Shown: piece by piece, positions 1-64,000 of the stretch
Numbering within the stretch: the stretch's first letter is position 1
Layout: every line of letters starts with the position of its first letter
NCBI GenBank assembly: GCA_020832545.1
Contig: JAFIEK010000004.1
Location: forward strand, 62,001 to 126,000
Reading direction: 5' to 3'
From: Pararhodobacter sp.
GTDB lineage: Bacteria; Pseudomonadota; Alphaproteobacteria; Rhodobacterales; Rhodobacteraceae
DNA length: 64,000 nt
Translations under genes and position numbers: made by a program
The notes under the pieces: generated by a model
Seen by the model: only the letters and a program-made list of their open reading frames with translations
What the model was told of the DNA's origin: nothing
The model's database searches: none

Positions 1-183
1 GAAGAAGAGATACGGGCCTACTGTTCAGGCCAGATCGCGCATTTCAAAATCCCCAAGCACATTCTTGTCGTGCCGGAACTGCCCGTCACCGTTACCGGCA
101 AGCCGCAGAAATTCGTGATGCGCGACAGGATGATAGAGTTGGGCTATGCCGGGCCTGACGTCAGCACTCATGGGACAGGTTAG
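1..183 (+). CDS. AMP-dependent acyl-CoA synthetase, C-terminal end (partial)
   Basis: The open frame enters from outside the window and ends at a TAG. The 60 visible residues contain the closing element of the ANL superfamily (acyl-CoA synthetases): a HFKIPKHI stretch followed by LPVTVTGKPQKFVMRD. The lysine in the GKPQK segment is the position that normally contacts the adenylate. These enzymes activate a carboxylic acid to its CoA thioester via an acyl-AMP. The substrate cannot be judged from this tail. It runs convergently toward the RidA gene. Too short for the ORF track; the family call is firm and the specificity unknown. Confidence 0.85.
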   Translation, partial: EEEIRAYCSGQIAHFKIPKHILVVPELPVTVTGKPQKFVMRDRMIELGYAGPDVSTHGTG

Positions 184-278
184 CTGACTGTTCCGCCAGT
201 TTGATATGCTATCCTTTTGCAGGAAGCCGTTTTCCACACGCGTCAGGCAGCAGGCGGCCCTTTCAAACTCCGGCCTGT

Positions 279-755
279 TCAGCCGGCGTTCGGATCCTTC
301 GCCACGGCGCGTATCTCCAACAATCCGCCGGGTACGATAAGCTCGCTGACACCTATCGCGGTCCAGGCAGGATACGGAGCGAGAATGAAGCGATCCCTGA
401 CGCGCATGAAGGTTTCCATATGGCGGGATATCTCGACATGGTATGTCGTGATTTCCAGCAGATCCGACATGTCGGCACCGGCCGCGCGAAGAACCGCACG
501 CAGTGCTTCAAAAGCCGTGCTGAACTGTGCTTCCGGGTCGCGTACGGCCATCAGCGCCGTCAAAGCATTCGATGCTTCAGAGGTTGTTGCTTTTGCTCCG
601 GCCAGACCATCTTGGGCTGGCGGTTCGCCGTCCGGGCTGGTGCCGATGATCCCCGAACAGAATATCAGGCCATTTGCAACAACGGCTGGCGCGAAGTGCC
701 AGTTGTCGTAAACGCCCTGTAGCGCAGGCGGGATAATGCGTTTCGGGGATGTCAT
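279..755 (-). CDS. RidA/YjgF-family protein
   Basis: A 158-residue protein of RidA (YjgF/YER057c/UK114) type. It begins near a PPALQGVYDNWHFAPAVVANGLIFCSG strand, and the C-terminal half contains DLLEITTYHV and a PYPAWTAIGVSELIVPGGLLEI segment, which is the usual family ending. Classical RidA deaminates reactive enamine/imine intermediates to ketoacids, using an Arg in a CIR-type motif. Here the corresponding area reads LLEIRA, so an arginine is present but in a variant context. The start is supported by GGAGG seven bases upstream. It lies 45 bp downstream of the cupin gene on the same strand and is probably co-transcribed with it. Specific function is unknown. Confidence 0.85.
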   Translation of the reverse strand: MTSPKRIIPPALQGVYDNWHFAPAVVANGLIFCSGIIGTSPDGEPPAQDGLAGAKATTSEASNALTALMAVRDPEAQFSTAFEALRAVLRAAGADMSDLLEITTYHVEISRHMETFMRVRDRFILAPYPAWTAIGVSELIVPGGLLEIRAVAKDPNAG

Positions 756-800
756 CGGGCGACCTCCAGAGAAGCCAGAACAATTTTGGGATATGCCGTG

Positions 801-1463
801 CTAGTGCTGATCAATTGCAGTGTCGAGCCCGGTGCGATGCGACGGAATCGATATTCGAACCAGTGCAGCGCCTTCATTCGGTCCTGCTGAAATCACGTCG
901 TGTTCTCCGCCAACGCGCCGCACGACATCAAAGCGCGTTAAAGGGCGGGCGCCCTGATCCAGACCATACCGCGCGGTGCCGTCCAGCAGGATGTCGAACT
1001 CATCAGCCGTTTCGTCCTGCGAAGGGGGCAAAGAGTCACCCGCCTTCAGATCAACACGACGGATGACGGCATTGGCCGTTTTCAGTATTTCATTGCGCAA
1101 ACCTTCAAGATCGCTGACTGAAATTCGAGGTTCCTCAGCAACCATCAGGTGTGGGCGCAGATACAGGTTCAAGACCAGGGCCTCTGACTGCCCGCCACCC
1201 TTTCCGCCGTGAAGAACACCGCCAGGTATGACATACAACTCCCCCGGGCCGAGGTGCCTTGGTCCGTCAGGGAAAACCATCGCCATTTGGCCATACAGGA
1301 TAATGCCTGCCTGCAACTCAGGGTGCTGGTGCTCTTCATAGCCCTCGCCGCCGGGCTGGTAGCGATGAAGTGCGACATGGCATGTCTCGTAGGAGACTTG
1401 CTTGCGCATATGGCCGGGGTGGCATTCAATCTCTTCGTAAAGCGACCATTGGATTGTGGACAT
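801..1463 (-). CDS. Cupin-domain protein (bicupin)
   Basis: A 220-residue protein with a clear cupin fold. The first barrel (about residues 30-105) has EEHQHPELQAGIILYG and GPGELYVIPGGVLHGG, which supply the His/Glu metal ligands of motif 1 and a His in motif 2. The second half (about 110-210) looks like a degenerate second barrel, with DEFDILLDGTARYGL. No HTH domain is present, so it is more likely an enzyme or a small-molecule sensor than an AraC regulator. AAAAGG upstream of the ATG supports the start. It precedes ridA on the same strand, which suggests a small catabolic or detoxification pair. Substrate unknown. Confidence 0.75.
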   Translation of the reverse strand: MSTIQWSLYEEIECHPGHMRKQVSYETCHVALHRYQPGGEGYEEHQHPELQAGIILYGQMAMVFPDGPRHLGPGELYVIPGGVLHGGKGGGQSEALVLNLYLRPHLMVAEEPRISVSDLEGLRNEILKTANAVIRRVDLKAGDSLPPSQDETADEFDILLDGTARYGLDQGARPLTRFDVVRRVGGEHDVISAGPNEGAALVRISIPSHRTGLDTAIDQH

Positions 1464-1673
1464 TTCGGCGCCTTTTGGGGCCAGTACAGCCCGCTATTAT
1501 ATTGCAAATTCCTCGCCACAACACGGCAGTTCGTCGCGGGATTTAGGCAGAGATCCGGTCTCCATGCAAGTTGCCGTTGCCAAAGACGATGCCATCACCT
1601 TGGGACCAAGGCACATGATGTGAATTGGCCTCTGGCGGCTTCATGATCCGTCGGTCGTGATCACTCACAGATA

Positions 1674-2692
1674 TCATGCCGGAAATCTCTGCCGGGTGCG
1701 GTTGGCAAACCAGACCAGCGAAAGCATTACTGGCACCTCGACCAGCACGCCCACCACCGTCACCAGTGCCGCACCAGAGTTCAGACCAAACAGGCCGATC
1801 GCCACAGCAACCGCCAGCTCAAAGAAGTTCGATGTACCGATCAGCGCGCAAGGTGCCGCGACATTGTGCGGCACTTTCCACTTCCACGCCCAGAAATAAG
1901 CCAGGGCAAACATACCGTAAGACTGGATCAGGATCGGTGTCGCCAGCAGCAGGATCAGGAACGGATTGTCCAGAATGACATTCCCCTGAAACCCGAACAG
2001 CAGCACCACCGTCAGCAGCAAACCCAGCACCGAGGCGGGCTTGATGCGCGCCGTGAACGCGGCCACTGCCGCCGCGCCCCCCGCTGGACCAGCCGCGCAC
2101 GGGTAATTGCGCCTGCCACCAGCGGCAGCACGACATAGAGGACCACCGACAACACCAGCGTTTCCCACGGCACAGCGATATCAGTCACACCCAGAAGCAG
2201 CGCGACAATCGGCGCGAAGGCGAACACCATGATCACATCATTCAGCGAGACCTGAACCAGCGTGTAGTTCGGATCGCCCTTGGTCAGTTGCGACCATACG
2301 AACACCATGGCCGTGCAGGGGGCCGCGCCCAGCAGGATCAGCCCGGCGATGTATTGACCCGCGTCTGCCGGATCGATCAGATCGGCGAAGACAAAATTGA
2401 AAAACAGCACCCCAAGGGCAGCCATGGTGAAAGGTTTGATCAGCCAGTTCACCACCAGCGTGATCACCAGCCCCTTGGGCCGCTCGCCCACGCGTTTCAG
2501 GCTGGAGAAATCCACGGCCACCATCATCGGATAGACCATCGCCCAGATCAGCACGGCGACGACCAGATTGACGGAGGCATATTCCAGCCCCGCCAACAGC
2601 CCGAACATGCCGGGCATCAGGTTGGCAAGAATGACCCCGACAATGATGCACAAAAACACCCAGAGCGAGAGATAGCGTTCAAAGACGGACAT
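1674..2692 (-). pseudogene. ACR3-type arsenite efflux pump, frameshifted
   Basis: Two overlapping reading frames together give one ACR3 (arsenite/H+ antiporter, BASS superfamily) protein. The first (from 2692) runs [17 protein letters not shown] through the [13 protein letters not shown] signature, which carries the conserved Cys of ACR3, to [11 protein letters not shown]. The second continues [19 protein letters not shown] to the end at 1674. The switch lies at a run of six Gs (minus strand, near 2086-2091); one extra G would restore a single frame of about 340 residues with ten membrane spans. Either the gene is genuinely broken or the assembly lost a base. It follows arsR by 10 bp, so it would be the arsR-controlled pump. 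Confidence 0.85.
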
Positions 2693-2702
2693 TTGCGGCC
2701 TT

Positions 2703-3047
2703 TCAGGACTGATCCGGTGTCATGCAGCGGGCCGGGTCGGTGGCTGCAACGTCAAGTTCTTCAAGTAGCGCTGACAGCGACACAAGCGCCCCGGGCGCCA
2801 ACGCGTAGCAGACACGCGGCGGGTCGATCTGTCCTTCGATCACGCCAGCCGCCTTTAGGATGCGCAGATGTTCAGACACCGTGGATTGCGCCAGCCCCAC
2901 CGCCTGCACGATGTCGCCGCCGATGCAGCCCGGGGTGCGCGCAAGTAGCCGAAGGATGCGCAGACGCGCGGGATGCGCAAGCGCCTTGGCCAGTGCAGCA
3001 ACCTCTTCATCTGACAGATCAGTCTGGGGTGGGCAGGTTGCAGGCAT
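2703..3047 (-). CDS. arsR: ArsR-family metalloregulator
   Basis: A 114-residue winged-helix repressor. The ORF track extends it to 3257, but homology-like sequence starts at [36 protein letters not shown], so the ATG at 3047 is chosen. The recognition helix region reads [27 protein letters not shown]. Cysteines occur at the N-terminus (ATC), at TPGC before the DNA-binding helices, in the VCYAL wing and near the C-terminus (ARCM); some could form an arsenite site, but the E. coli ELCVCDL motif is not present. A perfect inverted repeat lies just upstream. It is directly followed by the acr3 gene, so its role is arsenite-responsive repression. Confidence 0.88.
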
Positions 3048-3060
3048 CTTGGGGCCTTTG

Positions 3061-3082
3061 TATATCGTCGATTTACGATATA
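3061..3082. promoter_or_regulatory. Inverted repeat, probable ArsR operator
   Basis: TATATCGT-CGATTT-ACGATATA is a perfect 8-bp inverted repeat with a 6-bp spacer, ending 14 bp before the arsR start codon. ArsR/SmtB repressors typically bind such AT-rich imperfect 12-2-12-like palindromes in their own promoter. The position fits autoregulation of arsR-acr3. Confidence 0.65.
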
Positions 3083-3246
3083 CGGGCAAACCACAGCCCC
3101 CGCAAGCCTTGCTTTGCGCGGGAACGCACGTCTGCCAGCACCGCGCCTCGGGGCCGGTTTGCGTGGCGCGCCCGCTCACGCATTTCCTTGCACCCGTGCC
3201 CCACAGGGGGCACCCTGATGCCCGCCCATCAACAAAAGGAGGGTGC

Positions 3247-3816
3247 ATGACTGGCAATGCCTTTCGCCGTCCGCCTGATCAGGTGGACATGGCCGCCGAA
3301 GAACGCGGCATTCGCATCGCCACCACGCTGGCGGTGCTGGTGACGCTGGCCGGCTTTGTCGCTGCCTACTGGATTGCGCTGACACATGCCAACCTGCCGA
3401 CGGCCCTGCCCGAGCGGCTGGCATTTGCGGCTGTGTGCTGGGCGGTGACCGGGTTCATCCTGCTGGTCGCGATCATGATGGTGTCAACCACACGGCGCTT
3501 CTCACCTGAGGATATCGGCGGTCAGGCAGCGGGGCCGCCCAGCGACAAACTGGCCATCAAGGCGGCGTTCTTGCAGAACACGCTTGAGCAGACTGTTCTG
3601 GCCGGGGGCTTCTGTTTCGCGCTGGCCGCCGTGGCGGGCGGTCCATGGTTGGCGCTGCTGCCAGTCGCGGTTTTCCTGTTCGCCGTGGGGCGCGTGCTGT
3701 TTTTCAGGGGCTACCCGCGCGGCGCGCAGGGCCGCGCACTGGGCATGTCGCTGACGATGGTGCCAAGCGCACTGGGGTATCCCATCGTGGCCGCGCTGGC
3801 GGTCTTTGGCGGGTGA
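3247..3816 (+). CDS. MAPEG-family membrane protein
   Basis: A 189-residue protein with four predicted membrane segments: about residues 20-42, 55-77, 115-140 and 160-185. It shows the MAPEG pattern of an amphipathic acidic N-terminus, a loop with LQNTLEQTVLAGG (the family's conserved E-x-x-x-N/Q region) and a final RVLFFRGYPRGAQGRALGMSLT strand. MAPEG proteins include membrane glutathione transferases and related enzymes of eicosanoid metabolism; the bacterial ones are mostly uncharacterised. The ORF track begins upstream, but AAAAGGAGGGTGC immediately before the ATG at 3247 fixes the start. It is transcribed divergently from arsR, and a direct link with arsenic is not evident. Confidence 0.8.
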   Translation: MTGNAFRRPPDQVDMAAEERGIRIATTLAVLVTLAGFVAAYWIALTHANLPTALPERLAFAAVCWAVTGFILLVAIMMVSTTRRFSPEDIGGQAAGPPSDKLAIKAAFLQNTLEQTVLAGGFCFALAAVAGGPWLALLPVAVFLFAVGRVLFFRGYPRGAQGRALGMSLTMVPSALGYPIVAALAVFGG

Positions 3817-3878
3817 CACCGCAATATGGGCGGCCGCGAGCGAATGAGGGCCATGGCAGCGGCGGGATGACCCGCCTT

Positions 3879-4367
3879 CTACTGCTCGGCGCGGGCTTTC
3901 AGCCCCGCATTTGCAGCGTCAAAGCCCGGGCGGAACTGATGCACATCCATGACCCACAACAGCAGCCCGCGAAAGCGCTCGCCATGGATCAGGCGGGTGC
4001 CTTCGCCCTCGGGGACAAGGTGAAAATAATGCTCACCATCGAACAGCCGTGGCAACCCCAGGCGGCCAAGCCAGCGCAGTTCACGCCCCGGATCGGCCAC
4101 CAGCACCCGCGGGCGAAACGTCATCCGGCCACCTGAGGGGGTTGGCATCGTCAGCCGCACGCGGGCACCCGCCTCAAAATGCCCTTCGACAGCGTGCATC
4201 ACCGGGTTCCAGGCGACATGCTCCTCAGGGTCGGTCAGCAGCGCCCACACCTGATCAGGCGACGCGTCGATGGAAATCTCGGTCTCGAACCCGTCCTGCG
4301 GGGCAAGGGCAAGGGCGGTGCCAAAGCCGACGGCAACGGCGAGAATGATGCCAAAGAATGGGGGCAT
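3879..4367 (-). CDS. SRPBCC (polyketide cyclase-like) family protein
   Basis: A 162-residue protein with an N-terminal hydrophobic segment (MPPFFGIILAVAVGFGTALALA), probably a membrane anchor or signal. An SRPBCC/START-like domain follows, with EISIDASPDQVWALLTDPEEHVAWNP and later GEHYFHLVPEGEGTRLIHGERFRG. The fold binds hydrophobic ligands; the ligand here is unknown. The ATG at 4367 is preferred over the ORF-track start because AGGAGA precedes it by seven bases and the upstream extension looks non-coding. It is divergent from the LysR gene and may be its target. Confidence 0.78.
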   Translation of the reverse strand: MPPFFGIILAVAVGFGTALALAPQDGFETEISIDASPDQVWALLTDPEEHVAWNPVMHAVEGHFEAGARVRLTMPTPSGGRMTFRPRVLVADPGRELRWLGRLGLPRLFDGEHYFHLVPEGEGTRLIHGERFRGLLLWVMDVHQFRPGFDAANAGLKARAEQ

Positions 4368-4425
4368 TGCTAATTCTCCTGTCTGGTTTGCAAGACCGGA
4401 GATAGCGCGGCATTTGATATCAATG

Positions 4426-4437
4426 AATTGCCCAATT
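4426..4437. promoter_or_regulatory. Short inverted repeat in the divergent SRPBCC/LysR promoter
   Basis: AATTG-CC-CAATT lies in the 95-bp AT-rich gap between the divergent SRPBCC and LysR genes. LysR regulators bind T-N11-A dyads in such gaps, so this is a plausible operator core. The arms are only five bases long, so chance is a real alternative. Confidence 0.3.
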
Positions 4438-4462
4438 ATTTGTATCTGGTATAGAAAAAACA

Positions 4463-5350
4463 ATGAGCATCGCACCGATCCAATGGGACCACTGGCGCAG
4501 CTTCATCGCCGTCGCCGAACAGGGCAGCCTTTCTGCCGCCGCCCGCGTGCTGGGCCTGCGCCAACCCACCGTAAGCCGCCATATCGACCTGTTGGAGCAA
4601 TCGACCGGCACCACCTTGTTCCTGCGGTCACCGCAAGGGCTGTCGCTGAGCGATATCGGGCAGCAGATGTTGCCAGAAGCGCGGGCGATGGCGGCCTCGG
4701 CCGCCGCGCTGGAACGCGCCGCATCCGCCCCGGTGGATGCGGCGCGCGGGATCGTGCGCCTGAGCGCAAGCGAGGTGGTGGGGGCCGAGATCCTGCCCAG
4801 TGTGCTTGGCAATCTGCTGGCCATCCACCCGGCGCTTGAGGTGGAGCTGGTGCTGTCCAACCGCAACGACGACCTGCTGCACCGTGAGGCCGACCTTGCC
4901 GTGCGGATGACGCGCCCGGCGCAAACCGGGCTGGTCGCCCGCAAGATCGCCGATGTGCGGATCGGGCTGTTCGCGCATACACGCTACCTTGCGGCGCGCG
5001 GCACACCCCGAAGCGTTGCTGAACTTGCAGGCCATGTGCTGATCGGCCCGGACCGGGACAGCGTCGCGCTGGCCGCACTGGCAGAAGCGGGGATTGCCCG
5101 CCGGATGGTGCAGTTTCGGTGCGACCGCGAAAGCGCCCAGATCAACGCCATCCGCGCTGGCATGGGCATCGGCGCCCTGCAAGCCGGGATCGCGCGGGCA
5201 GCGCCAGACCTGCGCCCGGTTCTGGCTGATCGGCTGTCATTCGGGCTGGAATGCTGGCTGGTCATGCACGCGGACCTGCGCAACAATGCACGTGTGCGGC
5301 TGGTCACTGAGTATCTGAGCGCGCATCTGCCTAGGGCGCTGAAGGCCTGA
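4463..5350 (+). CDS. LysR-family transcriptional regulator
   Basis: A 295-residue LTTR. The winged HTH at residues 8-66 reads WDHWRSFIAVAEQGSLSAAARVLGLRQPTVSRHIDLLEQSTGTTLFLRS, typical of the family. The effector domain follows from about residue 90 (GIVRLSASEVVGAEILPSVLGNL), with a RMTRPAQTGLVARKIADV strand resembling the LrhA/CrgA-type LTTRs that often control an adjacent divergent gene. No strong ribosome site is visible before the ATG. The neighbouring divergent SRPBCC gene is the likeliest target; the inducer is unknown. Confidence 0.9.
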   Translation: MSIAPIQWDHWRSFIAVAEQGSLSAAARVLGLRQPTVSRHIDLLEQSTGTTLFLRSPQGLSLSDIGQQMLPEARAMAASAAALERAASAPVDAARGIVRLSASEVVGAEILPSVLGNLLAIHPALEVELVLSNRNDDLLHREADLAVRMTRPAQTGLVARKIADVRIGLFAHTRYLAARGTPRSVAELAGHVLIGPDRDSVALAALAEAGIARRMVQFRCDRESAQINAIRAGMGIGALQAGIARAAPDLRPVLADRLSFGLECWLVMHADLRNNARVRLVTEYLSAHLPRALKA

Positions 5351-5514
5351 CGCGTCTATCGTCAGCGCGCCGGGATATGCGCTGTGGGAGGATGATTAAA
5401 GTCAAATCGCTGCGGCGCAGACACGTGATATGCAGCTTACACACGCCCCCTTGCCCTCAGGATTGCCATTTTGCTGACCCGCAGACCAGATCATACCTCC
5501 GCCACCGGCACCTT

Positions 5515-6513
5515 ATGGGGGCCGCGCGATGCGCCGCCCGGGATGATCCTGTAGTGCGCCGCCTCTTTTGGTGGATTCGTCTGGTTGCTGTCCTCGCGGC
5601 TTGCGTGGTCGCGTTGGTGTTTCTGCGCGACATCCGGGCTCTGCAAAGCCGCCTGTCAGCGGCGGCAGAGGTGACCATTACAGCCCTCGGCCCGGTGTCC
5701 ATCGAGGTCGGGGGGCGTGGCGCGCCGGTGCTGGCCATTCATGGCGCAGGCGGCGGACATGATCAGGGGCGGCTGATGGCCGAGGCCTTTCTGCCCGATG
5801 GCCACCGCTGGATTGCGCCGTCGCGCTTTGGCTACCCTGGATCGCCGCTGCCAGCCATCCCCTCGACAGCAGCGCAGGCTGACGCCTTTGCGGCGTTGTT
5901 GGATACGCTAGGAATTGAGCGCGCAATACTGCTGGCGATGTCGGGCGGAGTGCCCGCAGCGTTACAATTCGCGCAGCGCCACCCCGCACGCACGCAGGCG
6001 ATCATCCTGCTGTCGCTGGCCCCCTACGCGCCGCTGAGCGCTGAGGAACAGGAACTGCCCGTGCCGCTCTGGCTGTATAACGCACTCTTCGCAACTGATT
6101 TTCCACTTTGGGCACTGCTGCGCTTCTCGCCGCGTGCGCTGGCACCGATGTTCGATGCGCGCACCGAACTTCTGGCACAGATGACCCCGGATGAGGCCAC
6201 GTTCCTTGACGCCATGATCGCGGCCTTCCTGCCCGTAACCCTGCGCCGCGCAGGGTTGACGAACGAGGGCGCGGCCATCGACCCAAGCGCCGCCATCGAC
6301 TTGTCGAAGATCGGCGCGCCGGTGCTGATCATCCACGCCCGCGACGACCGGATCACACCTTTCGCAACCGCTCAGTTTACTGCCGCAGGCATCGCGGGCG
6401 CAGAAACGCTTTACTTTGACACCGGAGGCCACCTGCTTCTCGGCCATCACGCTGCCATACGGCAGCGGATCATTGACTTCCTTGCCAGCCATGCCCGCCC
6501 ACCCGCAAACTGA
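5515..6513 (+). CDS. Alpha/beta hydrolase, membrane-anchored
   Basis: A protein of about 332 residues. A hydrophobic N-terminal segment (RRLFWWIRLVAVLAACVVALVFL) predicts membrane anchoring. The hydrolase core shows an oxyanion HGAGGGHDQG, a nucleophile elbow ILLAMSGGVPAALQFA (Ala replaces the usual first Gly of GxSxG), an acidic strand PVLIIHARDDRITPF and the catalytic His in GGHLLLGHH. Substrate is not predictable. The ORF-track start at 5377 looks too early. The ATG at 5515 or the GTG at 5554 is more likely; neither has a strong ribosome site. Downstream genes on the same strand suggest a three-gene unit up to 8445. Confidence 0.75.
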   Translation: MGAARCAARDDPVVRRLFWWIRLVAVLAACVVALVFLRDIRALQSRLSAAAEVTITALGPVSIEVGGRGAPVLAIHGAGGGHDQGRLMAEAFLPDGHRWIAPSRFGYPGSPLPAIPSTAAQADAFAALLDTLGIERAILLAMSGGVPAALQFAQRHPARTQAIILLSLAPYAPLSAEEQELPVPLWLYNALFATDFPLWALLRFSPRALAPMFDARTELLAQMTPDEATFLDAMIAAFLPVTLRRAGLTNEGAAIDPSAAIDLSKIGAPVLIIHARDDRITPFATAQFTAAGIAGAETLYFDTGGHLLLGHHAAIRQRIIDFLASHARPPAN

Positions 6514-6544
6514 CCTACCTGCCAACCCTGCCGGATACCCGCTG

Positions 6545-7399
6545 ATGACCATGCTGAAAATCATCATCCTCGCCCTTGCCGCGCTCGTGCTCGCCGCTGT
6601 TGCCCTTGGCCTCTGGGTCCATTCCCGCGATCAGGCGCAGATGCGCGCGGTCTGGGCGGCGCTTGAGCACGCGCGCGAGGCTGACCCGCCCCGCTATGAC
6701 CCGTCTATGGTGGCAGATCTGCCAGAAGTCGCGCAGCGCTACTTTGCCCGCGCCATTGAGCCCGGCACGCCGCTACACCGCATTGTGCAGCTGGAGATGG
6801 CGGGCAGCTTTATCATGAACGGCACCGAAATGCCGATGAGCGCCCGCCAGATCCTTGCGCCACCGTCGCGTGGCTTTGTCTGGCAGGCCGAGGTGGGGCA
6901 GGGCTTTATGCGCTTCGCCGGTTCAGACGGCTATCATGCTGCGGGCGGCGGCGGCATCGACAGCTGGACCAAGTTCTGGCTGCGCGGCGTGATCCCGCTG
7001 GCACGGATCGGCGGCACCACAGACCATGCCCGTGCCGCCGCCACGCGGGTGCTGCTGGAAGCCGTCTGGGCACCGGCAAGCCTGCTGCCGCAATACGGCG
7101 CCGAATGGGTGCAGACCGGCCCCGACAGCGCCTTGGTGCGCTTTGCAGATGTGCAGGGCATCGAGCCGATGCAGATCACGCTCGATGCGGCGGGCAACCT
7201 GACCGAGGTGCAAGCCCTGCGCTGGACCGATGCCAACCCCGAAAAGGCCTACCGCCTGCAACCTTTCGGCGGGCGGATGCTGGAAATGGGGCGCCACAGC
7301 GGTTTCCTCATCCCGGTGCAGGTAGAGCTGGGCAATATGTACGGCACGCCAGATTATGCGCCGTTCTTTCTGGCCACGATCACCCGGGCTGAGTTCTGA
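6545..7399 (+). CDS. DUF6544-like hypothetical protein
   Basis: A protein of about 284 residues with an N-terminal membrane segment (MLKIIILALAALVLAAVALGLWV). A soluble domain follows with VAQRYFARAIEPGTPLHRIVQLEMAGSF and later SRGFVWQAEVGQGFMRFAGSDGY. This pattern resembles the DUF6544/DUF6920 families of unknown function; I make the assignment from memory of the family's RYF and FVW features, so it is moderate. The ATG at 6545 is chosen because the upstream extension in the ORF track overlaps the hydrolase gene's end. It sits between two alpha/beta hydrolase genes on the same strand, only eight bases before the second. Confidence 0.6.
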   Translation: MTMLKIIILALAALVLAAVALGLWVHSRDQAQMRAVWAALEHAREADPPRYDPSMVADLPEVAQRYFARAIEPGTPLHRIVQLEMAGSFIMNGTEMPMSARQILAPPSRGFVWQAEVGQGFMRFAGSDGYHAAGGGGIDSWTKFWLRGVIPLARIGGTTDHARAAATRVLLEAVWAPASLLPQYGAEWVQTGPDSALVRFADVQGIEPMQITLDAAGNLTEVQALRWTDANPEKAYRLQPFGGRMLEMGRHSGFLIPVQVELGNMYGTPDYAPFFLATITRAEF

Positions 7400-7407
7400 G
7401 CGGGCCG

Positions 7408-8445
7408 ATGCTGCGCTTCGGTCTGTTCCTGCTTCTCGCCGCGCTCACCCTTACCCTGGGCTGGAAGGCACTGCCCGGGCGCACACCCGCGATCCGCAGC
7501 GGGCCGGACCCTATTGCCGTGATGGAACCCGTGCAGATCGGTGGTATGAATCAATGGCTGCTGATCCGCGGGCAGGACCGGTCCGCGCCGGTGCTTTTGT
7601 GGCTGCACGGCGGCCCGGGCGCGGCGCAGATGCCGCTGGCGCATGCCACCACCCGGGCGCTGGAGGATGATTTTGTCGTCGTCCACTGGGACCAGCGCGG
7701 CGCGGGCAAGTCAAACACGGGCGATTTCAACGCGGCCACATTGACGATGGAGCAGTTTTTGCAGGACGCGCACGCAGTCACGCGGCACCTGCAAACCCGG
7801 CTGGGCGCTGACCGGATCATTGTGCTGGGGCATTCATGGGGCACGATGCTGGGCGCGCGGCTGGTGGCCCGCTGGCCAGACGATTACACCGCCTATATCG
7901 GTGTCGGACAGCAGGTGAACACGGCGCGCGGCATTGCGGTGACGCTTGAACGGCTCGCGCCGCTGATCCGCGCCGGTGGCCAGACCGCGCATTTGCGCTG
8001 GCTGGACGGTGCCACGCCCGATGGGCTGATGGCGCATGCCGCCTATGTCGACATGATGGAAATGCTGGACGATTTTGGTGGCGGGATGAATGTGCCGGTC
8101 TGGCGGCTGGCCCTCATGCTCGCGCGTGCGCCGGAATACAGCCTTGGCGACCTGCGGCGCTGGCTGGACGGCGCGCGGCGCGGCAGCGGGCCGATGTGGC
8201 CTGACTATCGCAGCCGCGATCTGATGGCCGAGGTGCCGATGATGCCGGTGCCGACGTTGCTGATCTCAGGCGCGCAAGACCTCAACACCCCGGCGGAGGT
8301 GTCCGCTGAGTGGTTTGAGCGGGTCTCAGCACCTGAGGGCTCTGCGCATCTGGTCTTCGATCTGTCCGGCCACGCCCCCTTTCTGAGCGAACCCGAACGC
8401 TTCACAACCGTCATTCGTACGTTTGCGCACAGTCACGGGTGGTAG
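7408..8445 (+). CDS. Alpha/beta hydrolase, S33 prolyl-aminopeptidase-like
   Basis: A 345-residue hydrolase with a hydrophobic N-terminus (MLRFGLFLLLAALTLTLG) that may anchor or export it. Diagnostic motifs are HGGPGAAQMP (the S33 oxyanion motif), HWDQRGAGKS and GHSWGTMLGARL with the nucleophilic Ser. A TLLISGAQDLNTPAEV strand carries the acid and SGHAPFLSEP the His. This HGGPG plus DQRGxGxS combination marks the proline iminopeptidase/tricorn-interacting family, though many members act on other esters or amides. It starts 8 bp after the DUF6544-like gene, consistent with one operon. Confidence 0.82.
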   Translation: MLRFGLFLLLAALTLTLGWKALPGRTPAIRSGPDPIAVMEPVQIGGMNQWLLIRGQDRSAPVLLWLHGGPGAAQMPLAHATTRALEDDFVVVHWDQRGAGKSNTGDFNAATLTMEQFLQDAHAVTRHLQTRLGADRIIVLGHSWGTMLGARLVARWPDDYTAYIGVGQQVNTARGIAVTLERLAPLIRAGGQTAHLRWLDGATPDGLMAHAAYVDMMEMLDDFGGGMNVPVWRLALMLARAPEYSLGDLRRWLDGARRGSGPMWPDYRSRDLMAEVPMMPVPTLLISGAQDLNTPAEVSAEWFERVSAPEGSAHLVFDLSGHAPFLSEPERFTTVIRTFAHSHGW

Positions 8446-8566
8446 CCCGGTGCAAAGTAAGGACCAACTGATCGGCGGGGCAGTCGTGACATGCATACGG
8501 CAGGCAAAGGAAATTGAACGATGAAGACCGTAACACTGCGCCGTGGACCGCAGTGCAGGCAGACTG

Positions 8567-9631
8567 TTAAAAGAGCCGGTTTAAAAGTGCCTCGGCAAAG
8601 CCTTTCCCTCCCCAGGTCGCAACCGGCAGCGCAAGGTAAACCAGACCGCGCCCCAACCCGCCCAGGCCGATGGGAAGCGACGGGGCGGCCTTTGCCCGGG
8701 CGCGCAACGCAAGAAGGGCCTCCAACCGGGGCGGATCGGCAGGTGCGCCGTGCCTGTCTGCTGTCTGCACAGCCGCAGCGATCGCCGCGTCAATCTGTGC
8801 AAGCCGCAGCGCCCGCGCCTCACGGATACGGGCAGACACACCGCGCAAAGGCACCCACACCGCTGCCAGAGCAAGTAGTGCCGTTGCCACCGGTCCGATC
8901 GCCGAGGTGACCTCCAGCCCCTCGGAGCCCAGCAACATCAGGGGATAGGCCGCGAGCAGCAGCATGATCAGCAGCATCGGTCGCAGCGCGGCGGTGGCGA
9001 AGGGGCGCAGCCGGTCGGGCGCAAAAACCTCTACCCGCACCGCATGGCGTCCAAGTCTTGCGAACAACTGGGCGTTAGCCACCAACAGGCTGCCGGTCTG
9101 CGCCATCATGGCCCAAAGCGCTATCGTGCCCATTGCCAGGACCGCCGCTACCGGATCACCGGGCAAGGCCCACCACCCCGGTGCCGTCAGCGCGACATGG
9201 GCAACCCCGAACAAAGCGCCCACCCCGGCATTGATCGCCATGTCGCCTGCGGGGTAGCGCAACAGGGCCGCACGGAGCCGCGCGTGCAGAGCATCGTCGA
9301 GCGTCAGCTCGCTTGCCAGCGCATCGAGATCGCCTTGCGCGGACCGTGGGATCAGCGCGGCAAGTTCCATCAACAACCCAAGCGACAGGGCGAAAAAAAG
9401 CGCCTCTCCGACCACGTTGGTAGGCAGTGTCCAGACTCGCAGGCCAACGCCAGCCGCCAGCCAGACCGCCCCGAAAAACAACAAAGCCACCACGCCCCCC
9501 GCCAACCCGGGCATGGCCAGCCACCTTTGCAGCCCCACTGGCCAGAATTCCGGTGCATCCGCGCGCGCGGCGAACTGATGAAGGCTTTCAGGGGCCAAAG
9601 CAGTTTCGGGCATGGCGTCCATTTTGTTCAT
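8567..9631 (-). CDS. Hypothetical polytopic membrane protein
   Basis: A protein of about 354 residues, not assigned to a known family. It has a soluble N-terminus and membrane segments near LAGGVVALLFFGAVWLAAGVGL, VVGEALFFALSLGLLMELAALI, AVLAMGTIALWAMMAQTGSLL, LLIMLLLAAYPLMLLG and IGPVATALLALAAVWVPL. A charged Arg-rich helix (RIREARALRLAQIDAAIAAAVQ) and a last hydrophobic segment follow. The ORF track extends to 9733, but a strong hairpin at 9699-9726 lies inside that extension, so the ATG at 9631 is preferred. It converges on the S33 hydrolase gene. A weak 7-bp-stem hairpin (CACTGCG, 8534-8555) lies in the gap. Confidence 0.6.
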   Translation of the reverse strand: MNKMDAMPETALAPESLHQFAARADAPEFWPVGLQRWLAMPGLAGGVVALLFFGAVWLAAGVGLRVWTLPTNVVGEALFFALSLGLLMELAALIPRSAQGDLDALASELTLDDALHARLRAALLRYPAGDMAINAGVGALFGVAHVALTAPGWWALPGDPVAAVLAMGTIALWAMMAQTGSLLVANAQLFARLGRHAVRVEVFAPDRLRPFATAALRPMLLIMLLLAAYPLMLLGSEGLEVTSAIGPVATALLALAAVWVPLRGVSARIREARALRLAQIDAAIAAAVQTADRHGAPADPPRLEALLALRARAKAAPSLPIGLGGLGRGLVYLALPVATWGGKGFAEALLNRLF

Positions 9632-9698
9632 ATCACTCAAAACGCGGCCCCATGGCCCAGTCCACTGGATACCGTCCGACAGAAAGTTGACAGCTGTC

Positions 9699-9726
9699 AA
9701 CTCACCGGCACGAATGCCGGTGAGTT
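9699..9726 (-). terminator. Strong hairpin after the GlsB-like gene
   Basis: AACTCACCGGCA and TGCCGGTGAGTT form a perfect 12-bp stem around a four-base loop (TTCG on the minus strand). It lies 38 bp beyond the stop of the GlsB-like gene and before the next minus-strand start. Only two Ts follow on the minus strand, against TTTT on the plus strand. It may be a Rho-independent terminator or an RNA-processing/stabilising hairpin. Confidence 0.6.
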
Positions 9727-9764
9727 TTGCCATTCGGCCCTTGCGCGTTGCCCTGAGGCTGGTG

Positions 9765-10019
9765 TCAGGCGCGTTTGATCAGGCGGATCAGGAACAGCAG
9801 GATCACCGCCCCGATGGTTGCGTGGATGATGGCGCCGGCTATTCCGGTGCCGATGCTCAGTCCCAACCTCGGAAGTATGAGGCCCGCCACAAAGGCACCC
9901 ACGATCCCGACCACGATGTTGCCAAGCAGGCCGTAGCCATAGCCCTTGACGATCAGCCCTGCGAGCCAACCGGCAACCGCGCCGACGAGTAGAATTACGA
10001 ACAGACTTTCGAGTGCCAT
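9765..10019 (-). CDS. GlsB/YeaQ/YmgE-family stress-associated membrane protein
   Basis: An 84-residue, very hydrophobic protein. It begins MALESLFVILLVGAVAGWLAGLIVKGYGYGLLGNIVVGIVGAFVAGLIL, with glycine-rich membrane helices and the conserved GxxGNIVVGIVGAxxG pattern of the YeaQ/YmgE (transglycosylase-associated, Pfam Transgly_assoc) family. Three helices are predicted. AAGGAG nine bases before the ATG fixes the start. The family is linked to envelope stress in several bacteria, but its biochemical role is not established. It is followed by the hairpin at 9699-9726 and preceded by about 240 bp without a convincing gene. Confidence 0.88.
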   Translation of the reverse strand: MALESLFVILLVGAVAGWLAGLIVKGYGYGLLGNIVVGIVGAFVAGLILPRLGLSIGTGIAGAIIHATIGAVILLFLIRLIKRA

Positions 10020-10260
10020 CTTGGCTCCTTGCGCTTATGCGTGAAACAATTCAGATCAACAGCAGACCCCGTAAAACCGTCGTTTCCTGCGGCATGATCC
10101 TTGCAGGACCGACCCATGTCAACGAAGACAGCAGCGCATCAGGTTCCTGCGAGCCGGCACACAAAGCGCGCTTTTGCGACCAGAGCCTGCACAACAATAT
10201 CGCACGGTACCTGCATCTTTGACAGCGCCAAACACATCACCAAAACCGTGTAGGACGCCA

Positions 10261-12108
10261 TCAGCGTGCATGGCCTGTCGACGAGTCCAGATTGTACCGC
10301 TGACGAAAGTCGCGCTCTGCTTCGTCGATCGCTGCAAGCAGCTCTGCGCGGTGACCTTCCCGTGACCAAAGCTCCTCCAGCTTGAGGATCAGAAACTCCG
10401 CGCCTGCTCCGACCGAAATTCCACCGACCACACCGCCGACGGCTGCACCGATCGCGGTGCCAATCACCGGCACGAAAGAGCCAACAACACCACCGGCCAC
10501 GGCCCCCGCCGCCGCACCACCACCGCTGGATGCGGCACGGGCACTGGCAAGCCGGGTGATTGCTGTGGCCGCCGCCCGAAATGTTCCGCGCGCGGCCACC
10601 CGCGTGAGAACCTGCCGCGTGACGGCAGCGGCCAACACACCGGACAGACCGGTGGTTGCGGCGGTTACGCCCAAGCGCTGCTCTAGTGACGTGATCCCGG
10701 CGTGATGTGGCAGCGACAACAGATCCTCCAGATCTGCACGCAACACCACCTCTGCTTCGTCCTCCGCGCCGATGTCGATGCGCCGCGCCTCAAGGGTCTC
10801 GGTTGCGCGTTGCCGGAACGCCTGCTGTCTGCGCGCGTCATCGGCAAGCGCCGCCGCCAGCACCTGTTCGAACTCCTGCAGCGCGGCGTCAATCGCGAAG
10901 GTTTCTGCTAGTTTCTCGGTCAGGTGCTCTTCAATATTGCCCATCAACAGGCTCGCAAGACGCCCCCATTCGCCGGGCAGGCTGTAGTACCAGTCAAGGT
11001 AAAGATCGACATTGTCGCGCACCTGCGCGAAACCGGAGTCGAGGGCGGCGTCGATGGCGACGACCGCCGCAGCGGTGTCTTCCGCCATGGTGTTGCCAAT
11101 CGCCACGATCTCCTGATGCGTTCCCGCCGGGTAATAGCTATCACCGATCAGTTCGACTGCACGCGTCAGGGTTGCCTCGGGGCTTCTTGTCGCCGGATGC
11201 TTTTCAATGGCTGATTCCATCACGCCAACCAGCGGCAGGTAGATGAACAAGACCAGTATCGCCAGCAACCCGCCCGCATTGGCGATACGCCAGGGTGAGA
11301 CGGTTTCAGTCTTCAGATCGGGGCTGCTGTGCAAAAGTATCCGCCTGTACTCACCCATCGGAACAAGAAACGCACACAACGTGATGCAGGCGGCGAAATA
11401 GAGTGGAAACCGGCTGAGACCGGACAGAAAAACACCCGGCAAGGCCACAATGCCCGGCTCTGCGATCAACCGGGCCATGAACCAGTGTTCCAGCCCTGCC
11501 CAGTCTCTGCCCCATCCGCTTGCAAGGGCAGCCACGGCACTCTCACCCAGCCATGAGGGTTGCTGGCGCATCGCGTCGATGGCTTCGCGCAGGTTTTCGT
11601 ATGCATCATAGGTCACAAGGGCGATGCGCAAAGCCGGATCGATCACGATCATCAGCGCGGCGGTTGCAGCCGCGGCCCAAAGCAGGGGCCAACCCTCGCG
11701 ATAAAGCGGCTGGACCTGTTTGCGCAATCGGTTGCCGTAGAAATACCAGACCAGCCCCAGAAGCGCGAGGCAGGCACTCAGCAGGAAGATGTCGATCAGG
11801 TTGGGAACCGCCAGCCGGATCACCAGCAGCGCCGCCGTCATGAATGCAACAAGAATACCAAAGATCAACCGCAGCCATGGCCCCGAAAACCATCGAACCG
11901 CGACAGAGTCAGGCGACCACAGGCTCAGGCTATGAATGCGTCGAAGCGTTGCCAGATACGTGCCGAAAACCCCCGACGGGGCCGCAAGGATCAGAAAGAA
12001 CAAGGCCAGCACCAGAGGGCCTGAAGTGCCCGGAAGTGCGTAGGCAAAAAATGCAATCACGCCTGCATAGGCAATCGCAGCGAAAACCTTCATCTGCACT
12101 GCCCTCAT
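10261..12108 (-). CDS. Large membrane protein with C-terminal glycine zipper, unknown function
   Basis: A protein of about 615 residues that I cannot assign. The first 330 residues hold about seven hydrophobic segments, for example FAAIAYAGVIAFFAYALPG, GPLVLALFFLILAAPSGVFG, LIFGILVAFMTAALLVIRLAV and GGLLAILVLFIYLPLVGVME. A charged periplasmic/cytosolic region follows (about 330-500), with NMAEDTAAAVVAIDAALDSGFAQVRDNVDLYLDWYYSLPGEW. The end is a glycine zipper AAAGAVAGGVVGSFVPVIGTAIGAAVGGVVGG and a charged tail. The start at 12108 is chosen for AAAGGTG seven bases upstream; the ORF track's 12222 start is less likely. It is divergent from the SH3b protein gene and may belong to the same envelope module. 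Confidence 0.7.
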   Translation of the reverse strand: MRAVQMKVFAAIAYAGVIAFFAYALPGTSGPLVLALFFLILAAPSGVFGTYLATLRRIHSLSLWSPDSVAVRWFSGPWLRLIFGILVAFMTAALLVIRLAVPNLIDIFLLSACLALLGLVWYFYGNRLRKQVQPLYREGWPLLWAAAATAALMIVIDPALRIALVTYDAYENLREAIDAMRQQPSWLGESAVAALASGWGRDWAGLEHWFMARLIAEPGIVALPGVFLSGLSRFPLYFAACITLCAFLVPMGEYRRILLHSSPDLKTETVSPWRIANAGGLLAILVLFIYLPLVGVMESAIEKHPATRSPEATLTRAVELIGDSYYPAGTHQEIVAIGNTMAEDTAAAVVAIDAALDSGFAQVRDNVDLYLDWYYSLPGEWGRLASLLMGNIEEHLTEKLAETFAIDAALQEFEQVLAAALADDARRQQAFRQRATETLEARRIDIGAEDEAEVVLRADLEDLLSLPHHAGITSLEQRLGVTAATTGLSGVLAAAVTRQVLTRVAARGTFRAAATAITRLASARAASSGGGAAAGAVAGGVVGSFVPVIGTAIGAAVGGVVGGISVGAGAEFLILKLEELWSREGHRAELLAAIDEAERDFRQRYNLDSSTGHAR

Positions 12109-12469
12109 GGTCAGCACCTTTCGTGCTCTGGTCTTGCCAAGTCTATCCTCATGCCGCGTTGGCAACAACGGATGTATCCTTGTTTGCGCCGGGCCCGTTC
12201 GCGCATGCCTTGACCGAATCAATCACGCCATCTAGCCTCGATTTTCAGAAAACTGAATAAGCCTTTCATTTCACAAGGGTTATTCCCGTTCGGCGGGCCA
12301 TCGGCGTCAGCCTGACGCTGTGCGATGCCTTGGGCATGCTGCACATGTAACCATGTGCCGGAACCTCGCCCGGTGGCCGTGGCCGATCAAGCAGGCAGGG
12401 TGGTGCAGCGGCACCGACAGCTACCCCTGCCAAGACAAAACAATCCGCGCGCACCCATGAAGGAGGGTC
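12109..12469. other. Divergent intergenic region with a tight palindrome
   Basis: This 361-bp gap separates two outward-facing genes and should hold both promoters. The clearest structure is GCGTCAG-C-CTGACGC at 12304-12318, an almost continuous palindrome flanked by ATCG and CGAT. It could be a regulator site or a small hairpin. A weak AT-rich stretch lies near 12255-12290. The GAAGGAGGG just before 12470 is the ribosome site of the downstream gene. No other gene is visible. Confidence 0.4.
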
Positions 12470-14959
12470 ATGCTGCAACGCCATTCTTTCACCGCTCGGT
12501 TCAAGTTCCCCACCTATAGCCAGCCATGGTGGCGTCTCTTGGCTTCCTGCGCCTTGGCAACCACGCTGGCCAGCGCCACGCTTGCCCAAACAGCTGCGGC
12601 AGAAACCGATATCTTGCTTGAGGACTGGTTGATCGATTTACCCATTGTTGACCATCCACAATTGCAACCCCTGTTTCCCACCACAACCCCTGTGGTTGAG
12701 GACATCCCCGAACAATCTGACTCAGCCGGATATCTGCGCGCCCCGGCGCGCGCGCCCGTCGGATCGCGGGTGCGGGTCGCGCTAGAGGGCACCGAAACAT
12801 CTGACTGGTTGATCCTTGTCGATCCCGATGCCCCCGACGACACAATGACGGACAACTACAACCGCCGTAGCAACTCGGTCGGGGACGAAACGGTGCGCTT
12901 TCGCCGGGCCTCCGGGTTTCCCGGTATGCAGGAATTGCGTCTGCTCCGCTCGGGCGAGGGGATCATCGCACGTCAGAGCGTTGAGCTGTTCGACATCGAT
13001 ATCGACATGCTGGCCCCGGCGGACGTCAGTGCGGGGGAATCCTTCGATGTCTTCCTGAACCCGGTCATGAGTGGCCATCTCATCATCACCGATCCGGACC
13101 ATGATCCCGAGGATGTCGCCGATCGCTACAACCGCATGCGCTACGGGGTAAGGGATGGTGAGGGGCCGGGGATGTTCAGCCGGACTGCCCCCGATCAGCC
13201 GGGCCTTTATGAACTGCGCTTCCACTTCAACATGGGTGCCGATGGGCGGCTGATGGCGCGCGCGCCGATCCGGGTGGTGGAAGGCGAAGCGCCGGCCGCC
13301 ACTGATGATGATAGGCTGGCCGAACTTGAGGCGCGTATCAAAGAGCTGACCACTCGGCTGGACGACGTGACACTGGCCGAAGCCCATGATCTGCGCAACG
13401 AGATCGCGGCGCTGGGTCTGCCCGCGCTGGGCCTGCTGGTGAACCTGCTTGAACGCGAGTTGCTCAGCCCGCAGATGGCCTTTGCCTTCATGAACGCCCC
13501 GTCACCCGCCACGCTGGCCCCGGTTGCCACAGGTGCGCCTGTGCCTGCTTCAACTGGCAGCGCGGCTCCGGGCTCCGGGCCTTATCAGGTTACCGGTGTC
13601 GATGCGCAGGATGTGCTGAATGTGCGCAACGCACCCGGTGCGGACCACATGATTGTCGGCATGCTTGCCCCCGGAGCAACCAACATTGCGATCACCGGCC
13701 AGACCGAACGCGCCGCAGATGGCGGAACCTGGTGGCAGATCACAGACCCCACGCTTCCCGGCGGGGCCGGTTGGGTCAATGCGCAGTTCCTGCAACCCGC
13801 GCCAGACACGACAGAGGAACGGCTTCGCGTGACCGGGGTTGAGCCGAATGCCGTCTTGTATCTGCGCGGCGAACCATCGCCCGATGCGGCAATCGTCGGC
13901 ATTCTGCAACCAGACGCCAGCGGCATCGCAAGCACCGGCCACACGGCACGCGACAACGGCACCCGCTGGGTTGAGCTGCGCCACCCTGACGCCCCCGGCG
14001 GGCTGGGCTGGGCAAAGAACACCTACCTGACCGCCGACGAACAAACGCCGCCTGGCCCCACCATCGCAGACCTGGCCGAAGGCTTCACCCGCGCCCCGGG
14101 CTACACCGAAATCGACCCGGAAGACCTTGATTATACGATCGAACAGATCCTGCACTACGCCCCTGCGTCGGCAATGACCCCCGGCGCTGATCTGTCCCCG
14201 CTGGTCAAGGCGGTGGTGGCGCTTCAGTCGCAGAATGGGCGGCTGCCGGTTGCGCGTTATCACTTACGCTACGGTGAGAAAGAGGTTCCCGCCAACCCTG
14301 ACCATGCCCCTGAGCCGCTGAGCGTGATCGAAATCCGCCGGTTCAATCTGGGCCCGGCGCTGCACCGGCAGCTTGTGGAAAGCGACGGCGCCGAGAACGT
14401 CCTCGACGCCCAGCATTTTGGCGAAGATCGCCCGAATGTTAGCTGGCGGCTGGTCACGCGCGGGCTGCGCGGCACGGACGCTATGATCGTCGCGGCCTCC
14501 CACCGTGAGATTGAAACACCCGAGGCGGATTGCCTGGGCTTTCACTGCCAGATGGGGCAGGCGATCATTCCGCATCTGACCGACTGGGACATGCACGGCA
14601 CCCAGACATCGCCATCCTTCCGACCGTCCTATGATGAGCTCTGGCGCGGCGGCCCCTCCAGCGCCGCTGCGCTGGACTTGCTGGCGCTGTATCATGGACT
14701 GGCAGAGGCCAGCGATGGCGATGCGCGCTGGCGAAGCTTCGAATGGCGCGAAGGCGTCACACCCGGCGACCCGTTTGTCGAGGTGATCATCGAAACCGGC
14801 ATTGGCCACGAAACGGTGGTCGATGTGGCGATGCGCGACAGCCATGTGATGGACACATCGGTGGACACTGTCTGGTTTCGCCTGCGCGCCCTTTCAGGGG
14901 GCGACGACGCCGAGATCCTGCCCGGCTTTGCCGCCGAATACCGGCACGCGCACCAGTAG
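12470..14959 (+). CDS. Exported protein with beta-rich modules and two SH3b domains
   Basis: An 829-residue protein. A signal peptide (RLLASCALATTLASATLAQTAAAE) ends near residue 45. Residues about 95-175 and 180-270 form two beta-rich modules (SDWLILVDPDAP...NYNRRSN and SGHLIITDPDHDP...RYNRMRYG), each ending in a LYELR-like strand. A short coiled coil (DDRLAELEARIKELTTRLDDV) follows. Two bacterial SH3 domains lie at about 372-442 (DVLNVRNAPGADHMIVGML...GWVNAQFL) and 451-522 (LYLRGEPSPDAAIVGIL). The last 300 residues are unassigned. SH3b domains usually bind peptidoglycan or other envelope ligands. A GAAGGAGG ribosome site supports the start. Periplasmic or cell-surface location is inferred. 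Confidence 0.75.
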   Translation: MLQRHSFTARFKFPTYSQPWWRLLASCALATTLASATLAQTAAAETDILLEDWLIDLPIVDHPQLQPLFPTTTPVVEDIPEQSDSAGYLRAPARAPVGSRVRVALEGTETSDWLILVDPDAPDDTMTDNYNRRSNSVGDETVRFRRASGFPGMQELRLLRSGEGIIARQSVELFDIDIDMLAPADVSAGESFDVFLNPVMSGHLIITDPDHDPEDVADRYNRMRYGVRDGEGPGMFSRTAPDQPGLYELRFHFNMGADGRLMARAPIRVVEGEAPAATDDDRLAELEARIKELTTRLDDVTLAEAHDLRNEIAALGLPALGLLVNLLERELLSPQMAFAFMNAPSPATLAPVATGAPVPASTGSAAPGSGPYQVTGVDAQDVLNVRNAPGADHMIVGMLAPGATNIAITGQTERAADGGTWWQITDPTLPGGAGWVNAQFLQPAPDTTEERLRVTGVEPNAVLYLRGEPSPDAAIVGILQPDASGIASTGHTARDNGTRWVELRHPDAPGGLGWAKNTYLTADEQTPPGPTIADLAEGFTRAPGYTEIDPEDLDYTIEQILHYAPASAMTPGADLSPLVKAVVALQSQNGRLPVARYHLRYGEKEVPANPDHAPEPLSVIEIRRFNLGPALHRQLVESDGAENVLDAQHFGEDRPNVSWRLVTRGLRGTDAMIVAASHREIETPEADCLGFHCQMGQAIIPHLTDWDMHGTQTSPSFRPSYDELWRGGPSSAAALDLLALYHGLAEASDGDARWRSFEWREGVTPGDPFVEVIIETGIGHETVVDVAMRDSHVMDTSVDTVWFRLRALSGGDDAEILPGFAAEYRHAHQ

Positions 14960-15014
14960 ACGCGGCACCGCCCCAATCACGAAACACACCAAACAAGTTG
15001 CGAAGGAGTATATT

Positions 15015-15710
15015 GTGACACGATCAAACCACCTGCCTGCCACCAGAACCCATGCGGCATCGTGCTGTCTGGCGATGGCCCTGCTTCTGACACCCGCGCC
15101 GGGCATGGCAGACATGACGGACGAATCCCTGTCAGCCGATTTCGCTTTCGAACTGATCGATCCCGGCTTTTGCATCATGCCCCCGGCTGAGATGTCGGAT
15201 GCCGATCTGCGCACCATTCTGTCAGAGCAGGCAGACGAAATTCCCCTGACGGGTGACATCACTGCACCGGTTGAGGCCGGTTTGCATGGCAACGGTTTCT
15301 TCGCACGCGGCAGCGGTCGCAATGCTGTGGCCGCCACCATGCATGCCATGATCGTCCCCAAAGCAGGCACGCTTTCGGCGCTCTGTCTGGCCTTTGTGCC
15401 CGTGAACGGGATGAACACGACAGACGGCGATGCACCGCTCTATGGCCCCGACAGCGCCCCGGACGAGGGTGATTACTACATGGCCTTTGCCCGACTGCTC
15501 AGCCGCGAGGATGGTGCCGAGATCCAGCTGGGTGATCTGACAATCGGTGAAGGGCAGATCAGTTTCTCGGAAGACATGGGCGACGTTGTCACCGGAACAC
15601 TGGCGCTGTCAGGCGAGGTTTCTGACGGCAGTGCGCTCGATTTCGCTTTTGAATTCGCTCTGTTCGAGGAAGAGATGCTGCGCTTCGTCGATCTGACCGG
15701 GTCCGAGTGA
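15015..15710 (+). CDS. Secreted protein of unknown function
   Basis: A 231-residue protein read from a GTG, because AAGGAG lies seven bases upstream; the ORF track start at 14928 overlaps the previous gene. The N-terminus (RTHAASCCLAMALLLTPAPGMAD) is a signal peptide. The mature part is acidic and has no recognised domain. Visible features are a Cys in DPGFCIMPPAEMSDADLRTIL and another in LSALCLAFVPVNGMN, which could form a disulfide, and a beta-rich C-terminal half with repeated TIGEGQISFSEDMGDVVTGTLALSGEV strands. It lies 55 bp after the 829-residue SH3b protein and 79 bp before another SH3b protein, so the three are likely co-expressed. Confidence 0.72.
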   Translation: MTRSNHLPATRTHAASCCLAMALLLTPAPGMADMTDESLSADFAFELIDPGFCIMPPAEMSDADLRTILSEQADEIPLTGDITAPVEAGLHGNGFFARGSGRNAVAATMHAMIVPKAGTLSALCLAFVPVNGMNTTDGDAPLYGPDSAPDEGDYYMAFARLLSREDGAEIQLGDLTIGEGQISFSEDMGDVVTGTLALSGEVSDGSALDFAFEFALFEEEMLRFVDLTGSE

Positions 15711-15789
15711 GCGCTGTGTTCCGGTCGCGCATCGTTGCGTCAGGGCGCGCGCCGGGGGCAAGGTTTGCACAATCAGGGAGACACACATC

Positions 15790-16428
15790 ATGACAATGCC
15801 AGGCACAGTCACACCCCGCAATGCACGCCCTGCCCTTGCCCGCCTGATCGCAGGCCTGCTGACGCTTTGCCTGTTGGCGATCATGGCCCAGCCCGCGCAG
15901 CCCAGCGAAGTGACCTATCGCGTGGTCAATGTGGCCTCGAATGACGTGCTGAATGTGCGCGACCGTGTTGGCGTGCCGGGCAGCCGTATTGTCGGCATTC
16001 TTCCGCCCGGCACGCGCGGCATTGTCTGGACCGGAGAGCAGGGTCGCGCGGGCGACGGCGCGCGCTGGTACAGGGTCATCCACCCGCGCATCCTCTCAGG
16101 CGGCTGGGTGAACGCCCGCTTTCTGGCCGAGGAAGCCGTTACATTCGACGCGGAACAAGAACCCACGGACAGCATCTTTCTTGATCACACCGCGCATGAG
16201 CGCCCCTACCGTGTGACCGGGGTGGCGGCAAATGACGTGCTCAACATCCGCTCCGGCCCCGGCACATCCCACGCGATCGTCGGTATTTTCCCACCGAATG
16301 CTCGCGATATCTGGATCAGTGGCCGTATCCGGACACTGGACAGCGGTGCCGTCTGGGTGGAGGTCCGCTCCAGCGCCCTGCCGGGCGGGGTTGGCTGGGT
16401 CAACGGCCGCTTCCTTGATCCGATGTGA
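15790..16428 (+). CDS. Exported protein with two SH3b domains
   Basis: A 212-residue protein: a signal peptide (LIAGLLTLCLLAIMAQPAQPSE, cleaved near residue 38) followed by two tandem bacterial SH3 repeats. Repeat 1 is YRVVNVASNDVLNVRDRVGVPGSRIVGILPPG...GGWVNARFL. Repeat 2 is YRVTGVAANDVLNIRSGPGTSHAIVGIFPPN...GGVGWVNGRFL. Both match the SH3b/SH3_3 pattern (VLNVR-GPG-IVG-WV). The repeats closely resemble those of the 829-residue protein encoded upstream, which suggests duplication or domain sharing. GGGAG precedes the ATG. It is followed by a strong hairpin and converges on the VWA gene. Envelope binding is the likely role; the ligand is unknown. Confidence 0.85.
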   Translation: MTMPGTVTPRNARPALARLIAGLLTLCLLAIMAQPAQPSEVTYRVVNVASNDVLNVRDRVGVPGSRIVGILPPGTRGIVWTGEQGRAGDGARWYRVIHPRILSGGWVNARFLAEEAVTFDAEQEPTDSIFLDHTAHERPYRVTGVAANDVLNIRSGPGTSHAIVGIFPPNARDIWISGRIRTLDSGAVWVEVRSSALPGGVGWVNGRFLDPM

Positions 16429-16441
16429 CCGGTGCGCGAAC

Positions 16442-16484
16442 GTGCACGGTGACGGCCCGGCAGCCGTGCGCCGTGCACGCTTTT
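16442..16484. terminator. Hairpin terminator between convergent genes
   Basis: GTGCACGG pairs with CCGTGCAC and ACGGC with GCCGT around a CCGGCA loop, and GCTTTTGC follows. It lies 14 bp after the SH3b gene's stop and 37 bp before the end of the convergent VWA gene, the expected place for a terminator serving one or both. Confidence 0.65.
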
Positions 16485-16520
16485 GCAAAGGCATTCTGAT
16501 CGGCGGTCAGTCGCGGGTCT

Positions 16521-18725
16521 TTATTCTGGCAACACAAACGTCATGCGTGCCAGAACCTCGCCGGTATCAGAGGCGCGGTAACGCAGTTCGAACTGGCCTT
16601 TCGCAGCAGGTGCGAACAACTCCAGCGGGCTGCCCTGCGATGCGCGCGCACTGCGCAAGGCGGGGGCATCATCCTCGCTGCCCGCGGGAACGACCTCGAT
16701 AAAGTCTTCATACCGGCCCGGCCCCGTCCATTCTACCGTGAGGGTGCCGCCGCTGCGGAGATCGCCGGTCAAGGACAGCGTGACCTCGCCCGATTCCACA
16801 ATGACGGGAAGACTGATCAGCGTTCGCTGCGACCTTGAGATGACATAGCGCAGTTCATATTCGCCCGGCACGTCCGGGGCGCGCAGACGCACGGGCGAAC
16901 CCCTGTCAGCACCTGCATAATCGTTGTAGCGCCCCTCATCGGCACCTCTTTCAACGATGGTCAGATAATCCCCCGAGGTCCCCGGCCCGGTCCATTCGAA
17001 GCTGAAGTAACCTCCGGGCACAATCGGCGTGACATTTGAGATCGTGGCAACTGCCGGGGTCAGGGTGATGGGGCGCATCGCCACGGTCCGCGATGACCCT
17101 GACATCACATAGCGCACCTCATGCGCGCCCAGTGCATCCGGCAACCGGAACCTTGCAGTGCCGCCGTTCGCCGTATTGAAGTAGTCGTTATAGGCCCCCT
17201 CGGGCGCTCCGGCCTCGACGACGGTGATGTAGTCGCCCGGATTGGCCGGCCCGGTCCATTCAACCTCGATCATGGTTGAGGCCACAGCCTGATCCGGTGC
17301 CATGAGGGTGACCTGCGCGGCGGTCAGGGTGATCGGGCGCGTCGCGAGCGTTTCGCCGGTGCGTGCAACAAATCTGACCTCATGGGCACCCAGCCCGTCA
17401 GGGGAGCGGAACCGTGCGGGAGAGCCGCCAGCGACGCCGGTGTAATCATTGTAGCTGCCGGGGGGTGCCCCGACCTCGACAATGGTCAGGTAGCTGCCAT
17501 CCTCAATCACATCAGCCTGCCAGACCACCTCGATGGGGGCACCGCCTTCAGCCGTATCGGGGGCATCCAGAACGATCTGGGCCAAATGCTCGTCCATAGG
17601 CACGCGCAGGGTCTGATCTTCGGACACGTCAGCCGTTATACTGGCCGCACCGCTTCGCACGCCAGCCACACCTTCAATGCGGTAATCGCCCGCAGGAACG
17701 AGCACGGACAGGCGCTCTCCCTGCGCCGTGCCGGTAGTGGCGGTTTCGTCGGCAAGGTTCAACAGGGTCCATTCGACATCAGGTATGATGGCGCCAGTCA
17801 CGGCATCGACACCTTCAAGGGTCAGGGTGGCAAGTATCTTGTCCAGCGGAACGTCGATCAGGCCAGTCATGCCGTTCTCAATCGCCAGCTCAATATGCCC
17901 GGCAAACCCCGGCAGGCTGGCGGCGACGCGATAAATCCCCGGCTCGAATACCGCGACCGGGGTTGCCTCACTGGTGGCGTCCAGTATTTCAGCGCCGGTT
18001 GCCGTATCGGTCCAGGTCCAGTCCGCACTGCCAAGCGGCTGCCCGTTGCGGCTGTCAACCGCGCGGAATTGCAGCTCGGCGGGAAGCGGCACAACCTCTG
18101 AAACCGCCATCATCGCTTCTGCCAGTTCCGCGCCCGAGTTGGTCTGAAACAGCATGCCGCCGGTCAGATCAGGCAGACAGGACAGGCTGCTGACTTCATC
18201 CTGCGTCAGGCCAAATCCAACGACATGGGCGCGGATATCGATCCCTTCAGCGGCAAGCTGGGCCGCCAGCGCGCAGGGGTCACCGCCGCAATTCTCCAAC
18301 CCGTCGGTTACCAGAATGATATCGGCGGCTTCTGCCGTCGCGGGTATCTGCTGGCGGGCCAGAGCAAGGCTATCGGTCAGCGGTGTCATTCCCTGCGGGT
18401 TCAGGCCGCGTATCCGCGCCGACAGGCTGCTGGCGTCCTGCAAGCCCAAGGGTGCGACAACCTCGATATCGGCGCAATCGCCCCGCCTGCGGTGGCCGTA
18501 GGCGATTACCGACAGCGGAATCGTGGCGTCGCGGCTGTCGAAGAACTGGCTCATGACATCGCGGGCAATCTCGATGCGTGTAATGTCGCCCTCCATCCGG
18601 TTCCACATTGAACCGGAGGCATCGAACACCATGATCGCGACCCGCTCCTGCGCCACAACGGGCTGTGCCGACAGCATACCTGCCGCCGCAGCCACCGCTA
18701 CAACACCTTGAAAAAATGGTCTCAC
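16521..18725 (-). CDS. Exported VWA-domain protein with repeated beta modules
   Basis: A 734-residue protein with a signal peptide (GVVAVAAAAGMLSAQPVVAQE). A von Willebrand A domain follows at about 28-205, with the MIDAS residues DASGS, GMTPLTDS and VTDGLENCGGDPC. Two carboxypeptidase-regulatory-like or Ig-like segments come next (GQPLGSADWTWTD and TGAIIPDVEWTLL). The C-terminal half holds four repeats of about 85 residues carrying GDYxTIVExGAxxGxYNDY and LGAHEVRYV, for example DYITVVEAGAPEGAYNDY and DYLTIVERGADEGRYNDY; the fourth is degenerate. VWA domains bind protein partners through a metal ion, so extracytoplasmic adhesion or scaffolding is inferred. It converges on the SH3b genes. Confidence 0.82.
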   Translation of the reverse strand: MRPFFQGVVAVAAAAGMLSAQPVVAQERVAIMVFDASGSMWNRMEGDITRIEIARDVMSQFFDSRDATIPLSVIAYGHRRRGDCADIEVVAPLGLQDASSLSARIRGLNPQGMTPLTDSLALARQQIPATAEAADIILVTDGLENCGGDPCALAAQLAAEGIDIRAHVVGFGLTQDEVSSLSCLPDLTGGMLFQTNSGAELAEAMMAVSEVVPLPAELQFRAVDSRNGQPLGSADWTWTDTATGAEILDATSEATPVAVFEPGIYRVAASLPGFAGHIELAIENGMTGLIDVPLDKILATLTLEGVDAVTGAIIPDVEWTLLNLADETATTGTAQGERLSVLVPAGDYRIEGVAGVRSGAASITADVSEDQTLRVPMDEHLAQIVLDAPDTAEGGAPIEVVWQADVIEDGSYLTIVEVGAPPGSYNDYTGVAGGSPARFRSPDGLGAHEVRFVARTGETLATRPITLTAAQVTLMAPDQAVASTMIEVEWTGPANPGDYITVVEAGAPEGAYNDYFNTANGGTARFRLPDALGAHEVRYVMSGSSRTVAMRPITLTPAVATISNVTPIVPGGYFSFEWTGPGTSGDYLTIVERGADEGRYNDYAGADRGSPVRLRAPDVPGEYELRYVISRSQRTLISLPVIVESGEVTLSLTGDLRSGGTLTVEWTGPGRYEDFIEVVPAGSEDDAPALRSARASQGSPLELFAPAAKGQFELRYRASDTGEVLARMTFVLPE

Positions 18726-19286
18726 GTCGCGTCTCCTTGCTACAGTTGCACGCGCGGCATCTGGCTGCGAGTGCGGTCACATGCGTTACAGGTATCGGCC
18801 CGAACCCCCGACAAAAGAGAGCGGCAGCAGCAGGTTGCGGCCCAGCACCGGCAATGCTGGCGCAAGCCTGCGCACGGTCAGTCTCGGGGTCAGTTCAGGG
18901 TCAGACGGAAATTAGAACAGGTCAGGTCCAAAGGCAGCACGTTTGCGATGCGCCAGAATAAGCGCACGGCCATCTTAAAAGGGCATCATCGCGACATTCG
19001 GACTTTGATATGCCCCGATCAGTCAGTGAAAAGCGATAATCCTCGCCCTGTATTGCTTAATGAAGCTGTATGCAGGTTTCGTCCTCAGGTTGACTTTCAT
19101 TAGCGCCACCCTTCGCGGTGCTGTCAACTTTTAACTCCTGCTGTCGCGAATAATCAGGCGTTTTCAAATGCCCGACCGGTCTGCGCCCCCACATCAAAGC
19201 CGTGCCGCCCCTCGCCGCCGCGCCCGGTGAACGCGGGTCGAGGGGCATTTGCCGCGTGAGGGCCGGGCGTGACGGCTGCTGCCCGT
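18726..19286. other. Intergenic region without a convincing gene
   Basis: A 561-bp gap between the 5' end of the VWA gene and the 3' end of the serine hydrolase gene. The small open frames in the ORF track (such as 18708-19103) have no ribosome site, no recognisable domain and the shadow-like composition of non-coding high-GC DNA. The half next to 18726 should hold the VWA promoter. No clear palindrome, repeat or RNA was seen. Confidence 0.5.
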
Positions 19287-20495
19287 TCAGTCTGTTGCAA
19301 CGGCCGCCGCGATGGCGCGAAAGGCGGCGATGGTCTCATGGTCGTTGTCGTCGAAGTCCGGATCGGCGCTGGTCTTGACGATAATGACCTCTCGCACCGT
19401 GTCGATGTAGATGTATTGCCCCCAGACCCCGATCGCGGTGAAGTCGCCCTGCGGATCTTCGGGGATCCACCATTGGTAGCCATAGCCGAAGGTCCAGCTT
19501 GATGCGGGGTTCTCGCCCGGTTGCAAATGCGGCGCGGTGGGGTTGACCGAGGCCGTGACCCAGTCGGCGGGGATGATCTGACGGCCGTCACGCGCGCCGC
19601 CCTCAAGGTAAAGCCGTCCAAACCGGGCATAGTCGCGCAGGGTCGCGTTCAGGCAGCACAGTGCAAATTCGCGGCCTGTGCGGTCGGTGCTCCAGTAGGC
19701 ATCAGCCTCGGCCCCCATCGGACCCCAGAGGCGGGACGCCAGATAGTCAGACACAGGCATACCCGTTGCAGCCTCCAGCACCAGCCCCAACGCCATACTG
19801 TCAGAACTGACATAGTCGTTGAACGCGCCCGGGGCGCGGGCGCTTTGCAAACCGGCGAGGATGTCTTCGATCGGTGTGCCCATGGCCATGGCACGAATGA
19901 ACAGCATGTTGATGTCAGAGAACTGGTTCGCATAATCCTCATCAAACGCCACGCCCGAGGACATGGTCAGCGCGTCCTCGATCGGCACTTCGCCATAGCC
20001 GGATCCCGCCAGAGCGGGCACATACATGCCGATGGGGTCGCGAAGGCTGTCGATATGGCCCTCATCAAGCGCAATTCCGATCAGCGCTGACAGGACAGAC
20101 TTTGCCATCGACCACGAGGTGAAGGGCGAGGCCTCATCGGCGCCAAGGTGATACGCCTCGTGGACAATGGTGCCCCGATGGACGACCAGCAGGCCGGTCG
20201 TGACACTGCGGTCCAGAAAATCAGCCAGATCGTGGTCAGTGCCATTGAAAGCATAGCTTGCCGGAAGCGCGCGCAGATCATGGTCAAACGCCCAGACCGG
20301 GCCTGAACGCGGCACCACGCGGAACGGAAACACCCGGTCCATGGCGCGGAAATTCTCAACCCGCTGCGATTCAGCAAACAGCGTGATCCCGGCCCAGTAG
20401 GGACTTTGTCGCAGCCACAGGAAACCGGCAAGGGCCAGAAGGGCGAGAATGCCCACGCTCCAGCCTGCGATACGAAGAATGCGTTTTGCCAACAT
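19287..20495 (-). CDS. Beta-lactamase-fold serine hydrolase
   Basis: A 402-residue class C beta-lactamase/esterase-family protein. It has an N-terminal membrane anchor (ILRIAGWSVGILALLALAGFLWL) and a catalytic SxxK motif at Ser129-Lys132 (FTSWSMAKSVLSAL). The second-motif area is YVSSDSMALGLVLE, where Tyr is retained but the usual Asn is replaced, and the third-motif area GVWGQYIYID replaces the KTG/HxG box. These variations suggest an esterase, amidase or peptidase rather than a true antibiotic-hydrolysing lactamase. The domain faces the periplasm if the anchor is N-in. It follows the DUF2306-like gene by 16 bp on the same strand. Confidence 0.85.
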   Translation of the reverse strand: MLAKRILRIAGWSVGILALLALAGFLWLRQSPYWAGITLFAESQRVENFRAMDRVFPFRVVPRSGPVWAFDHDLRALPASYAFNGTDHDLADFLDRSVTTGLLVVHRGTIVHEAYHLGADEASPFTSWSMAKSVLSALIGIALDEGHIDSLRDPIGMYVPALAGSGYGEVPIEDALTMSSGVAFDEDYANQFSDINMLFIRAMAMGTPIEDILAGLQSARAPGAFNDYVSSDSMALGLVLEAATGMPVSDYLASRLWGPMGAEADAYWSTDRTGREFALCCLNATLRDYARFGRLYLEGGARDGRQIIPADWVTASVNPTAPHLQPGENPASSWTFGYGYQWWIPEDPQGDFTAIGVWGQYIYIDTVREVIIVKTSADPDFDDNDHETIAAFRAIAAAVATD

Positions 20496-20511
20496 GGGAT
20501 TTCTCCTTTTC

Positions 20512-21147
20512 TCAAACAGAAGGGGCTGGGCGCAGGATGCGGGTGTTCCACCACATGATCAGCGGGGTGATCAGTACGGTCGGGCCCAGCCAGACAACCA
20601 GTGGCGGCAGAAAGGACAGGTTGACCACCACCGCCGCCGTGATGGTGGCGATGGTCCCGGCCAGCATCCGCGTCAGATGCCGGGCGATGCGCGCTTTGCC
20701 GATAATCGCCCCCTGCCGCCAGTCGCGCCAGTCCGACAAGGCCAGCGTCAGGCCGATGGACCCGAAGACCAGCAAGATGACCGGCTGCGCCCCGCCCGCT
20801 GCGAACAGCCGAATGGCCCCCATGACCAGCATCGCGCCCCCGGTCAGCGCCATGGCGGTGCCCGCCAGATGGTCGGGCAATCGCGGTCTGCCATCGCGCA
20901 ACAGTCCGGCCCGCCAGCCAGTGAAGACGAGGTAAAAACTGAATATGCCGATCAAGAAAAGAAACAGGTTCGGCCGCACCACGACAAGGGCGAGTGTGGT
21001 CAGCGTCACCACCAGCATGGCAAGAACATAGCTCAGCCCTGCCCGGCGGTGCCATGCCCTGCCCTTGGCCGTGCCCAGTGCCGCACCCGCAGCAATGAGC
21101 GCGGTGAACCCGGCCATAATGTGTATGATCAAAAAGGCGTCTGCCAT
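20512..21147 (-). CDS. DUF2306-like polytopic membrane protein
   Basis: A protein of about 211 residues with six or seven hydrophobic segments. The opening FLIIHIMAGFTALIAAGAALGTAKGRAWHRRAGLSYVLAML has the HIxxG...KGxxxHRxxGxxYV pattern I associate with the DUF2306 family of membrane proteins of unknown function. The ATG at 21147 (MADAFLII) is preferred over the longer ORF-track start, whose extra residues (RLASALAGHASRGWD) are not membrane-like. It lies 16 bp upstream of the serine hydrolase gene and 120 bp from the divergent LytTR gene, suggesting a two-gene target operon of that regulator. Confidence 0.65.
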   Translation of the reverse strand: MADAFLIIHIMAGFTALIAAGAALGTAKGRAWHRRAGLSYVLAMLVVTLTTLALVVVRPNLFLFLIGIFSFYLVFTGWRAGLLRDGRPRLPDHLAGTAMALTGGAMLVMGAIRLFAAGGAQPVILLVFGSIGLTLALSDWRDWRQGAIIGKARIARHLTRMLAGTIATITAAVVVNLSFLPPLVVWLGPTVLITPLIMWWNTRILRPAPSV

Positions 21148-21257
21148 GTCCCATCCCCTGCTTGCGTGTCCTGCGAGGGCCGATGCCAGACGCACGGCGC
21201 ACCGGGCAACCGGGACTTCGCAAACGGCTCTGGGAATACGTGAAGGTCATGCTATCT

Positions 21258-21280
21258 TCCGTTCGCGATGCGTGAACGGA
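21258..21280. promoter_or_regulatory. Perfect inverted repeat spanning the LytTR gene start
   Basis: TCCGTTC-GCGATGCGT-GAACGGA is a perfect 7-bp dyad with 9-bp spacing, centred on the ATG at 21268 of the LytTR gene. It could be an autoregulatory site or an RNA hairpin that hides the start codon. LytTR domains usually bind direct repeats, so a different regulator or coincidence is possible. Confidence 0.4.
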
Positions 21281-22023
21281 TAAACAACATAGGCAAGAGG
21301 TTGGCCGGTCCGCTGGGTGTGGCACTGGTATTGGGGCTGATCGGACCCTTTGGCACTTACGCGTTGTTGCCGCTTTTCCCGCGACTTGCCTACTGGCTGG
21401 CCGTCGTCGCGCTGAACTGGATGTTGTGCGATATCGCGGTGCGATGGGCGGATGGGCTTTTGCCCGGCATGGGGGCGATGCGCCGCCTCGCTGTTCCGCT
21501 TGCGGGGGCGGCAGCGGTGTCAGTTCCGGCAACAGGGGTGGTGACGCTGGCGAACGGTCTGTCAGGGATTGGCTGGCCTGATGCGATCTTTACGCTTTAC
21601 GGTCAGGTGTTGCTGCTACTGGGGGCGATCGCGGTTCCGGTCTATGCGTTTGCCGACCTGCATGAGACGGCGCAACACCCGGCGCAGCCCGGCGCGGGCC
21701 CGGAACAGCCCGGCACCGCGCACTTTCAGGCCCGCCTGTCACAGCCGGCGAATGGCGCACTTTTGTGCCTTGAGATGCAAGACCACTACCTGAAAGCGCA
21801 TACCACCGGGGGCAGCGAGATGATCCTCTGCCGAATGGAAGACGCGGCGCGTGAACTGGAGGGCCAGGGCCAACGCGTGCACCGGTCCTGGTGGGTGGCA
21901 GACGCGGCAAAACAAACCATTGAGCGCGATGGCCAGAAACTTGTGCTTCATTTGAGCAACGGCCTTCAGGTCCCTGTCGGCAAGACATACCGGCAGAAAC
22001 TGAAGTCCATAGGTTGGATCTGA
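21268..22023 (+). CDS. Membrane-bound LytTR-family transcriptional regulator
   Basis: A 251-residue protein. Four membrane segments fill the first 130 residues (GVALVLGLIGPFGTYALLPLF, LAYWLAVVALNWMLCDIAV, LAVPLAGAAAVSVPATGVVTL and LYGQVLLLLGAIAVPVYAFA). A LytTR DNA-binding domain occupies about 155-250, with ALLCLEMQDHYLKAHTTGGSEMILCRMEDAARELEGQGQRVHRSWWV and NGLQVPVGKTYRQKL. The HRSWWV strand is typical of LytTR. Such membrane-tethered LytTR regulators often control an adjacent gene, sometimes under a membrane inhibitor. The divergent membrane protein and serine hydrolase are the obvious candidates. No ribosome site is evident before the ATG. Confidence 0.88.
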   Translation: MRERINNIGKRLAGPLGVALVLGLIGPFGTYALLPLFPRLAYWLAVVALNWMLCDIAVRWADGLLPGMGAMRRLAVPLAGAAAVSVPATGVVTLANGLSGIGWPDAIFTLYGQVLLLLGAIAVPVYAFADLHETAQHPAQPGAGPEQPGTAHFQARLSQPANGALLCLEMQDHYLKAHTTGGSEMILCRMEDAARELEGQGQRVHRSWWVADAAKQTIERDGQKLVLHLSNGLQVPVGKTYRQKLKSIGWI

Positions 22024-22164
22024 ATTTCATGGCCCGGGCCCGGCACTCCGTCAGGTGGCATGACAGCACGTCAATGCTGTGGAAATTGCGCCCCTGCGGC
22101 CTTTCCATAAAGGCCCCAACGTGCCGAAATCAGCGCCGCCACAATTTCTGTCGTGGTCATGCGT

Positions 22165-23187
22165 TCACACCTTGTCCGCCTGCGCCTGAAGGCGCTCCAG
22201 CCAGGCCTGCGCCAGACGCGCGGTGTCAGTGGCAAAATGTGGGGCCAGCGCCTGCGGTTCGGGCGCTTCGATATGACTGCCTATCCATGCGAGAAGCGCC
22301 ATGCGGCGCATCATGATGAAGGTCTCGATCTCGGCCTCGTCGCTGGCGGGCAGGTCACGCACCCGGCGATAGCCGCGAAGCCAGGAGGCCTTCAGATCAG
22401 GGATTGCCGGATCTGTCTCGATGAAACTGATTGCGGCGGCGAAATCATACATGAACCAGCCAAAGCCGCAGTCATCAAAGTCGATCAGCCGGGTGTCGGT
22501 GCCCTTGATCAACAAATTGGCCAGCCGCATGTCGGCGTGGATCAGGCCGAAGCGATCATGGCCTTTGCCATACGCGGCGAGCCGGGTACGGATTGTCCGT
22601 TCCGCAGCCTCAAGGACCGGGCGCAGCGTGGCATCTACATTGGGCGCGTCGCGCCAGTTCCCCCAGGTCGCCTGCGGGCCGAACACGGTCGCGTCATCCC
22701 AGATCAGACGCTCGAAATCATGGGGGCGGGTCCAGCTCATGGTGTGCCGATGCATCCTCGCGGCCATCGCGCCAAGTTTTTCAAACGGGGCCTTGAGATC
22801 GCCGCTTTCCTCTGGCTGCACGCCCTCGACAAATTCGAACAGCACCAGAAAACGCGGCGCATCAAGCCCGTCAATGGTGCAGGACTGGATCGCCTGCCCG
22901 TCACGACCGCGGTAATGGCCCGGAGTGACGACAACCTTGTCGCGGTCCAGCGCATCAATCCATGCCAGTTCGCACTGGATGGCATGCCGAGTGTGATAGC
23001 TATCGCGGTGCACCCGCAAAACCGCCCGGAACCCGCCATCGGCCTCGACCAGATACGTGGTGTTTTCCGACACGTTGATGCGTGTTGCGCGGGCATTCGC
23101 GGGAATATCCCAAAGCGCCAGCGCCTTGTGCGCAAGCCGGTCAAGATGCTCAAGCAGCCTGGCCAGCGGCATGTCGGTGCCTGCCAT
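22165..23187 (-). CDS. APH-fold phosphotransferase (small-molecule kinase)
   Basis: A protein of about 340 residues of the aminoglycoside phosphotransferase/homoserine kinase II/SrkA superfamily. Visible elements are a nucleotide-binding N-lobe (NVSENTTYLVEADGGFRAVLRVHR), the Brenner-type catalytic loop FGLIHADMRLANLLI with Asp, Arg and Asn, and the metal-binding LIDFDDCGFGWFMYDFAAAI. Start chosen at 23187 with AAAGGA upstream; the ORF track begins earlier. It lies 69 bp downstream of thiX on the same strand, so it may be the last gene of the thiamin operon. In that context salvage phosphorylation is possible (E. coli ThiK has this fold), but a SrkA-like protein kinase or homoserine kinase is equally open. 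Confidence 0.82.
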   Translation of the reverse strand: MAGTDMPLARLLEHLDRLAHKALALWDIPANARATRINVSENTTYLVEADGGFRAVLRVHRDSYHTRHAIQCELAWIDALDRDKVVVTPGHYRGRDGQAIQSCTIDGLDAPRFLVLFEFVEGVQPEESGDLKAPFEKLGAMAARMHRHTMSWTRPHDFERLIWDDATVFGPQATWGNWRDAPNVDATLRPVLEAAERTIRTRLAAYGKGHDRFGLIHADMRLANLLIKGTDTRLIDFDDCGFGWFMYDFAAAISFIETDPAIPDLKASWLRGYRRVRDLPASDEAEIETFIMMRRMALLAWIGSHIEAPEPQALAPHFATDTARLAQAWLERLQAQADKV

Positions 23188-23255
23188 GATCGCCGTCCTT
23201 TCCTTACCCGGCGATATGTGCCGCCTCACCCATTACGACAAGCGCGAGCAGGTCG

Positions 23256-24002
23256 TCACCGCGCCTTTGTCCCACCGCGTGCGAGCGCTTCGAAGACTGC
23301 AAACAACGCAAGGCTTTGCGCTGCCAGTACGACCAATGCGGCGAACATCAGGTCGGTTTGCCCGCGCCCGTTGGCCATCAGCATCAGGTAACCCAGCCCG
23401 CGCGATGAGCCCACCCATTCGCCGATGATAACGGCGAATGGTGCGTAGACAACCGCCAGCCGTAGCCCGGATGCCAGCGCGGGCAACGCATGAGGCACCT
23501 GCAACAGGAACAATCGGCGCAGGGGTCTGGCGCGCATCATCTGTGCCAGATCAGCCAGTGGTGCGGGCAGGCGCATCAGCCCGTCGAAGAACGCCGAGGT
23601 AACCGGAAAATAAATCACCAGCATGACGATAACGATCTTGGATGCGGCACCGTACCCCAGCCAGAGCGTCAGGACAGGTGCCAGCGCGAAGATCGGAACG
23701 GCCTGGGCAAAGATCAGCATCGGGCGTAACAAGAGCCGCGCGCCGGGCGATAGCGCAAGGTTCAGCGCCGTCACCACGCCCAGCGCCACGCCTGCGGCCA
23801 GCCCGGTCAGCAGGTTGGCTGCAGTGAAGCGTGCATGCTCCCACAGCATCGGCGCATTGTCCCAAAGGCTGGCCCCGACGCGCCCCGGCCCAGGCAGAAT
23901 GAAGCGCGGCACACCGGTGGCCCAGACTACGCCTTGCCAAAGCGCCAGCGCGAAGCTCAGCGCCAGAAACCCGCGTACAAGGGGGGTATTCAGCCAGCGC
24001 AT
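23256..24002 (-). CDS. thiX: ThiX, ABC permease for a thiamin pyrimidine precursor
   Basis: A 248-residue permease of the SsuC/TauC/NitT type with six membrane segments. The cytoplasmic coupling-loop region reads LMRLPAPLADLAQMMRARPLRRLFLLQVPHALPALASGLRLAVVYA, with the E/AAA-like motif. Its gene overlaps the end of thiZ by 13 bp. Encoded with ThiY and TenA behind a TPP riboswitch, it is the membrane part of ThiXYZ, which imports formylaminopyrimidine-type degradation products for salvage in characterised systems. The final residues (ALARGGTKAR) lie in the cytosol. Symbol assigned by context. Confidence 0.85.
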   Translation of the reverse strand: MRWLNTPLVRGFLALSFALALWQGVVWATGVPRFILPGPGRVGASLWDNAPMLWEHARFTAANLLTGLAAGVALGVVTALNLALSPGARLLLRPMLIFAQAVPIFALAPVLTLWLGYGAASKIVIVMLVIYFPVTSAFFDGLMRLPAPLADLAQMMRARPLRRLFLLQVPHALPALASGLRLAVVYAPFAVIIGEWVGSSRGLGYLMLMANGRGQTDLMFAALVVLAAQSLALFAVFEALARGGTKAR

Positions 24003-24724
24003 GCGGCAGTCTCGCTCATGTGCAACCGCGACAACAAGGCCGCCTGCGCTGCCAGCGTATCAGCCGCGCGGTAGTCGCGCGGTGTTGGCCCGTCGGGCAA
24101 TTCCAGCGCGGTCGTTCCATTCGGACCGAGCAGCCATGCGCGATCTGACAGGCGGATCGCTTCCAGCGGGTCATGCGTGATCAGGATCACGTTGCGCCCG
24201 TGCAACAGCTTTGCGGCCAGATCCTGCATGGCCAGCCGTGTGACAGTGTCCAGCGCCGAGAACGGCTCATCCAGCACCACCACCGGGCAATCCTCGATCA
24301 GGACACGGGCAAGCGCCACGCGCTGGCGCTGTCCGCCTGACAGGGCATCGGGGCGGCGGGCTTCAAGCCCTGCCAGTCCGACCTGCGCCAACAGGGTGCG
24401 GGCGCGGCCGGTGTCAGGCCGCGCGCCCCGCAGCCGCGCGCCGATGGTGACGTTGTGAACAAGATCAGCCCATGGCAAAAGCTGCCCGCCCTGCGCCATC
24501 ATGGCCACGCGACCGGGCAACGGCTGGCCGTCATCCGCCAGCAGCGTGCCGTCAAGCCGATGCGGGCCGGGCAAACCCGCGATCATCCGCGCGATCGTGG
24601 ATTTGCCCACGCCGGATACGCCCAGCAGGCATGACCAGCGGCCCGCAGGCATGTCCAGCGACAAATTGCGGATCAGGCGCGCGGGCCCCATCCACAACGC
24701 GCCATGCAGTCTCAGCGCGGTCAT
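23990..24724 (-). CDS. thiZ: ThiZ, ABC ATPase for a thiamin pyrimidine precursor
   Basis: A 244-residue ABC ATPase. Walker A is GVSGVGKSTIA, the Q-loop MMAQGGQLLPW, the signature [15 protein letters not shown] and Walker B CPVVVLDEPFSALD, with the H-switch ILITHDPLEA. It is close to the TauB/SsuB group. It begins in an ATGA overlap with tenA and overlaps thiX at its end, so thiY-tenA-thiZ-thiX are translationally coupled. Role: powers ThiXYZ import at the inner membrane. Confidence 0.88.
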   Translation of the reverse strand: MTALRLHGALWMGPARLIRNLSLDMPAGRWSCLLGVSGVGKSTIARMIAGLPGPHRLDGTLLADDGQPLPGRVAMMAQGGQLLPWADLVHNVTIGARLRGARPDTGRARTLLAQVGLAGLEARRPDALSGGQRQRVALARVLIEDCPVVVLDEPFSALDTVTRLAMQDLAAKLLHGRNVILITHDPLEAIRLSDRAWLLGPNGTTALELPDGPTPRDYRAADTLAAQAALLSRLHMSETAACAG

Positions 24725-25395
24725 GGGCCATCCAGCCCCATCTGCCAGAAGCCCACTTCCAGCCGCGTGGCCGTGGCGAAACGCTTTGACAGCTGACCTG
24801 CGCGCGGCAGGCTGGCCCAGTCCGGCCCCAACCTGTGCACCAACGCGCCATCGATCAGGGCGCCCACATCATGGCATAGCGCCTGATACTCCGGCCCTGC
24901 ATAGGTATCGATCCATGCCGCATACGGCCCGCCGCTGCCCGCCAGCCGCGCGCCGATTTCGCCATAGCCCAGCACACAGGGGGCGAGCGCAGCCATCAGG
25001 TCCAGAAAGTCGCCGGAATAGCCTGCATCAAGCACATAGCGGGTATAGGCAAGATTTGCGGGGGCTTCCTCGGTAGCTTCAAGTGCCGCTTCATTGATGC
25101 CCTCGCCCGCGCAGATCTGCACATGCAGCGGCATTTCTTCATGCACCAGCGCCTGAACGGTGGCCGAGGCCGCCTGCATTTCCGCCAAAGTGCCTGCCTT
25201 GGCCGCCGCCAGTGCCCATGCCCGCGCGAAATGGATCAGGAACACATAATCCTGCCGCAAATAGTGCAGAAAATTCTCGCGCGGCAGATCGCCCCGGCGC
25301 AAGGCCTCTACAAATTCATGCCGCGTGTAGGCCTGCCACTCTGGCGCGGATGCGCGCCAGAGGGTGAAGGCGCGGCCATACTCCGGCGCACTCAT
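24721..25395 (-). CDS. tenA: TenA, thiaminase II / aminopyrimidine aminohydrolase
   Basis: A 224-residue all-helical TenA/PQQC-fold protein. Family marks include FLHYLRQDYVFLIHFARAWALAAAKA, HEEMPLHVQICAGEGI, NLAYTRYVLDAGYSGDFLDLMAALAPCVLGYGEIG (Cys140 aligns with the catalytic Cys of TenA-C enzymes) and an acidic C-terminal helix region. TenA-C enzymes hydrolyse aminomethylpyrimidine to HMP for thiamin salvage. It is joined by ATGA overlaps both to thiY before it and thiZ after it. No ylmB-like deformylase gene is in this operon, so any formyl group would have to be removed by an enzyme encoded elsewhere. Confidence 0.92.
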   Translation of the reverse strand: MSAPEYGRAFTLWRASAPEWQAYTRHEFVEALRRGDLPRENFLHYLRQDYVFLIHFARAWALAAAKAGTLAEMQAASATVQALVHEEMPLHVQICAGEGINEAALEATEEAPANLAYTRYVLDAGYSGDFLDLMAALAPCVLGYGEIGARLAGSGGPYAAWIDTYAGPEYQALCHDVGALIDGALVHRLGPDWASLPRAGQLSKRFATATRLEVGFWQMGLDGP

Positions 25396-26342
25396 GGTGT
25401 GGCCTGTGCCGTCACATCAATGGCCAGCGCATCAACCGACAGCCCGCCAGAAGTGGCGCCGCGTTCGGCCAGAAACGCCTCGAATCGTGCATAGCGCCCG
25501 GCATCCAGCGCGGCGGGGCGGGTGGCGAAGCGTGGCCATGTGTCAGCCCAGGCGCGGGTGTTCAGTTCGGTCTGCAATTCGGATGCGGTGGCGGCAAACA
25601 TCTCCCATGCCTCATCGGGGTTGTTCAGAATAAAGCCGGTCGTACGCTCGGTCGCATCCAGAAAACGGGCGATGGCATCCGTGTCCATATGCTCTGGATT
25701 GGCGACATAGATCAGCTCATCATAGCTGGGCACGCCTTCAGCTTCCGGGTAGAAGCACCGCCCCTCGCTGCCTTCGATCTGTAGCTGATTCAGCTCAAAA
25801 TTGCGAAACGCGCCGATCACGCCATCGACCTGCCCCGACATCAGCGCCGGTGAGATGGACCAGCCGATATTGATCTGCTCCACATCCCCCGGCGCCATCC
25901 CGTGATGGGCGAGCATCGCATCCAGCATCACCTCCTGCACGCCTGCCACGGCAAAGCCCACCCGGCCCCCGTTCAGGTCGGCCATCGTCTGCACCGGCCC
26001 GTCCGCCAGCACCACAAGGCAGGTGAGCGGCGTGGAAATCAGCGTGCCGACACGGCGCAGCGGCAGGTCATTGTGACGGCTGAGGTGCAGTTGCGGCTGA
26101 TAGCTGATCGCCAGATCAACCCGGCCCGCGGCGGCCATGCGCGGCGGGTCGTTGGGATCAGAGGGGGTGACGATTTCCACCTCCAGCCCGGCCGCGTCAA
26201 AATAGCCGAGTTCCTGAGCAAGAATGATCGGCGCGTGATCAGGGTTCACGAACCAGTCGAGCATGACGGACAACCGGTCCTGTGCGCTTGCAGGCAGGGC
26301 AAGCGTGGCTGTGACAGCGAGTGTGGTAATGACGCGTTTCAT
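25392..26342 (-). CDS. thiY: ThiY, periplasmic binding protein for a pyrimidine precursor
   Basis: A 316-residue NMT1/THI5-like solute-binding protein. Signal peptide MKRVITTLAVTATLALPASAQ, then DRLSVMLDWFVNPDHAPIILAQELGYFDAAGLEVEIVTPSDPNDPPRMAAAGRVDLAISYQPQ, which is the Thi5/ThiY opening, and later GGRVGFAVAGVQEVMLDAML. The start at 26342 follows AAAGGA; the ORF track begins earlier inside thiF. It is 10 bp after thiF and overlaps tenA by ATGA. It captures the pyrimidine ligand in the periplasm for ThiXZ. Confidence 0.9.
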   Translation of the reverse strand: MKRVITTLAVTATLALPASAQDRLSVMLDWFVNPDHAPIILAQELGYFDAAGLEVEIVTPSDPNDPPRMAAAGRVDLAISYQPQLHLSRHNDLPLRRVGTLISTPLTCLVVLADGPVQTMADLNGGRVGFAVAGVQEVMLDAMLAHHGMAPGDVEQINIGWSISPALMSGQVDGVIGAFRNFELNQLQIEGSEGRCFYPEAEGVPSYDELIYVANPEHMDTDAIARFLDATERTTGFILNNPDEAWEMFAATASELQTELNTRAWADTWPRFATRPAALDAGRYARFEAFLAERGATSGGLSVDALAIDVTAQATP

Positions 26343-26352
26343 GAAGATCCTT

Positions 26353-27306
26353 TCAGTCATGGAGGGCCAGCAGGGCGATGTCGCCCGGCCAGCGTGTTTG
26401 CAGGGTCTGGCCTGCGTTGTGCGCGCGCAGGCCGGTGGCACAGGCCAGCACGACACGGGTGTTGTCAGGCGGGTTCAGGGTGGCGATGGCCTCGGGCGGG
26501 ATGTGCTGTGCCTGCGCGCAGAAAGGTGCGCTTTCAGTGCGCAGGTCGATCAGCAGATCCCTCGCGCAGGTCTGGCCGCGCGCGATGAAGGGCAGGGGCT
26601 GTGCCGGTTCAGGCGCGTTATCGAAGCGAAAGCCGCCCATGTGCCAGCGTGCGGCATTCAGGCTGACAAGCTGACCAAGGGGCGTGGGCGTCAGCCCCAG
26701 CAAGATCGACAGCGCCATTTGCGCCTGTAACGCACCGACAGCGCCGACGACCGGCCCCATCACGCCAGCGGTGGCGCAGGTGGCACCCTTCTCTGGCAGG
26801 TCGGGGAAGATCGCACGCAGGCTGGGGGCGGTGCCGCAGCACCCCGCCACATAGCCTGACAGCGCAAGCGCCGAGGCCGTGATCAGCGGCGTCGTCCGCG
26901 CGTGGCAGATGTCGGACAAGGTGAGGCTGGCGGCAAAGGTGTCAGCGCAATCCAGCACCACATCTGCGGTGTCCACCAGCGCAGGCGCATTCGCCGGGTC
27001 CAGCCAGTGCGCGTGCGGTGTGACCTGCACATCCGGATTCAGCGCGGAGAGGGCCCGTGCTGCAGCGGGTGCCTTTGGCTGGCCGATCTGGTCCATACGG
27101 AAAAGTGGCTGGCGGTGCAGGTTGTGTTCCGCCACCACGTCACCATCCACCAGCGTGATATGGCCAATCCCGGCCCCCGCCAGATATTGAAGCACCGGCA
27201 CACCCAGTCCGCCCGCACCCACCACCAGCACATGCGCATCCGACAGCCGCGCCTGCCCTTCCGCCCCGATCTCCGGCAGCACCATCTGACGGGCATAGCG
27301 GGTCAT
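26353..27306 (-). CDS. thiF: ThiF-type sulfur-carrier adenylyltransferase with rhodanese-like tail
   Basis: A 317-residue E1-like enzyme of the HesA/MoeB/ThiF family. The N-terminal RYARQMVLPEIGAEGQARLSDAHVLVVGAGGLGVPVLQYLAGAGIGHITLVDGD includes the ATP-binding GAGGLG and the catalytic Asp/Arg environment (HNLHRQPLF). ALDCADTF-like VVLDCADTFAASL follows. The usual zinc CxxC pairs are not obvious. The last 80 residues (LIDLRTESAPFCAQAQHIPPEA...VLACATGLRAHNAGQTL) are a rhodanese-like domain with a Cys in CATGLR. It adenylates the ThiS C-terminus and may pass on sulfur. It begins in an ATGA overlap with thiE. Confidence 0.88.
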   Translation of the reverse strand: MTRYARQMVLPEIGAEGQARLSDAHVLVVGAGGLGVPVLQYLAGAGIGHITLVDGDVVAEHNLHRQPLFRMDQIGQPKAPAAARALSALNPDVQVTPHAHWLDPANAPALVDTADVVLDCADTFAASLTLSDICHARTTPLITASALALSGYVAGCCGTAPSLRAIFPDLPEKGATCATAGVMGPVVGAVGALQAQMALSILLGLTPTPLGQLVSLNAARWHMGGFRFDNAPEPAQPLPFIARGQTCARDLLIDLRTESAPFCAQAQHIPPEAIATLNPPDNTRVVLACATGLRAHNAGQTLQTRWPGDIALLALHD

Positions 27307-27899
27307 GCGCAGACCCTCAGCCAGTCATTGATGCGGCCCTCGGGGTCGGGGTTGAGGGTGATGTCCGTCACAGCCGAAACGACATCCGCGCCGGCGTCAA
27401 AGGCCCCCACTGCGCGCTCAACCGACATGCCACCGATGGCCACCAGCGGGGTATCCCCTAACAAACCCTTCCACTCGGTCACGCGCTCCAGCCCTTGCTG
27501 GTGCCATTTCATCTGCTTCAGGATCGTGGGGTAAACCGGCCCGAGCGCCACATAATCAGGCGCCAATGCCAATGCACGGTCAAGCTCTGCGTGGTCATGT
27601 GTAGACAGGCCCAGCTTCAGCCCCGCGCGACGGATCGCCGGGATATCGGCCTCGTCCAGATCCTCCTGCCCCAGATGCAGCCAGTCTGCACCTTCATCAA
27701 TGGCCAGTTGCCAGTGGTCATTGATCACAAGCGCCGCGCCATGCGCGCGCGCAAGGGCCACCGCTGCGCGAACGTCGCTACGCAGAGCATCAGGCGAACG
27801 GTCCTTGATGCGCAGTTGCACCAGCTTCACACCAAGCGGCAGCGCGCGTTCCAGCCACGCGACGGAATCGAAGATCGGGTAGAAGCGGGGCAATGTCAT
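27303..27899 (-). CDS. thiE: ThiE, thiamin-phosphate synthase
   Basis: A TIM-barrel protein of about 198 residues that joins HMP-PP and the thiazole phosphate to make thiamin phosphate. Motifs seen are [76 protein letters not shown] and [26 protein letters not shown]. The ATG at 27899 (MTLPRF) is preferred over the ORF-track start because it forms an exact ATGA overlap with the thiG stop. It in turn overlaps thiF by ATGA. Slightly shorter than many ThiE proteins but complete in motifs. Confidence 0.92.
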
Positions 27900-28657
27900 A
27901 ACCATGCCTTTCCAAGAACGGGGGTGGATGGCGCGGCCATGTCGCGTGGCTCCATCGGGTCGGCGGCATGTGCCAGCGCGCCAGCCCCGACCGCCATGGC
28001 AAAGGCGCGCGCCATGGCGACGGGGTCGCCGGCCTGCGCGACGGCAGTGTTCAGAAGCACCGCGTCAAACCCCATCTCCATCGCGTCGGCGGCATGGCTG
28101 GGCAGGCCAAGGCCCGCATCGATGACCATAGGCACATCGGGGAAGGCGGCGCGCAGGGTTTTCAGCCCGTAGCGGTTGTTCAGACCAAGACCAGAGCCAA
28201 TGGGCGCGCCCCAGGGCATCAGCACCTTTGCACCTGCATCCAGCAAACGCGCGGCAAGAACCTGATCCTCTGTCGTGTAGGGGAACACCTCGAACCCATC
28301 GGCGGCCAGCGCCTGCGTCGCTTCCAACAGGCCAAACGGGTCAGGTTGCAGCGTGTCGGCATGACCGATCACCTCCAGCTTGATCCAGTTTGTCTCAAAC
28401 ACCTCACGCGCCATCTGAGCGGTAGTGATGGCCTCGCGCGCGCTGTGGCAGCCCGCGGTATTGGGCAGGACATGCACGCCAAGGTCGCGAATGATATCCC
28501 AGAACGCCTGCCCCGCACCACCCTCGCGCCGCAAAGATACCGTGGCGACAGCGGCGCGTGAGGCGCGAAACGCACCCTCCAACACAGCTGGCGAGGGGTA
28601 TTGCGCCGTGCCCAGCATCAGCGGGCTGTCCAATGTGATGCCATAGAAAGCGCGCAT
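27896..28657 (-). CDS. thiG: ThiG, thiazole synthase
   Basis: A protein of about 253 residues beginning [23 protein letters not shown]. The Schiff-base lysine lies in [19 protein letters not shown] (Lys93), and [61 protein letters not shown] are highly conserved ThiG segments. It condenses DXP, the ThiS thiocarboxylate and the imine made by ThiO into the thiazole phosphate. The start at 28657 lies 4 bp after thiS; the longer ORF-track start runs back into thiS. Confidence 0.95.
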
Positions 28658-28661
28658 CGGC

Positions 28662-28859
28662 TCAGCCCCCCTGCATGGGCGCCAGCACTTCCAGCCGGTC
28701 ACCTGTACTCAACTGTGTGGTGTCGCGCGCAGTCTTGGGCACGAAGGCCCCATTCAGCGCGGTGGCTACGCGGGCCTGGGCCCAGCCCAGTTCATCCAGC
28801 GCGGTGGCCACGGTCGTGCCCGAGACCTCGCGGGTCTCGCCATTCACATGAATCTTCAT
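28662..28859 (-). CDS. thiS: ThiS, sulfur-carrier protein
   Basis: A 65-residue ubiquitin-fold carrier: [12 protein letters not shown] at the start and the essential Gly-Gly terminus in APMQGG. ThiF adenylates the terminal Gly and it then carries sulfur to ThiG. Its start codon lies inside the end of thiO in another frame, a 68-bp overlap, and thiG follows after 4 bp. Confidence 0.95.
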
Positions 28860-29814
28860 GAACCAGATCCCCCTTTGCTCCGGTGGTCAGATAGTCAGTT
28901 GCCTGCGCCGCCAGCGCCGGGGCCATCAGATAGCCGTGGCGAAACAAGCCGTTCAGATGCAGCACACGGCCCCTGACGCTCACCCGCGGCACATTGTCAG
29001 GATAGGCGGCGCGCAGGTCGGCCCCGGTTTCCAGTAGCTCGGCCTCGGCAAAGCGCGGGTCCAGTGCATAGGCGACGCTCAACAGTTCCAAGACCGCGCG
29101 CGCAGTCACGCCGCGCCGATCCGCGCTTTCAACCTGCGTCGCACCAAGCATGAAAACACCGCCAGCACGCGGCACGATGTAGAGCGGATGGCGCGGATGC
29201 AGCAGGCGCACCGGGCGCGACAGCCGGATATCGCGCGCACGAAGCACCACCATCTCGCCGCGCACCCCCCTCAGTCCGGGCAGGTTTGCAGCCATTCCGC
29301 GCGCGTCAATCACCGGGCCGTCAATGGCATCTGGTGTGGCCTCGCCCTGTTCGATCATGACGCCCCGTGCAGCCAGCGCGCGGGTAAGATCCGCAATCGC
29401 CTGACGCGGGTCCAGATGGGCCTCTTGCGCGAAAAACAGCGCAGAGTGATGCGCGGCGAGGTCCGGCTCCAGCGCCGATACGTCGCTGACCGGGGCATGC
29501 CCGGTTGTGCGGCGGGCAAAACACGCCAGTTCGCCCTTGTCACGCTGCAAGGCCAGCACCAGCGACCCGCGATGCATGACCTTGGTGACCTCGCCCCAGA
29601 ATGCGGCAGCGGTTTGGCCATGCTCAACGATCACCGGTTCTGCAAGTGCGCCCTCGCAGAAGGGCGCGAGCATACCGCCCGCCCACCAGGAACAGCCATG
29701 CGCACCGGGCGCGCCGTTGCGGTCAATCAGGCGCGGTGTCAGACCGGCCTTGCTCAGCGCATAGGCCGCGCATAGCCCTGCCACCCCTGCCCCGATGATG
29801 GTGATATCAGCCAT
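28792..29814 (-). CDS. thiO: ThiO, glycine oxidase
   Basis: A protein of about 340 residues of the DadA/ThiO FAD oxidoreductase family. It opens with the Rossmann dinucleotide motif MADITIIGAGVAGLCAAYALSKAG and contains GCSWWAGGMLAPFCEG, the family's substrate/FAD segment. Near the end it has YIVPRAGGVFMLGATQVES and LNGLFRHGYLMAPALA. It oxidises glycine to the imine used by ThiG. The ATG at 29814 is chosen; the ORF track's GTG five codons upstream is possible. The last 22 residues ([13 protein letters not shown]...) are read out of frame through thiS and look unlike a ThiO tail. Confidence 0.92.
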   Translation of the reverse strand: MADITIIGAGVAGLCAAYALSKAGLTPRLIDRNGAPGAHGCSWWAGGMLAPFCEGALAEPVIVEHGQTAAAFWGEVTKVMHRGSLVLALQRDKGELACFARRTTGHAPVSDVSALEPDLAAHHSALFFAQEAHLDPRQAIADLTRALAARGVMIEQGEATPDAIDGPVIDARGMAANLPGLRGVRGEMVVLRARDIRLSRPVRLLHPRHPLYIVPRAGGVFMLGATQVESADRRGVTARAVLELLSVAYALDPRFAEAELLETGADLRAAYPDNVPRVSVRGRVLHLNGLFRHGYLMAPALAAQATDYLTTGAKGDLVHEDSCEWRDPRGLGHDRGHRAG

Positions 29815-30016
29815 TGCTACGACCTGCACGGAAAGAGAGCGCGAAGGTTACGGCCACGGCTAGCGCCGGGCAGGCCATTGAACCCGGCTGAATACCTGTG
29901 CTTCTGCCAGAATCAGGCCCTGCGATGGTCAATGCTATGGGAGCCAAATGCCCCTCCTTGCAGTAAAACCAACGCAAGGAAACGGACTGTGTGCGGCCTG
30001 CGCACGTGTTGCACCG

Positions 30017-30094
30017 TTCCCTACGCCGGTATGATCCGGATCAGGTTCGATGGGTTGGCCGAAGCCTCTCAGCCCTTCACAGGGGCACCCCAAC
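30017..30094 (-). promoter_or_regulatory. TPP riboswitch (THI element)
   Basis: On the minus strand the sequence reads GGGGTGCCCCTGTGAAGGGCTGAGAGGC, then ACCCATCGAACCTGATCCGG and ATACCGGCGTAGGGAA. These contain the invariant CTGAGA and the GAACCTGAT-CNGG-ATNCCGGCGNAGGGA blocks of the thiamin pyrophosphate aptamer, including the P1 closing pair. It lies about 200 bp upstream of thiO and points into the operon. High TPP should lower expression of all the downstream genes. Confidence 0.97.
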
Positions 30095-30114
30095 GGTTGT
30101 TGATTGAGACGTAA

Positions 30115-30543
30115 TTCAAACCGATCGGCCTGACAAGGGGGCCTTGGCCAAGGCCGGTTTTCCTACTGCATGAATTCTCTTGGCTGCATAGCCATACCGG
30201 CACTGGCATCGAGCGCTTCACGCAGATGGCGGCGAACTGGAAAGACGTGGTGCTGTCCGTCACCAATCAGGAGAAGCTCAAGGCACCGCAGGATAAGAAA
30301 ACAACCAAAGCGCGTCTGAACTGGTTGCTTCGGATGCTGAAAGTCTATGACCCAAGGCTGAGGATCAGAGCGCCTTGGCCCGGGCGCCGGACATTCATCG
30401 AGTTGCTCGAGGCCTCTGCGACGGAATTCTACGGTCTGGTTGGCCAGCACCTTCGCACCTGGCAGGCCCTGCCGCCAAAACCTGTCAGGTCATCAGCAGT
30501 TCAGGAAACGAGCAAAATCGGAGAGGTGGAAACCCAGCAATAG
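30115..30543 (+). pseudogene. Open frame of unknown origin, possible gene remnant
   Basis: A stop-to-stop frame whose first ATG is at 30226, giving 105 residues. Upstream of that ATG the frame continues without a start as PVFLLHEFSWLHSHTGTGIERFTQ, which looks protein-like. The rest (MAANWKDVVLSVTNQEKLKAPQDKKTTKARLNWLLRMLKVYDPRLRIRAPWPGRRTFIELLEASATEFYGLVGQHL) is basic, helical and lysine-richer than its neighbours. No ribosome site or known domain was recognised. It begins only 20 bp beyond the riboswitch, so it may be the 3' remnant of a gene cut when this region rearranged. From 30544 to 30832 I see no gene. Confidence 0.35.
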
Positions 30544-30832
30544 CCCGTCAGACGCTGCAAAGCTGTCATGGGCGGCAAGCGGATTCGGATGGCTGAAAGC
30601 GCGGCGAGCATTGCAGCGGATTACCCGGCCAGGCGCCGGGGTTGTCACAATGTGCGACGCATTTGAGGGGTGTTGCAACCGGTACCATGCAGCAATCACA
30701 ACTTTGTCGCAGCCATCCGCCCGCAGGACAGTTGAAAAACCATTCGGCAGGCCGTAATTCGACTTGAGGGAAGCGCCTGCATCGCGCCGACCGCTGACAC
30801 GCCGGTTGACCGGCCCGAACCTGCAGGCCGGC

Positions 30833-31864
30833 ATGACTGACCTTTCCGATACTTCTGCACCGCGCTCGGCACGCGAGTGGCTTTCCATCCTTGCCCGTTA
30901 CCGCGAACCCTCGATCCGGCGCAGTCTGTTTGAACTGGCTGCGACACTGGTGCCTTTCGTGGCACTTTGGGCGCTGGCCTGGGCGGCACTGTCGGTCAGC
31001 CCATGGCTGGCGCTGGCCGTGGCGGTGCTGAACGGGGCCTTTCTGGTGCGCATCTTCATCATTCAGCATGATTGCGGACATGGGGCATTTCTGCCCAACC
31101 GCCGTGCGCAGGATTGGGTGGGGCGCGTGCTTGGGGTTCTGACCCTGACACCCTATGCGGTCTGGCGGCGCACCCATGCCGTTCACCACGGCCATCACGG
31201 CGATCTTGACAACCGCGGCATCGGCGATGTCACGACCCTGACGGTGGAGGAATATCGCGCCCGCAGCCGATTCGGCCGGTTGATGTACCGGCTTTACCGG
31301 CACCCTCTGGTGCTGTTCGTGCTGGGGCCAAGCTATCTGTTCATCTTGCAAAATCGCTTGCCGCTGGGGCTGATGGACGAGGGTTGGCGCTACTGGACCT
31401 CAGCCATGGGGACGAATGCGATGATCGGCATCATGTTGGGTCTGATCGTCTGGTTCGGGGGGCTCTGGCCGGTTCTGGTGATCTTTCTGCCCACCTCGGT
31501 CATTGCCGCGACCATCGGCATGTGGTTGTTCTATGTGCAGCATCAGTTCGAAGAAACCCATTGGTCAAAGGGAGAAGACTGGCAGTTGCACCACGCTGCA
31601 CTGGAAGGCAGCTCGCACTATATCCTGCCTCAGCCGCTGCGCTGGCTTTCGGGCAATATCGGCATCCATCATGTGCATCACCTCTACAGCCGCATTCCCT
31701 TCTACCGCTTGCCTGAAGTGATCCGCGATCAACGTGAACTGGCAGAGGCCCAGCGCCTGACCATCCGCGACAGCCTGCGCACAGTCAGACTGCATCTGTG
31801 GGATGAGGCACTGGGCAAGCTGACGTCAATCCGCGATGCTGAGCAGCGCCATGGCTTCAGCTGA
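30833..31864 (+). CDS. Fatty-acid desaturase family protein
   Basis: A 343-residue membrane protein with the three histidine boxes of the membrane desaturase/hydroxylase family: HDCGH (79-83), HAVHHGHH (115-122) and HHVHH (near 283), which bind the di-iron centre. About four membrane spans are visible (LVPFVALWALAWAALS, WLALAVAVLNGAFLVRIF, ATNAMIGIMLGLIVWFGGLW and WPVLVIFLPTSVIAATIGMWL). The ATG at 30833 opens MTDLSDTSAPRSAREW; the ORF track begins 23 codons earlier. Probable acyl-lipid desaturase, of the same type as the beta-ring and fatty acyl desaturases. It stands alone, with no clear operon partner. Confidence 0.88.
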   Translation: MTDLSDTSAPRSAREWLSILARYREPSIRRSLFELAATLVPFVALWALAWAALSVSPWLALAVAVLNGAFLVRIFIIQHDCGHGAFLPNRRAQDWVGRVLGVLTLTPYAVWRRTHAVHHGHHGDLDNRGIGDVTTLTVEEYRARSRFGRLMYRLYRHPLVLFVLGPSYLFILQNRLPLGLMDEGWRYWTSAMGTNAMIGIMLGLIVWFGGLWPVLVIFLPTSVIAATIGMWLFYVQHQFEETHWSKGEDWQLHHAALEGSSHYILPQPLRWLSGNIGIHHVHHLYSRIPFYRLPEVIRDQRELAEAQRLTIRDSLRTVRLHLWDEALGKLTSIRDAEQRHGFS

Positions 31865-31983
31865 CGAGACGCCGGAATACACAGGCAACCGACAGCGCAT
31901 CCTCACATACATCACGCCCGCACAATGGCGGATGGTCTGATTGGTGCCCATTGCAGACCCGTCATCGGGGGCAAGAGACAGCT

Positions 31984-33420
31984 CTATATCTGAGCCATCA
32001 CAGGCCTTTTTTCCGCGCGGTCATACCATCCGCCGACAGCCTTCTCATAGGCCAGACCAATTCGAAACACATCAGCCTCGGCCCAGGGACGTCCGACGAT
32101 CTGCATGCCGGTCGGCACCCGGTTCGTGGCGTGCCCGGTCGGAACGGCCAGCACCGGGCAACGGCTGAGCATGTTGAAGGGTAGCGTCAGTTTCCAGCCA
32201 TAGAGGGGATGCACCGGCGCGCCGTCAACCATGGGCACATCGCGCGACTGGTCATATTCGGCGGGAACGGCGGGAAGGCCGTTGGTGGGACAGATCAACG
32301 CATCGAAGCGTTCCAGCACCGGGCCGAGGGTGGCATACATCTTCCCGGCGGACTGATAGCAGCGCATCAGGGCGGAAGCCGGCACCTTGCCCGCCCCCTC
32401 GATCAGCGCGCGCGCGTAGGAGGTCAGCTCCTCTTCCCGACCGGATGCCATATCGCGCAGCACGTTCCCCATCAGCAGTTTCAGATAGTCCAGCCCGTCT
32501 TCCAGCCATTCGACCTGCCACCCCAGATCCACCTCCTCAACCACCGCACCCAGATCACGCAACACATCCAGCGCAGCTTCGGTATTGCGCCGGACTTCGG
32601 GTTCGATGCGGAAAATGCCTAGATCGGGCGACCAGGCGATCTTCATGCCCCGGATCGAACCCGGCACGCGGGGCAGGACGGGGGTATCGCGCTGCGTCGC
32701 GATATCAAGCGGGTGTGGCCCGGCCATGACACTGAACATCAGCGCGGCATCGCCGACACTGCGCGCCATCGGCCCCTGATGGCAGAAGATGTCCAGATTG
32801 AAAGGCGGCTCTTCGGGCACGCGGCCATAAGCGGGTTTCAACCCCACCACACCACTGGCCGAAGCAGGGATGCGGATGGAGCCGCCGATGTCTGAGCCTG
32901 AAGCCAGTGTGCAACTGCCCGCCGCCAGCGCCGCGCCCGCCCCGCCCGATGACCCGCCCGGCGTGAATTCCAGATTCCACGGGTTGCGGGTGACGCCCCA
33001 CAAGCGCGACCATGTGTAACCGGCGCAGGAGAATTCCGGCGTGGCGGTGCGGGCGTGAACGATGGCCCCGGAATCCAACAGCCGCTGATTGACGGGTGAG
33101 TTATAGTCAGGGATTGTGCCAGCCAAAAGCAGCGAACCATTCGACAGGGGCTTGTCTTTGATAGCGCCCTCATCCTTGACGGCCAGCGCCAGCCCGTCAA
33201 GCGGCCCGGCGGGGGCGGCGCGCATATAGCGCGCCTCAGCCTCGCGGGCCAGAACCAGCGCCTCTTCGAAATGGGTATAGGTCAGCGCGTTCACCTGACC
33301 TTCAACCACCCCGGCCCGGTCTATGATCGCTTGCATCAGTTCAACCGGTGACAGGCTCTTGTCGGTGAACCGCGCAAGCGCCTCGGTCGCTGACATGTAA
33401 CATAGATCATCTTCCGCCAT
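31984..33420 (-). CDS. Amidase signature enzyme
   Basis: A 478-residue amidase with the Ser-cisSer-Lys triad visible: Lys82 in GLALAVKDEGAIK, Ser157 in TPGGSSGGAGAALAAG and Ser181 in GSDIGGSIRIPAS. The C-terminal NMLSRCPVLAVPTGHATNRVPTGMQIVGRPWAEADVFRIG is typical. The start at 33420 is fixed by GGAGG upstream. These enzymes hydrolyse amides such as acylamines or N-acyl amino acids; substrate here unknown. It follows the polyamine-type binding protein gene by 53 bp and shares orientation with the aminotransferase gene, suggesting a catabolic unit for a nitrogen compound. Confidence 0.9.
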   Translation of the reverse strand: MAEDDLCYMSATEALARFTDKSLSPVELMQAIIDRAGVVEGQVNALTYTHFEEALVLAREAEARYMRAAPAGPLDGLALAVKDEGAIKDKPLSNGSLLLAGTIPDYNSPVNQRLLDSGAIVHARTATPEFSCAGYTWSRLWGVTRNPWNLEFTPGGSSGGAGAALAAGSCTLASGSDIGGSIRIPASASGVVGLKPAYGRVPEEPPFNLDIFCHQGPMARSVGDAALMFSVMAGPHPLDIATQRDTPVLPRVPGSIRGMKIAWSPDLGIFRIEPEVRRNTEAALDVLRDLGAVVEEVDLGWQVEWLEDGLDYLKLLMGNVLRDMASGREEELTSYARALIEGAGKVPASALMRCYQSAGKMYATLGPVLERFDALICPTNGLPAVPAEYDQSRDVPMVDGAPVHPLYGWKLTLPFNMLSRCPVLAVPTGHATNRVPTGMQIVGRPWAEADVFRIGLAYEKAVGGWYDRAEKRPVMAQI

Positions 33421-33473
33421 GTTGCCCTCCGGGCAGTGAGTTGCGGCGCATTGATGCGCGCCGCAACACGGGG

Positions 33474-34502
33474 TTACTGCATTACTTCGGTCCACATCCG
33501 GGCGTAGATATCCATCACTTCAGGCGCGCAGATCAGCATCAGTTCCCCCGCGTCCACCAGATCTTCCGGGATTATGATTTCAGGCGCGTTCAGCAGTTCT
33601 TCGGACAGATAGGCTTCTGAGCCGGTGATCGAGTTGGCATAGCCGGTGAAGGCGGTGGTCAGCGCAGCGTTTTCGGGGTCCATGATGAAGTTCAGGAACA
33701 GCCGCGCATTGTCCACATTCCTTGCATCCGACAGCACTGCAACGCTGTCCATCCATAGCGGATAACCCTCGCGCGGGTAGCCATAATGCACATCAGGATT
33801 TGCCGAGCGTATCCGCAGGGCGGCTCCGTTCCAGGTGACCGTCGCCAGCAGATCTTCGGCCGTCATCGCATCGACGCTGGCATAGTCAATGGCGATCCAG
33901 TGCTCTTTTGCCGTAAGCAGCGCCTCATGCGCGGCGCGCAGAACCTCCATGTCGTCCGTGCACCAGTCACCACCGACATAGCGGATAGCGAGATACAGGA
34001 TGTCGGCTAGTTCCGGCACCACATTGATATGGCCCCGCAACTCTGGCGGCGGGTCAAGGAAGATGGCCGAGGTATTGATATCGCCGTCATAGACCGAGGT
34101 GTTCACCGAAACGCCGGTACTGCCCCAGAGCCAGGGCACGGTATAGCGGCGCTCAGGGTCAAAGGACGGGCTGCGAAACCGTTCATCGACATTGGCGAAA
34201 TTCTCCATACCGGCGGGGTTGGTTTCCAGCAGCAACCCCTCTTCGATCCAGACCGGGGTGACAACAGCTGCCGGAACCACAATGTCAAACCCGTGCCCGC
34301 CCTGACGAATACGGGCAATCGCCGTATCGCTGGAATCATAATCGGTGATGGTGACGTTGATGCCATGAGCGCGTTCAAAGCGCTCGATCAGCTCGGGGTT
34401 GGTGTAATTGCCCCATGTGTAGATATGCAGCTCGCCCTCTGCCCAAGCCGGTCCGGCCAGAATGGCAATAGCTGTTGCGGCAATCCAGGTCTTCAGTTTC
34501 AT
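33474..34502 (-). CDS. Polyamine-type ABC substrate-binding protein (PotD/PotF-like)
   Basis: A 342-residue extracytoplasmic binding protein. Signal peptide MKLKTWIAATAIAILAGPAWAE, then GELHIYTWGNYTNPELIERFERAHGINVTITDYDSSDTAIARIRQGGHGFDIVVPAAVVTPVWIEEGLL, the standard PotD/PotF opening. Late segments YPREGYPLWMDSVAVLSDARNVDNARLFLNFIMDPENAALTTAFTGYANSITG also match. No potB/potC permease or potA ATPase gene is next to it, so it either serves a transporter encoded elsewhere or the partners have been lost. It lies between the class III aminotransferase and the amidase on one strand. Confidence 0.88.
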   Translation of the reverse strand: MKLKTWIAATAIAILAGPAWAEGELHIYTWGNYTNPELIERFERAHGINVTITDYDSSDTAIARIRQGGHGFDIVVPAAVVTPVWIEEGLLLETNPAGMENFANVDERFRSPSFDPERRYTVPWLWGSTGVSVNTSVYDGDINTSAIFLDPPPELRGHINVVPELADILYLAIRYVGGDWCTDDMEVLRAAHEALLTAKEHWIAIDYASVDAMTAEDLLATVTWNGAALRIRSANPDVHYGYPREGYPLWMDSVAVLSDARNVDNARLFLNFIMDPENAALTTAFTGYANSITGSEAYLSEELLNAPEIIIPEDLVDAGELMLICAPEVMDIYARMWTEVMQ

Positions 34503-34628
34503 GCGCGTACTCCCTGTCATGCCCCATACCCGTTGCGGCGCGGGTCCGGTTGCCCGGGCGCGGGGCGGCATTGTTGCTGCCGCGGTTGCCCGTTGTGGGC
34601 GGTTCATTCGTTCGGTGAGGTTGCCGGG

Positions 34629-36008
34629 TCAGGCAACCAGGGCCCCCTTGCGCACAAGGTCATCCGTGGTCAGCCGAATTCCCTTTTCAAGAATATCGAA
34701 CATCTGATCGACCTCATCGTGAGAGATGATCAGTGGCGGCGAGAAGACGCACATGTTCAGAAGCGGGCGCACAATCAGCCCCAGATCCCGGCAATGTGCA
34801 TCAATCAATCCACCGACGACCTTGTCCAGCGCCAGAGGGTCGCGCGCACTCTGGTCGGCCACGCATTCGACACAGCCCATCAGCCCCATGCCACGCGTAT
34901 CGCCGACCAGCGGAAGGGCGCGCAACGCCGCCAGCCGCTTCTGAAAATGAGGGGTCAGGGCGCGCACATGCTCCAGAACGCCCTCACGCTCGATAATCTC
35001 GATGTTCTTCAGCGCCGCTGCCGCGCTGACCGGATGGCCGGAATAGGTGAAACCGTTGGAGAACACCGCCCCTTGCGATGCGTCGCCCGATATATCCTCA
35101 AACAACCGCTCCGACAGGATGCAGGCACCCAGCGGTGCATATCCCGATGTCAGGCCCTTGGCGCTGGTGATGATGTCAGGCACCATCCCGAACACCGACT
35201 CTGATGCGAACCAGTGGCCCAGCCGCCCAAAACCCGTCACCACCTCATCGGCGATATAGAGCACATCATGACGGCGGCAGATTTCAAGGCAACGCCGGTG
35301 ATAGCCTTCAGGCGGCACAATCACCCCGCCGGAAGCCAAGATCGGTTCGGCGATAAAGGCCGCCACGTGATCGGCACCAAGCGACAGGATCGCCTTTTCC
35401 AGATCGGCGATCTTTGCCTCCAGAAACGCCTCGATGCTTGTTCCGGCGGGGCGGCGATAGGGGTTCACATCCGGCAGGAAATGCACCAGCGCATCAGCAT
35501 GGTCGAACCAGTTGCGATCACGCTCCTTGCCGCTGACGCTGGCCGACAGATAGGTTGACCCGTGATAGGCCTTCTGCCGGGTGATGAATATCTTCTTTTC
35601 AGGCTTGCCCAGCAAGTTGTTGCGAAACTGCACGAACCGCAAAGCGGTATCGACGGCTGTGGACCCGCCTGTGGTGAAGAACACTCGGTTCAGGTCGCCG
35701 GGCGTGCGCTGTGCGATCGCTGCTGCCAACTGCGCGCTGACCGGGCTGGTGCTGGAGAATGGCGAGAAATAGGCCATTTCCTGCGCCTGATAGGCCATGG
35801 CCTCGCCGATCTCCTGCCGCCCGTAACCAAGCTGCACACACCACATACCGCCGGGACCGTCGATGCGCGGGCGCCCGTCGCCTTCGATTACATAAATTCC
35901 GTTGGCTCGCTGCGTCACCATGCGCCCGCTGGCACCCAGATCTTCCATGGACTCCCACGGGTGAACAAAATGTCGAGCATCCAGATCAGAGATCATGTGG
36001 GACAGCAT
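34629..36008 (-). CDS. Class III (omega) aminotransferase
   Basis: A 459-residue PLP enzyme of the omega-amino-acid/putrescine:pyruvate class. Features seen are GGMWCVQLGYGRQEIGEAMAYQ, FTTGGSTAVDTALRFVQ, KAYHGSTYLSASVSG, the Walker-like PLP-Asp strand IADEVVTGFGRLGHWF and the lysine in ITSAKGLTSGYAPLGA. Substrates could include putrescine, beta-alanine, taurine or similar amines; the adjacent PotD-like binding protein favours a polyamine. AGGAG nine bases before the ATG at 36008 supports the start. It is divergent from a TetR gene, with a palindrome between them that is probably the operator. Confidence 0.85.
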   Translation of the reverse strand: MLSHMISDLDARHFVHPWESMEDLGASGRMVTQRANGIYVIEGDGRPRIDGPGGMWCVQLGYGRQEIGEAMAYQAQEMAYFSPFSSTSPVSAQLAAAIAQRTPGDLNRVFFTTGGSTAVDTALRFVQFRNNLLGKPEKKIFITRQKAYHGSTYLSASVSGKERDRNWFDHADALVHFLPDVNPYRRPAGTSIEAFLEAKIADLEKAILSLGADHVAAFIAEPILASGGVIVPPEGYHRRCLEICRRHDVLYIADEVVTGFGRLGHWFASESVFGMVPDIITSAKGLTSGYAPLGACILSERLFEDISGDASQGAVFSNGFTYSGHPVSAAAALKNIEIIEREGVLEHVRALTPHFQKRLAALRALPLVGDTRGMGLMGCVECVADQSARDPLALDKVVGGLIDAHCRDLGLIVRPLLNMCVFSPPLIISHDEVDQMFDILEKGIRLTTDDLVRKGALVA

Positions 36009-36028
36009 GCAACGGCGCTCCTAACGTT

Positions 36029-36064
36029 AATCAAAATGAACATACGTTCATACAGATTTTGATT
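36029..36064. promoter_or_regulatory. Nested palindrome, probable TetR operator
   Basis: ATGAAC-ATAC-GTTCAT (36036-36051) is a 6-bp dyad in the 114-bp gap between the aminotransferase and TetR genes. Outer arms AATCAAAAT (36029-36037) and ATTTTGATT (36056-36064) form a second perfect repeat of 9 bp. TGAAC-N-GTTCA is the type of site bound by BetI-like TetR regulators. Confidence 0.65.
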
Positions 36065-36122
36065 GCACGTCAGTCGCGATGATGTCAAGTGTTTTGACCG
36101 GACCCCATTGAGATGTCAGGCG

Positions 36123-36770
36123 ATGACCACGACAAACAACGCCAGCACACCGCCCGCGACCCCGTCAGAGGGCCTTCGTGACCGCAAGAAAGCGCATCAC
36201 CGCAACCTGCTGATTCAGGCCACCGGCGAGGCGGTTATGAACCACGGCGTCCGCGGCACCACGATCGACCGTATCCAGCAGATCTCGGGCCTGTCGCGCG
36301 GGATGATCAGCCTGCATTTCGGATCCAAGGAAAACCTGCTTCTGGCCCTGATCGAGCAACTGGCAGAAGAATATACCGAAAACTGGCGCGCGGCTGTCGA
36401 TCATGGTGGCGAAGACCCCGCCGGGCGGCTTCTGGCCCTGATGCGCGCGGATTTCGCGCCAGCCGTGCTGAACCGACGTAACATGGTGATCTGGTTCGCT
36501 TTTCGCGCCGAAACCCCCGCGAACCCGCAGTACCGACCGTTTGTCGATTCGCGCGAAAGCAATTTCCGGCAGGCATTGACCGAGACCTGCCGCACGCTTT
36601 CCGGGCCAGGAAACGAGGCGCTGGCAGACCAGCGGGCCTATGCGCTTACCGCGTTGCTGGAGGGGATGTGGGCGGACTTCCACCTCAACCCTGACAGCTT
36701 CAACCGGATTGAGGCTTTGGAAACCTGCGTGCTGGTTGCCAGCCGCCTGTTCCCGGAGCACAGCTTCTGA
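36123..36770 (+). CDS. TetR-family regulator (BetI-like)
   Basis: A 215-residue TetR protein. The HTH spans about 22-70: RKKAHHRNLLIQATGEAVMNHGVRGTTIDRIQQISGLSRGMISLHFGSKENLLLALIEQ. The ligand domain with AAVDHGGEDPAGRLLALMRADFAPAVLNRRNMVIWFAFRAETPANPQYRPF resembles BetI, the choline-responsive repressor. The ATG at 36123 starts the likely protein; the ORF track's 36063 start crosses the operator. It is divergent from the aminotransferase gene and probably represses the aminotransferase-binding protein-amidase group. The inducer would be an amine or its breakdown product. Confidence 0.88.
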   Translation: MTTTNNASTPPATPSEGLRDRKKAHHRNLLIQATGEAVMNHGVRGTTIDRIQQISGLSRGMISLHFGSKENLLLALIEQLAEEYTENWRAAVDHGGEDPAGRLLALMRADFAPAVLNRRNMVIWFAFRAETPANPQYRPFVDSRESNFRQALTETCRTLSGPGNEALADQRAYALTALLEGMWADFHLNPDSFNRIEALETCVLVASRLFPEHSF

Positions 36771-36815
36771 GATTGCCCTGATCCGGTCGCAGGTATCGTC
36801 GATTTTCCTGCGGCC

Positions 36816-37856
36816 CTAGTCAGTTCCTGAACATGCAAACGCTGTGGTGCTGCGAGCCTTGAGGCTGACGGGAAACCGAAAGTGGACGATCTGGTCACTT
36901 TCAAGGTCAGCGACACTGCGGACCAGATCCTGACCAGCGCGCACGCCAATCTCTTGCGCGGGGATGCGGACGGTTGTCAACGCGGGAAAACTGTCGGCAG
37001 ATCCTACAAAATCACCGATTCCGATGATGGAAATATCCTGCGGGATGCAAAGACCCTGTTCCATTGCAGCTGCGATGGCGCCTTGCGCTATGACGTCATT
37101 GCCGCAAATCAGCGCCGTCAGCGACTGATCCCGCTGAAGTAACTCCTGACAGGCCGCTTTCGCATGCGCGATACTGTATAGCGATTGCACCGCCCAGGCA
37201 TCCGGACAATCGATACCGGCTTCGCGCAGCACCTCTCTGGCGGCGTCGAGTCTGCCACGGGCCCGGTCATTTTCAGCGGTCGGCGGAAAGATAAAACCAA
37301 TCCGGCGATGGCCGAGGGACAGGATATGCCGGGCAGCGACTTGCCCCGCCTCTCTGTTGTCCGACCCGATGCACGAAATCCGCGATTGGTCAGAATAGCT
37401 CCAGGCGGCGACGACCGGGACATTCTGAGACTTGAACAACTGGTAGGTATCTTCGCTGTGATCCAGACCAATCAGAGCAATGCCGTCAACACGATGTTCC
37501 AGCAGCTTGCGGATGACCCTGTATTCGGTGCGCAGATCATAGTTATGGGTCGCCAAGAGCAGCGTGAACCCCAGATCTGACACCGTATCGTTGAAGGATT
37601 GCACCAGTTCGGCAAAGATCGAATAATTCACCGTCGGAACCACCAGCCCCAAGGTGGCACTGCGCCTGCCATGCATCGTCTGGGCAGCACGGTTGCGGAT
37701 ATAGCCCGTCTTGCGAACGGCCTTTTCGATCTTCTTGCGCGTGGTCGGGCTGACAAGGTCAGGATGATTCATTGCCCGCGACACTGTCGCCGGGGATACG
37801 CCTGCAACCTTCGCAACGGTAACAATATCAGCTTTATATGTTTGTTTTATAACCAT
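36816..37856 (-). CDS. LacI-family transcriptional regulator
   Basis: A 346-residue regulator. The HTH at 10-65 reads DIVTVAKVAGVSPATVSRAMNHPDLVSPTTRKKIEKAVRKTGYIRNRAAQTMHGRRS, and the periplasmic-binding-protein-like effector domain follows (GLVVPTVNYSIFAELVQSFND, VDGIALIGLDHSEDTY and ISIIGIGDFVGSADSFPALTTVRIPAQEIG). It is divergent, by 96 bp, from the acylating aldehyde dehydrogenase gene and should control that CoA-ligase/TTT operon. A candidate LacI half-palindrome lies in the gap. The inducer would be the imported organic acid or a CoA derivative. Confidence 0.9.
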   Translation of the reverse strand: MVIKQTYKADIVTVAKVAGVSPATVSRAMNHPDLVSPTTRKKIEKAVRKTGYIRNRAAQTMHGRRSATLGLVVPTVNYSIFAELVQSFNDTVSDLGFTLLLATHNYDLRTEYRVIRKLLEHRVDGIALIGLDHSEDTYQLFKSQNVPVVAAWSYSDQSRISCIGSDNREAGQVAARHILSLGHRRIGFIFPPTAENDRARGRLDAAREVLREAGIDCPDAWAVQSLYSIAHAKAACQELLQRDQSLTALICGNDVIAQGAIAAAMEQGLCIPQDISIIGIGDFVGSADSFPALTTVRIPAQEIGVRAGQDLVRSVADLESDQIVHFRFPVSLKARSTTAFACSGTD

Positions 37857-37882
37857 TATTGCCGACTTTTGGGTCTGATTTA

Positions 37883-37896
37883 TGAAAACATTTGCA
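37883..37896. promoter_or_regulatory. LacI-type operator candidate
   Basis: TGAAAACATTTGCA matches the general LacI-family operator form TGnAAnC-GnTnnCA except for A in place of the central G. It lies in the 96-bp gap between the LacI and aldehyde dehydrogenase starts. AT-rich flanks around it probably hold the -10 elements. Confidence 0.5.
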
Positions 37897-37952
37897 ATAC
37901 TATTTTCATCACATACGGTTGAGTTTGTAAATCGATCCTTGGGGAGGGGAAC

Positions 37953-39362
37953 GTGGCATTGCAGGGATTGTGCGATCAGGTTGACGCCCTTGTTGTCCGC
38001 GCCCGGCAGGCCCAGGCCGAGTTTGAGTCAGGTGGGAGTCAGGTGCGCTATGACCGGGCAGCCGCCGCCGCCGCCTGGGCGATTATGGAGCCGGAGCGAA
38101 ATGCCAGACTTGCGGAACTGGCGGTTCAGTCAACCGGGCTGGGGAACGTCGCGGATAAGATCACCAAGAACCATCGAAAGACACTTGGCCTGATGCGCGA
38201 CATTGCGGGTGTGCCAACATTTGGCGTGCTGTCGGACGATCTGGCAACAGGCATCACCGAAATTGCCCGACCGCTGGGTGTTGTCGGGGCGGTCGTTCCA
38301 TCGACCAACCCGGCTGCGACGCCGGCCAACAATATTATCAACGCCTTGAAATGCGGCAATGCCATCATCCTGTCCCCATCGCCAAAAGGGGTGGCCTGCT
38401 GCGAGTTGCTGATCGATTTCATCCATGCCGAATTCGCAAAGACTGGTGAAAACACGGCGCTTGTGCAGATGGTCCCCCCTCCGGGCAGCAAGGTGGCAAC
38501 CCAGAGACTGCTGGAACTGGTGGACCTTGCCGTCGTGACCGGCAGTCAGGACAACGTGCGCCGTGCCTATTCAAGCGGAACGCCCGCTATCGGGGTTGGT
38601 GCCGGGAACGTCACCGTGATCGTGGATGAAACGGCAGACATTGCCGCGGCGGCCAGAAAAATCGCCGCTTCAAAGACCTTCGACAATGCAACCTCGTGTT
38701 CTTCCGAGAATGCTCTGGTGGTCGTGGATGCTGTCTATGAGGACTTTTTGGCCGCGCTGACGGCAGAAGGCGGCGCGCGTGTGCCGCAGGCCGAGGCCGC
38801 AGGCATTGTTGCAAAGCTCTGGCCTGACGGGCATCTGAACCGCGAAGTCATCGCCAAGGATGCCGATGTTTTACTGGAGAAGCTGGGGCTGACGGGCAAG
38901 GTGCCGTCCAGCACGCGCTTTATCGCGGTCGAAACGGATGGGATAGGCCCCGATCATCCCTTGTCCGGCGAAAAACTCAGCCGGGTTGCCGCGCTCTACC
39001 GCGCCCGCGACTATGACCATGCTGTTGATATCACGCGGCAGGTGCTGACGTTTCAGGGGGCCGGTCATTCGCTTGGGCTGCATACCACCGATACCCGGCG
39101 CCCCCTGTCGTTGGGCGCGCAGATGCCGACCTGCCGGGTCATTGTCAATCAGGCGCATTGTTTTGCAACCGGGGGGGCGTTCGACAATGGCTTGCCGTTT
39201 TCATTGTCCATGGGCTGTGGCAGCTGGGGCGGAAACTCCATCGATGACAATCTGCACTGGCGACATTTCATGCAGCGCACCAGAGTGGTCCGCCCCATCG
39301 CATCGCGGGAACCAACGCTTGATGTAATCTTCTCGGATTACTGGTCAGAGGTGGGGAAATGA
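37953..39362 (+). CDS. sauS: Acylating aldehyde dehydrogenase, SauS-like (sulfoacetaldehyde dehydrogenase candidate)
   Basis: A 469-residue CoA-acylating aldehyde dehydrogenase read from a GTG with GGGGAGGGG upstream. Motifs are PLGVVGAVVPSTNPAATPANNIINALKCGNAIILSPSP, VTGSQDNVRRAYSSGTPAIGVGAGNVTVIVDETADI and the catalytic Cys in DNATSCSSENALVVVD. Length and motifs fit the AdhE/EutE/SauS group. A following CoA ligase (ATGA overlap), a LacI regulator and an organic-acid transporter reproduce the sulfoacetate pathway of Cupriavidus (sulfoacetyl-CoA to sulfoacetaldehyde). No xsc gene is in the window. A short carboxylate other than sulfoacetate remains possible. Confidence 0.72.
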   Translation: MALQGLCDQVDALVVRARQAQAEFESGGSQVRYDRAAAAAAWAIMEPERNARLAELAVQSTGLGNVADKITKNHRKTLGLMRDIAGVPTFGVLSDDLATGITEIARPLGVVGAVVPSTNPAATPANNIINALKCGNAIILSPSPKGVACCELLIDFIHAEFAKTGENTALVQMVPPPGSKVATQRLLELVDLAVVTGSQDNVRRAYSSGTPAIGVGAGNVTVIVDETADIAAAARKIAASKTFDNATSCSSENALVVVDAVYEDFLAALTAEGGARVPQAEAAGIVAKLWPDGHLNREVIAKDADVLLEKLGLTGKVPSSTRFIAVETDGIGPDHPLSGEKLSRVAALYRARDYDHAVDITRQVLTFQGAGHSLGLHTTDTRRPLSLGAQMPTCRVIVNQAHCFATGGAFDNGLPFSLSMGCGSWGGNSIDDNLHWRHFMQRTRVVRPIASREPTLDVIFSDYWSEVGK

Positions 39363-40891
39363 CCACCCTCGCCACGTCGCCTCCTGACGGCACTGTGCGC
39401 GACTGGCTTGACCTGCGCGCCAAGGAACAGGGCACCGACCCAAGCCACATCTTCCCCGACGCGCCAACGCTGCACTGGGCGGAACTGCGCGCCGAAGCCG
39501 TCGAAATCGCTGCGAGGCTGGCCGGGCTGGGGTTGCAAAAAGGGGATTGTGTGGCGGTGATGTTGCCCAACAGCAGACAGGGAATCCTGTGTCTGTTCGG
39601 CGCGCTTTACGGTGGGTTTCGAACGGCGCTGATAAATCTTGTCGCTGGCGCAGAGGCGATAGGCTATGCCCTGACCCATTCAGAAGCGAAGATCGTTCTG
39701 GTCGGCACGGCGCAGGCCAGTCTGTTCGAAATGGCGACGCAGGCGCACCAAGTTACCGCCCGGACCCTGACTGTCGGCGAGCAGATTGACTGGCCGGACG
39801 CTGCCATGCCCGGATCACTGGACGAACTTGGCCCGCAGGACCCGTCGATTCTGATGTATACTTCGGGGACGACAGGACGGCCCAAGGGCGTTCTGCACAC
39901 CCATGCCAGCCTGCTTGCCGGCGGTTGGACAACTGCCCTGGCGCATCGCTTGTCGGCTGAGGATCGTGCGCTTTGTGTTTTGCCGATCTATCACATCAAC
40001 GGTCTGTGCGTGACAGTGATTGGCCCATTGGTTTCCGGCGGGTCTGCGGTGGTTTGCGAAAAGTTTTCATCCAGCCGCTTCTGGTCGATCTGCAAGCAAT
40101 ATCAGGTGACGTGGTTTTCTGTTGTCCCGACGGTCATATCGCATTTGCTGCACGGTGTGGCTGACCCTGATGCAGACACCAGATCGCGGATACGGTTCGG
40201 ACGCTCCGCTTCATCGGCTCTGGCGATAGAGACCCAGATGGCCTTTCAGACACGTTTCGGCATCCCCATTATCGAGACAATGGGCCTGACCGAGACGGCT
40301 GCACAGATCCTGTCAAACCCGTTGCCGCCGGGGGTACGCAAGATAGGCTCTCCGGGCAAGGCGTTCGGCAATGAGGTTGTCATTCTGTCGAATGATCTGA
40401 AACCCGCCCCACCCGATACCGAGGGCGAGATCGCTGTACGCGGCCCCAATGTCATGGCCTGCTATTTCCGCAATCCTGAGGCAACTGCTGCGACCTTTAC
40501 AGACGACGGCTGGCTGAGGACCGGTGATCTGGGACGGATGGACGAGGACGGCTATGTCTTTGTGACCGGTCGGCTGAAAGAGTTGATCATCAAAGGTGGC
40601 GAGAACATTGCCCCGCGCGAAGTCGATGAAGTTCTCTACGGGCATCCGGACGTGGTAGAGGCGGCGGCCTTCGCCCGCCCCTGCGTGCGATACGGTGAGC
40701 GGGTCGAGGCGGCTGTCAAGCTGCGCGACCACGCAACCGTGCGCAGCGAGGATCTCATGCTGCTGTGTCAGCGCAAGCTGGGCGAATTCAAATGCCCGTC
40801 GGTAATCCATATCCTTGATGAACTGCCCAAGGGGCCATCAGGCAAAATACAACGACTCAAACTGGCAGAGGAGACCCAAGTGAAGGCGTAG
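39359..40891 (+). CDS. sauT: Acyl-CoA ligase, SauT-like (sulfoacetate-CoA ligase candidate)
   Basis: A 510-residue ANL-family ligase. The P-loop is ILMYTSGTTGRPKGVLHTHAS; the adenylate-binding area has IIETMGLTETAAQILSNPLPPG; the hinge and C-terminal domain read DDGWLRTGDLGRMDEDGYVFVTGRLKELIIKGGENIAPREVDEVLYGHPDVVEAAAFA; the lysine is in PKGPSGKIQRLKL. It starts inside the aldehyde dehydrogenase stop (ATGA), so the two are translated together: activation of an acid to its CoA ester followed by reduction to the aldehyde. TctC follows after 92 bp. Sulfoacetate is the best-fitting substrate by gene order, unproven. Confidence 0.75.
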   Translation: MTTLATSPPDGTVRDWLDLRAKEQGTDPSHIFPDAPTLHWAELRAEAVEIAARLAGLGLQKGDCVAVMLPNSRQGILCLFGALYGGFRTALINLVAGAEAIGYALTHSEAKIVLVGTAQASLFEMATQAHQVTARTLTVGEQIDWPDAAMPGSLDELGPQDPSILMYTSGTTGRPKGVLHTHASLLAGGWTTALAHRLSAEDRALCVLPIYHINGLCVTVIGPLVSGGSAVVCEKFSSSRFWSICKQYQVTWFSVVPTVISHLLHGVADPDADTRSRIRFGRSASSALAIETQMAFQTRFGIPIIETMGLTETAAQILSNPLPPGVRKIGSPGKAFGNEVVILSNDLKPAPPDTEGEIAVRGPNVMACYFRNPEATAATFTDDGWLRTGDLGRMDEDGYVFVTGRLKELIIKGGENIAPREVDEVLYGHPDVVEAAAFARPCVRYGERVEAAVKLRDHATVRSEDLMLLCQRKLGEFKCPSVIHILDELPKGPSGKIQRLKLAEETQVKA

Positions 40892-40983
40892 CGCGCCTTG
40901 GAGGAGGGACGCGCCGAACTCGACACGCAGACGGGGTGAGACACCACCCCCTGGACCTGAAAACACAAAGGGAGGAGACGTGG

Positions 40984-41934
40984 ATGACCAAGTTTCGGAG
41001 AACGCTTTTTGGCTCGGTTCTGATTGCAGGGGCTCTGGCCATGACCGGGGCCGCGACGGCGCAGGATTACCCGAACCGACCCATTGAACTGATCGTGACA
41101 TTCGGGCCCGGCGGCGGGGCGGATGTGATGGGACGTCAGATAGCGCAAATTCTTGAAGCTGATCTTGGCGTGTCCATCCCGGTCACGAATGTCGGCGGCG
41201 CGTCCGGTAACGCGGGGCTGACGCGGCTGCGGACAAGTCCGGCCGATGGCTATACGATGGGGACACTGATTTCGCTCACCGTAGCATCCTGGGCTTCGGG
41301 AATCGGGGACAATACGCTTGACGATTTCCGGGTTATTGGCATCGTGCAAAGTACGCCGTCATTCCTGTTTGTCGCATCCGACAGTCCGTTTGAAACCGCC
41401 GAGCAATTGCTGGAACACGCCCGGGCGAACCCCGGGGAACTCACGGTCGCAACCTCCGGATACGGCACACAGGATGATGTTGCGTTGATTACAATGGCCG
41501 ATCAGGGCGTTGACATGGTGAACGTCCCGTTTTCAGCACCGGGTGAACGTTATGCTGCCCCTCTGGGCGGACATACCGACGTGATCTATGAAGAGCCCGG
41601 AGATGTCGGACAGTTTCTGGAATCCGGCGAATATCGTTCCTTGATGATCTTCGCAGCAGAACGCCACCCTGAGTTTCCGGATGTGCCGACAGCGGGCGAA
41701 CTGGGCCTCGATATGGTCTATCTGAACACATTCCGCACACTGGCCGTTCCTGCGGCAACGCCGGATGACGTATTCGCACGCCTTGAGGCGGCTGTGATTG
41801 CTGCAACCGAAACCGACCAATGGCAGGCGTTTTGTGCGCAGACCTACACCTGTCTGGAGCCGCTGACCGGAGATGCGGCACAGGAGGAAGTCAACACGTT
41901 CTATCATGCGATTGCGGCGCAGTTGGACGACTGA
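40984..41934 (+). CDS. tctC: TTT transporter substrate-binding protein (TctC family)
   Basis: A 316-residue protein of the Bug/TctC family. Signal peptide MTKFRRTLFGSVLIAGALAMTGAATAQ, then DYPNRPIELIVTFGPGGGADVMGRQIAQILEADLGVSIPVTNVGGASGNAGLTRLRTSPADGYTMG, the hallmark opening. The FGPGGGAD loop and GGASGNAG bind a carboxylate via backbone and water contacts in known structures. GGGAGGAG precedes the ATG. It supplies the ligand to TctB/TctA encoded next. The position directly after sauST suggests the ligand is the same acid as the ligase substrate. Confidence 0.9.
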   Translation: MTKFRRTLFGSVLIAGALAMTGAATAQDYPNRPIELIVTFGPGGGADVMGRQIAQILEADLGVSIPVTNVGGASGNAGLTRLRTSPADGYTMGTLISLTVASWASGIGDNTLDDFRVIGIVQSTPSFLFVASDSPFETAEQLLEHARANPGELTVATSGYGTQDDVALITMADQGVDMVNVPFSAPGERYAAPLGGHTDVIYEEPGDVGQFLESGEYRSLMIFAAERHPEFPDVPTAGELGLDMVYLNTFRTLAVPAATPDDVFARLEAAVIAATETDQWQAFCAQTYTCLEPLTGDAAQEEVNTFYHAIAAQLDD

Positions 41935-41938
41935 CTGA

Positions 41939-42529
41939 ATGTCACAAGGTAGGATAGAAACAGGGGCCGCCAATGAGCGCGCCCCTACACTGTCGCAACT
42001 GATGCTGAGCATCATATCACGGGTTGCCTTGCCCGGCGGTTTTCTTGCGGCGGCGCTGATACTGCCATCCTACATGTTTGATCGCCCTCTGCGCATCCGC
42101 GCCCGGGGTCTTGGTCCTGATGCCTGGCCGAGTGTTTTTCTGAATGCAATCGTTGCAATTTCCCTGTTCTGGATCATTGCCGAACTCTGGGCGCTTTATG
42201 CCTCGCACAAGAGAAAGCGTACATCACCAATCCAGCAGGAGATTGAAGCCTACAACTATTCCAAGGCTGCTGCCGGGATTTGTCTGCTGCTTGCTTTCGG
42301 CTGGCTTTTGCCAAATGTCGGATTTCCCATCTCTGCCACCCTTTTCATCTTCTGCTGGTGTTTCCTGGGTGGCATTCGCAATCCTGTCGCCCTCATTCTT
42401 GTCAGCTTCGTTGGAATGATCACGCTGCTTTGGGTCTTCATGGGGCTTGCGCTCATGCCACTCAGCCGTGGCACCGGGGTGTTCGACGACTTTACCGTCT
42501 GGTTCCTCAGACTTGTCCGAATTTACTGA
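41939..42529 (+). CDS. tctB: TTT transporter small membrane subunit (TctB family)
   Basis: A 196-residue protein with four hydrophobic spans (ALPGGFLAAALILPSYMF, AWPSVFLNAIVAISLFWIIAELW, AAAGICLLLAFGWLLPNVGFPISATLFIFCWCFLGG and LILVSFVGMITLLWVFMGLALMPL). The DRPLRIRARGLGPDAWPSVF loop is typical of TctB proteins. It is 4 bp after tctC. TctB is the small integral membrane subunit of the tripartite tricarboxylate transporter family. The start codon is supported only by close spacing. Confidence 0.85.
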   Translation: MSQGRIETGAANERAPTLSQLMLSIISRVALPGGFLAAALILPSYMFDRPLRIRARGLGPDAWPSVFLNAIVAISLFWIIAELWALYASHKRKRTSPIQQEIEAYNYSKAAAGICLLLAFGWLLPNVGFPISATLFIFCWCFLGGIRNPVALILVSFVGMITLLWVFMGLALMPLSRGTGVFDDFTVWFLRLVRIY

Positions 42530-42583
42530 CCCGGCCCTTCTGGATGCGATCTGCGCAACAGAGAATGACGAGAAGGATCTGAT

Positions 42584-44104
42584 GTGAGCACATTCGAGCT
42601 GCTGGGCATGGGGTTTCAGAACGCGTTCGCGTTGTCGGCCTTGCTGACCATCGTCATCGGGCTGATGCTGGGTGTGATTGCCGGGGCATTGCCGGGCGTT
42701 TCCTTCGTGAATGCGATGGCAATGGCGTTGCCGTTCACCTATTCCATGGCTCCGACGCAGGCCATGCTGTTTCTCGGCGCCATCTATGTCGGCGGTGTCT
42801 TTGGCGGTTCCATCTCGGCGATCATCATCAACGTGCCCGGTACTCCGGCGTCATTGCCGGCTTGCTGGGACGGCTATCCCATGACCCAGCGCGGCGAAGT
42901 GCGGCGCGCACTTGCTGTCGCCATTCTCGCGTCCGCAATCGGGGGGCTGACAAGCGCATTGGTTCTGTCCTTTGCCGCGGCGCCATTTGCAGTATTTGCC
43001 CTGCGCTTTTCGCAGCCAGAGTTCTTTGCGGCCACGGTCCTTGGGCTGATCAGTGTCATTGCCATCTCAAAGGACCGACCGATCGTCAGCCTTTTGTCAC
43101 TGTTTCTCGGCATACTCATCGGCACTGTGGGGGTTGACCCGCAGTATGGTGTCGCGCGTTTCACCTTTGGTGCGCCGGCGATGCAAAGTGGAATCAACTT
43201 TGTCGTTGTGATGATCGGGCTTTTTGCGATCAGTGAAGTTATTGACCTGATTGCAACCAACCGCGATCTGCGCCCATCCAAGGCCGCGAGTGCACGTGGA
43301 CAGGTCAGCTTGCGTGATTTCTGGGAGGTGCGCGGCGCGATTGCACGGGGTTCGGGGATCGGCAGCATACTGGGCGTGATTCCGGGGGCCGGTGCGACAC
43401 CGGGTGCCGTCATCGCCTATGGTATCGAAAAACAGGTATCGCGCGATGGCGACAAGTTCGGCACCGGGATCATGGCCGGTCTGGCCGCGCCTGAGGCAGC
43501 CAAGAATGCGACCACGGGTTCCGCCATGGTGCCACTTCTGACCCTCGGCATCCCCGGAAGTGCGGCGACGGCCATCATGCTGGCCGCCATGATGCTGCAC
43601 GGCGTGAACCCCGGACCGCTGCTGTTCCTGAATGATCCGACAATGGTTTACACCATCTTCGCGGCGATGATCCTGGCCAATATCCTGATGATCTTTGCCG
43701 GAATTGGCGTTGCGCAGTTCTTTTCGACACTGATGAAGACACCGCCCGCAGTTCTTGGGGCCTTCATAATCTTGCTAAGCATCGTCGGAGCCTACGGGGT
43801 CCGGAACAACATTTTTGATGTCTATGTGTGCCTCTTTTTCGGGCTGGTCGGCTGGGTAATGAAACGGACTGGCTTTCCGACTGCACCCCTTGTCCTTGGC
43901 GTAATTCTGGGGCCATTGGCGGAACGCTATTTCATGACCTCCCTGGCCAACTACAATCAGGACTGGACCGTGTTCTTTACCCGGCCAATCAGCGGAACGA
44001 TCCTCTCGCTTGCGGCTGTGTTCGCGATCTGGTCGCTCTGGCCGGTAATCCGGGCACAGTATCGTTCTGTTGTTCTCCTCCTGGCAGGTAGAGCAGGTTC
44101 ATAG
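42584..44104 (+). CDS. tctA: TTT transporter large membrane subunit (TctA family)
   Basis: A 506-residue protein with about twelve membrane spans. Conserved TctA segments seen are GLMLGVIAGALPGVSFVNAMAMALPFTYSMAPTQAMLFLGAIYVGGVFGGSISAIIINVPGTPASLPACWDGYPM, IGSILGVIPGAGATPGAVIAYGIEKQ and FGTGIMAGLAAPEAAKNATTGSAMVPLLTLGIPGSAATAIML. The start is GTG with AAGGA at the right distance. It forms the transport channel with TctB, using an ion gradient rather than ATP. It ends the LacI-regulated group. Confidence 0.95.
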   Translation: MSTFELLGMGFQNAFALSALLTIVIGLMLGVIAGALPGVSFVNAMAMALPFTYSMAPTQAMLFLGAIYVGGVFGGSISAIIINVPGTPASLPACWDGYPMTQRGEVRRALAVAILASAIGGLTSALVLSFAAAPFAVFALRFSQPEFFAATVLGLISVIAISKDRPIVSLLSLFLGILIGTVGVDPQYGVARFTFGAPAMQSGINFVVVMIGLFAISEVIDLIATNRDLRPSKAASARGQVSLRDFWEVRGAIARGSGIGSILGVIPGAGATPGAVIAYGIEKQVSRDGDKFGTGIMAGLAAPEAAKNATTGSAMVPLLTLGIPGSAATAIMLAAMMLHGVNPGPLLFLNDPTMVYTIFAAMILANILMIFAGIGVAQFFSTLMKTPPAVLGAFIILLSIVGAYGVRNNIFDVYVCLFFGLVGWVMKRTGFPTAPLVLGVILGPLAERYFMTSLANYNQDWTVFFTRPISGTILSLAAVFAIWSLWPVIRAQYRSVVLLLAGRAGS

Positions 44105-44462
44105 CGCGGCAACAAGCCAGTCGCAGGGCGCGCAACGGATGCGGTAACGGGATCGTGCCGCTTCTGCGCGCATGCACCACCCGCCAAGCCTAGGGCAATC
44201 CGCGCGCGAGCGGACGGGTGCGCCGCATGAAGCTGTTGGTAGGCCTCACCTCACATCACTCAAACCCTCCTCGTTGATCTGATTCCAGGCATTTGCTGCG
44301 CATTTGTGCAGAGGATGCGTTGGGTCTGGCCGGAGCCATCGCACTTGAACCGCCAGGGTTGAGACGTGTTGACACACGCCGGAGCGAGGGGTAAATGATC
44401 CAAATGGATTATATGAGATGTTTTTCATTCATTTGAATCTCTCTCAAGCCTTGCAGGACCCA
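44105..44462. other. Intergenic region with a sigma70-like promoter candidate
   Basis: This gap of about 360 bp separates the tctA end from the aminotransferase start. TTGACA at 44369-44374, a 17-bp spacer and TAAATG at 44392-44397 make a fair promoter for the downstream operon; the -10 is weak. AGGA before 44463 serves as ribosome site. No gene, repeat or RNA was recognised in the first 250 bp. Confidence 0.4.
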
Positions 44463-45794
44463 ATGACCCATCTTCTTCACAGAACAATCCACACAGACTT
44501 GCCGGTGGTGGCCTCGGGTCACGGGTCATATCTGACCGACTCAGAGGGGCGTAGCTATCTTGATGCGAGCGGCGGCGCTGCGGTCTCGTGCATCGGTCAC
44601 GGCCACCCGCGCGTGCGTGCCGCTGTGATCGAGCAGATGGACAAGATCGCTTACGCCCACACTTCTTTCTTCACCACTCAGGCCGCAGAAGACCTTGCAG
44701 AGCTGCTGGTGCGCGGTGCACCAGCAGGCATCAGCCATGCCTATGTCCTTAACGGCGGCTCTGAGGCGGTGGAGGCGGCGCTGAAGATGGCGCGGCAATA
44801 CTTCATCGAGCAGGGCCAGCCCGCGCGCCGCCACATCATTGCGCGACACCAGAGCTATCATGGAAACACGCTGGGTGCGCTGGCAACTGGCGGAAACAAG
44901 CGGCGGCGAGAGCAGTTCATGCCGCTGCTCATCGAAACGCATCACATTGACCCATGCTATGCGTATCGTCATCAGCGCCCGGACGAAACCGAGGAAGACT
45001 ATGGCCTGCGCGCGGCGCAACAGCTTGAGGACAAGATCCTTGAGCTTGGGCCAGACACGGTGATTGCCTTCGTCGCCGAGACCGTCGTTGGGGCGACGTC
45101 AGGGGCGGTGCCCCCGGCGCGGGGTTACTTTGGTCACATTCGTGAAATCTGCGACCGATATGGCGTCTTGTTGATTCTGGACGAGGTCATGTGCGGAATG
45201 GGGCGCACCGGAACCCTGCACGCCTGTGAGCAAGAGGGCATCTCGGCAGATATCGAGATCGTCGCCAAGGGTCTGGCCGGAGGGTACCAGCCCGTCAGCG
45301 CGGTTCTCGTGTCGGACACTGTTTTTCAGGCGTTTTCAGCCGGGTCCGGTGCGTTCCAGCATGGCCATACCTACATGGGGCATCCCGTCGGTGCCCGGGT
45401 AGCGCTGGAGGTACAGCGAATTATCGCTGAAGAAGATCTGCTCGAAAACGTCAGGAGAACCGGAGCCTATCTCATGTTGGCGCTGAAGGCGCGCTTCGGC
45501 AACATGCCGGAGATCGGTGATATCCGCGGACGTGGATTGTTGATCGGGCTCGAACTGGTTCGGGACCGCGTCACAAAGGAACCTTTCGATCCTGCTCTGA
45601 CCCTGCATGCGCGCATCAAGCGGGCAGCGATGACTGAGGGGCTGCTTGTCTATCCGGGCGGTGGCACGGTTGATGGCGTTTCCGGCGATCATGTGCTGCT
45701 CGCGCCGCCTTTCACAATCAATCACGCAGAAGCAGATCTCATAGCCGAAAGGCTTGGACGAGCCATCGAGACATCACTCGCTCAAGTGGAGTGA
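44463..45794 (+). CDS. Class III aminotransferase
   Basis: A 443-residue PLP enzyme. Motifs are YLDASGGAAVSCIGHGHPRVRAAVIEQMDKIAY, LNGGSEAVEAALKMARQYF, RHQSYHGNTLGALATGG, ILDEVMCGMGRTGTLHACEQEGI and the PLP lysine in IVAKGLAGGYQPVSAVLVSD. The acceptor is probably pyruvate or 2-oxoglutarate. The ATG at 44463 follows AGGA; the ORF track begins 15 codons earlier. It lies 42 bp upstream of a dipeptide-type ABC operon on the same strand, so the imported compound probably carries an amine that this enzyme removes. Substrate unknown. Confidence 0.85.
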   Translation: MTHLLHRTIHTDLPVVASGHGSYLTDSEGRSYLDASGGAAVSCIGHGHPRVRAAVIEQMDKIAYAHTSFFTTQAAEDLAELLVRGAPAGISHAYVLNGGSEAVEAALKMARQYFIEQGQPARRHIIARHQSYHGNTLGALATGGNKRRREQFMPLLIETHHIDPCYAYRHQRPDETEEDYGLRAAQQLEDKILELGPDTVIAFVAETVVGATSGAVPPARGYFGHIREICDRYGVLLILDEVMCGMGRTGTLHACEQEGISADIEIVAKGLAGGYQPVSAVLVSDTVFQAFSAGSGAFQHGHTYMGHPVGARVALEVQRIIAEEDLLENVRRTGAYLMLALKARFGNMPEIGDIRGRGLLIGLELVRDRVTKEPFDPALTLHARIKRAAMTEGLLVYPGGGTVDGVSGDHVLLAPPFTINHAEADLIAERLGRAIETSLAQVE

Positions 45795-45836
45795 AACTGG
45801 CCGGGCGACCGGAATCAAGCGTAGAAAGGGAACAGA

Positions 45837-47447
45837 ATGCCGACCAATTTCAGTAGACGATGGCTGACCGGGGCCTCCGCAATCGCGATGGGGGTGAGTG
45901 TTGCGCTCGCCGGGCTGATGCCCGCATCCGCGCAGGCTGACACCACCACATTGACTGCCGTGATGAACGGCAATCTGCGCTCGCTTGACCCGACGGTCTC
46001 AACCGCACAGATTGTCCGGACCCATGGCTTTATGGTCTACGACACCCTCCTGGGTATGGATGAGCACTATCAGCCGCAGCCGCAGATGGCTGAATACGAC
46101 GTTTCTGAAGACGGTCTGGTGTATACATTCACGCTTCGTGACGGGCTTTTGTGGCATGACGGCACCCCCGTGACAGCGGATGATTGTGTCGCGTCTCTGG
46201 AGCGCTGGGGCCGCTATGATTCCACGGGCGGAATGATGATGGGGGTCGTGGATTCGATCGAGGCAATCTCTGACACGCAGTTCGTTCTTACGCTTTCAGA
46301 GCCGTTTGGCCATGTGCTGCAACTGATCGCCAAGCCGTCGCCAATTCCACCGTTCATGATGCCCCGGCACCTTGCGGAAACGCCGGACGGCGAGCAGATT
46401 CCGGAGCAGATCGGCTCAGGCCCATTCCGTTTTGTCGCGGAAGAGTTCCGACCGGGTGACCGGGTGGTATATGTCAGGAACGACGACTACCTGCCACGCG
46501 ACGAGCCATCGAGCTGGACGGCGGGCGGAAAGGTTGTGCATGTCGACCGCGTGGTATGGCAATCAATGCCTGACTTGCAGACAGCGATCAATGCTCTGGG
46601 CAGCGGCGACATCGATTTTATCGAGCAACTGCCGCATGACCTTGCGCAAGTGACTGCCGCCCTTCCGAATGTCGAAGTTGGAATTGTCCGGCCAGTCGGC
46701 ATGCAGATCACCGGGCGGATGAACCATACGCTTGCGCCGTTCGACGATGTCGAAGTTCGCCAGGCGGCATTGCTGGCGCTTGACCCCGAGGAAATGATCC
46801 AGGCATCCATCGGCAATCCGGACTACTACAGCGTCTGCGCGTCGATCTACGGATGTGGGACGCCGCTGGCCTCGGACGCGGGCTCGGAATGGCTGTTTGG
46901 CGATGGCCGCAGGGACAGAGCACGCGAACTTCTGGCTGCATCAAGCTATGATGGCACCCCGCTGATCCTTTTGCAGCAGACTGAACTTCCAGCCTTCAGC
47001 CCGCAACCCCTGCTCGCGGCCCAGCGCCTTCGGGAAGTGGGGTTCAACGTGGAGGTGCAATCGGTTGACTGGCAAACTCAGCTCAACCGTCAGAACAGCC
47101 GGGTGCCCGTTTCCGAAGGCGGTTGGAACATGATCTTCAGCGCCTGGGGTATCACCGGCATCTGGGACCCCCTTATCAGCACCGTGATCAATGCCAGCGG
47201 AACCGGCAGAGCCTGGGCCGGTTGGCCGGTTGATGAGGAGCTTGAGGCGCTGCGCCGCGAGTTCGCCAGCACCACCGACCCCGACGCTCAACAATCAATC
47301 GCCCGGGCTGTTCAGGAACGTGTGCTTGAGCAGGTGATCTATCTGCCGATGGGCGAATACGACATCGTATCGGCGTGGCGCGATAGTGTGCAGAACATGC
47401 CAGCAGGGCCTTTGACACTTTTCTGGTCCGTCTCGATGAGCGACTGA
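45837..47447 (+). CDS. Dipeptide/oligopeptide-type ABC substrate-binding protein
   Basis: A 536-residue SBP_bac_5 family protein. Signal peptide (TGASAIAMGVSVALAGLMPASAQA), then LTAVMNGNLRSLDPTVSTAQIVRTHGFMVYDTLLGMDEHYQPQPQMAEYDVSEDGLVYTFTLRDGLLWHDGTPVTADDCVASLERW, which is the classic DppA/OppA opening. A Cys pair (VCASIYGCG) near residue 335 could form a disulfide. It is followed by two permeases and a fused ATPase. Such systems carry peptides, opines, glutathione or other amines; the aminotransferase neighbour favours an amino compound. Confidence 0.92.
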   Translation: MPTNFSRRWLTGASAIAMGVSVALAGLMPASAQADTTTLTAVMNGNLRSLDPTVSTAQIVRTHGFMVYDTLLGMDEHYQPQPQMAEYDVSEDGLVYTFTLRDGLLWHDGTPVTADDCVASLERWGRYDSTGGMMMGVVDSIEAISDTQFVLTLSEPFGHVLQLIAKPSPIPPFMMPRHLAETPDGEQIPEQIGSGPFRFVAEEFRPGDRVVYVRNDDYLPRDEPSSWTAGGKVVHVDRVVWQSMPDLQTAINALGSGDIDFIEQLPHDLAQVTAALPNVEVGIVRPVGMQITGRMNHTLAPFDDVEVRQAALLALDPEEMIQASIGNPDYYSVCASIYGCGTPLASDAGSEWLFGDGRRDRARELLAASSYDGTPLILLQQTELPAFSPQPLLAAQRLREVGFNVEVQSVDWQTQLNRQNSRVPVSEGGWNMIFSAWGITGIWDPLISTVINASGTGRAWAGWPVDEELEALRREFASTTDPDAQQSIARAVQERVLEQVIYLPMGEYDIVSAWRDSVQNMPAGPLTLFWSVSMSD

Positions 47448-47556
47448 TTGAAGCGGCCCGCCCGGCAGCATGGGTTGCCGGGCGGGTCACGCCTGTCTGC
47501 GTTTTCCAAAACGGGCCTAAGGGTCCGCCCTCCCCCCGATGAACCAGAGGCATGCC

Positions 47557-48501
47557 ATGTATGGCTTCATCTTCCGCCGGCTGTTGTCAGCGCTCCCGGT
47601 CGTTTTCATCATTGCGGTTATCGCGTTTTTGCTGGTGCATCTTGCTCCGGGCGATCCCGCGGTGGCGATTGCGGGCGATGGCGCGAGTGACGATCAAATC
47701 GCTGCCATCCGGCGTTCTCTTGGCCTCGATCAACCGCTGCCTGTGCAGTTTGTGACCTGGCTCACCAGCCTCGTTCAGGGTGATTTCGGCACCTCGATGA
47801 TCTCGCGCATTCCCGTCAGCCAACTGATCCTGCAACGAACTGAACCGACTGTCGTGTTGGCCCTCTACGCCATGACAATCACTTTGCTGGTTGCCGTGCC
47901 AGTCGGCGTGCTTGCCGCCTGGAAAAGTGGCGAGTGGGTTGACCGGCTTGTTCTTGCCATGTCCGTCATTGGCTTTTCGATGCCAGTGTTTGTGATCGGC
48001 TATCTGCTGATCGGCGCGTTCGGGACCAATCTACGCTGGTTTGCCGTCCAGGGTTACAAAAGCCCGGGGGATGGCCTGATCCCCTTCCTCTACACCATGA
48101 CGTTGCCCGCAATCACGCTTTCGACCACCTACATCGCGCTCATCGCGCGCATGACGCGCGCCAGCATGATCGAGATTCTGGGCGAGGATTTCATCCGGAC
48201 CGCGCGGGCAAAAGGACTGCAGGAGCGCCAGGTTCTATTCGGTCACGCTTTGCGCAATGCTGCCGTGCCCATCATCACGGTGATTGGCAGCGGTTTCGCC
48301 ATGATGATCTCAGGCGTGGTTATCACTGAAAGCGTGTTCAACATACCGGGCATTGGCCGGCTCGTTGTCGATGCGGTTCTTGGCCGTGATTATCCGCTCA
48401 TCCAGGCGCTCATAGTGCTCACCGGTGTCCTCTATGTCGCGATCAACCTGCTCATCGACATAGCCTATGCGATCACCGACCCAAGGATACGATACAGCTA
48501 A
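47557..48501 (+). CDS. ABC permease, DppB type
   Basis: A 314-residue permease with six spans. FIFRRLLSALPVVFIIAVIAFLLVHLAPGDPAVAIAGD opens it, and the coupling motif reads IEILGEDFIRTARAKGLQERQVLFGHALRNAAVPIITVIG. The ATG at 47557 has AGAGG seven bases upstream and is preferred over the ORF track's 47539. It pairs with the DppC-type permease, which starts on the last base of this gene. Confidence 0.92.
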   Translation: MYGFIFRRLLSALPVVFIIAVIAFLLVHLAPGDPAVAIAGDGASDDQIAAIRRSLGLDQPLPVQFVTWLTSLVQGDFGTSMISRIPVSQLILQRTEPTVVLALYAMTITLLVAVPVGVLAAWKSGEWVDRLVLAMSVIGFSMPVFVIGYLLIGAFGTNLRWFAVQGYKSPGDGLIPFLYTMTLPAITLSTTYIALIARMTRASMIEILGEDFIRTARAKGLQERQVLFGHALRNAAVPIITVIGSGFAMMISGVVITESVFNIPGIGRLVVDAVLGRDYPLIQALIVLTGVLYVAINLLIDIAYAITDPRIRYS

Positions 48502-49376
48502 TGGCCGACCTTTCCTTTCCCCCCAAGCGACCTTCCGGCTTCATGTCATCTCTGGGCCTGCACCGGTTTCATTGGCTGACGCTGGCGGCATGCGCGACCA
48601 TGTTGATCATTGTCCTGATGGCACTCGCTGCACCGCTGATCGCGCCCCATTCCCCCATTTTGATGAACCCGGGCCAACGACTGCAACCGATGTCAGCCGA
48701 ACATTTGCTGGGAACTGACGCACTTGGACGTGACCTGTTCTCGCGGATTGTCTACGGCGCGCGCGTGTCTTTGATGGTGGGTGCGGGCGCTGCATTGGGT
48801 GCATTGATCTTCGGCCTGCCTATTGGTCTGATCTCTGGCTATTTTCGCATGCTCGATCCGTTCATCATGCGCGTCATGGACGGCATGATGGCGATACCCG
48901 GCATCTTGTTCGCGGTGGCCCTGATCGCACTTGTCGAACCCAGTGTGCCGACTGTGATCATCGCAATCACGATCCCCGAGATCCCGCTTGTAGTCAGGCT
49001 GGTCCGGGCGCGATTGCTTTCCGCCCGCGAAGAGCCGTTCGTCGAAGCGGCTGTCACGATGGGCGGCACTCCGTTTTCCATTCTGGTGCGCCACCTTCTG
49101 CCAGCAACCGTTGCGCCGCTGACGATCCAGTTGACCTACGTGTTCGCCGCCGCGATCCTGATTGAATCTGCGCTGTCATTTCTTGGAATTGGTATAGGCG
49201 CTGAAACCCCGACATGGGGAAACATCATGGCGAGCGGCAGGCTCTATTTTGCCATCAATCCGTGGATGATCCTGTGGCCTGCACTGGTTCTGACCCTTTG
49301 CCTTCTGTCGATCAACATAATCGGCGATGCCCTGCGCGATCTGCTTGATCCTCAACACAAGAAAAGAGGTGCGTGA
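48501..49376 (+). CDS. ABC permease, DppC type
   Basis: A 291-residue permease. The N-terminal span (LTLAACATMLIIVLMALAAPLIAPHSP) is followed by the DppC-type loop MSAEHLLGTDALGRDLFSRIVYGARVSLMVG. The coupling motif is LLSAREEPFVEAAVTMGGTPFSILVRHLLPATVAPLTIQ. Starts at the last base of the dppB-like gene and overlaps the ATPase start by one base. It forms the inner-membrane heterodimer with the DppB-type protein. Confidence 0.92.
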   Translation: MADLSFPPKRPSGFMSSLGLHRFHWLTLAACATMLIIVLMALAAPLIAPHSPILMNPGQRLQPMSAEHLLGTDALGRDLFSRIVYGARVSLMVGAGAALGALIFGLPIGLISGYFRMLDPFIMRVMDGMMAIPGILFAVALIALVEPSVPTVIIAITIPEIPLVVRLVRARLLSAREEPFVEAAVTMGGTPFSILVRHLLPATVAPLTIQLTYVFAAAILIESALSFLGIGIGAETPTWGNIMASGRLYFAINPWMILWPALVLTLCLLSINIIGDALRDLLDPQHKKRGA

Positions 49377-51028
49377 TGTCAGCCGATATTGTCAGCGCTG
49401 CCGCCAGTACCGTTCTGTCCGTGCGGGATCTTTCGGTCACAACAGCCTCCGGGGCTGCAGTTCCGATCCTTCAGGGCGTGAGCTTTGATATCCGCGCCGG
49501 GCAGACCCTGTGCATCGTCGGTGAGTCAGGTTCGGGCAAGTCTGTCACATCTCTGGCGACAATGGGCCTGCTTCCGAAAGCTGAGCTTTCGGTCACCGGT
49601 GGTGCGATATTTCTTGACGATGAGAACGTCCTGGACGCATCCCCCGCGCGGCTGCGACGGCTGCGCGCGTCGAGGATGTCAATGATCTTTCAGGAGCCGA
49701 TGACAGCCCTGAACCCGTTGATGACAGTCGGACGACAAGTGGAAGAGGTGCTTTGCTATCATACCGATCTGCAAGCAGGGGAACGGCGCGCGCGCGTGAT
49801 AGCGGCGCTTTCAGAGGTGCATCTGCCCAACCCCGAGGACATGGCGCTGCGCTATCCCCATCAGCTTTCCGGTGGCCAGCGCCAGCGGGTCATGATCGCG
49901 ATGGCCCTGGCGTTGAACCCCCGCCTTCTCATCGCGGACGAGCCCACGACGGCGCTTGATGTCAGCACTCAGCGGCAGATCCTGTCACTGATCAAGGAAC
50001 TACAGCGCAAGCACGAAACTGCTGTGCTGTTCATCACGCATGACATGGGGGTGGTCACCGACATTGCCGACAATGTGGTGGTTATGCGCAAGGGCCGCGT
50101 TGTTGAACACGGGCCCGTGGCGAACGTGATTCAAGCGCCGACCGAGCGCTACACACGCAAGCTTCTGGGTTCCATTCCCAGCCTGGTGCCGCCAATGCCG
50201 CGCGAAATCGTGTCAGAACGACTGGCCCTTGAGGTTGCCGGTCTTGAGAAAACCTTTTTCCCCGGGGGGAACCCGGTGCGCGCGGTGCAGGATGTAAGTT
50301 TCAAACTGGGCACCGGACGCATTCTCGGAATTGTCGGCGAGTCAGGTTCCGGCAAGTCCACCGTCGCGCGTTGTGTGATGCTGCTGGAACGCCCGACTGC
50401 TGGCAGTCTGGTGGTCGCTGGCAGTGACGTCGCAGGCTTGTCCCGTGAAGCACTGCGCATGCACAGGCGGCGCATACAAATGGTTTTTCAGGATCCCAAC
50501 CGGTCTTTGAACCCACGCCGCAAGATCGCGCAGACCATGATCGAAGGCCCGCTGAACTATGGGGCCCCGAAAGCCGAAAGTTTGCGCAAAGCCGCTGAGC
50601 TTCTAGAGCTTGTCGGTTTGCCGGCTGAGGCGCTCTCACGCTACCCGCATCAGTTCTCGGGCGGTCAGCGGCAACGTATAGCGATCGCGCGGGCACTTAT
50701 GCTGGATCCTGAAGTTATCGTTGCCGATGAGGCGGTGTCTGCGCTGGACGTGTCAGTACAGGCGCAGGTCATCCGCCTGCTGAAAGACATCCGCGAGCGC
50801 CTCGGTGTCGCTTTGCTCTTCATAACGCATGATCTGAGAGTTGCTGCGCAGATTTGTGACGATATTATCGTGATGCAGCGCGGCGTTGTCGTGGAAAGCA
50901 ATACCTGCAGAGCGGTGCTCACCCAGCCTGCTCACACCTATACCAGAGACCTGATTGAAGCCGCACCGGGCCGCGATCTTGATCAGGTTTCGCGCCGATG
51001 GGAGAGCTATGTGCACGACATCGATTGA
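49376..51028 (+). CDS. ABC transporter fused double ATPase (DppD-DppF type)
   Basis: A 550-residue protein containing two complete nucleotide-binding domains. NBD1: Walker [12 protein letters not shown], signature [15 protein letters not shown], Walker [14 protein letters not shown]-switch FITHDMG. NBD2: Walker [12 protein letters not shown], signature [15 protein letters not shown], Walker [13 protein letters not shown] (Ala in place of the usual Pro), H-switch FITHDLR. Each domain ends in the oligopeptide-type C-terminal extension ([15 protein letters not shown] and [14 protein letters not shown]). The fusion replaces separate DppD and DppF subunits, as in GsiA. The start overlaps the permease stop (TGATG). 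Confidence 0.93.
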
Positions 51029-51142
51029 CAGACACCATGCGAACGGCAGGTGTGCGCAGTTTATGAACAGGGGTCCGCTGAAAGACCTCCCACTTCCGGC
51101 CTGATCTGATAGGCTGAGGCAAGTTTACGAGGAGCCTTGCCG

Positions 51143-51262
51143 ATGCTGAAATGCCCTGCCCTTCCCGGCCTGCACAATCCGATGAAGAAGGTCATGAAGG
51201 CACATGTCGGTGCAATTGCACGCGTCGATGCGGCGACCTTTGGCTTCAAACGTGCAGGGTAA
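51143..51262 (+). CDS. Possible 39-residue upstream ORF
   Basis: MLKCPALPGLHNPMKKVMKAHVGAIARVDAATFGFKRAG starts at an ATG with GAGGAG upstream and stops at a TAA five bases before the GTG proposed for the RpiR regulator. It could be a leader peptide that couples translation to the regulator, or chance coding. No known family was recognised, and it is too short for the ORF track. Confidence 0.3.
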   Translation: MLKCPALPGLHNPMKKVMKAHVGAIARVDAATFGFKRAG

Positions 51263-51266
51263 ACAG

Positions 51267-52163
51267 GTGATAGACAACCTTCATTCTCTCCCGTTGCGCC
51301 AGCAGATCGTGTCTCGGTTTGATACGATGTCGCCCCTGCTACAGGCTGCGGCCCGGTATATTCTTCAAAACCCGGAAGAAGTGGCGCTCCTTTCGATGCG
51401 TGAGGTTGCGCGAAAGGCCGGGCTCAAGCCAGCAACGATGACACGCTTTGCAAAGTTCATGGGCCTTGAAGGTTATTCCGACCTTCGCCAGCTTTATCAG
51501 GAAGCGATAAGAACCCCCGATCATGGCTTTGCCGGGAAGGCGCGTCACCAGATCGAAAGCCAGTCGCTCGAAGGCGACAGCGCTCTGGTCACACGGATTC
51601 TCGGCAAGTTGGCCGATCAGATATCGAGCCTGTCGCAGCCGCAATCGGTGGCATGTATTGTTGCGGCTGTCGACCGCCTTGCGACAGCCAGAAAGATCTA
51701 TTGCCTTGGTGCACGCTCCTGTCACCCGGCGAGCTGGTATTTCCACTACATCACGTCCCTGGTGGAAAGCCGCGCAGTTTTGTTGGACGGATACGGCGCT
51801 GTCGGCACCGATCCCCTGATCGGGGCGAACGCGGACGATGTTTTGTTGATCTGCTCCTTTGATCCCTACGCCAAACGCAGTTTCGAGATTGCGGAACACT
51901 GCAAGCGGATGGGCCTCACCATTATTTCGATTACCGACAGCGAGGTCTCACCTGTAAAAGCCCTCTCGGATGTCAGTATTCTTGCGAGTGCCGAAAGTCT
52001 GACTTTCTTCCATACGATGACACCCGCCTTCGCCATTGGTGAGATCCTCGCCAGTGTTCTTGCTGGCCGAAACGGGGAACGGACAATGGATATGCTGGGG
52101 CAAGCAGACAACCACTTGCGCGAGCTGGATGTCTACCTCAAGCCTGTTGTTCAACGGCCGTAA
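51267..52163 (+). CDS. RpiR/MurR-family transcriptional regulator
   Basis: A protein of about 298 residues. The N-terminal HTH_6 domain includes LQAAARYILQNPEEVALLSMREVARKAGLKPATMTRFAKFMGLEGYSDLRQLYQEAI. The SIS domain (about 125-260) has KIYCLGARSCHPASWYFHYITSL, LLICSFDPYAKRSFEIAEHCKRMGLTIISITDSEVSPVKALSDVSILA. The SIS fold normally senses a phosphosugar, but many RpiR proteins next to ABC operons sense other ligands. The GTG at 51267 or the ATG at 51204 could be the start; the first 21 ORF-track residues look non-family. It follows the ABC operon and probably controls it. Confidence 0.85.
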   Translation: MIDNLHSLPLRQQIVSRFDTMSPLLQAAARYILQNPEEVALLSMREVARKAGLKPATMTRFAKFMGLEGYSDLRQLYQEAIRTPDHGFAGKARHQIESQSLEGDSALVTRILGKLADQISSLSQPQSVACIVAAVDRLATARKIYCLGARSCHPASWYFHYITSLVESRAVLLDGYGAVGTDPLIGANADDVLLICSFDPYAKRSFEIAEHCKRMGLTIISITDSEVSPVKALSDVSILASAESLTFFHTMTPAFAIGEILASVLAGRNGERTMDMLGQADNHLRELDVYLKPVVQRP

Positions 52164-52256
52164 ACTTTTCGGCTGTTGAACAAGTGTTCAATCATAAGCG
52201 TTACAAGGCGCGGCGCTATACGAAGGGTCGCCAACCTGCAAGCGAGCGTGTGCCGG

Positions 52257-53078
52257 TCACGTTCGCTCTGTGTGCCCAACGGCTTCCAGCGCATTGGCAA
52301 TCGCACCGGACAGAAGCATTCCATCTTGCGTCACCGAGACGATGTCGAACCCTTGCCGCAAGGCCTCTCTGGCGGCAGATGTCGAGGCTGCGAAAATTCC
52401 GGCGCGCTTGCCGTGCCGATGCGCGGCCGCAACGGTTCTGGGAAGCGCGGCATCGACGTCTGGATGCGTCAGTTGCGCACCCGCGCTCAGCGAAACCGCA
52501 AGATCGCTCGGCCCGACAAACACGCCATCGACACCAGGTGTCGCCAGTATCGAATCCAGTTCATCCAGCGCCTCTTTGGTCTCGATCATCGCCAACAGGA
52601 CGATGCGGGCATTTGCCCGGGAAAGGTATTCTGGCGCCGTCAGCCCGGACAGCGCAAGCGCGCGACGCGGCCCCCAACTGCGCCGTCCGAGCGGCGGGTA
52701 TTTGACAAGATCGACAAGGGCCTGCGCGTCAGCGGCGCTGTTGACCATCGGGCAGATAAAGCCAGCGGCGCCAAAGTCAGCCATCCTGCTTGCCAGTCCC
52801 CCCGCCTGCACCGGCAGACGCACCAGCACCGGCTTGCCATGCAGCGCGGCTGCACCGATCCCCGCAAGGACCGAAGCTTCATCAAACATCCCGTGTTGCA
52901 TGTCGAGGACAAGAGAATCGAGCGCAGAACTCGCCATCACCTCGATCAGGCTGGGGTCCGGAATCGAGACGAAACAGGTCAGATGCGGCACCGCCGGTTC
53001 GGCACCGGCGATAAAGACGGGCATTGGCTCTGGGCGCTGTGCAGACCGGTCAGTCAAAATCAGCCCTCTGATGTTCAA
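52257..53078 (-). CDS. HpcH/HpaI-type aldolase family protein
   Basis: A protein of 255-273 residues (start uncertain: 53078 or the ATG at 53024). The TIM-barrel of the HpcH/HpaI class II aldolase/citrate lyase beta family is evident: IEVMASSALDSLVLDMQHGMFD, KPVLVRLPV, GFICPMVNSAADAQALVDLVKYPPLGRRSWGPRRAL, IVLLAMIETKEALDELDSIL with the metal-binding Glu, and GVDGVFVGPSDLAVSL with the metal-binding Asp. These enzymes cleave 2-keto-3-deoxy or related 4-hydroxy-2-oxo acids to pyruvate and an aldehyde. The gene overlaps the cupin gene by 29 bp at the end of the TRAP-Hyu operon. Confidence 0.85.
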   Translation of the reverse strand: MNIRGLILTDRSAQRPEPMPVFIAGAEPAVPHLTCFVSIPDPSLIEVMASSALDSLVLDMQHGMFDEASVLAGIGAAALHGKPVLVRLPVQAGGLASRMADFGAAGFICPMVNSAADAQALVDLVKYPPLGRRSWGPRRALALSGLTAPEYLSRANARIVLLAMIETKEALDELDSILATPGVDGVFVGPSDLAVSLSAGAQLTHPDVDAALPRTVAAAHRHGKRAGIFAASTSAAREALRQGFDIVSVTQDGMLLSGAIANALEAVGHTERT

Positions 53079-53457
53079 CGATGGGCAGGTAATCTTCGCG
53101 GATCGGGCAGAAGATGTCGAGGTTCATCACCGTCTCTTCGCTGATCGGGATACCACCATGCATCACGTCAGGCGGAATGCGCAGCACCTCGCCCGGACCC
53201 ATCTCAAAAGTCTCGTCGCCGACTTGCCAGCGCATCCGTCCGGTGATCACATAGGCGATCTGCTCAAAGGGATGACTGTGCAGGCCAAGCGTCATGCCCT
53301 TTGAAAGCCAGTTCATCACCAAAAGCACGTTCTCGCCGCGAAACCCCGCGCGCGCCACGCCGTCGCGGACCGGAAAGTTCGGCAAATCCTCCCATCGGAT
53401 CGGCAAGCGGATCGCATGAGGGCCTGCGCCGGGTTCGATCGGGCTGTCTGTGGTCAT
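53050..53457 (-). CDS. Small cupin protein
   Basis: A 135-residue single-domain cupin. Motif 1 is SKGMTLGLHSHPFEQIAYVITGRMRWQVG and motif 2 EMGPGEVLRIPPDVMHGGIPISEE, giving a His/His/Glu/His metal site. Such small cupins often act as isomerases, lyases or carbohydrate-acid modifying proteins. It lies between hyuB (33 bp) and the aldolase gene (29-bp overlap). The start is supported by GAAGGAGAA upstream. Confidence 0.82.
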   Translation of the reverse strand: MTTDSPIEPGAGPHAIRLPIRWEDLPNFPVRDGVARAGFRGENVLLVMNWLSKGMTLGLHSHPFEQIAYVITGRMRWQVGDETFEMGPGEVLRIPPDVMHGGIPISEETVMNLDIFCPIREDYLPIVEHQRADFD

Positions 53458-53489
53458 GGCCGTTCTCCTTCTGGCGAGTGTTTGTTTGT

Positions 53490-55055
53490 TCAGAGGGCAC
53501 CGAAACCGCCCCCGCCCGGGGTGATCATGGTCACCTCATCGTCCGGTTGCATCTCCAGCTTGCCCGCCGGACGTATCGGCATTCCATTCACCTCAAACCG
53601 ACCTACCGCCCCGTCGCCGCCACCCGCGAGACCCTCGGGCGCCACCTCAAGCCGGCTTGGCACCGCGTTCAAAAGCCAGGGCGTGCCAGTTCGCATGCGA
53701 AAGACAATACGTTGACCATCACCACCGGGCTGCGCGCCCCGGCCACCGGTTCCGGGTTCAAGTTGCTTGCATCGAAACTCTATCGGATATGCGGCCTCAA
53801 GCACCTCGACCGGTACTGCTGACACGCCGGTCGGATAGCAGATTGCCGGTAATCCGGGTTTGGTTGCCCGCGCGCCCATACCCCCGGAATAGTTGAACAT
53901 CGAACTGGTGAACGCCTGACCTTGCGCATCCCGGCCATGAATCTGCATGGTCCAGACCGCGCCGGAGCCTTCAGCAACCACGCGATCAGGCACGATCTGC
54001 GCAAGTCCCTTGAGGATCGGAAACGGCACATACATGCCGACGACATGGCGGGCAGCTACCGGCGAGGGGTACTTCGCATTCAGGATACAGTTGTCCGGCA
54101 ACACCAGCCGGATCGGCGCAAGGCTGCCTGCGTTGTTCGGAAGATCAGGGTCAAGCGTCGATCGCACGGCGAACGTGGCATAGGCGTGGGTATAGGCCGG
54201 AACCACGTTTATCCCCATCGGAGAGCGCGCAGAAGACCCGGTAAAGTCAATCACGATCTCGCCCTTTTCGGGCTCCACGGTGACGGCGCAGCGCAGTTCA
54301 ATCGTTTCTCCGCCCGGCACATCGAAACGCGAAACGCCATGCGCCGTGCCCGCAGGCAAGGCACCGATGCATGCGCGCGTTGCCGCCTCGGAGCGTGAGA
54401 TAATCTCATCCGAGAGCGTTTCGATATCGTCAAATCCATAGCGGTCACAAAGCGCATTGAGCCGCTTCGCAGCGATCATACCGCTGGAGACCTGGGCACC
54501 CAGATCGCCCAGAAGTGCATCGGGCGTCCGCACGTTGCGGGTGATGATATCGAAGAGCGTCGCATTGGGCACGCCCGCCTCATACAGCTTCAGAACCGGA
54601 ATCCAGAGCCCTTCTTCATGAATGTCCCGCGCCCCCGCACCAATGCCGTAGCCGCCGATATCGGTGTGATGAATGGTAGACCCAGCATAACCGATGATCC
54701 TGTCGCCGCGAAAGATCGGCGACAGAACGGTGATGTCAAAGAAATGCCCCGCCGACATCCAGGGGTCGTTGGTGATCAGCACATCGCCGGGCCGCAACGC
54801 CGAAACGTCGGTCTTGTCCAGCAGGTTCGCGGCGGCGGCTGCGAGCGAGTTGATATGCCCCGGCGTGCCAGTCACCGCCTGTGCCACCATCCGCGCACGA
54901 GCGTCGAACAGCCCGTTGGCCAGATCGCCTGCCTCGCGCACGATCGGGCTGAAGGCAATACGCTGCAACGCGCGGGCCTGTTCGCTGACAATTCCGATCA
55001 GGTTGCTCCAGAGTATTTGCAGTTGCGCGCCGTCCATGGGCCTGTCCTCCGTCAT
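53490..55055 (-). CDS. hyuB: Hydantoinase B/oxoprolinase family subunit
   Basis: A 521-residue HyuB protein. Seen motifs are LQILWSNLIGIVSEQARALQRIAFSPIVREAGDLANGLFDARARMVAQAVTGTPGHINSLAAAAANLL, DVLITNDPWMSAGHFFDITVLSPIF and GYAGSTIHHTDIGGYG, the standard family opening with an Asp/His metal site, plus GGMGARATKPGLPAICYPTG and the C-terminal DDEVTMITPGGGGFGAL. HyuA and HyuB form ATP-dependent amidohydrolases of hydantoins, oxoproline or, in the acetone-carboxylase branch, carboxylate-forming enzymes. The start overlaps the hyuA stop by ATGA. Confidence 0.9.
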   Translation of the reverse strand: MTEDRPMDGAQLQILWSNLIGIVSEQARALQRIAFSPIVREAGDLANGLFDARARMVAQAVTGTPGHINSLAAAAANLLDKTDVSALRPGDVLITNDPWMSAGHFFDITVLSPIFRGDRIIGYAGSTIHHTDIGGYGIGAGARDIHEEGLWIPVLKLYEAGVPNATLFDIITRNVRTPDALLGDLGAQVSSGMIAAKRLNALCDRYGFDDIETLSDEIISRSEAATRACIGALPAGTAHGVSRFDVPGGETIELRCAVTVEPEKGEIVIDFTGSSARSPMGINVVPAYTHAYATFAVRSTLDPDLPNNAGSLAPIRLVLPDNCILNAKYPSPVAARHVVGMYVPFPILKGLAQIVPDRVVAEGSGAVWTMQIHGRDAQGQAFTSSMFNYSGGMGARATKPGLPAICYPTGVSAVPVEVLEAAYPIEFRCKQLEPGTGGRGAQPGGDGQRIVFRMRTGTPWLLNAVPSRLEVAPEGLAGGGDGAVGRFEVNGMPIRPAGKLEMQPDDEVTMITPGGGGFGAL

Positions 55056-57118
55056 GTTCTTTCCGCCACGAGACTGCCGTTCTGATGCAAGCTCAGTGTC
55101 CAGCCTGGCAGGATGAATGTCGTCGTCTCGCGCTCCTCAATGATCACCGGCCCCGGAATGCTCTGATCTACGACCAGAGCATTCCGGTCATAGATCGGCA
55201 CGGTCTCGGGTTTGCCACCGATCCAGACTGTCCGATTGCGCGGCACAGGAAGCGTGCCTGAGGCAGGACTGGCCGCGGCCGCACGCTCGGGTGGCGCACC
55301 GCGGGCAGTAACGTGCCAGTTCACCAGTTCGATCGGCATATCCGCGAGCTTGAGGCCATATTGCGCCACGTACTCCGCCTCGAATATGTCGCGCATCGCA
55401 CTTGCATCGCGGGTTACGCGCGGGTCGAAAGGCAGCGTGATGCGCAGTTCCGATTGTTGCCCCAGATACCGCAGATCGGCCCCGAAACCAAAGCCGATGT
55501 CGTCCTCGCCCAGGCCCGCCTCGGACAGCGCCTCTATGCCATCGGTGACCATTGCACCGATGATCCGTGCGGTTTCATGCCGGTCGATCCCGTCCAGAAG
55601 CCCGACCTGGCTGCGTACCAGATCAATCTGGACCGGCGTCACCAGCGTTCCAAAGGCCGACAAGACGCTTGCAAGCGGGGGAAAGATCACCATGCGGCTG
55701 TCAATCAGATCGGCCACCCGGCAGGCATGCACCGGGCCCGCGCCGCCGAAGGCCAGCATCGGCAGCCCACGATAGTCGATGCCGCGATCTGTGGCATGCG
55801 CCCGTGCCGCGGCGGCCATCTGTTCGCAGACCACCTCGAACACTGCCCATGCCGTCGCCTCGGGCGCGAGGCCGAGCTTGTCGCCAAGCCGCGCTATCGC
55901 CGCCCGCGCGGCGTCAGCGTCAAGTGGCATGTCGCCGCCAAGGAAGCGCGCAGGGTCCAGTATCCCGATCACCACATCCGCGTCGGTCACACAAGGCTGG
56001 GTGCCCCCGCGCCCGTAACAGACCGGCCCGGGGATTGACCCAGCGCTTTCCGGCCCGGTCTTCAGCAATCCCAGCGCATCCACCCAGGCGATGGAGCCGC
56101 CACCGGCACCGATCTCGATCAGGTCGATTGACGGCACCGTAACCGGCATTCCTGAACCCGGCTTGAAGCGATAGCGCCGGTCCACCTCGAAGCTGCCGGT
56201 GACAAGGGGCTGGCCGTTCTGGATCATGCAGGCCTTGGCTGTCGTACCGCCCATGTCGAACGAGATCAGATCAGGTAAACCGAACTCCCGCGAGAAGTGG
56301 CAAGCCACCAGCGCGCCCGCGGCGGGACCGGACTCGATCATCCTGACCGGCATGCGCCCGGCTCGATCAGCACCGATGACCCCGCCCGAAGACAGCATGA
56401 TAAGCGGCTTTTGCGTAAAGCCCCGCCGTGCCAGTTCTTCACTGAGCGCGGTCAGATAGGGCTGGGTGATCGGGCGCGTGTAGGCGTTGATCGCCACCGT
56501 CGATGTGCGCAGGTATTCCCGCATTTGCGGTGCGATCTCGGACGATATCGAGACGAATATTTCAGGGGCTTCGCGTGCGAAGACTTCGGCGACCAACCGC
56601 TCGTTGGCACCGTTGCGATAGGCGTTGAGCAGGCACACGCCGATAGAAACGATACCCTGCTCAAGGCAGGTCCGGGCGATGCGGGCGATCTCTTCGGCTT
56701 CTGCGGGCCTGGCCACGGTTCCGTCTGCCCAGGTGCGCTCATTCAGGACGAAGGTGCGCTCTGGCGGGATCAGCGGTTCGGCGAACTCGATCTGGGGGTC
56801 ATACATGTCATAGCGATGCTCGTCGCGGATACGCAGGATATCTGCGAACCCTTCCGTCAGAATCAGCCCGACGGCAGGCCCCTTGCGTTCGATCAGCGCG
56901 TTGGTGACCACGGTTGTCGCATGGACCACCACATCATTGACATCGGTCGGCGTGATCCCGGCGCGGGCCAGCACATCGTCAACGCCACGAAAGAAGCCTT
57001 CGCGCAGGTCGCCATGTGTGGTCAGCGTCTTCTGCACCAGAGCCGAGCCATCGCTTCCCAGCAAAACGGAATCCGTAAATGTGCCGCCGATATCGACCGC
57101 AAGTGCGTATCGTGTCAT
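55052..57118 (-). CDS. hyuA: Hydantoinase A/oxoprolinase family subunit
   Basis: A 688-residue protein of the actin-like ATPase class. The N-terminal AVDIGGTFTDSVLLGSDG is the phosphate-1 motif. ALIERKGPAVGLILTEGFADILRIRDEHRYDMYDPQI, MLSSGGVIGADRAGRMPVRMIESGPAAGALVACHFSREFGLPDLISFDMGGTTAKACMI and LAFGGAGPVHACRVAD follow, all typical HyuA/oxoprolinase segments. It hydrolyses ATP to open a cyclic amide or activate a carbonyl group. It starts in an ATGA overlap with iclR and ends in one with hyuB. The substrate is presumably what the TRAP transporter imports. Confidence 0.92.
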   Translation of the reverse strand: MTRYALAVDIGGTFTDSVLLGSDGSALVQKTLTTHGDLREGFFRGVDDVLARAGITPTDVNDVVVHATTVVTNALIERKGPAVGLILTEGFADILRIRDEHRYDMYDPQIEFAEPLIPPERTFVLNERTWADGTVARPAEAEEIARIARTCLEQGIVSIGVCLLNAYRNGANERLVAEVFAREAPEIFVSISSEIAPQMREYLRTSTVAINAYTRPITQPYLTALSEELARRGFTQKPLIMLSSGGVIGADRAGRMPVRMIESGPAAGALVACHFSREFGLPDLISFDMGGTTAKACMIQNGQPLVTGSFEVDRRYRFKPGSGMPVTVPSIDLIEIGAGGGSIAWVDALGLLKTGPESAGSIPGPVCYGRGGTQPCVTDADVVIGILDPARFLGGDMPLDADAARAAIARLGDKLGLAPEATAWAVFEVVCEQMAAAARAHATDRGIDYRGLPMLAFGGAGPVHACRVADLIDSRMVIFPPLASVLSAFGTLVTPVQIDLVRSQVGLLDGIDRHETARIIGAMVTDGIEALSEAGLGEDDIGFGFGADLRYLGQQSELRITLPFDPRVTRDASAMRDIFEAEYVAQYGLKLADMPIELVNWHVTARGAPPERAAAASPASGTLPVPRNRTVWIGGKPETVPIYDRNALVVDQSIPGPVIIEERETTTFILPGWTLSLHQNGSLVAERT

Positions 57119-57924
57119 GTGTCCTCCAGAAAACCGAGATTGCCCGAAATTCGCCGTGCCGCTGTCAGCAGTGCCGTGACGAGCTTGTCTTCCGGCGGCT
57201 GACCCAGCGAATGAAGCGGCCCCGCCAGCGTCAGCGTGGCAACCATCTGCTTGTGCACGTCAAACACCGGGGCCGACAACGCGCTGACGCCGTTCAGCGT
57301 CTGCTCCGGCGCTTCGGCCCAGCCCTGACGGCGCACCTGTTCAACCTCAGCTTCCAGCGCGGCGATGTCGGTATTGGTGTGATCTGTCCAGCGGCGCAGC
57401 GGGCGACTGCGCACCACGTTCCAGGCCGCCCCGTCACCAAAGGCGAGCGCGACCTTGCCCTGTGCAGAAGCGTGGAAATCCAACAATCCCCCCGGGCGCG
57501 TCACGATCTCTACGGGATGAACATTGCGCACCATGTCGAGAATGCGCATCCCCTCCGGTTCAACCTGCGAGAGCGTTACGGTAAACCCGGTCTGGTCGCG
57601 CAGCGCCAGCATCATCGGCCGGGCATCGCGCAGCAGATCGTTGCGGTCTGCCAGCGCCTGCGCCAGATGATAGAGCTTGAACGACAGCTGATAGCGCTCG
57701 GTATCCGGGTCTTGCAGAACATAGCCCATGGCCGAGAGGGTGCGAAGATAGCGAAAGGCTCGCACCTTCTGTATTCCCAGCCGCCGCGCCAGATCGCTAA
57801 GAGCAACAGGCGCGCCGATGTCGGCCATCTCCTCGATCAATAGAAAGGCAAGCTGCGTGGACTGGTTGGCGCTTTTGTCCAGCGCGACAGGTTCAGTGGT
57901 TTCAGGGCGGGGTTTGCGCGGCAT
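57115..57924 (-). CDS. IclR-family transcriptional regulator
   Basis: A 269-residue regulator. The winged HTH lies at about 18-80 (STQLAFLLIEEMADIGAPVALSDLARRLGIQKVRAFRYLRTLSAMGYVLQD), followed by an IclR effector domain (LALRDQTGFTVTLSQVEPEGMRILDMVRNVHPVEIVTRPGGLLDFHASAQGKVALAFG and GVSALSAPVFDVHKQMVATLTLAGP). It lies inside the operon between dctM and hyuA, joined by one-base and ATGA overlaps. It probably regulates the whole unit through the palindrome upstream of dctP. Confidence 0.9.
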   Translation of the reverse strand: MPRKPRPETTEPVALDKSANQSTQLAFLLIEEMADIGAPVALSDLARRLGIQKVRAFRYLRTLSAMGYVLQDPDTERYQLSFKLYHLAQALADRNDLLRDARPMMLALRDQTGFTVTLSQVEPEGMRILDMVRNVHPVEIVTRPGGLLDFHASAQGKVALAFGDGAAWNVVRSRPLRRWTDHTNTDIAALEAEVEQVRRQGWAEAPEQTLNGVSALSAPVFDVHKQMVATLTLAGPLHSLGQPPEDKLVTALLTAARRISGNLGFLEDT

Positions 57925-59198
57925 CAGTGAAACAATCCTGGCAGAAACAATGACAATGAGGGAACCAGCGCCACCAGCGCCAATACCAGAAGGCTGATCC
58001 CGATGAGTGGAAGCACGCTGCGCGTCACCTCTTCAAGCGGTGCACGCGCGATGGCGCTGACTATGAACAATACCAGACCCACAGGTGGTGTGATCATTCC
58101 GATCATAAGATTGAGCACCACCATGATGCCGAACTGAACCGGGTCCATGCCTATTGCCGGTGCCAGCAGCGACAGAATCGGCATGGCCAGGATCATTGCC
58201 GCCAGCGGCTCAAGAAACAGCCCCAGCACCAGTAGCACCAGATTGAGCATCAGCAGCAGCAAAAGCGGGTTGTCAGTGATCCCGAGGAAGCCGCCCGCAA
58301 TGCGCCGCGGGATATTCTCGATGCCGAGAACGAAAGAGGTCATGCTCGCCATCGCCACCACCAGCAGAATACCCGCAGAAAGCGTGGCGGTTTCATAAAG
58401 GCTCTGCCCGATCCTGCGCAGTGTCAGCGCCCGGTAGACAATGCCTCCCACCAAAAGCGCATAGGCACAGGCGATGGCAGCGGCCTCGGTCGGTGTGAAA
58501 ACACCGCCCCGGATACCACCCACAATAATCACAGGTAGCAACAGGGCCGGGATTGCGGACATGGCTGCGGTTCTGCGCTGACCCTGCGGCACCACCGGCG
58601 GCAGCGGATGGTCCTCTCTGCGCGCTTTCCACAGGGCATAGATCACCAGAAACACTGCAAGCGTGATCGCCGGAAAGATACCAGCCAGGAACAGGTCGCC
58701 GATCGATGTGCTGGTCAGCACACCATACAGGATCAGCGCCAGTGAAGGCGGCACCAGTGGACCGGTCAGCGACCCTGCCGCAGTCAGAGCCGCGGCATAA
58801 GCGGCGCGGTATCCATCGCGCACCATCGCCGGAATCATCACGCTGCCGATCGCTGACGCCTCGGCGGTCGCGGCGCCACTTACGCCTGAAAACATGAGCC
58901 CGGAGATCACGTTGACAACCGCCAGACCGCCCCGGATCTGCCCCACCAGCATCTGCGCGAAGCGCACGATCTGATGGGTCAGGTTCGCCGCATTCATGAT
59001 ATTGCCAGCGAGGATGAACAGCGGGATGGTCAGCAGCACAAAATTGTCGATTCCTGCGATCATGCGCTGCGGAAACGCCAGCAGCAGGTGCAGGTTTCCG
59101 GTGATCACCAGATAACTCAGTGAGGCGAGGCCAAGGCTTATCGCGATGGGTAGGCCGATCACCAGAAACACGATGAATGCAACAAGATAGAGGGTCAT
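57924..59198 (-). CDS. dctM: TRAP transporter large permease (DctM)
   Basis: A protein of about 424 residues with about twelve spans. DctM landmarks seen are FAQMLVGQIRGGLAVVNVISGLMFSGVSGAATAEASAIGSVMIPAMVRDGYRAAYAAALTAAGSLTGPLVPPSLALILYGVLTSTSIGDLFLAGIFP, GGIRGGVFTPTEAAAIACAYALL and GIMVVLNLMIGMITPPVGLVLF. The start at 59198 (MTLYLVAFIV) overlaps the dctQ stop by ATGA; the ORF-track extension to 59339 lies within dctQ. It carries a Na+-coupled organic acid. Confidence 0.93.
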   Translation of the reverse strand: MTLYLVAFIVFLVIGLPIAISLGLASLSYLVITGNLHLLLAFPQRMIAGIDNFVLLTIPLFILAGNIMNAANLTHQIVRFAQMLVGQIRGGLAVVNVISGLMFSGVSGAATAEASAIGSVMIPAMVRDGYRAAYAAALTAAGSLTGPLVPPSLALILYGVLTSTSIGDLFLAGIFPAITLAVFLVIYALWKARREDHPLPPVVPQGQRRTAAMSAIPALLLPVIIVGGIRGGVFTPTEAAAIACAYALLVGGIVYRALTLRRIGQSLYETATLSAGILLVVAMASMTSFVLGIENIPRRIAGGFLGITDNPLLLLLMLNLVLLVLGLFLEPLAAMILAMPILSLLAPAIGMDPVQFGIMVVLNLMIGMITPPVGLVLFIVSAIARAPLEEVTRSVLPLIGISLLVLALVALVPSLSLFLPGLFH

Positions 59199-59770
59199 GC
59201 CGCCTGCCCGTTCTGTGGATGCGCACGCAGATCTCCCACCCGCCCGCCATGGCGCCAGAGCAGAATATAGTGCACGATGTCCAGCGCGAAGCGCAGCGCC
59301 AACAACCCGAGGCCCACCGGCAGAGCGACGTAGACCCACCAGATATCCGGCGCCGGCACGCGGTCTCCGAACAGGTCTCCAAACAGGAAACGCAGTGCAG
59401 CGATCGGGCGATGCCCGATCCGGTCTGCGTAGCGCAGCCCGTAGATCACCAGCGTCACCAGAAGCCCGATCGCAAGCAAATTGCCAAAAATCGCAAGCGC
59501 CAGTCCGGCCCGGCGCGGCAACGCATCGCGCAGCATCGTGACGCCAGCAAGCTCGCCGCGCTCATAGGCCAGAGCGACGCCCAGAAACGTCGCCCAGATG
59601 AGCATGTGCCGCGATACCTCGTCGGCCCAGATCAGCGATATGCCAAAGCCATAGCGCAGCACGACCTGCGTGACGAGGACAACCAGCAAGAGGCCGATCA
59701 GCCCCGCCAGCACGCCACGCAGCACGGACGCATAGAGATGTTGCAGCCGTTTCACCACAAGCCTGCCCAA
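59195..59770 (-). CDS. dctQ: TRAP transporter small permease (DctQ)
   Basis: A 191-residue four-span protein. LAGLIGLLLVVLVTQVVLRYGFGISLIWADEVSRHMLIWATFLGVALAYERGELAGVTML is the conserved DctQ region with the W-x-E/D-E-V motif. The track start is a TTG. A GTG at 59755 or 59758, preceded by GGCAGG, is also likely. It ends in an ATGA overlap with dctM. Confidence 0.88.
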   Translation of the reverse strand: MGRLVVKRLQHLYASVLRGVLAGLIGLLLVVLVTQVVLRYGFGISLIWADEVSRHMLIWATFLGVALAYERGELAGVTMLRDALPRRAGLALAIFGNLLAIGLLVTLVIYGLRYADRIGHRPIAALRFLFGDLFGDRVPAPDIWWVYVALPVGLGLLALRFALDIVHYILLWRHGGRVGDLRAHPQNGQAA

Positions 59771-59832
59771 TATTTCCGGATTTTATGAAATTGCATCCCC
59801 CGCCGGTGCGCCCGGCAGGGGAAGACATTGGG

Positions 59833-60816
59833 TCAGTCGCTCTCGGCAACCGCATCAATGAATGCACCGATCAACGGATCACGTTCAGCCCAGCTGTCGA
59901 GCACCGGCTGGGTACGGGCGCGCATATCGGCCAGATCATCCAGTTCGCTGATCACCACACCATTGTCGGTCAGAAACGCGGCAGTTTCTTCTTCCTGCGC
60001 GGCAGCGAGGGCATAATGCGCCTCGATCACCTCATGTCCTGCCTCGACCATGGCCATTTGCAGGTCCTCCGGCAGTGCATCAAAACGCGCTCCGGCCATC
60101 ATCAGGACCCCGGGCCAGAAGTAATGCCCTGTGAGCGTGACATTGCTGGCAGATTGATAAAGGCTTTCGGCCTGGATCGACGACAGATTAATCTCGACTG
60201 CGTCGATGGTGCCGGTCTCCAACGCTGAGTAGACCTCGCCATAGGCAAGGCCAACAGGGCTCGCCCCAACCGCTTCCCAGATCGCGCGATGCAGCGGAGT
60301 CGGCACGATCCGGGTCTGCAGGCCGGAAAAATCACTGACCGAGACAACCCGGTCACCACGGGTCAGAAAATGGCGAAGTCCAGCCTCGATATAGCCAAGG
60401 CCCTTGATTTGATGGGTGTCCAGACTGTCAAGAAATTGCTGACCGACATCCGAAGCCAGAACCGTTGCCATCTGCTCATAAGATGAGACCAGGAACGGCA
60501 GCTGCAGCGCGTCGAAGGCAGGGGCATCAAGGGCCAGCGGGATCGTTGGAACCGAGACCAGCGCCCCGTCGATGGTGCCAAGCTGAAGGCCCTCAAGAAG
60601 CTGGCCATCATCACCAAGCTGCCTGTCGCCGTAAATCTCTATCTCGACGCGCCCACCGGTTCTTTCGGCAACCGATTCGGCGAACATCTCCAGACCTGTC
60701 TGGAACAGATGCGAAGACGAAGCCGCATGCCCAAACTTGAACGTATGCTCCTGCGCGACAGCTGCCGCTGGCGCTAGGGCCAGCGAAGCAGCCAGAACAA
60801 TCTTCTTGAAACCCAT
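59833..60816 (-). CDS. dctP: TRAP transporter solute-binding protein (DctP)
   Basis: A 327-residue periplasmic protein. Signal peptide MGFKKIVLAASLALAPAAAVAQ, then EHTFKFGHAASSSHLFQTGLEMFAESVAERTGGRVEIEIYGDRQLGDDGQLLEGLQLGTIDGALVS, a DctP signature. The substrate-anchoring Arg would lie in FSGLQTRIVPTPLHRAIWEAVGASPVGLAYGEVYSALETGTIDAVE, another diagnostic block. GGAGGAAA precedes the start. It is first in the operon and directly follows a palindromic operator. It binds an organic acid, possibly a cyclic or keto acid destined for HyuAB and the aldolase. Confidence 0.93.
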   Translation of the reverse strand: MGFKKIVLAASLALAPAAAVAQEHTFKFGHAASSSHLFQTGLEMFAESVAERTGGRVEIEIYGDRQLGDDGQLLEGLQLGTIDGALVSVPTIPLALDAPAFDALQLPFLVSSYEQMATVLASDVGQQFLDSLDTHQIKGLGYIEAGLRHFLTRGDRVVSVSDFSGLQTRIVPTPLHRAIWEAVGASPVGLAYGEVYSALETGTIDAVEINLSSIQAESLYQSASNVTLTGHYFWPGVLMMAGARFDALPEDLQMAMVEAGHEVIEAHYALAAAQEEETAAFLTDNGVVISELDDLADMRARTQPVLDSWAERDPLIGAFIDAVAESD

Positions 60817-60844
60817 AGTTTCCTCCCCAGAAATACGATGGTTT

Positions 60845-60863
60845 CGTTACGTATATCGTAACG
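60845..60863. promoter_or_regulatory. Palindromic operator upstream of dctP
   Basis: CGTTACG-TATAT-CGTAACG is a perfect 7-bp dyad with a 5-bp AT spacer, 28 bp upstream of the dctP start, flanked by GTTT and TCGTTTC. Its length fits an IclR-family dimer site, and the IclR gene lies within the operon it precedes. Confidence 0.65.
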
Positions 60864-61111
60864 TCGTTTCAATATACATCACACTCTACTTTCGGTCAAC
60901 GCCGTGGCCGCTGCCAACCGCAGACAAGCAGACCCCCGCTTGTTGGCGCCCAAACCCGCAGAACCAGGGGATTTTCAAATGGCGATTTTAGGATAGCTAC
61001 TATCGGCACCAACGCCGGATGACCGGACGATGATGCAAAGGCTCTCTGACGCCTGGGGGCACCGGCTTCTGCGAATCTTAATTCAAGACCTTGAGCCAGT
61101 GAACTGGTGCC

Positions 61112-61821
61112 AGAGTACTGGTGTTGCCCAACGCTTGGTCATGATACCGGCGCATGCCGTCATCGCCCTGGTCGTCGTGGTCATCGCAGGCTTCGTTCAC
61201 GCAGTTGAGCCGGGAGCTGGGCATTCCCCCCAAGACGGTCGCGAAGTGGCGCAAGCGAGCGACGGTCGAAGACCTCAAGACCGGGCCTCAGGATCCGCGC
61301 TCCACCGTCCTCAGCGAGGCAGAGGAGGCAGCAATTGTCACTTTTCGGCGTCACATGCTGCTGCCGCCCGATGAATGTCTCCATGACCCGCAGTCATCAA
61401 TCCCGCATCTGACCCGGTCGGCGCTGCTCCGGTGTCTTCAGCAGCGCGTCATTCCCAATATGCTACGGCATCCAGTTCGCCACGCCGCCCCGCAACAGGA
61501 ACACCCCTTAGTCAAGGCAGATGCGCTTCGACATAATCTGTGAGGCGAACGGGATCGAGCGTCGTCTGACCAAACCGAACTACCTGTGGCCCGATGGGCA
61601 GGTCGAGCGGATGAACCGCGCAATCAATGACGCGACCGTGAAGCGCTACCATTGCGACAGCCACAAACCAGTTGCGGGCGCACCTCGCCGACTACAATTT
61701 CGCACGCAGGCTCAAGACCCTGAATGGCCTCACGTCATACGAATACTTCTGCAAAGTCTGGACTTCAGAGTCAGACAGATTCATCGTCAATCCGATCCAC
61801 CAGATACCGGGACTGAACAGC
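61112..61821 (+). mobile_element. Decayed IS481-family transposase
   Basis: Three pieces in different frames match the order of an IS481-type transposase. First is ELGIPPKTVAKWRKRATVEDLKTGPQDPRSTVLSEAEEAAIVTFRRHMLLPPDECLHDPQSSIPHLTRSALLRCLQQR. Second is RFDIICEANGIERRLTKPNYLWPDGQVERMNRAINDATVKRYH. Third is QLRAHLADYNFARRLKTLNGLTSYEYFCKVWTSESDRF and HQIPGLNS. About 100-120 residues between the first two, which should carry the catalytic Asp residues, are missing, and frames shift at least twice. It is inactive. No clear terminal inverted repeats were found. The 295 bp before it (60817-61111) hold the dctP promoter and operator and nothing else recognised. Confidence 0.8.
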
Positions 61822-61851
61822 TGGCGAGGGGCTGCAGGGCAAAACACCCTT

Positions 61852-62070
61852 TTAAGAGGCACTGAAGTCGAGCCCATTTTGGGCCAGGCTTTCGCCCAGA
61901 ATTCTGATGGCCTTGGGGCCGACACCGTGAATCGCCAGCAGTTGCTTTTTGGAGTGGCTGGCCATTCTATCGAGGCTGTCGATACCGTGATGGGATAATT
62001 CGCGCGCAGCAGTTTTGCCAATAGTTCCAGGAAGATCGCCGACAGGGCGAATGCCTGGAGTGGGGGCCAT
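61852..62070 (-). CDS. Small helix-hairpin-helix protein
   Basis: A 72-residue protein starting MAPTPGIRPVGDLPGTIGKTAARELSHHGIDSLDRMASHSKKQLLAIHGVGPKAIRILGESLAQNGLDFSAS. The LLAIHGVGPKAIRIL segment is a classical HhH DNA-binding hairpin (h-G-h-G-P/K). The GDLPGTIGKTAARELSHHGIDS half looks like a second, weaker one. GAAGG precedes the ATG. It overlaps the tail of the IS481 remnant region on the other strand, so it may predate the insertion or be cargo. Function unknown beyond probable nucleic-acid binding. Confidence 0.72.
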   Translation of the reverse strand: MAPTPGIRPVGDLPGTIGKTAARELSHHGIDSLDRMASHSKKQLLAIHGVGPKAIRILGESLAQNGLDFSAS

Positions 62071-62232
62071 ACCGTTGCCTTCGGTTCATTGCCATTGTTT
62101 TGAACAATAATGCCGGGGCCCATATGCGTCAATCGGCCGCCAGATTGGGTCTGAATCGAATTTGGCGCCCGGCAGGCTGCACTTGATGATTAGGTATTGA
62201 CCTAACCTTCCTGCATTCTTATACTTAGGCCC

Positions 62233-62577
62233 ATGCCTAACTTAAGTCCATCCATCGAGCACACCTTCGTTGCTCTTTCCGATCCGACGCGCCGCGCGGT
62301 GGTTCAAGCGCTGAGTAATGGGCCTGCAACAGTTTCTGAACTGGCTAGTCCTTTCGCCATGGCCTTGCCGTCGTTCACCCAGCATCTCGGCGTTCTGGAA
62401 AGCGCGGGCCTTATCGTCTCGCGAAAGGAGGGGCGGCGGCGCATCTGTTCGCTGAACCCGCAGGCACTTCAGGATGCGGAGGGGTGGCTGGCTGAAAACA
62501 GACGTCAGTGGGAAGTGCGCTTTGATCGTTTCGAGGCGCATCTTGAAACGGTGAAGAAGGAGGCTCCGAATGAGTGA
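62233..62577 (+). CDS. ArsR-family regulator paired with an AHSA1-domain protein
   Basis: A 114-residue winged-helix regulator without metal-binding cysteines in the usual place. HTFVALSDPTRRAVVQALSNGPATVSELASPFAMALPSFTQHLGVLESAGLIVSRKEGRRRICSLNP is the standard ArsR HTH. The last seven bases overlap the start of the AHSA1 gene. In this common pairing the regulator and the SRPBCC protein are co-expressed; the effector is not a metal. Confidence 0.9.
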   Translation: MPNLSPSIEHTFVALSDPTRRAVVQALSNGPATVSELASPFAMALPSFTQHLGVLESAGLIVSRKEGRRRICSLNPQALQDAEGWLAENRRQWEVRFDRFEAHLETVKKEAPNE

Positions 62578-63088
62578 GCATGGCACCAACGGCATCCCGC
62601 ACCGGGGAGCATGGCCTTTGGACCGGGAAATCGTCATTGCCCGTGTCGTCAATGCCGACCGCGAAACGGCTTTTCGTGCATGGGCTGATCCCATGCAGAT
62701 CGTGAAATGGTTTGGCCCCGAGGGCTTTCGTTTGCAGACCCATGAGATCGACATCCGCGCGGGCGGCCAGTGGCGATTTGATATGGTCGCGCCGGACGGC
62801 ACACGGTTCTCCAACCGCATGGCGTTTCTGCGGATTGAACCGCCAAGGCTGATCGAAGCCAGTCACGGCATGGATACTGATGATGATCCGGACCGCTTCC
62901 GGCTGCTCGTCACCTTCGATGAGCAGAACAACGGCAAAACGCTCGTCACCTTGCGCCAGTTGCACCCGACACCGGAGCGCCGCGTTATCGTCATCGGGTT
63001 CGGTGCGGCTGAATATGGTGCGCAGACACTGGACAAACTCGCAGATCACGTTGCGGACATGTCCGGCGCAGCGGATGCCAGAACCTGA
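62570..63088 (+). CDS. AHSA1/SRPBCC-domain protein
   Basis: A 172-residue protein with the activator-of-Hsp90-ATPase-1 (AHSA1) type SRPBCC fold. DREIVIARVVNADRETAFRAWADPMQIVKWFGPEGFRLQTHEIDIRAGGQWRFDMVAPDGTRFSNRMAFLRIEPPRLIEASHGMD is the family's N-terminal half, with KWFGP and GGQWRF marks. It overlaps the ArsR gene by eight bases. No catalytic residues are recognised; ligand binding is likely. Confidence 0.9.
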   Translation: MSEHGTNGIPHRGAWPLDREIVIARVVNADRETAFRAWADPMQIVKWFGPEGFRLQTHEIDIRAGGQWRFDMVAPDGTRFSNRMAFLRIEPPRLIEASHGMDTDDDPDRFRLLVTFDEQNNGKTLVTLRQLHPTPERRVIVIGFGAAEYGAQTLDKLADHVADMSGAADART

Positions 63089-63142
63089 CCGACAGGGATG
63101 CCGCTAAAAGTCGTAGCTACTCGACAGAGGGAGGACAGGTAG

Positions 63143-63359
63143 ATGAGAAATCTTCGTGTTCGGCAGTGCCGACCTGACCGCAACGCTTCTGGAGGGGAAG
63201 GCCATAGACGAAATCCGCCTCTGCCTCGTGCCTGTCATCCTCGGCGGCGGCAATCCTCTTTTCAAATCTGGTGGTATTCGCAAGGATTTCAACCTTCTCG
63301 GGGCGCGCCCGTTCCGCTCAGGGGGTGTATTGCCGCGCTATCTGCGCGCTGATGGCTGA
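63143..63359 (+). pseudogene. RibD C-terminal (dihydrofolate-reductase-like) gene remnant
   Basis: The ATG at 63143 gives MRNLRV, the usual opening of this family. The next readable family sequence is FGSADLTATLLEGKAIDEIRLCLVPVILGGGNPLFKSGG and ends at 63359. These lie in different frames and about 130 residues are missing between them. This looks like an internal deletion joining the first and last pieces of a RibD_C/DHFR-like gene. The C-terminal ORF (63156-63359) is open but lacks the cofactor-binding half. AGGGAGGACAG upstream still provides a ribosome site. Confidence 0.75.
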
Positions 63360-63494
63360 GTGATCAGATCGGTCCGAATGGCAAGCTCAACAGACCAGCG
63401 AACCGCACTGCTTCGTATTTGGAAACGGGAGATAAAATCGTCAATCATTACTTGACCTAAAGCAAGGTTGAGCTTTTAGGGTGTTTCCGGATCG

Positions 63495-63509
63495 TCCGAT
63501 TCAATCGGA
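63495..63509. promoter_or_regulatory. Short inverted repeat upstream of the nat-like gene
   Basis: TCCGAT-TCA-ATCGGA, a perfect 6-bp dyad, lies 17 bp before the start of the arylamine N-acetyltransferase gene, just upstream of its GGAGGAGGG ribosome site. It may be an operator or a small RNA hairpin. From 63360 to 63494 nothing else was recognised. Confidence 0.35.
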
Positions 63510-63526
63510 TATCGGAGGAGGGCATC

Positions 63527-64000
63527 ATGTCTCAGGAAATGCAAACCGCTCATCGCTCAGACGCGCAAGAGTTTGATATTGATAGCTATTTCGCACGCAT
63601 CGGCTATTGCGGCCCGCGAACAGCCACGCTGGAGACGTTGAAAGCACTGCATTTCAGCCATCCATGCGTGATTCCGTTTGAAAACATCTCGCCGTTTCTC
63701 GGTCACCCTGTCGGGCTCGACTGGCCGGTGCTCGAAGCAAAGCTGCTCCACGACCGACGCGGGGGCTATTGTTTCGAGCATAACCTGATGTTCATGAAGG
63801 TTCTGCGCGAACTTGGCTTCAACGTCAGCGGCCTTGCCGCGCGCGTAGTCTGGGGGCAACCCGACGATGCGCTGACGCCACGCGGACATATGTTGTTGCG
63901 TGTTGAGCTGGGCGGCAGGACATGGCTCGCCGATGTCGGGTTCGGGGGACTGACCCAGACCGCGCCGCTGTTGCTGGAAACCGATCTCATCCAGTCAACC
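63527..64000 (+). CDS. nat: Arylamine N-acetyltransferase (3' end outside window)
   Basis: 158 residues are visible; the gene runs off the window edge (the family is usually 260-280 residues). The catalytic triad is present: Cys82 in [15 protein letters not shown], His121 in PRGHMLLRV and Asp136 in [11 protein letters not shown]. The opening [39 protein letters not shown] is typical. The enzyme transfers acetyl from acetyl-CoA to arylamines or hydrazines by a Cys intermediate. GGAGGAGGG six bases before the ATG fixes the start. Not in the ORF track because no stop occurs before the window end. Confidence 0.93.

Follow-up and report, generated by a model that had tools for sequence, protein, structure and literature searches.

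A probable inducible sulfoacetate operon, sauST-tctCBA, with a conserved regulatory site and apparently exchangeable importers

Does an acylating dehydrogenase and CoA ligase pair followed by a tripartite tricarboxylate transporter (TTT) serve the uptake and breakdown of sulfoacetate? Sulfoacetate comes from the turnover of taurine and sulfoquinovose, and its importer decides who recycles its sulfur. The question is raised by a locus at 36816-44104 of the window, the 64-kb stretch of DNA that was analysed, in which lacI is divergent from the run sauS-sauT-tctC-tctB-tctA. Every gene named in a preliminary description of this DNA was found there, and in the order given. A LacI-family regulator, the probable repressor of the sau operon, is encoded at 36816-37856 on the minus strand and carries the Pfam LacI and Peripla_BP_3 domains. 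All other genes are on the plus strand: sauS for a predicted acylating (CoA-dependent) sulfoacetaldehyde dehydrogenase (37953-39362; GTG start; NCBIfam NF047625), sauT for a putative AMP-forming sulfoacetate-CoA ligase (39359-40891; Pfam AMP-binding), and genes for a tctC-type periplasmic binding protein (40984-41934; PF03401), a tctB-type small membrane subunit (41939-42529; PF07331) and a tctA-type large membrane subunit (42584-44104; PF01970). The start of sauT overlaps the stop of sauS by 4 bp (ATGA), so that translational coupling, as previously suggested, is plausible. The TTT is complete, as had been stated, with TctA (468 bits), TctC (105 bits) and TctB (41 bits) intact and above the Pfam gathering scores. 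TctC probably starts at ATG 40984 rather than at the alternative upstream GTG 40936, since the former gives a normal signal peptide, MTKFRRTLFGSVLIAGALAMTGAATAQ.

The dehydrogenase scored 682.6 bits against NF047625, whose cutoff is 600, and no other protein in the genome passed that cutoff. This equivalog match replaces the motif-based call by which the enzyme had been described as SauS-like. The rival models AdhE (335 bits), EutH-type ACDH (264 bits) and PRK15398 (EutE/PduP-like, 209 bits) each stayed under their own cutoffs, and an EutE/PduP identity was rejected on these scores. A malonate-semialdehyde identity was likewise rejected, as the methylmalonate-semialdehyde model gave only 28 bits; the closer kinship to either group that would have spoken against SauS was thus not seen in the model scores. 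The presumed catalytic cysteine is Cys249 in the motif TSCSSEN. The ligase is a type without a curated equivalog model; its best models were generic and every cutoff shown was missed, including that of malonyl-CoA synthase (282.5 bits; cutoff 558). Its motifs TSGTTGRPKG, TGDL, GRLKELIIKGG and PKGPSGK are complete. When the Caballeronia SauT, encoded between SauS and an MFS carrier, was used as a query, the ligase of the window came out top in the genome with 361.5 bits, ahead of a runner-up at 214.6 bits, at an identity of only 39-42%. Coupling to SauS in relatives and this best match support the earlier assignment of the AMP-forming ligase that overlaps sauS as a SauT.

Since the best models of SauT are generic AMP-forming ones, with the malonyl-CoA synthase model among those matched, and since TTT systems take many carboxylates (PMC5812351), SauST might act on another short acid (3-sulfopropionate, malonate, phosphonoacetate or another C2/C3 acid) imported by the TTT. 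This is very unlikely, because the malonyl-CoA synthase score lies well under its cutoff, the methylmalonate-semialdehyde model hardly registers SauS, and in relatives the neighbouring xsc and pta genes point to sulfoacetaldehyde.

A search of the genome for xsc, recommended in the preliminary description, found one Xsc over the cutoff (TIGR03457, 941 bits against 676). The gene is outside the window, at G000:C65, where it adjoins tauABC-like genes and a TauE-like exporter, and given this setting it could serve taurine only. A citrate synthase II-like gene (L017 8063-9199) closely follows xsc and the TauE-like gene in the same orientation, and no obvious taurine aminotransferase was seen among the genes scanned in the tauABC-xsc cluster. 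A single Pta-like protein (C38, open frame of 325 codons) scored 226-234 bits, below the Pta cutoff of 311, and is 37% identical to an xsc-linked Pta of Paracoccus. A SoeA-like protein at C37 shows 59% identity to the molybdopterin subunit encoded after sauSCD in Indioceanicola.

The association of sauS with xsc was followed across the family in a sample of 249 genomes, chosen at close to one for each genus. SauS matches were present in 40 of them, 39 being over the cutoff, and xsc was found in 36 of these 40 genomes versus 120 of the 209 without sauS (Fisher p 5.7e-5). The four sauS-bearing genomes without xsc were G026, whose SauS match is the one below the cutoff, G032, G161 and G182, the last being 86% complete. 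In G161, where xsc was missing at the threshold used, the sauS copy (G161:C107:3812-5182) carries one in-frame TAG, which may mean that the operon is decaying or that the assembly is wrong there.

Layouts in relatives were surveyed in the 80 best SauS loci from named genomes and in two plasmid loci. Type A, lacI<>sauST-tctCBA as in the window, was found in 14 others (among them Natronohydrobacter, Marivita lacus, Yoonia, Jannaschia and some Paracoccus); since 14 of the 80 best loci of other genomes keep the same gene order, the layout is not a product of chance. Type B, lacI<>tctABC-sauST, accounted for 57 loci (Ruegeria, Leisingera, Roseovarius, Sulfitobacter, Litoreibacter and others), a few of them cut by contig ends. 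Type C, lacI<>sauST-MFS, was seen at 11 loci (Paracoccus, Mesorhizobium), where an MFS carrier takes the place of the TTT in the SauU arrangement. In Paracoccus subflavus (L035, type A) the whole route is laid out in one run, lacI<>sauST-tctCBA-xsc-pta, and the type B locus L117 reads lacI<>tctABC-sauST-xsc-pta, also in one run, while xsc, a YeiH-type exporter and pta are close by at the type C loci L032, L043 and L101. These runs and neighbourhoods joining sauST with xsc and pta argue most strongly for a role of the TTT in sulfoacetate use. In addition, TTT genes accompany sauS-sauCD in the alphaproteobacterial clusters L100, L118 and L120, so ligases of the ADP-forming type also occur outside Bilophila-like anaerobes; a SoeABC-like molybdopterin oxidoreductase is annotated in L100 and L120, and xsc is near in L118 and L120.

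The TTT itself shows a comparable attachment to the locus, and the earlier view that it takes the transporter place beside sauST holds in relatives. Close relatives of its TctA (66-76% identity) were found on nine plasmid records, all nine with sauS, and close relatives of its TctC (E<=1e-70) in only two of the 249 family genomes, both at sauS. At high similarity, this lineage thus occurs only beside sauS and looks dedicated to the sau locus. The TctA is 68% identical to that of the Azospirillum sauS-sauCD cluster and only 37% identical to type B TctA, no closer than to unrelated paralogs in the same genome; a single common TTT for all sau loci was rejected at this paralog level of identity. 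A tree of 95 TctA proteins placed type A and Azospirillum/Indioceanicola in one clade with support of 1.0, whose members are all sau-linked. Type B forms a separate clade, and its nearest sampled neighbour is a TctA of Roseovarius nubinhibens, the gene for which is in a run with comDE-like genes and a gene for an FMN-dependent dehydrogenase. From this gene order, with neighbours judged by eye, the R. nubinhibens locus is taken to be slcHFG. A third TTT lineage stands beside sauS in L118, together with sauCD and xsc, and in L124.

Linkage of this kind suggests that the TTT of the window imports sulfoacetate. No curated NCBIfam model covers its TctA, TctB or TctC, and with its substrate predicted from sequence the TTT might import something else and merely sit in the operon, SauST alone handling sulfoacetate. 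Little probability is given to that arrangement, as the TctA/TctC lineage occurs at high similarity only beside sauS and, among relatives, fills the place held by an MFS carrier or by another TTT. Across Rhodobacterales and related groups, LacI and sauST stay the same but are joined by the TTT lineage of the window, by another TTT lineage or by an MFS SauU. It is likely that LacI, its putative 28-bp operator and sauST were kept while the importer was exchanged among three unrelated types, an MFS carrier and two TTT lineages that were recruited independently. Because close relatives pair the same enzymes with different importers, transporter specificity could be tested by simple swaps.

The regulator, which the preliminary description had placed divergently beside the operon, recurs with sauST in these layouts. 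Almost every relative has an ortholog of it, with 47-83% identity, at its sau locus. A conserved 28-bp site, ATGAAAACATTTGCAATACTATTTTCAT, lies at 37882-37909 (plus strand), with the arms ATGAAAA...TTTTCAT, and is a probable LacI operator. It was found in all LacI-linked sau loci for which the region upstream of lacI is in the sequence, with a diverged form in L081, and is kept across all three layouts, between lacI and sauS in types A and C or between lacI and tctA in type B. Its sequence is close to ATGAAAACRTTTGCAWNACTRTTTTCAT, and in some type C loci it is a perfect inverted repeat with 11-bp arms separated by 6 bp. A probable sauS promoter (37892-37919, plus strand) would have a -35-like TTGCAA at 37892-37897 within the site and a -10-like TACGGT at 37914-37919. 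The TTGCA and TA...T columns are kept across loci at fixed spacing, so that a bound repressor would cover the promoter.

In the genome of the window the site occurs once, even with up to three mismatches; a regulon beyond the operon was rejected on this ground, and xsc is apparently not under the site. Across the family sample 27 of the 249 genomes had the site, each in a single copy; every one of the 27 carries sauS, and the 209 genomes without sauS had no copy (p 1e-26, a value that overstates independence because the genera are related). In 26 of the 27 genomes the site and sauS share a contig and lie within 4.6 kb of each other; in the remaining one, an assembly split into about 300 contigs, they are on different contigs. 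An operator tied to SauS rather than to LacI was rejected, since the IclR-regulated loci L099, L100 and L103 are without the site. These patterns are consistent with binding of LacI to the 28-bp site as its operator. SauS together with the site offers a high-confidence genomic marker of sulfoacetate users in Rhodobacterales.

The proposal that this is a sulfoacetate pathway, made from the sequence of the window, has gained from a SauS over its cutoff, from xsc in the genome and from the runs of TTT, sauST, xsc and pta genes in relatives. In all, sauST-tctCBA is very probably an inducible sulfoacetate catabolic operon. In the mechanism envisaged, TctC would capture periplasmic sulfoacetate and TctAB would bring it in by secondary transport, a specificity suggested by gene linkage. 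SauT would convert sulfoacetate, ATP and CoA to sulfoacetyl-CoA, which SauS would reduce to sulfoacetaldehyde at the expense of NAD(P)H. From sulfoacetaldehyde and phosphate, Xsc, whose gene is elsewhere in the genome, would then form sulfite and acetyl phosphate; Pta would turn acetyl phosphate into acetyl-CoA, and sulfite might be handled by a SoeABC-like enzyme or a TauE-type exporter. The LacI-type protein would repress the operon by occupying the 28-bp site, which overlaps the probable sauS promoter, and the putative inducer releasing it may be sulfoacetate or a product of it. As to direction, a TTT with a periplasmic receptor works as an importer, and the ligase of the reverse route is ADP-forming, whereas the one here is AMP-forming. 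Both points make it extremely unlikely that the operon turns sulfoacetaldehyde into sulfoacetate for excretion, like the SqwD/SqwKL variant of the sulfo-TK pathway, even though an acylating dehydrogenase and a CoA ligase are known to work in reverse (PMC12890257).

How new is such a catabolic operon? The preliminary description held that a TTT for a C2 sulfonate would be new if confirmed, which was too strong. Hybrid clusters of sauST with a TTT, the latter proposed as the sulfoacetate importer, have been described in Arctic sponge symbionts (PMC12625764, 2025); the same paper cites a TTT, SauXYZ, with sauS-sauCD in Bilophila wadsworthia (Liu 2023), and SlcHFG of R. nubinhibens was known earlier as a sulfolactate TTT (PMC5812351). 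Likened by description and in other organisms, the sponge symbiont hybrids share SauS, SauT and a TTT with the window, and the Bilophila system, as far as it is described in PMC12625764, shares the TTT and SauS but has an ADP-forming SauCD in place of SauT. By the account given there of sauRSTU from Cupriavidus necator H16 (Weinitschke 2010), the roles and order of SauS and SauT agree with the window, and the transporter differs, an MFS SauU standing where the window has a TTT. Induction by sulfoacetate via SauR was shown in C. necator (PMC7057948). The Caballeronia sauS-sauT-MFS locus has an IclR-type regulator instead of a LacI-type one. The Azospirillum/Indioceanicola clusters L100 and L120 resemble the window in TTT and SauS, including the Azospirillum TctA already compared, but have ADP-forming SauCD and IclR regulators. 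SlcHFG is likewise a TTT for a short sulfonate, but a C3 one, and the presumed slcHFG TctA is only 36% identical and groups with the type B lineage.

The operon is thus known in kind, and the most interesting addition is the combination of conserved enzymes and switch with exchangeable importers. A published survey of LacI regulons, searched for the regulator of the window, did not mention sulfoacetate or sulfonates. The literature covered yielded nothing on the LacI-type regulator, on the 28-bp site or on importer exchange, which is weak evidence, as most subscription papers, including two primary papers on sulfoacetate, were outside the search. If transport is confirmed, these loci would form a well-defined natural set of C2-sulfonate importers that arose by convergence, together with a new LacI-type sulfoacetate sensor.

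Some further features of the window were recorded. Class III aminotransferases of different subfamilies flank the sau operon on both sides, one at 34629-36008 (PRK07036), to which a BetI-like TetR gene is divergent, and one at 44418-45794 (PRK07483), with a peptide-type ABC transporter after it; neither is kept at the sau loci of relatives. Two long open frames of the minus strand, 10261-12222 (653 codons) and 16521-18725 (734 codons), gave no Pfam match and may be non-coding or may encode uncharacterised proteins. At 53490-60816, hydantoinase A/B (oxoprolinase-type) genes and a TRAP transporter (DctM, DctP) form a separate catabolic cluster.
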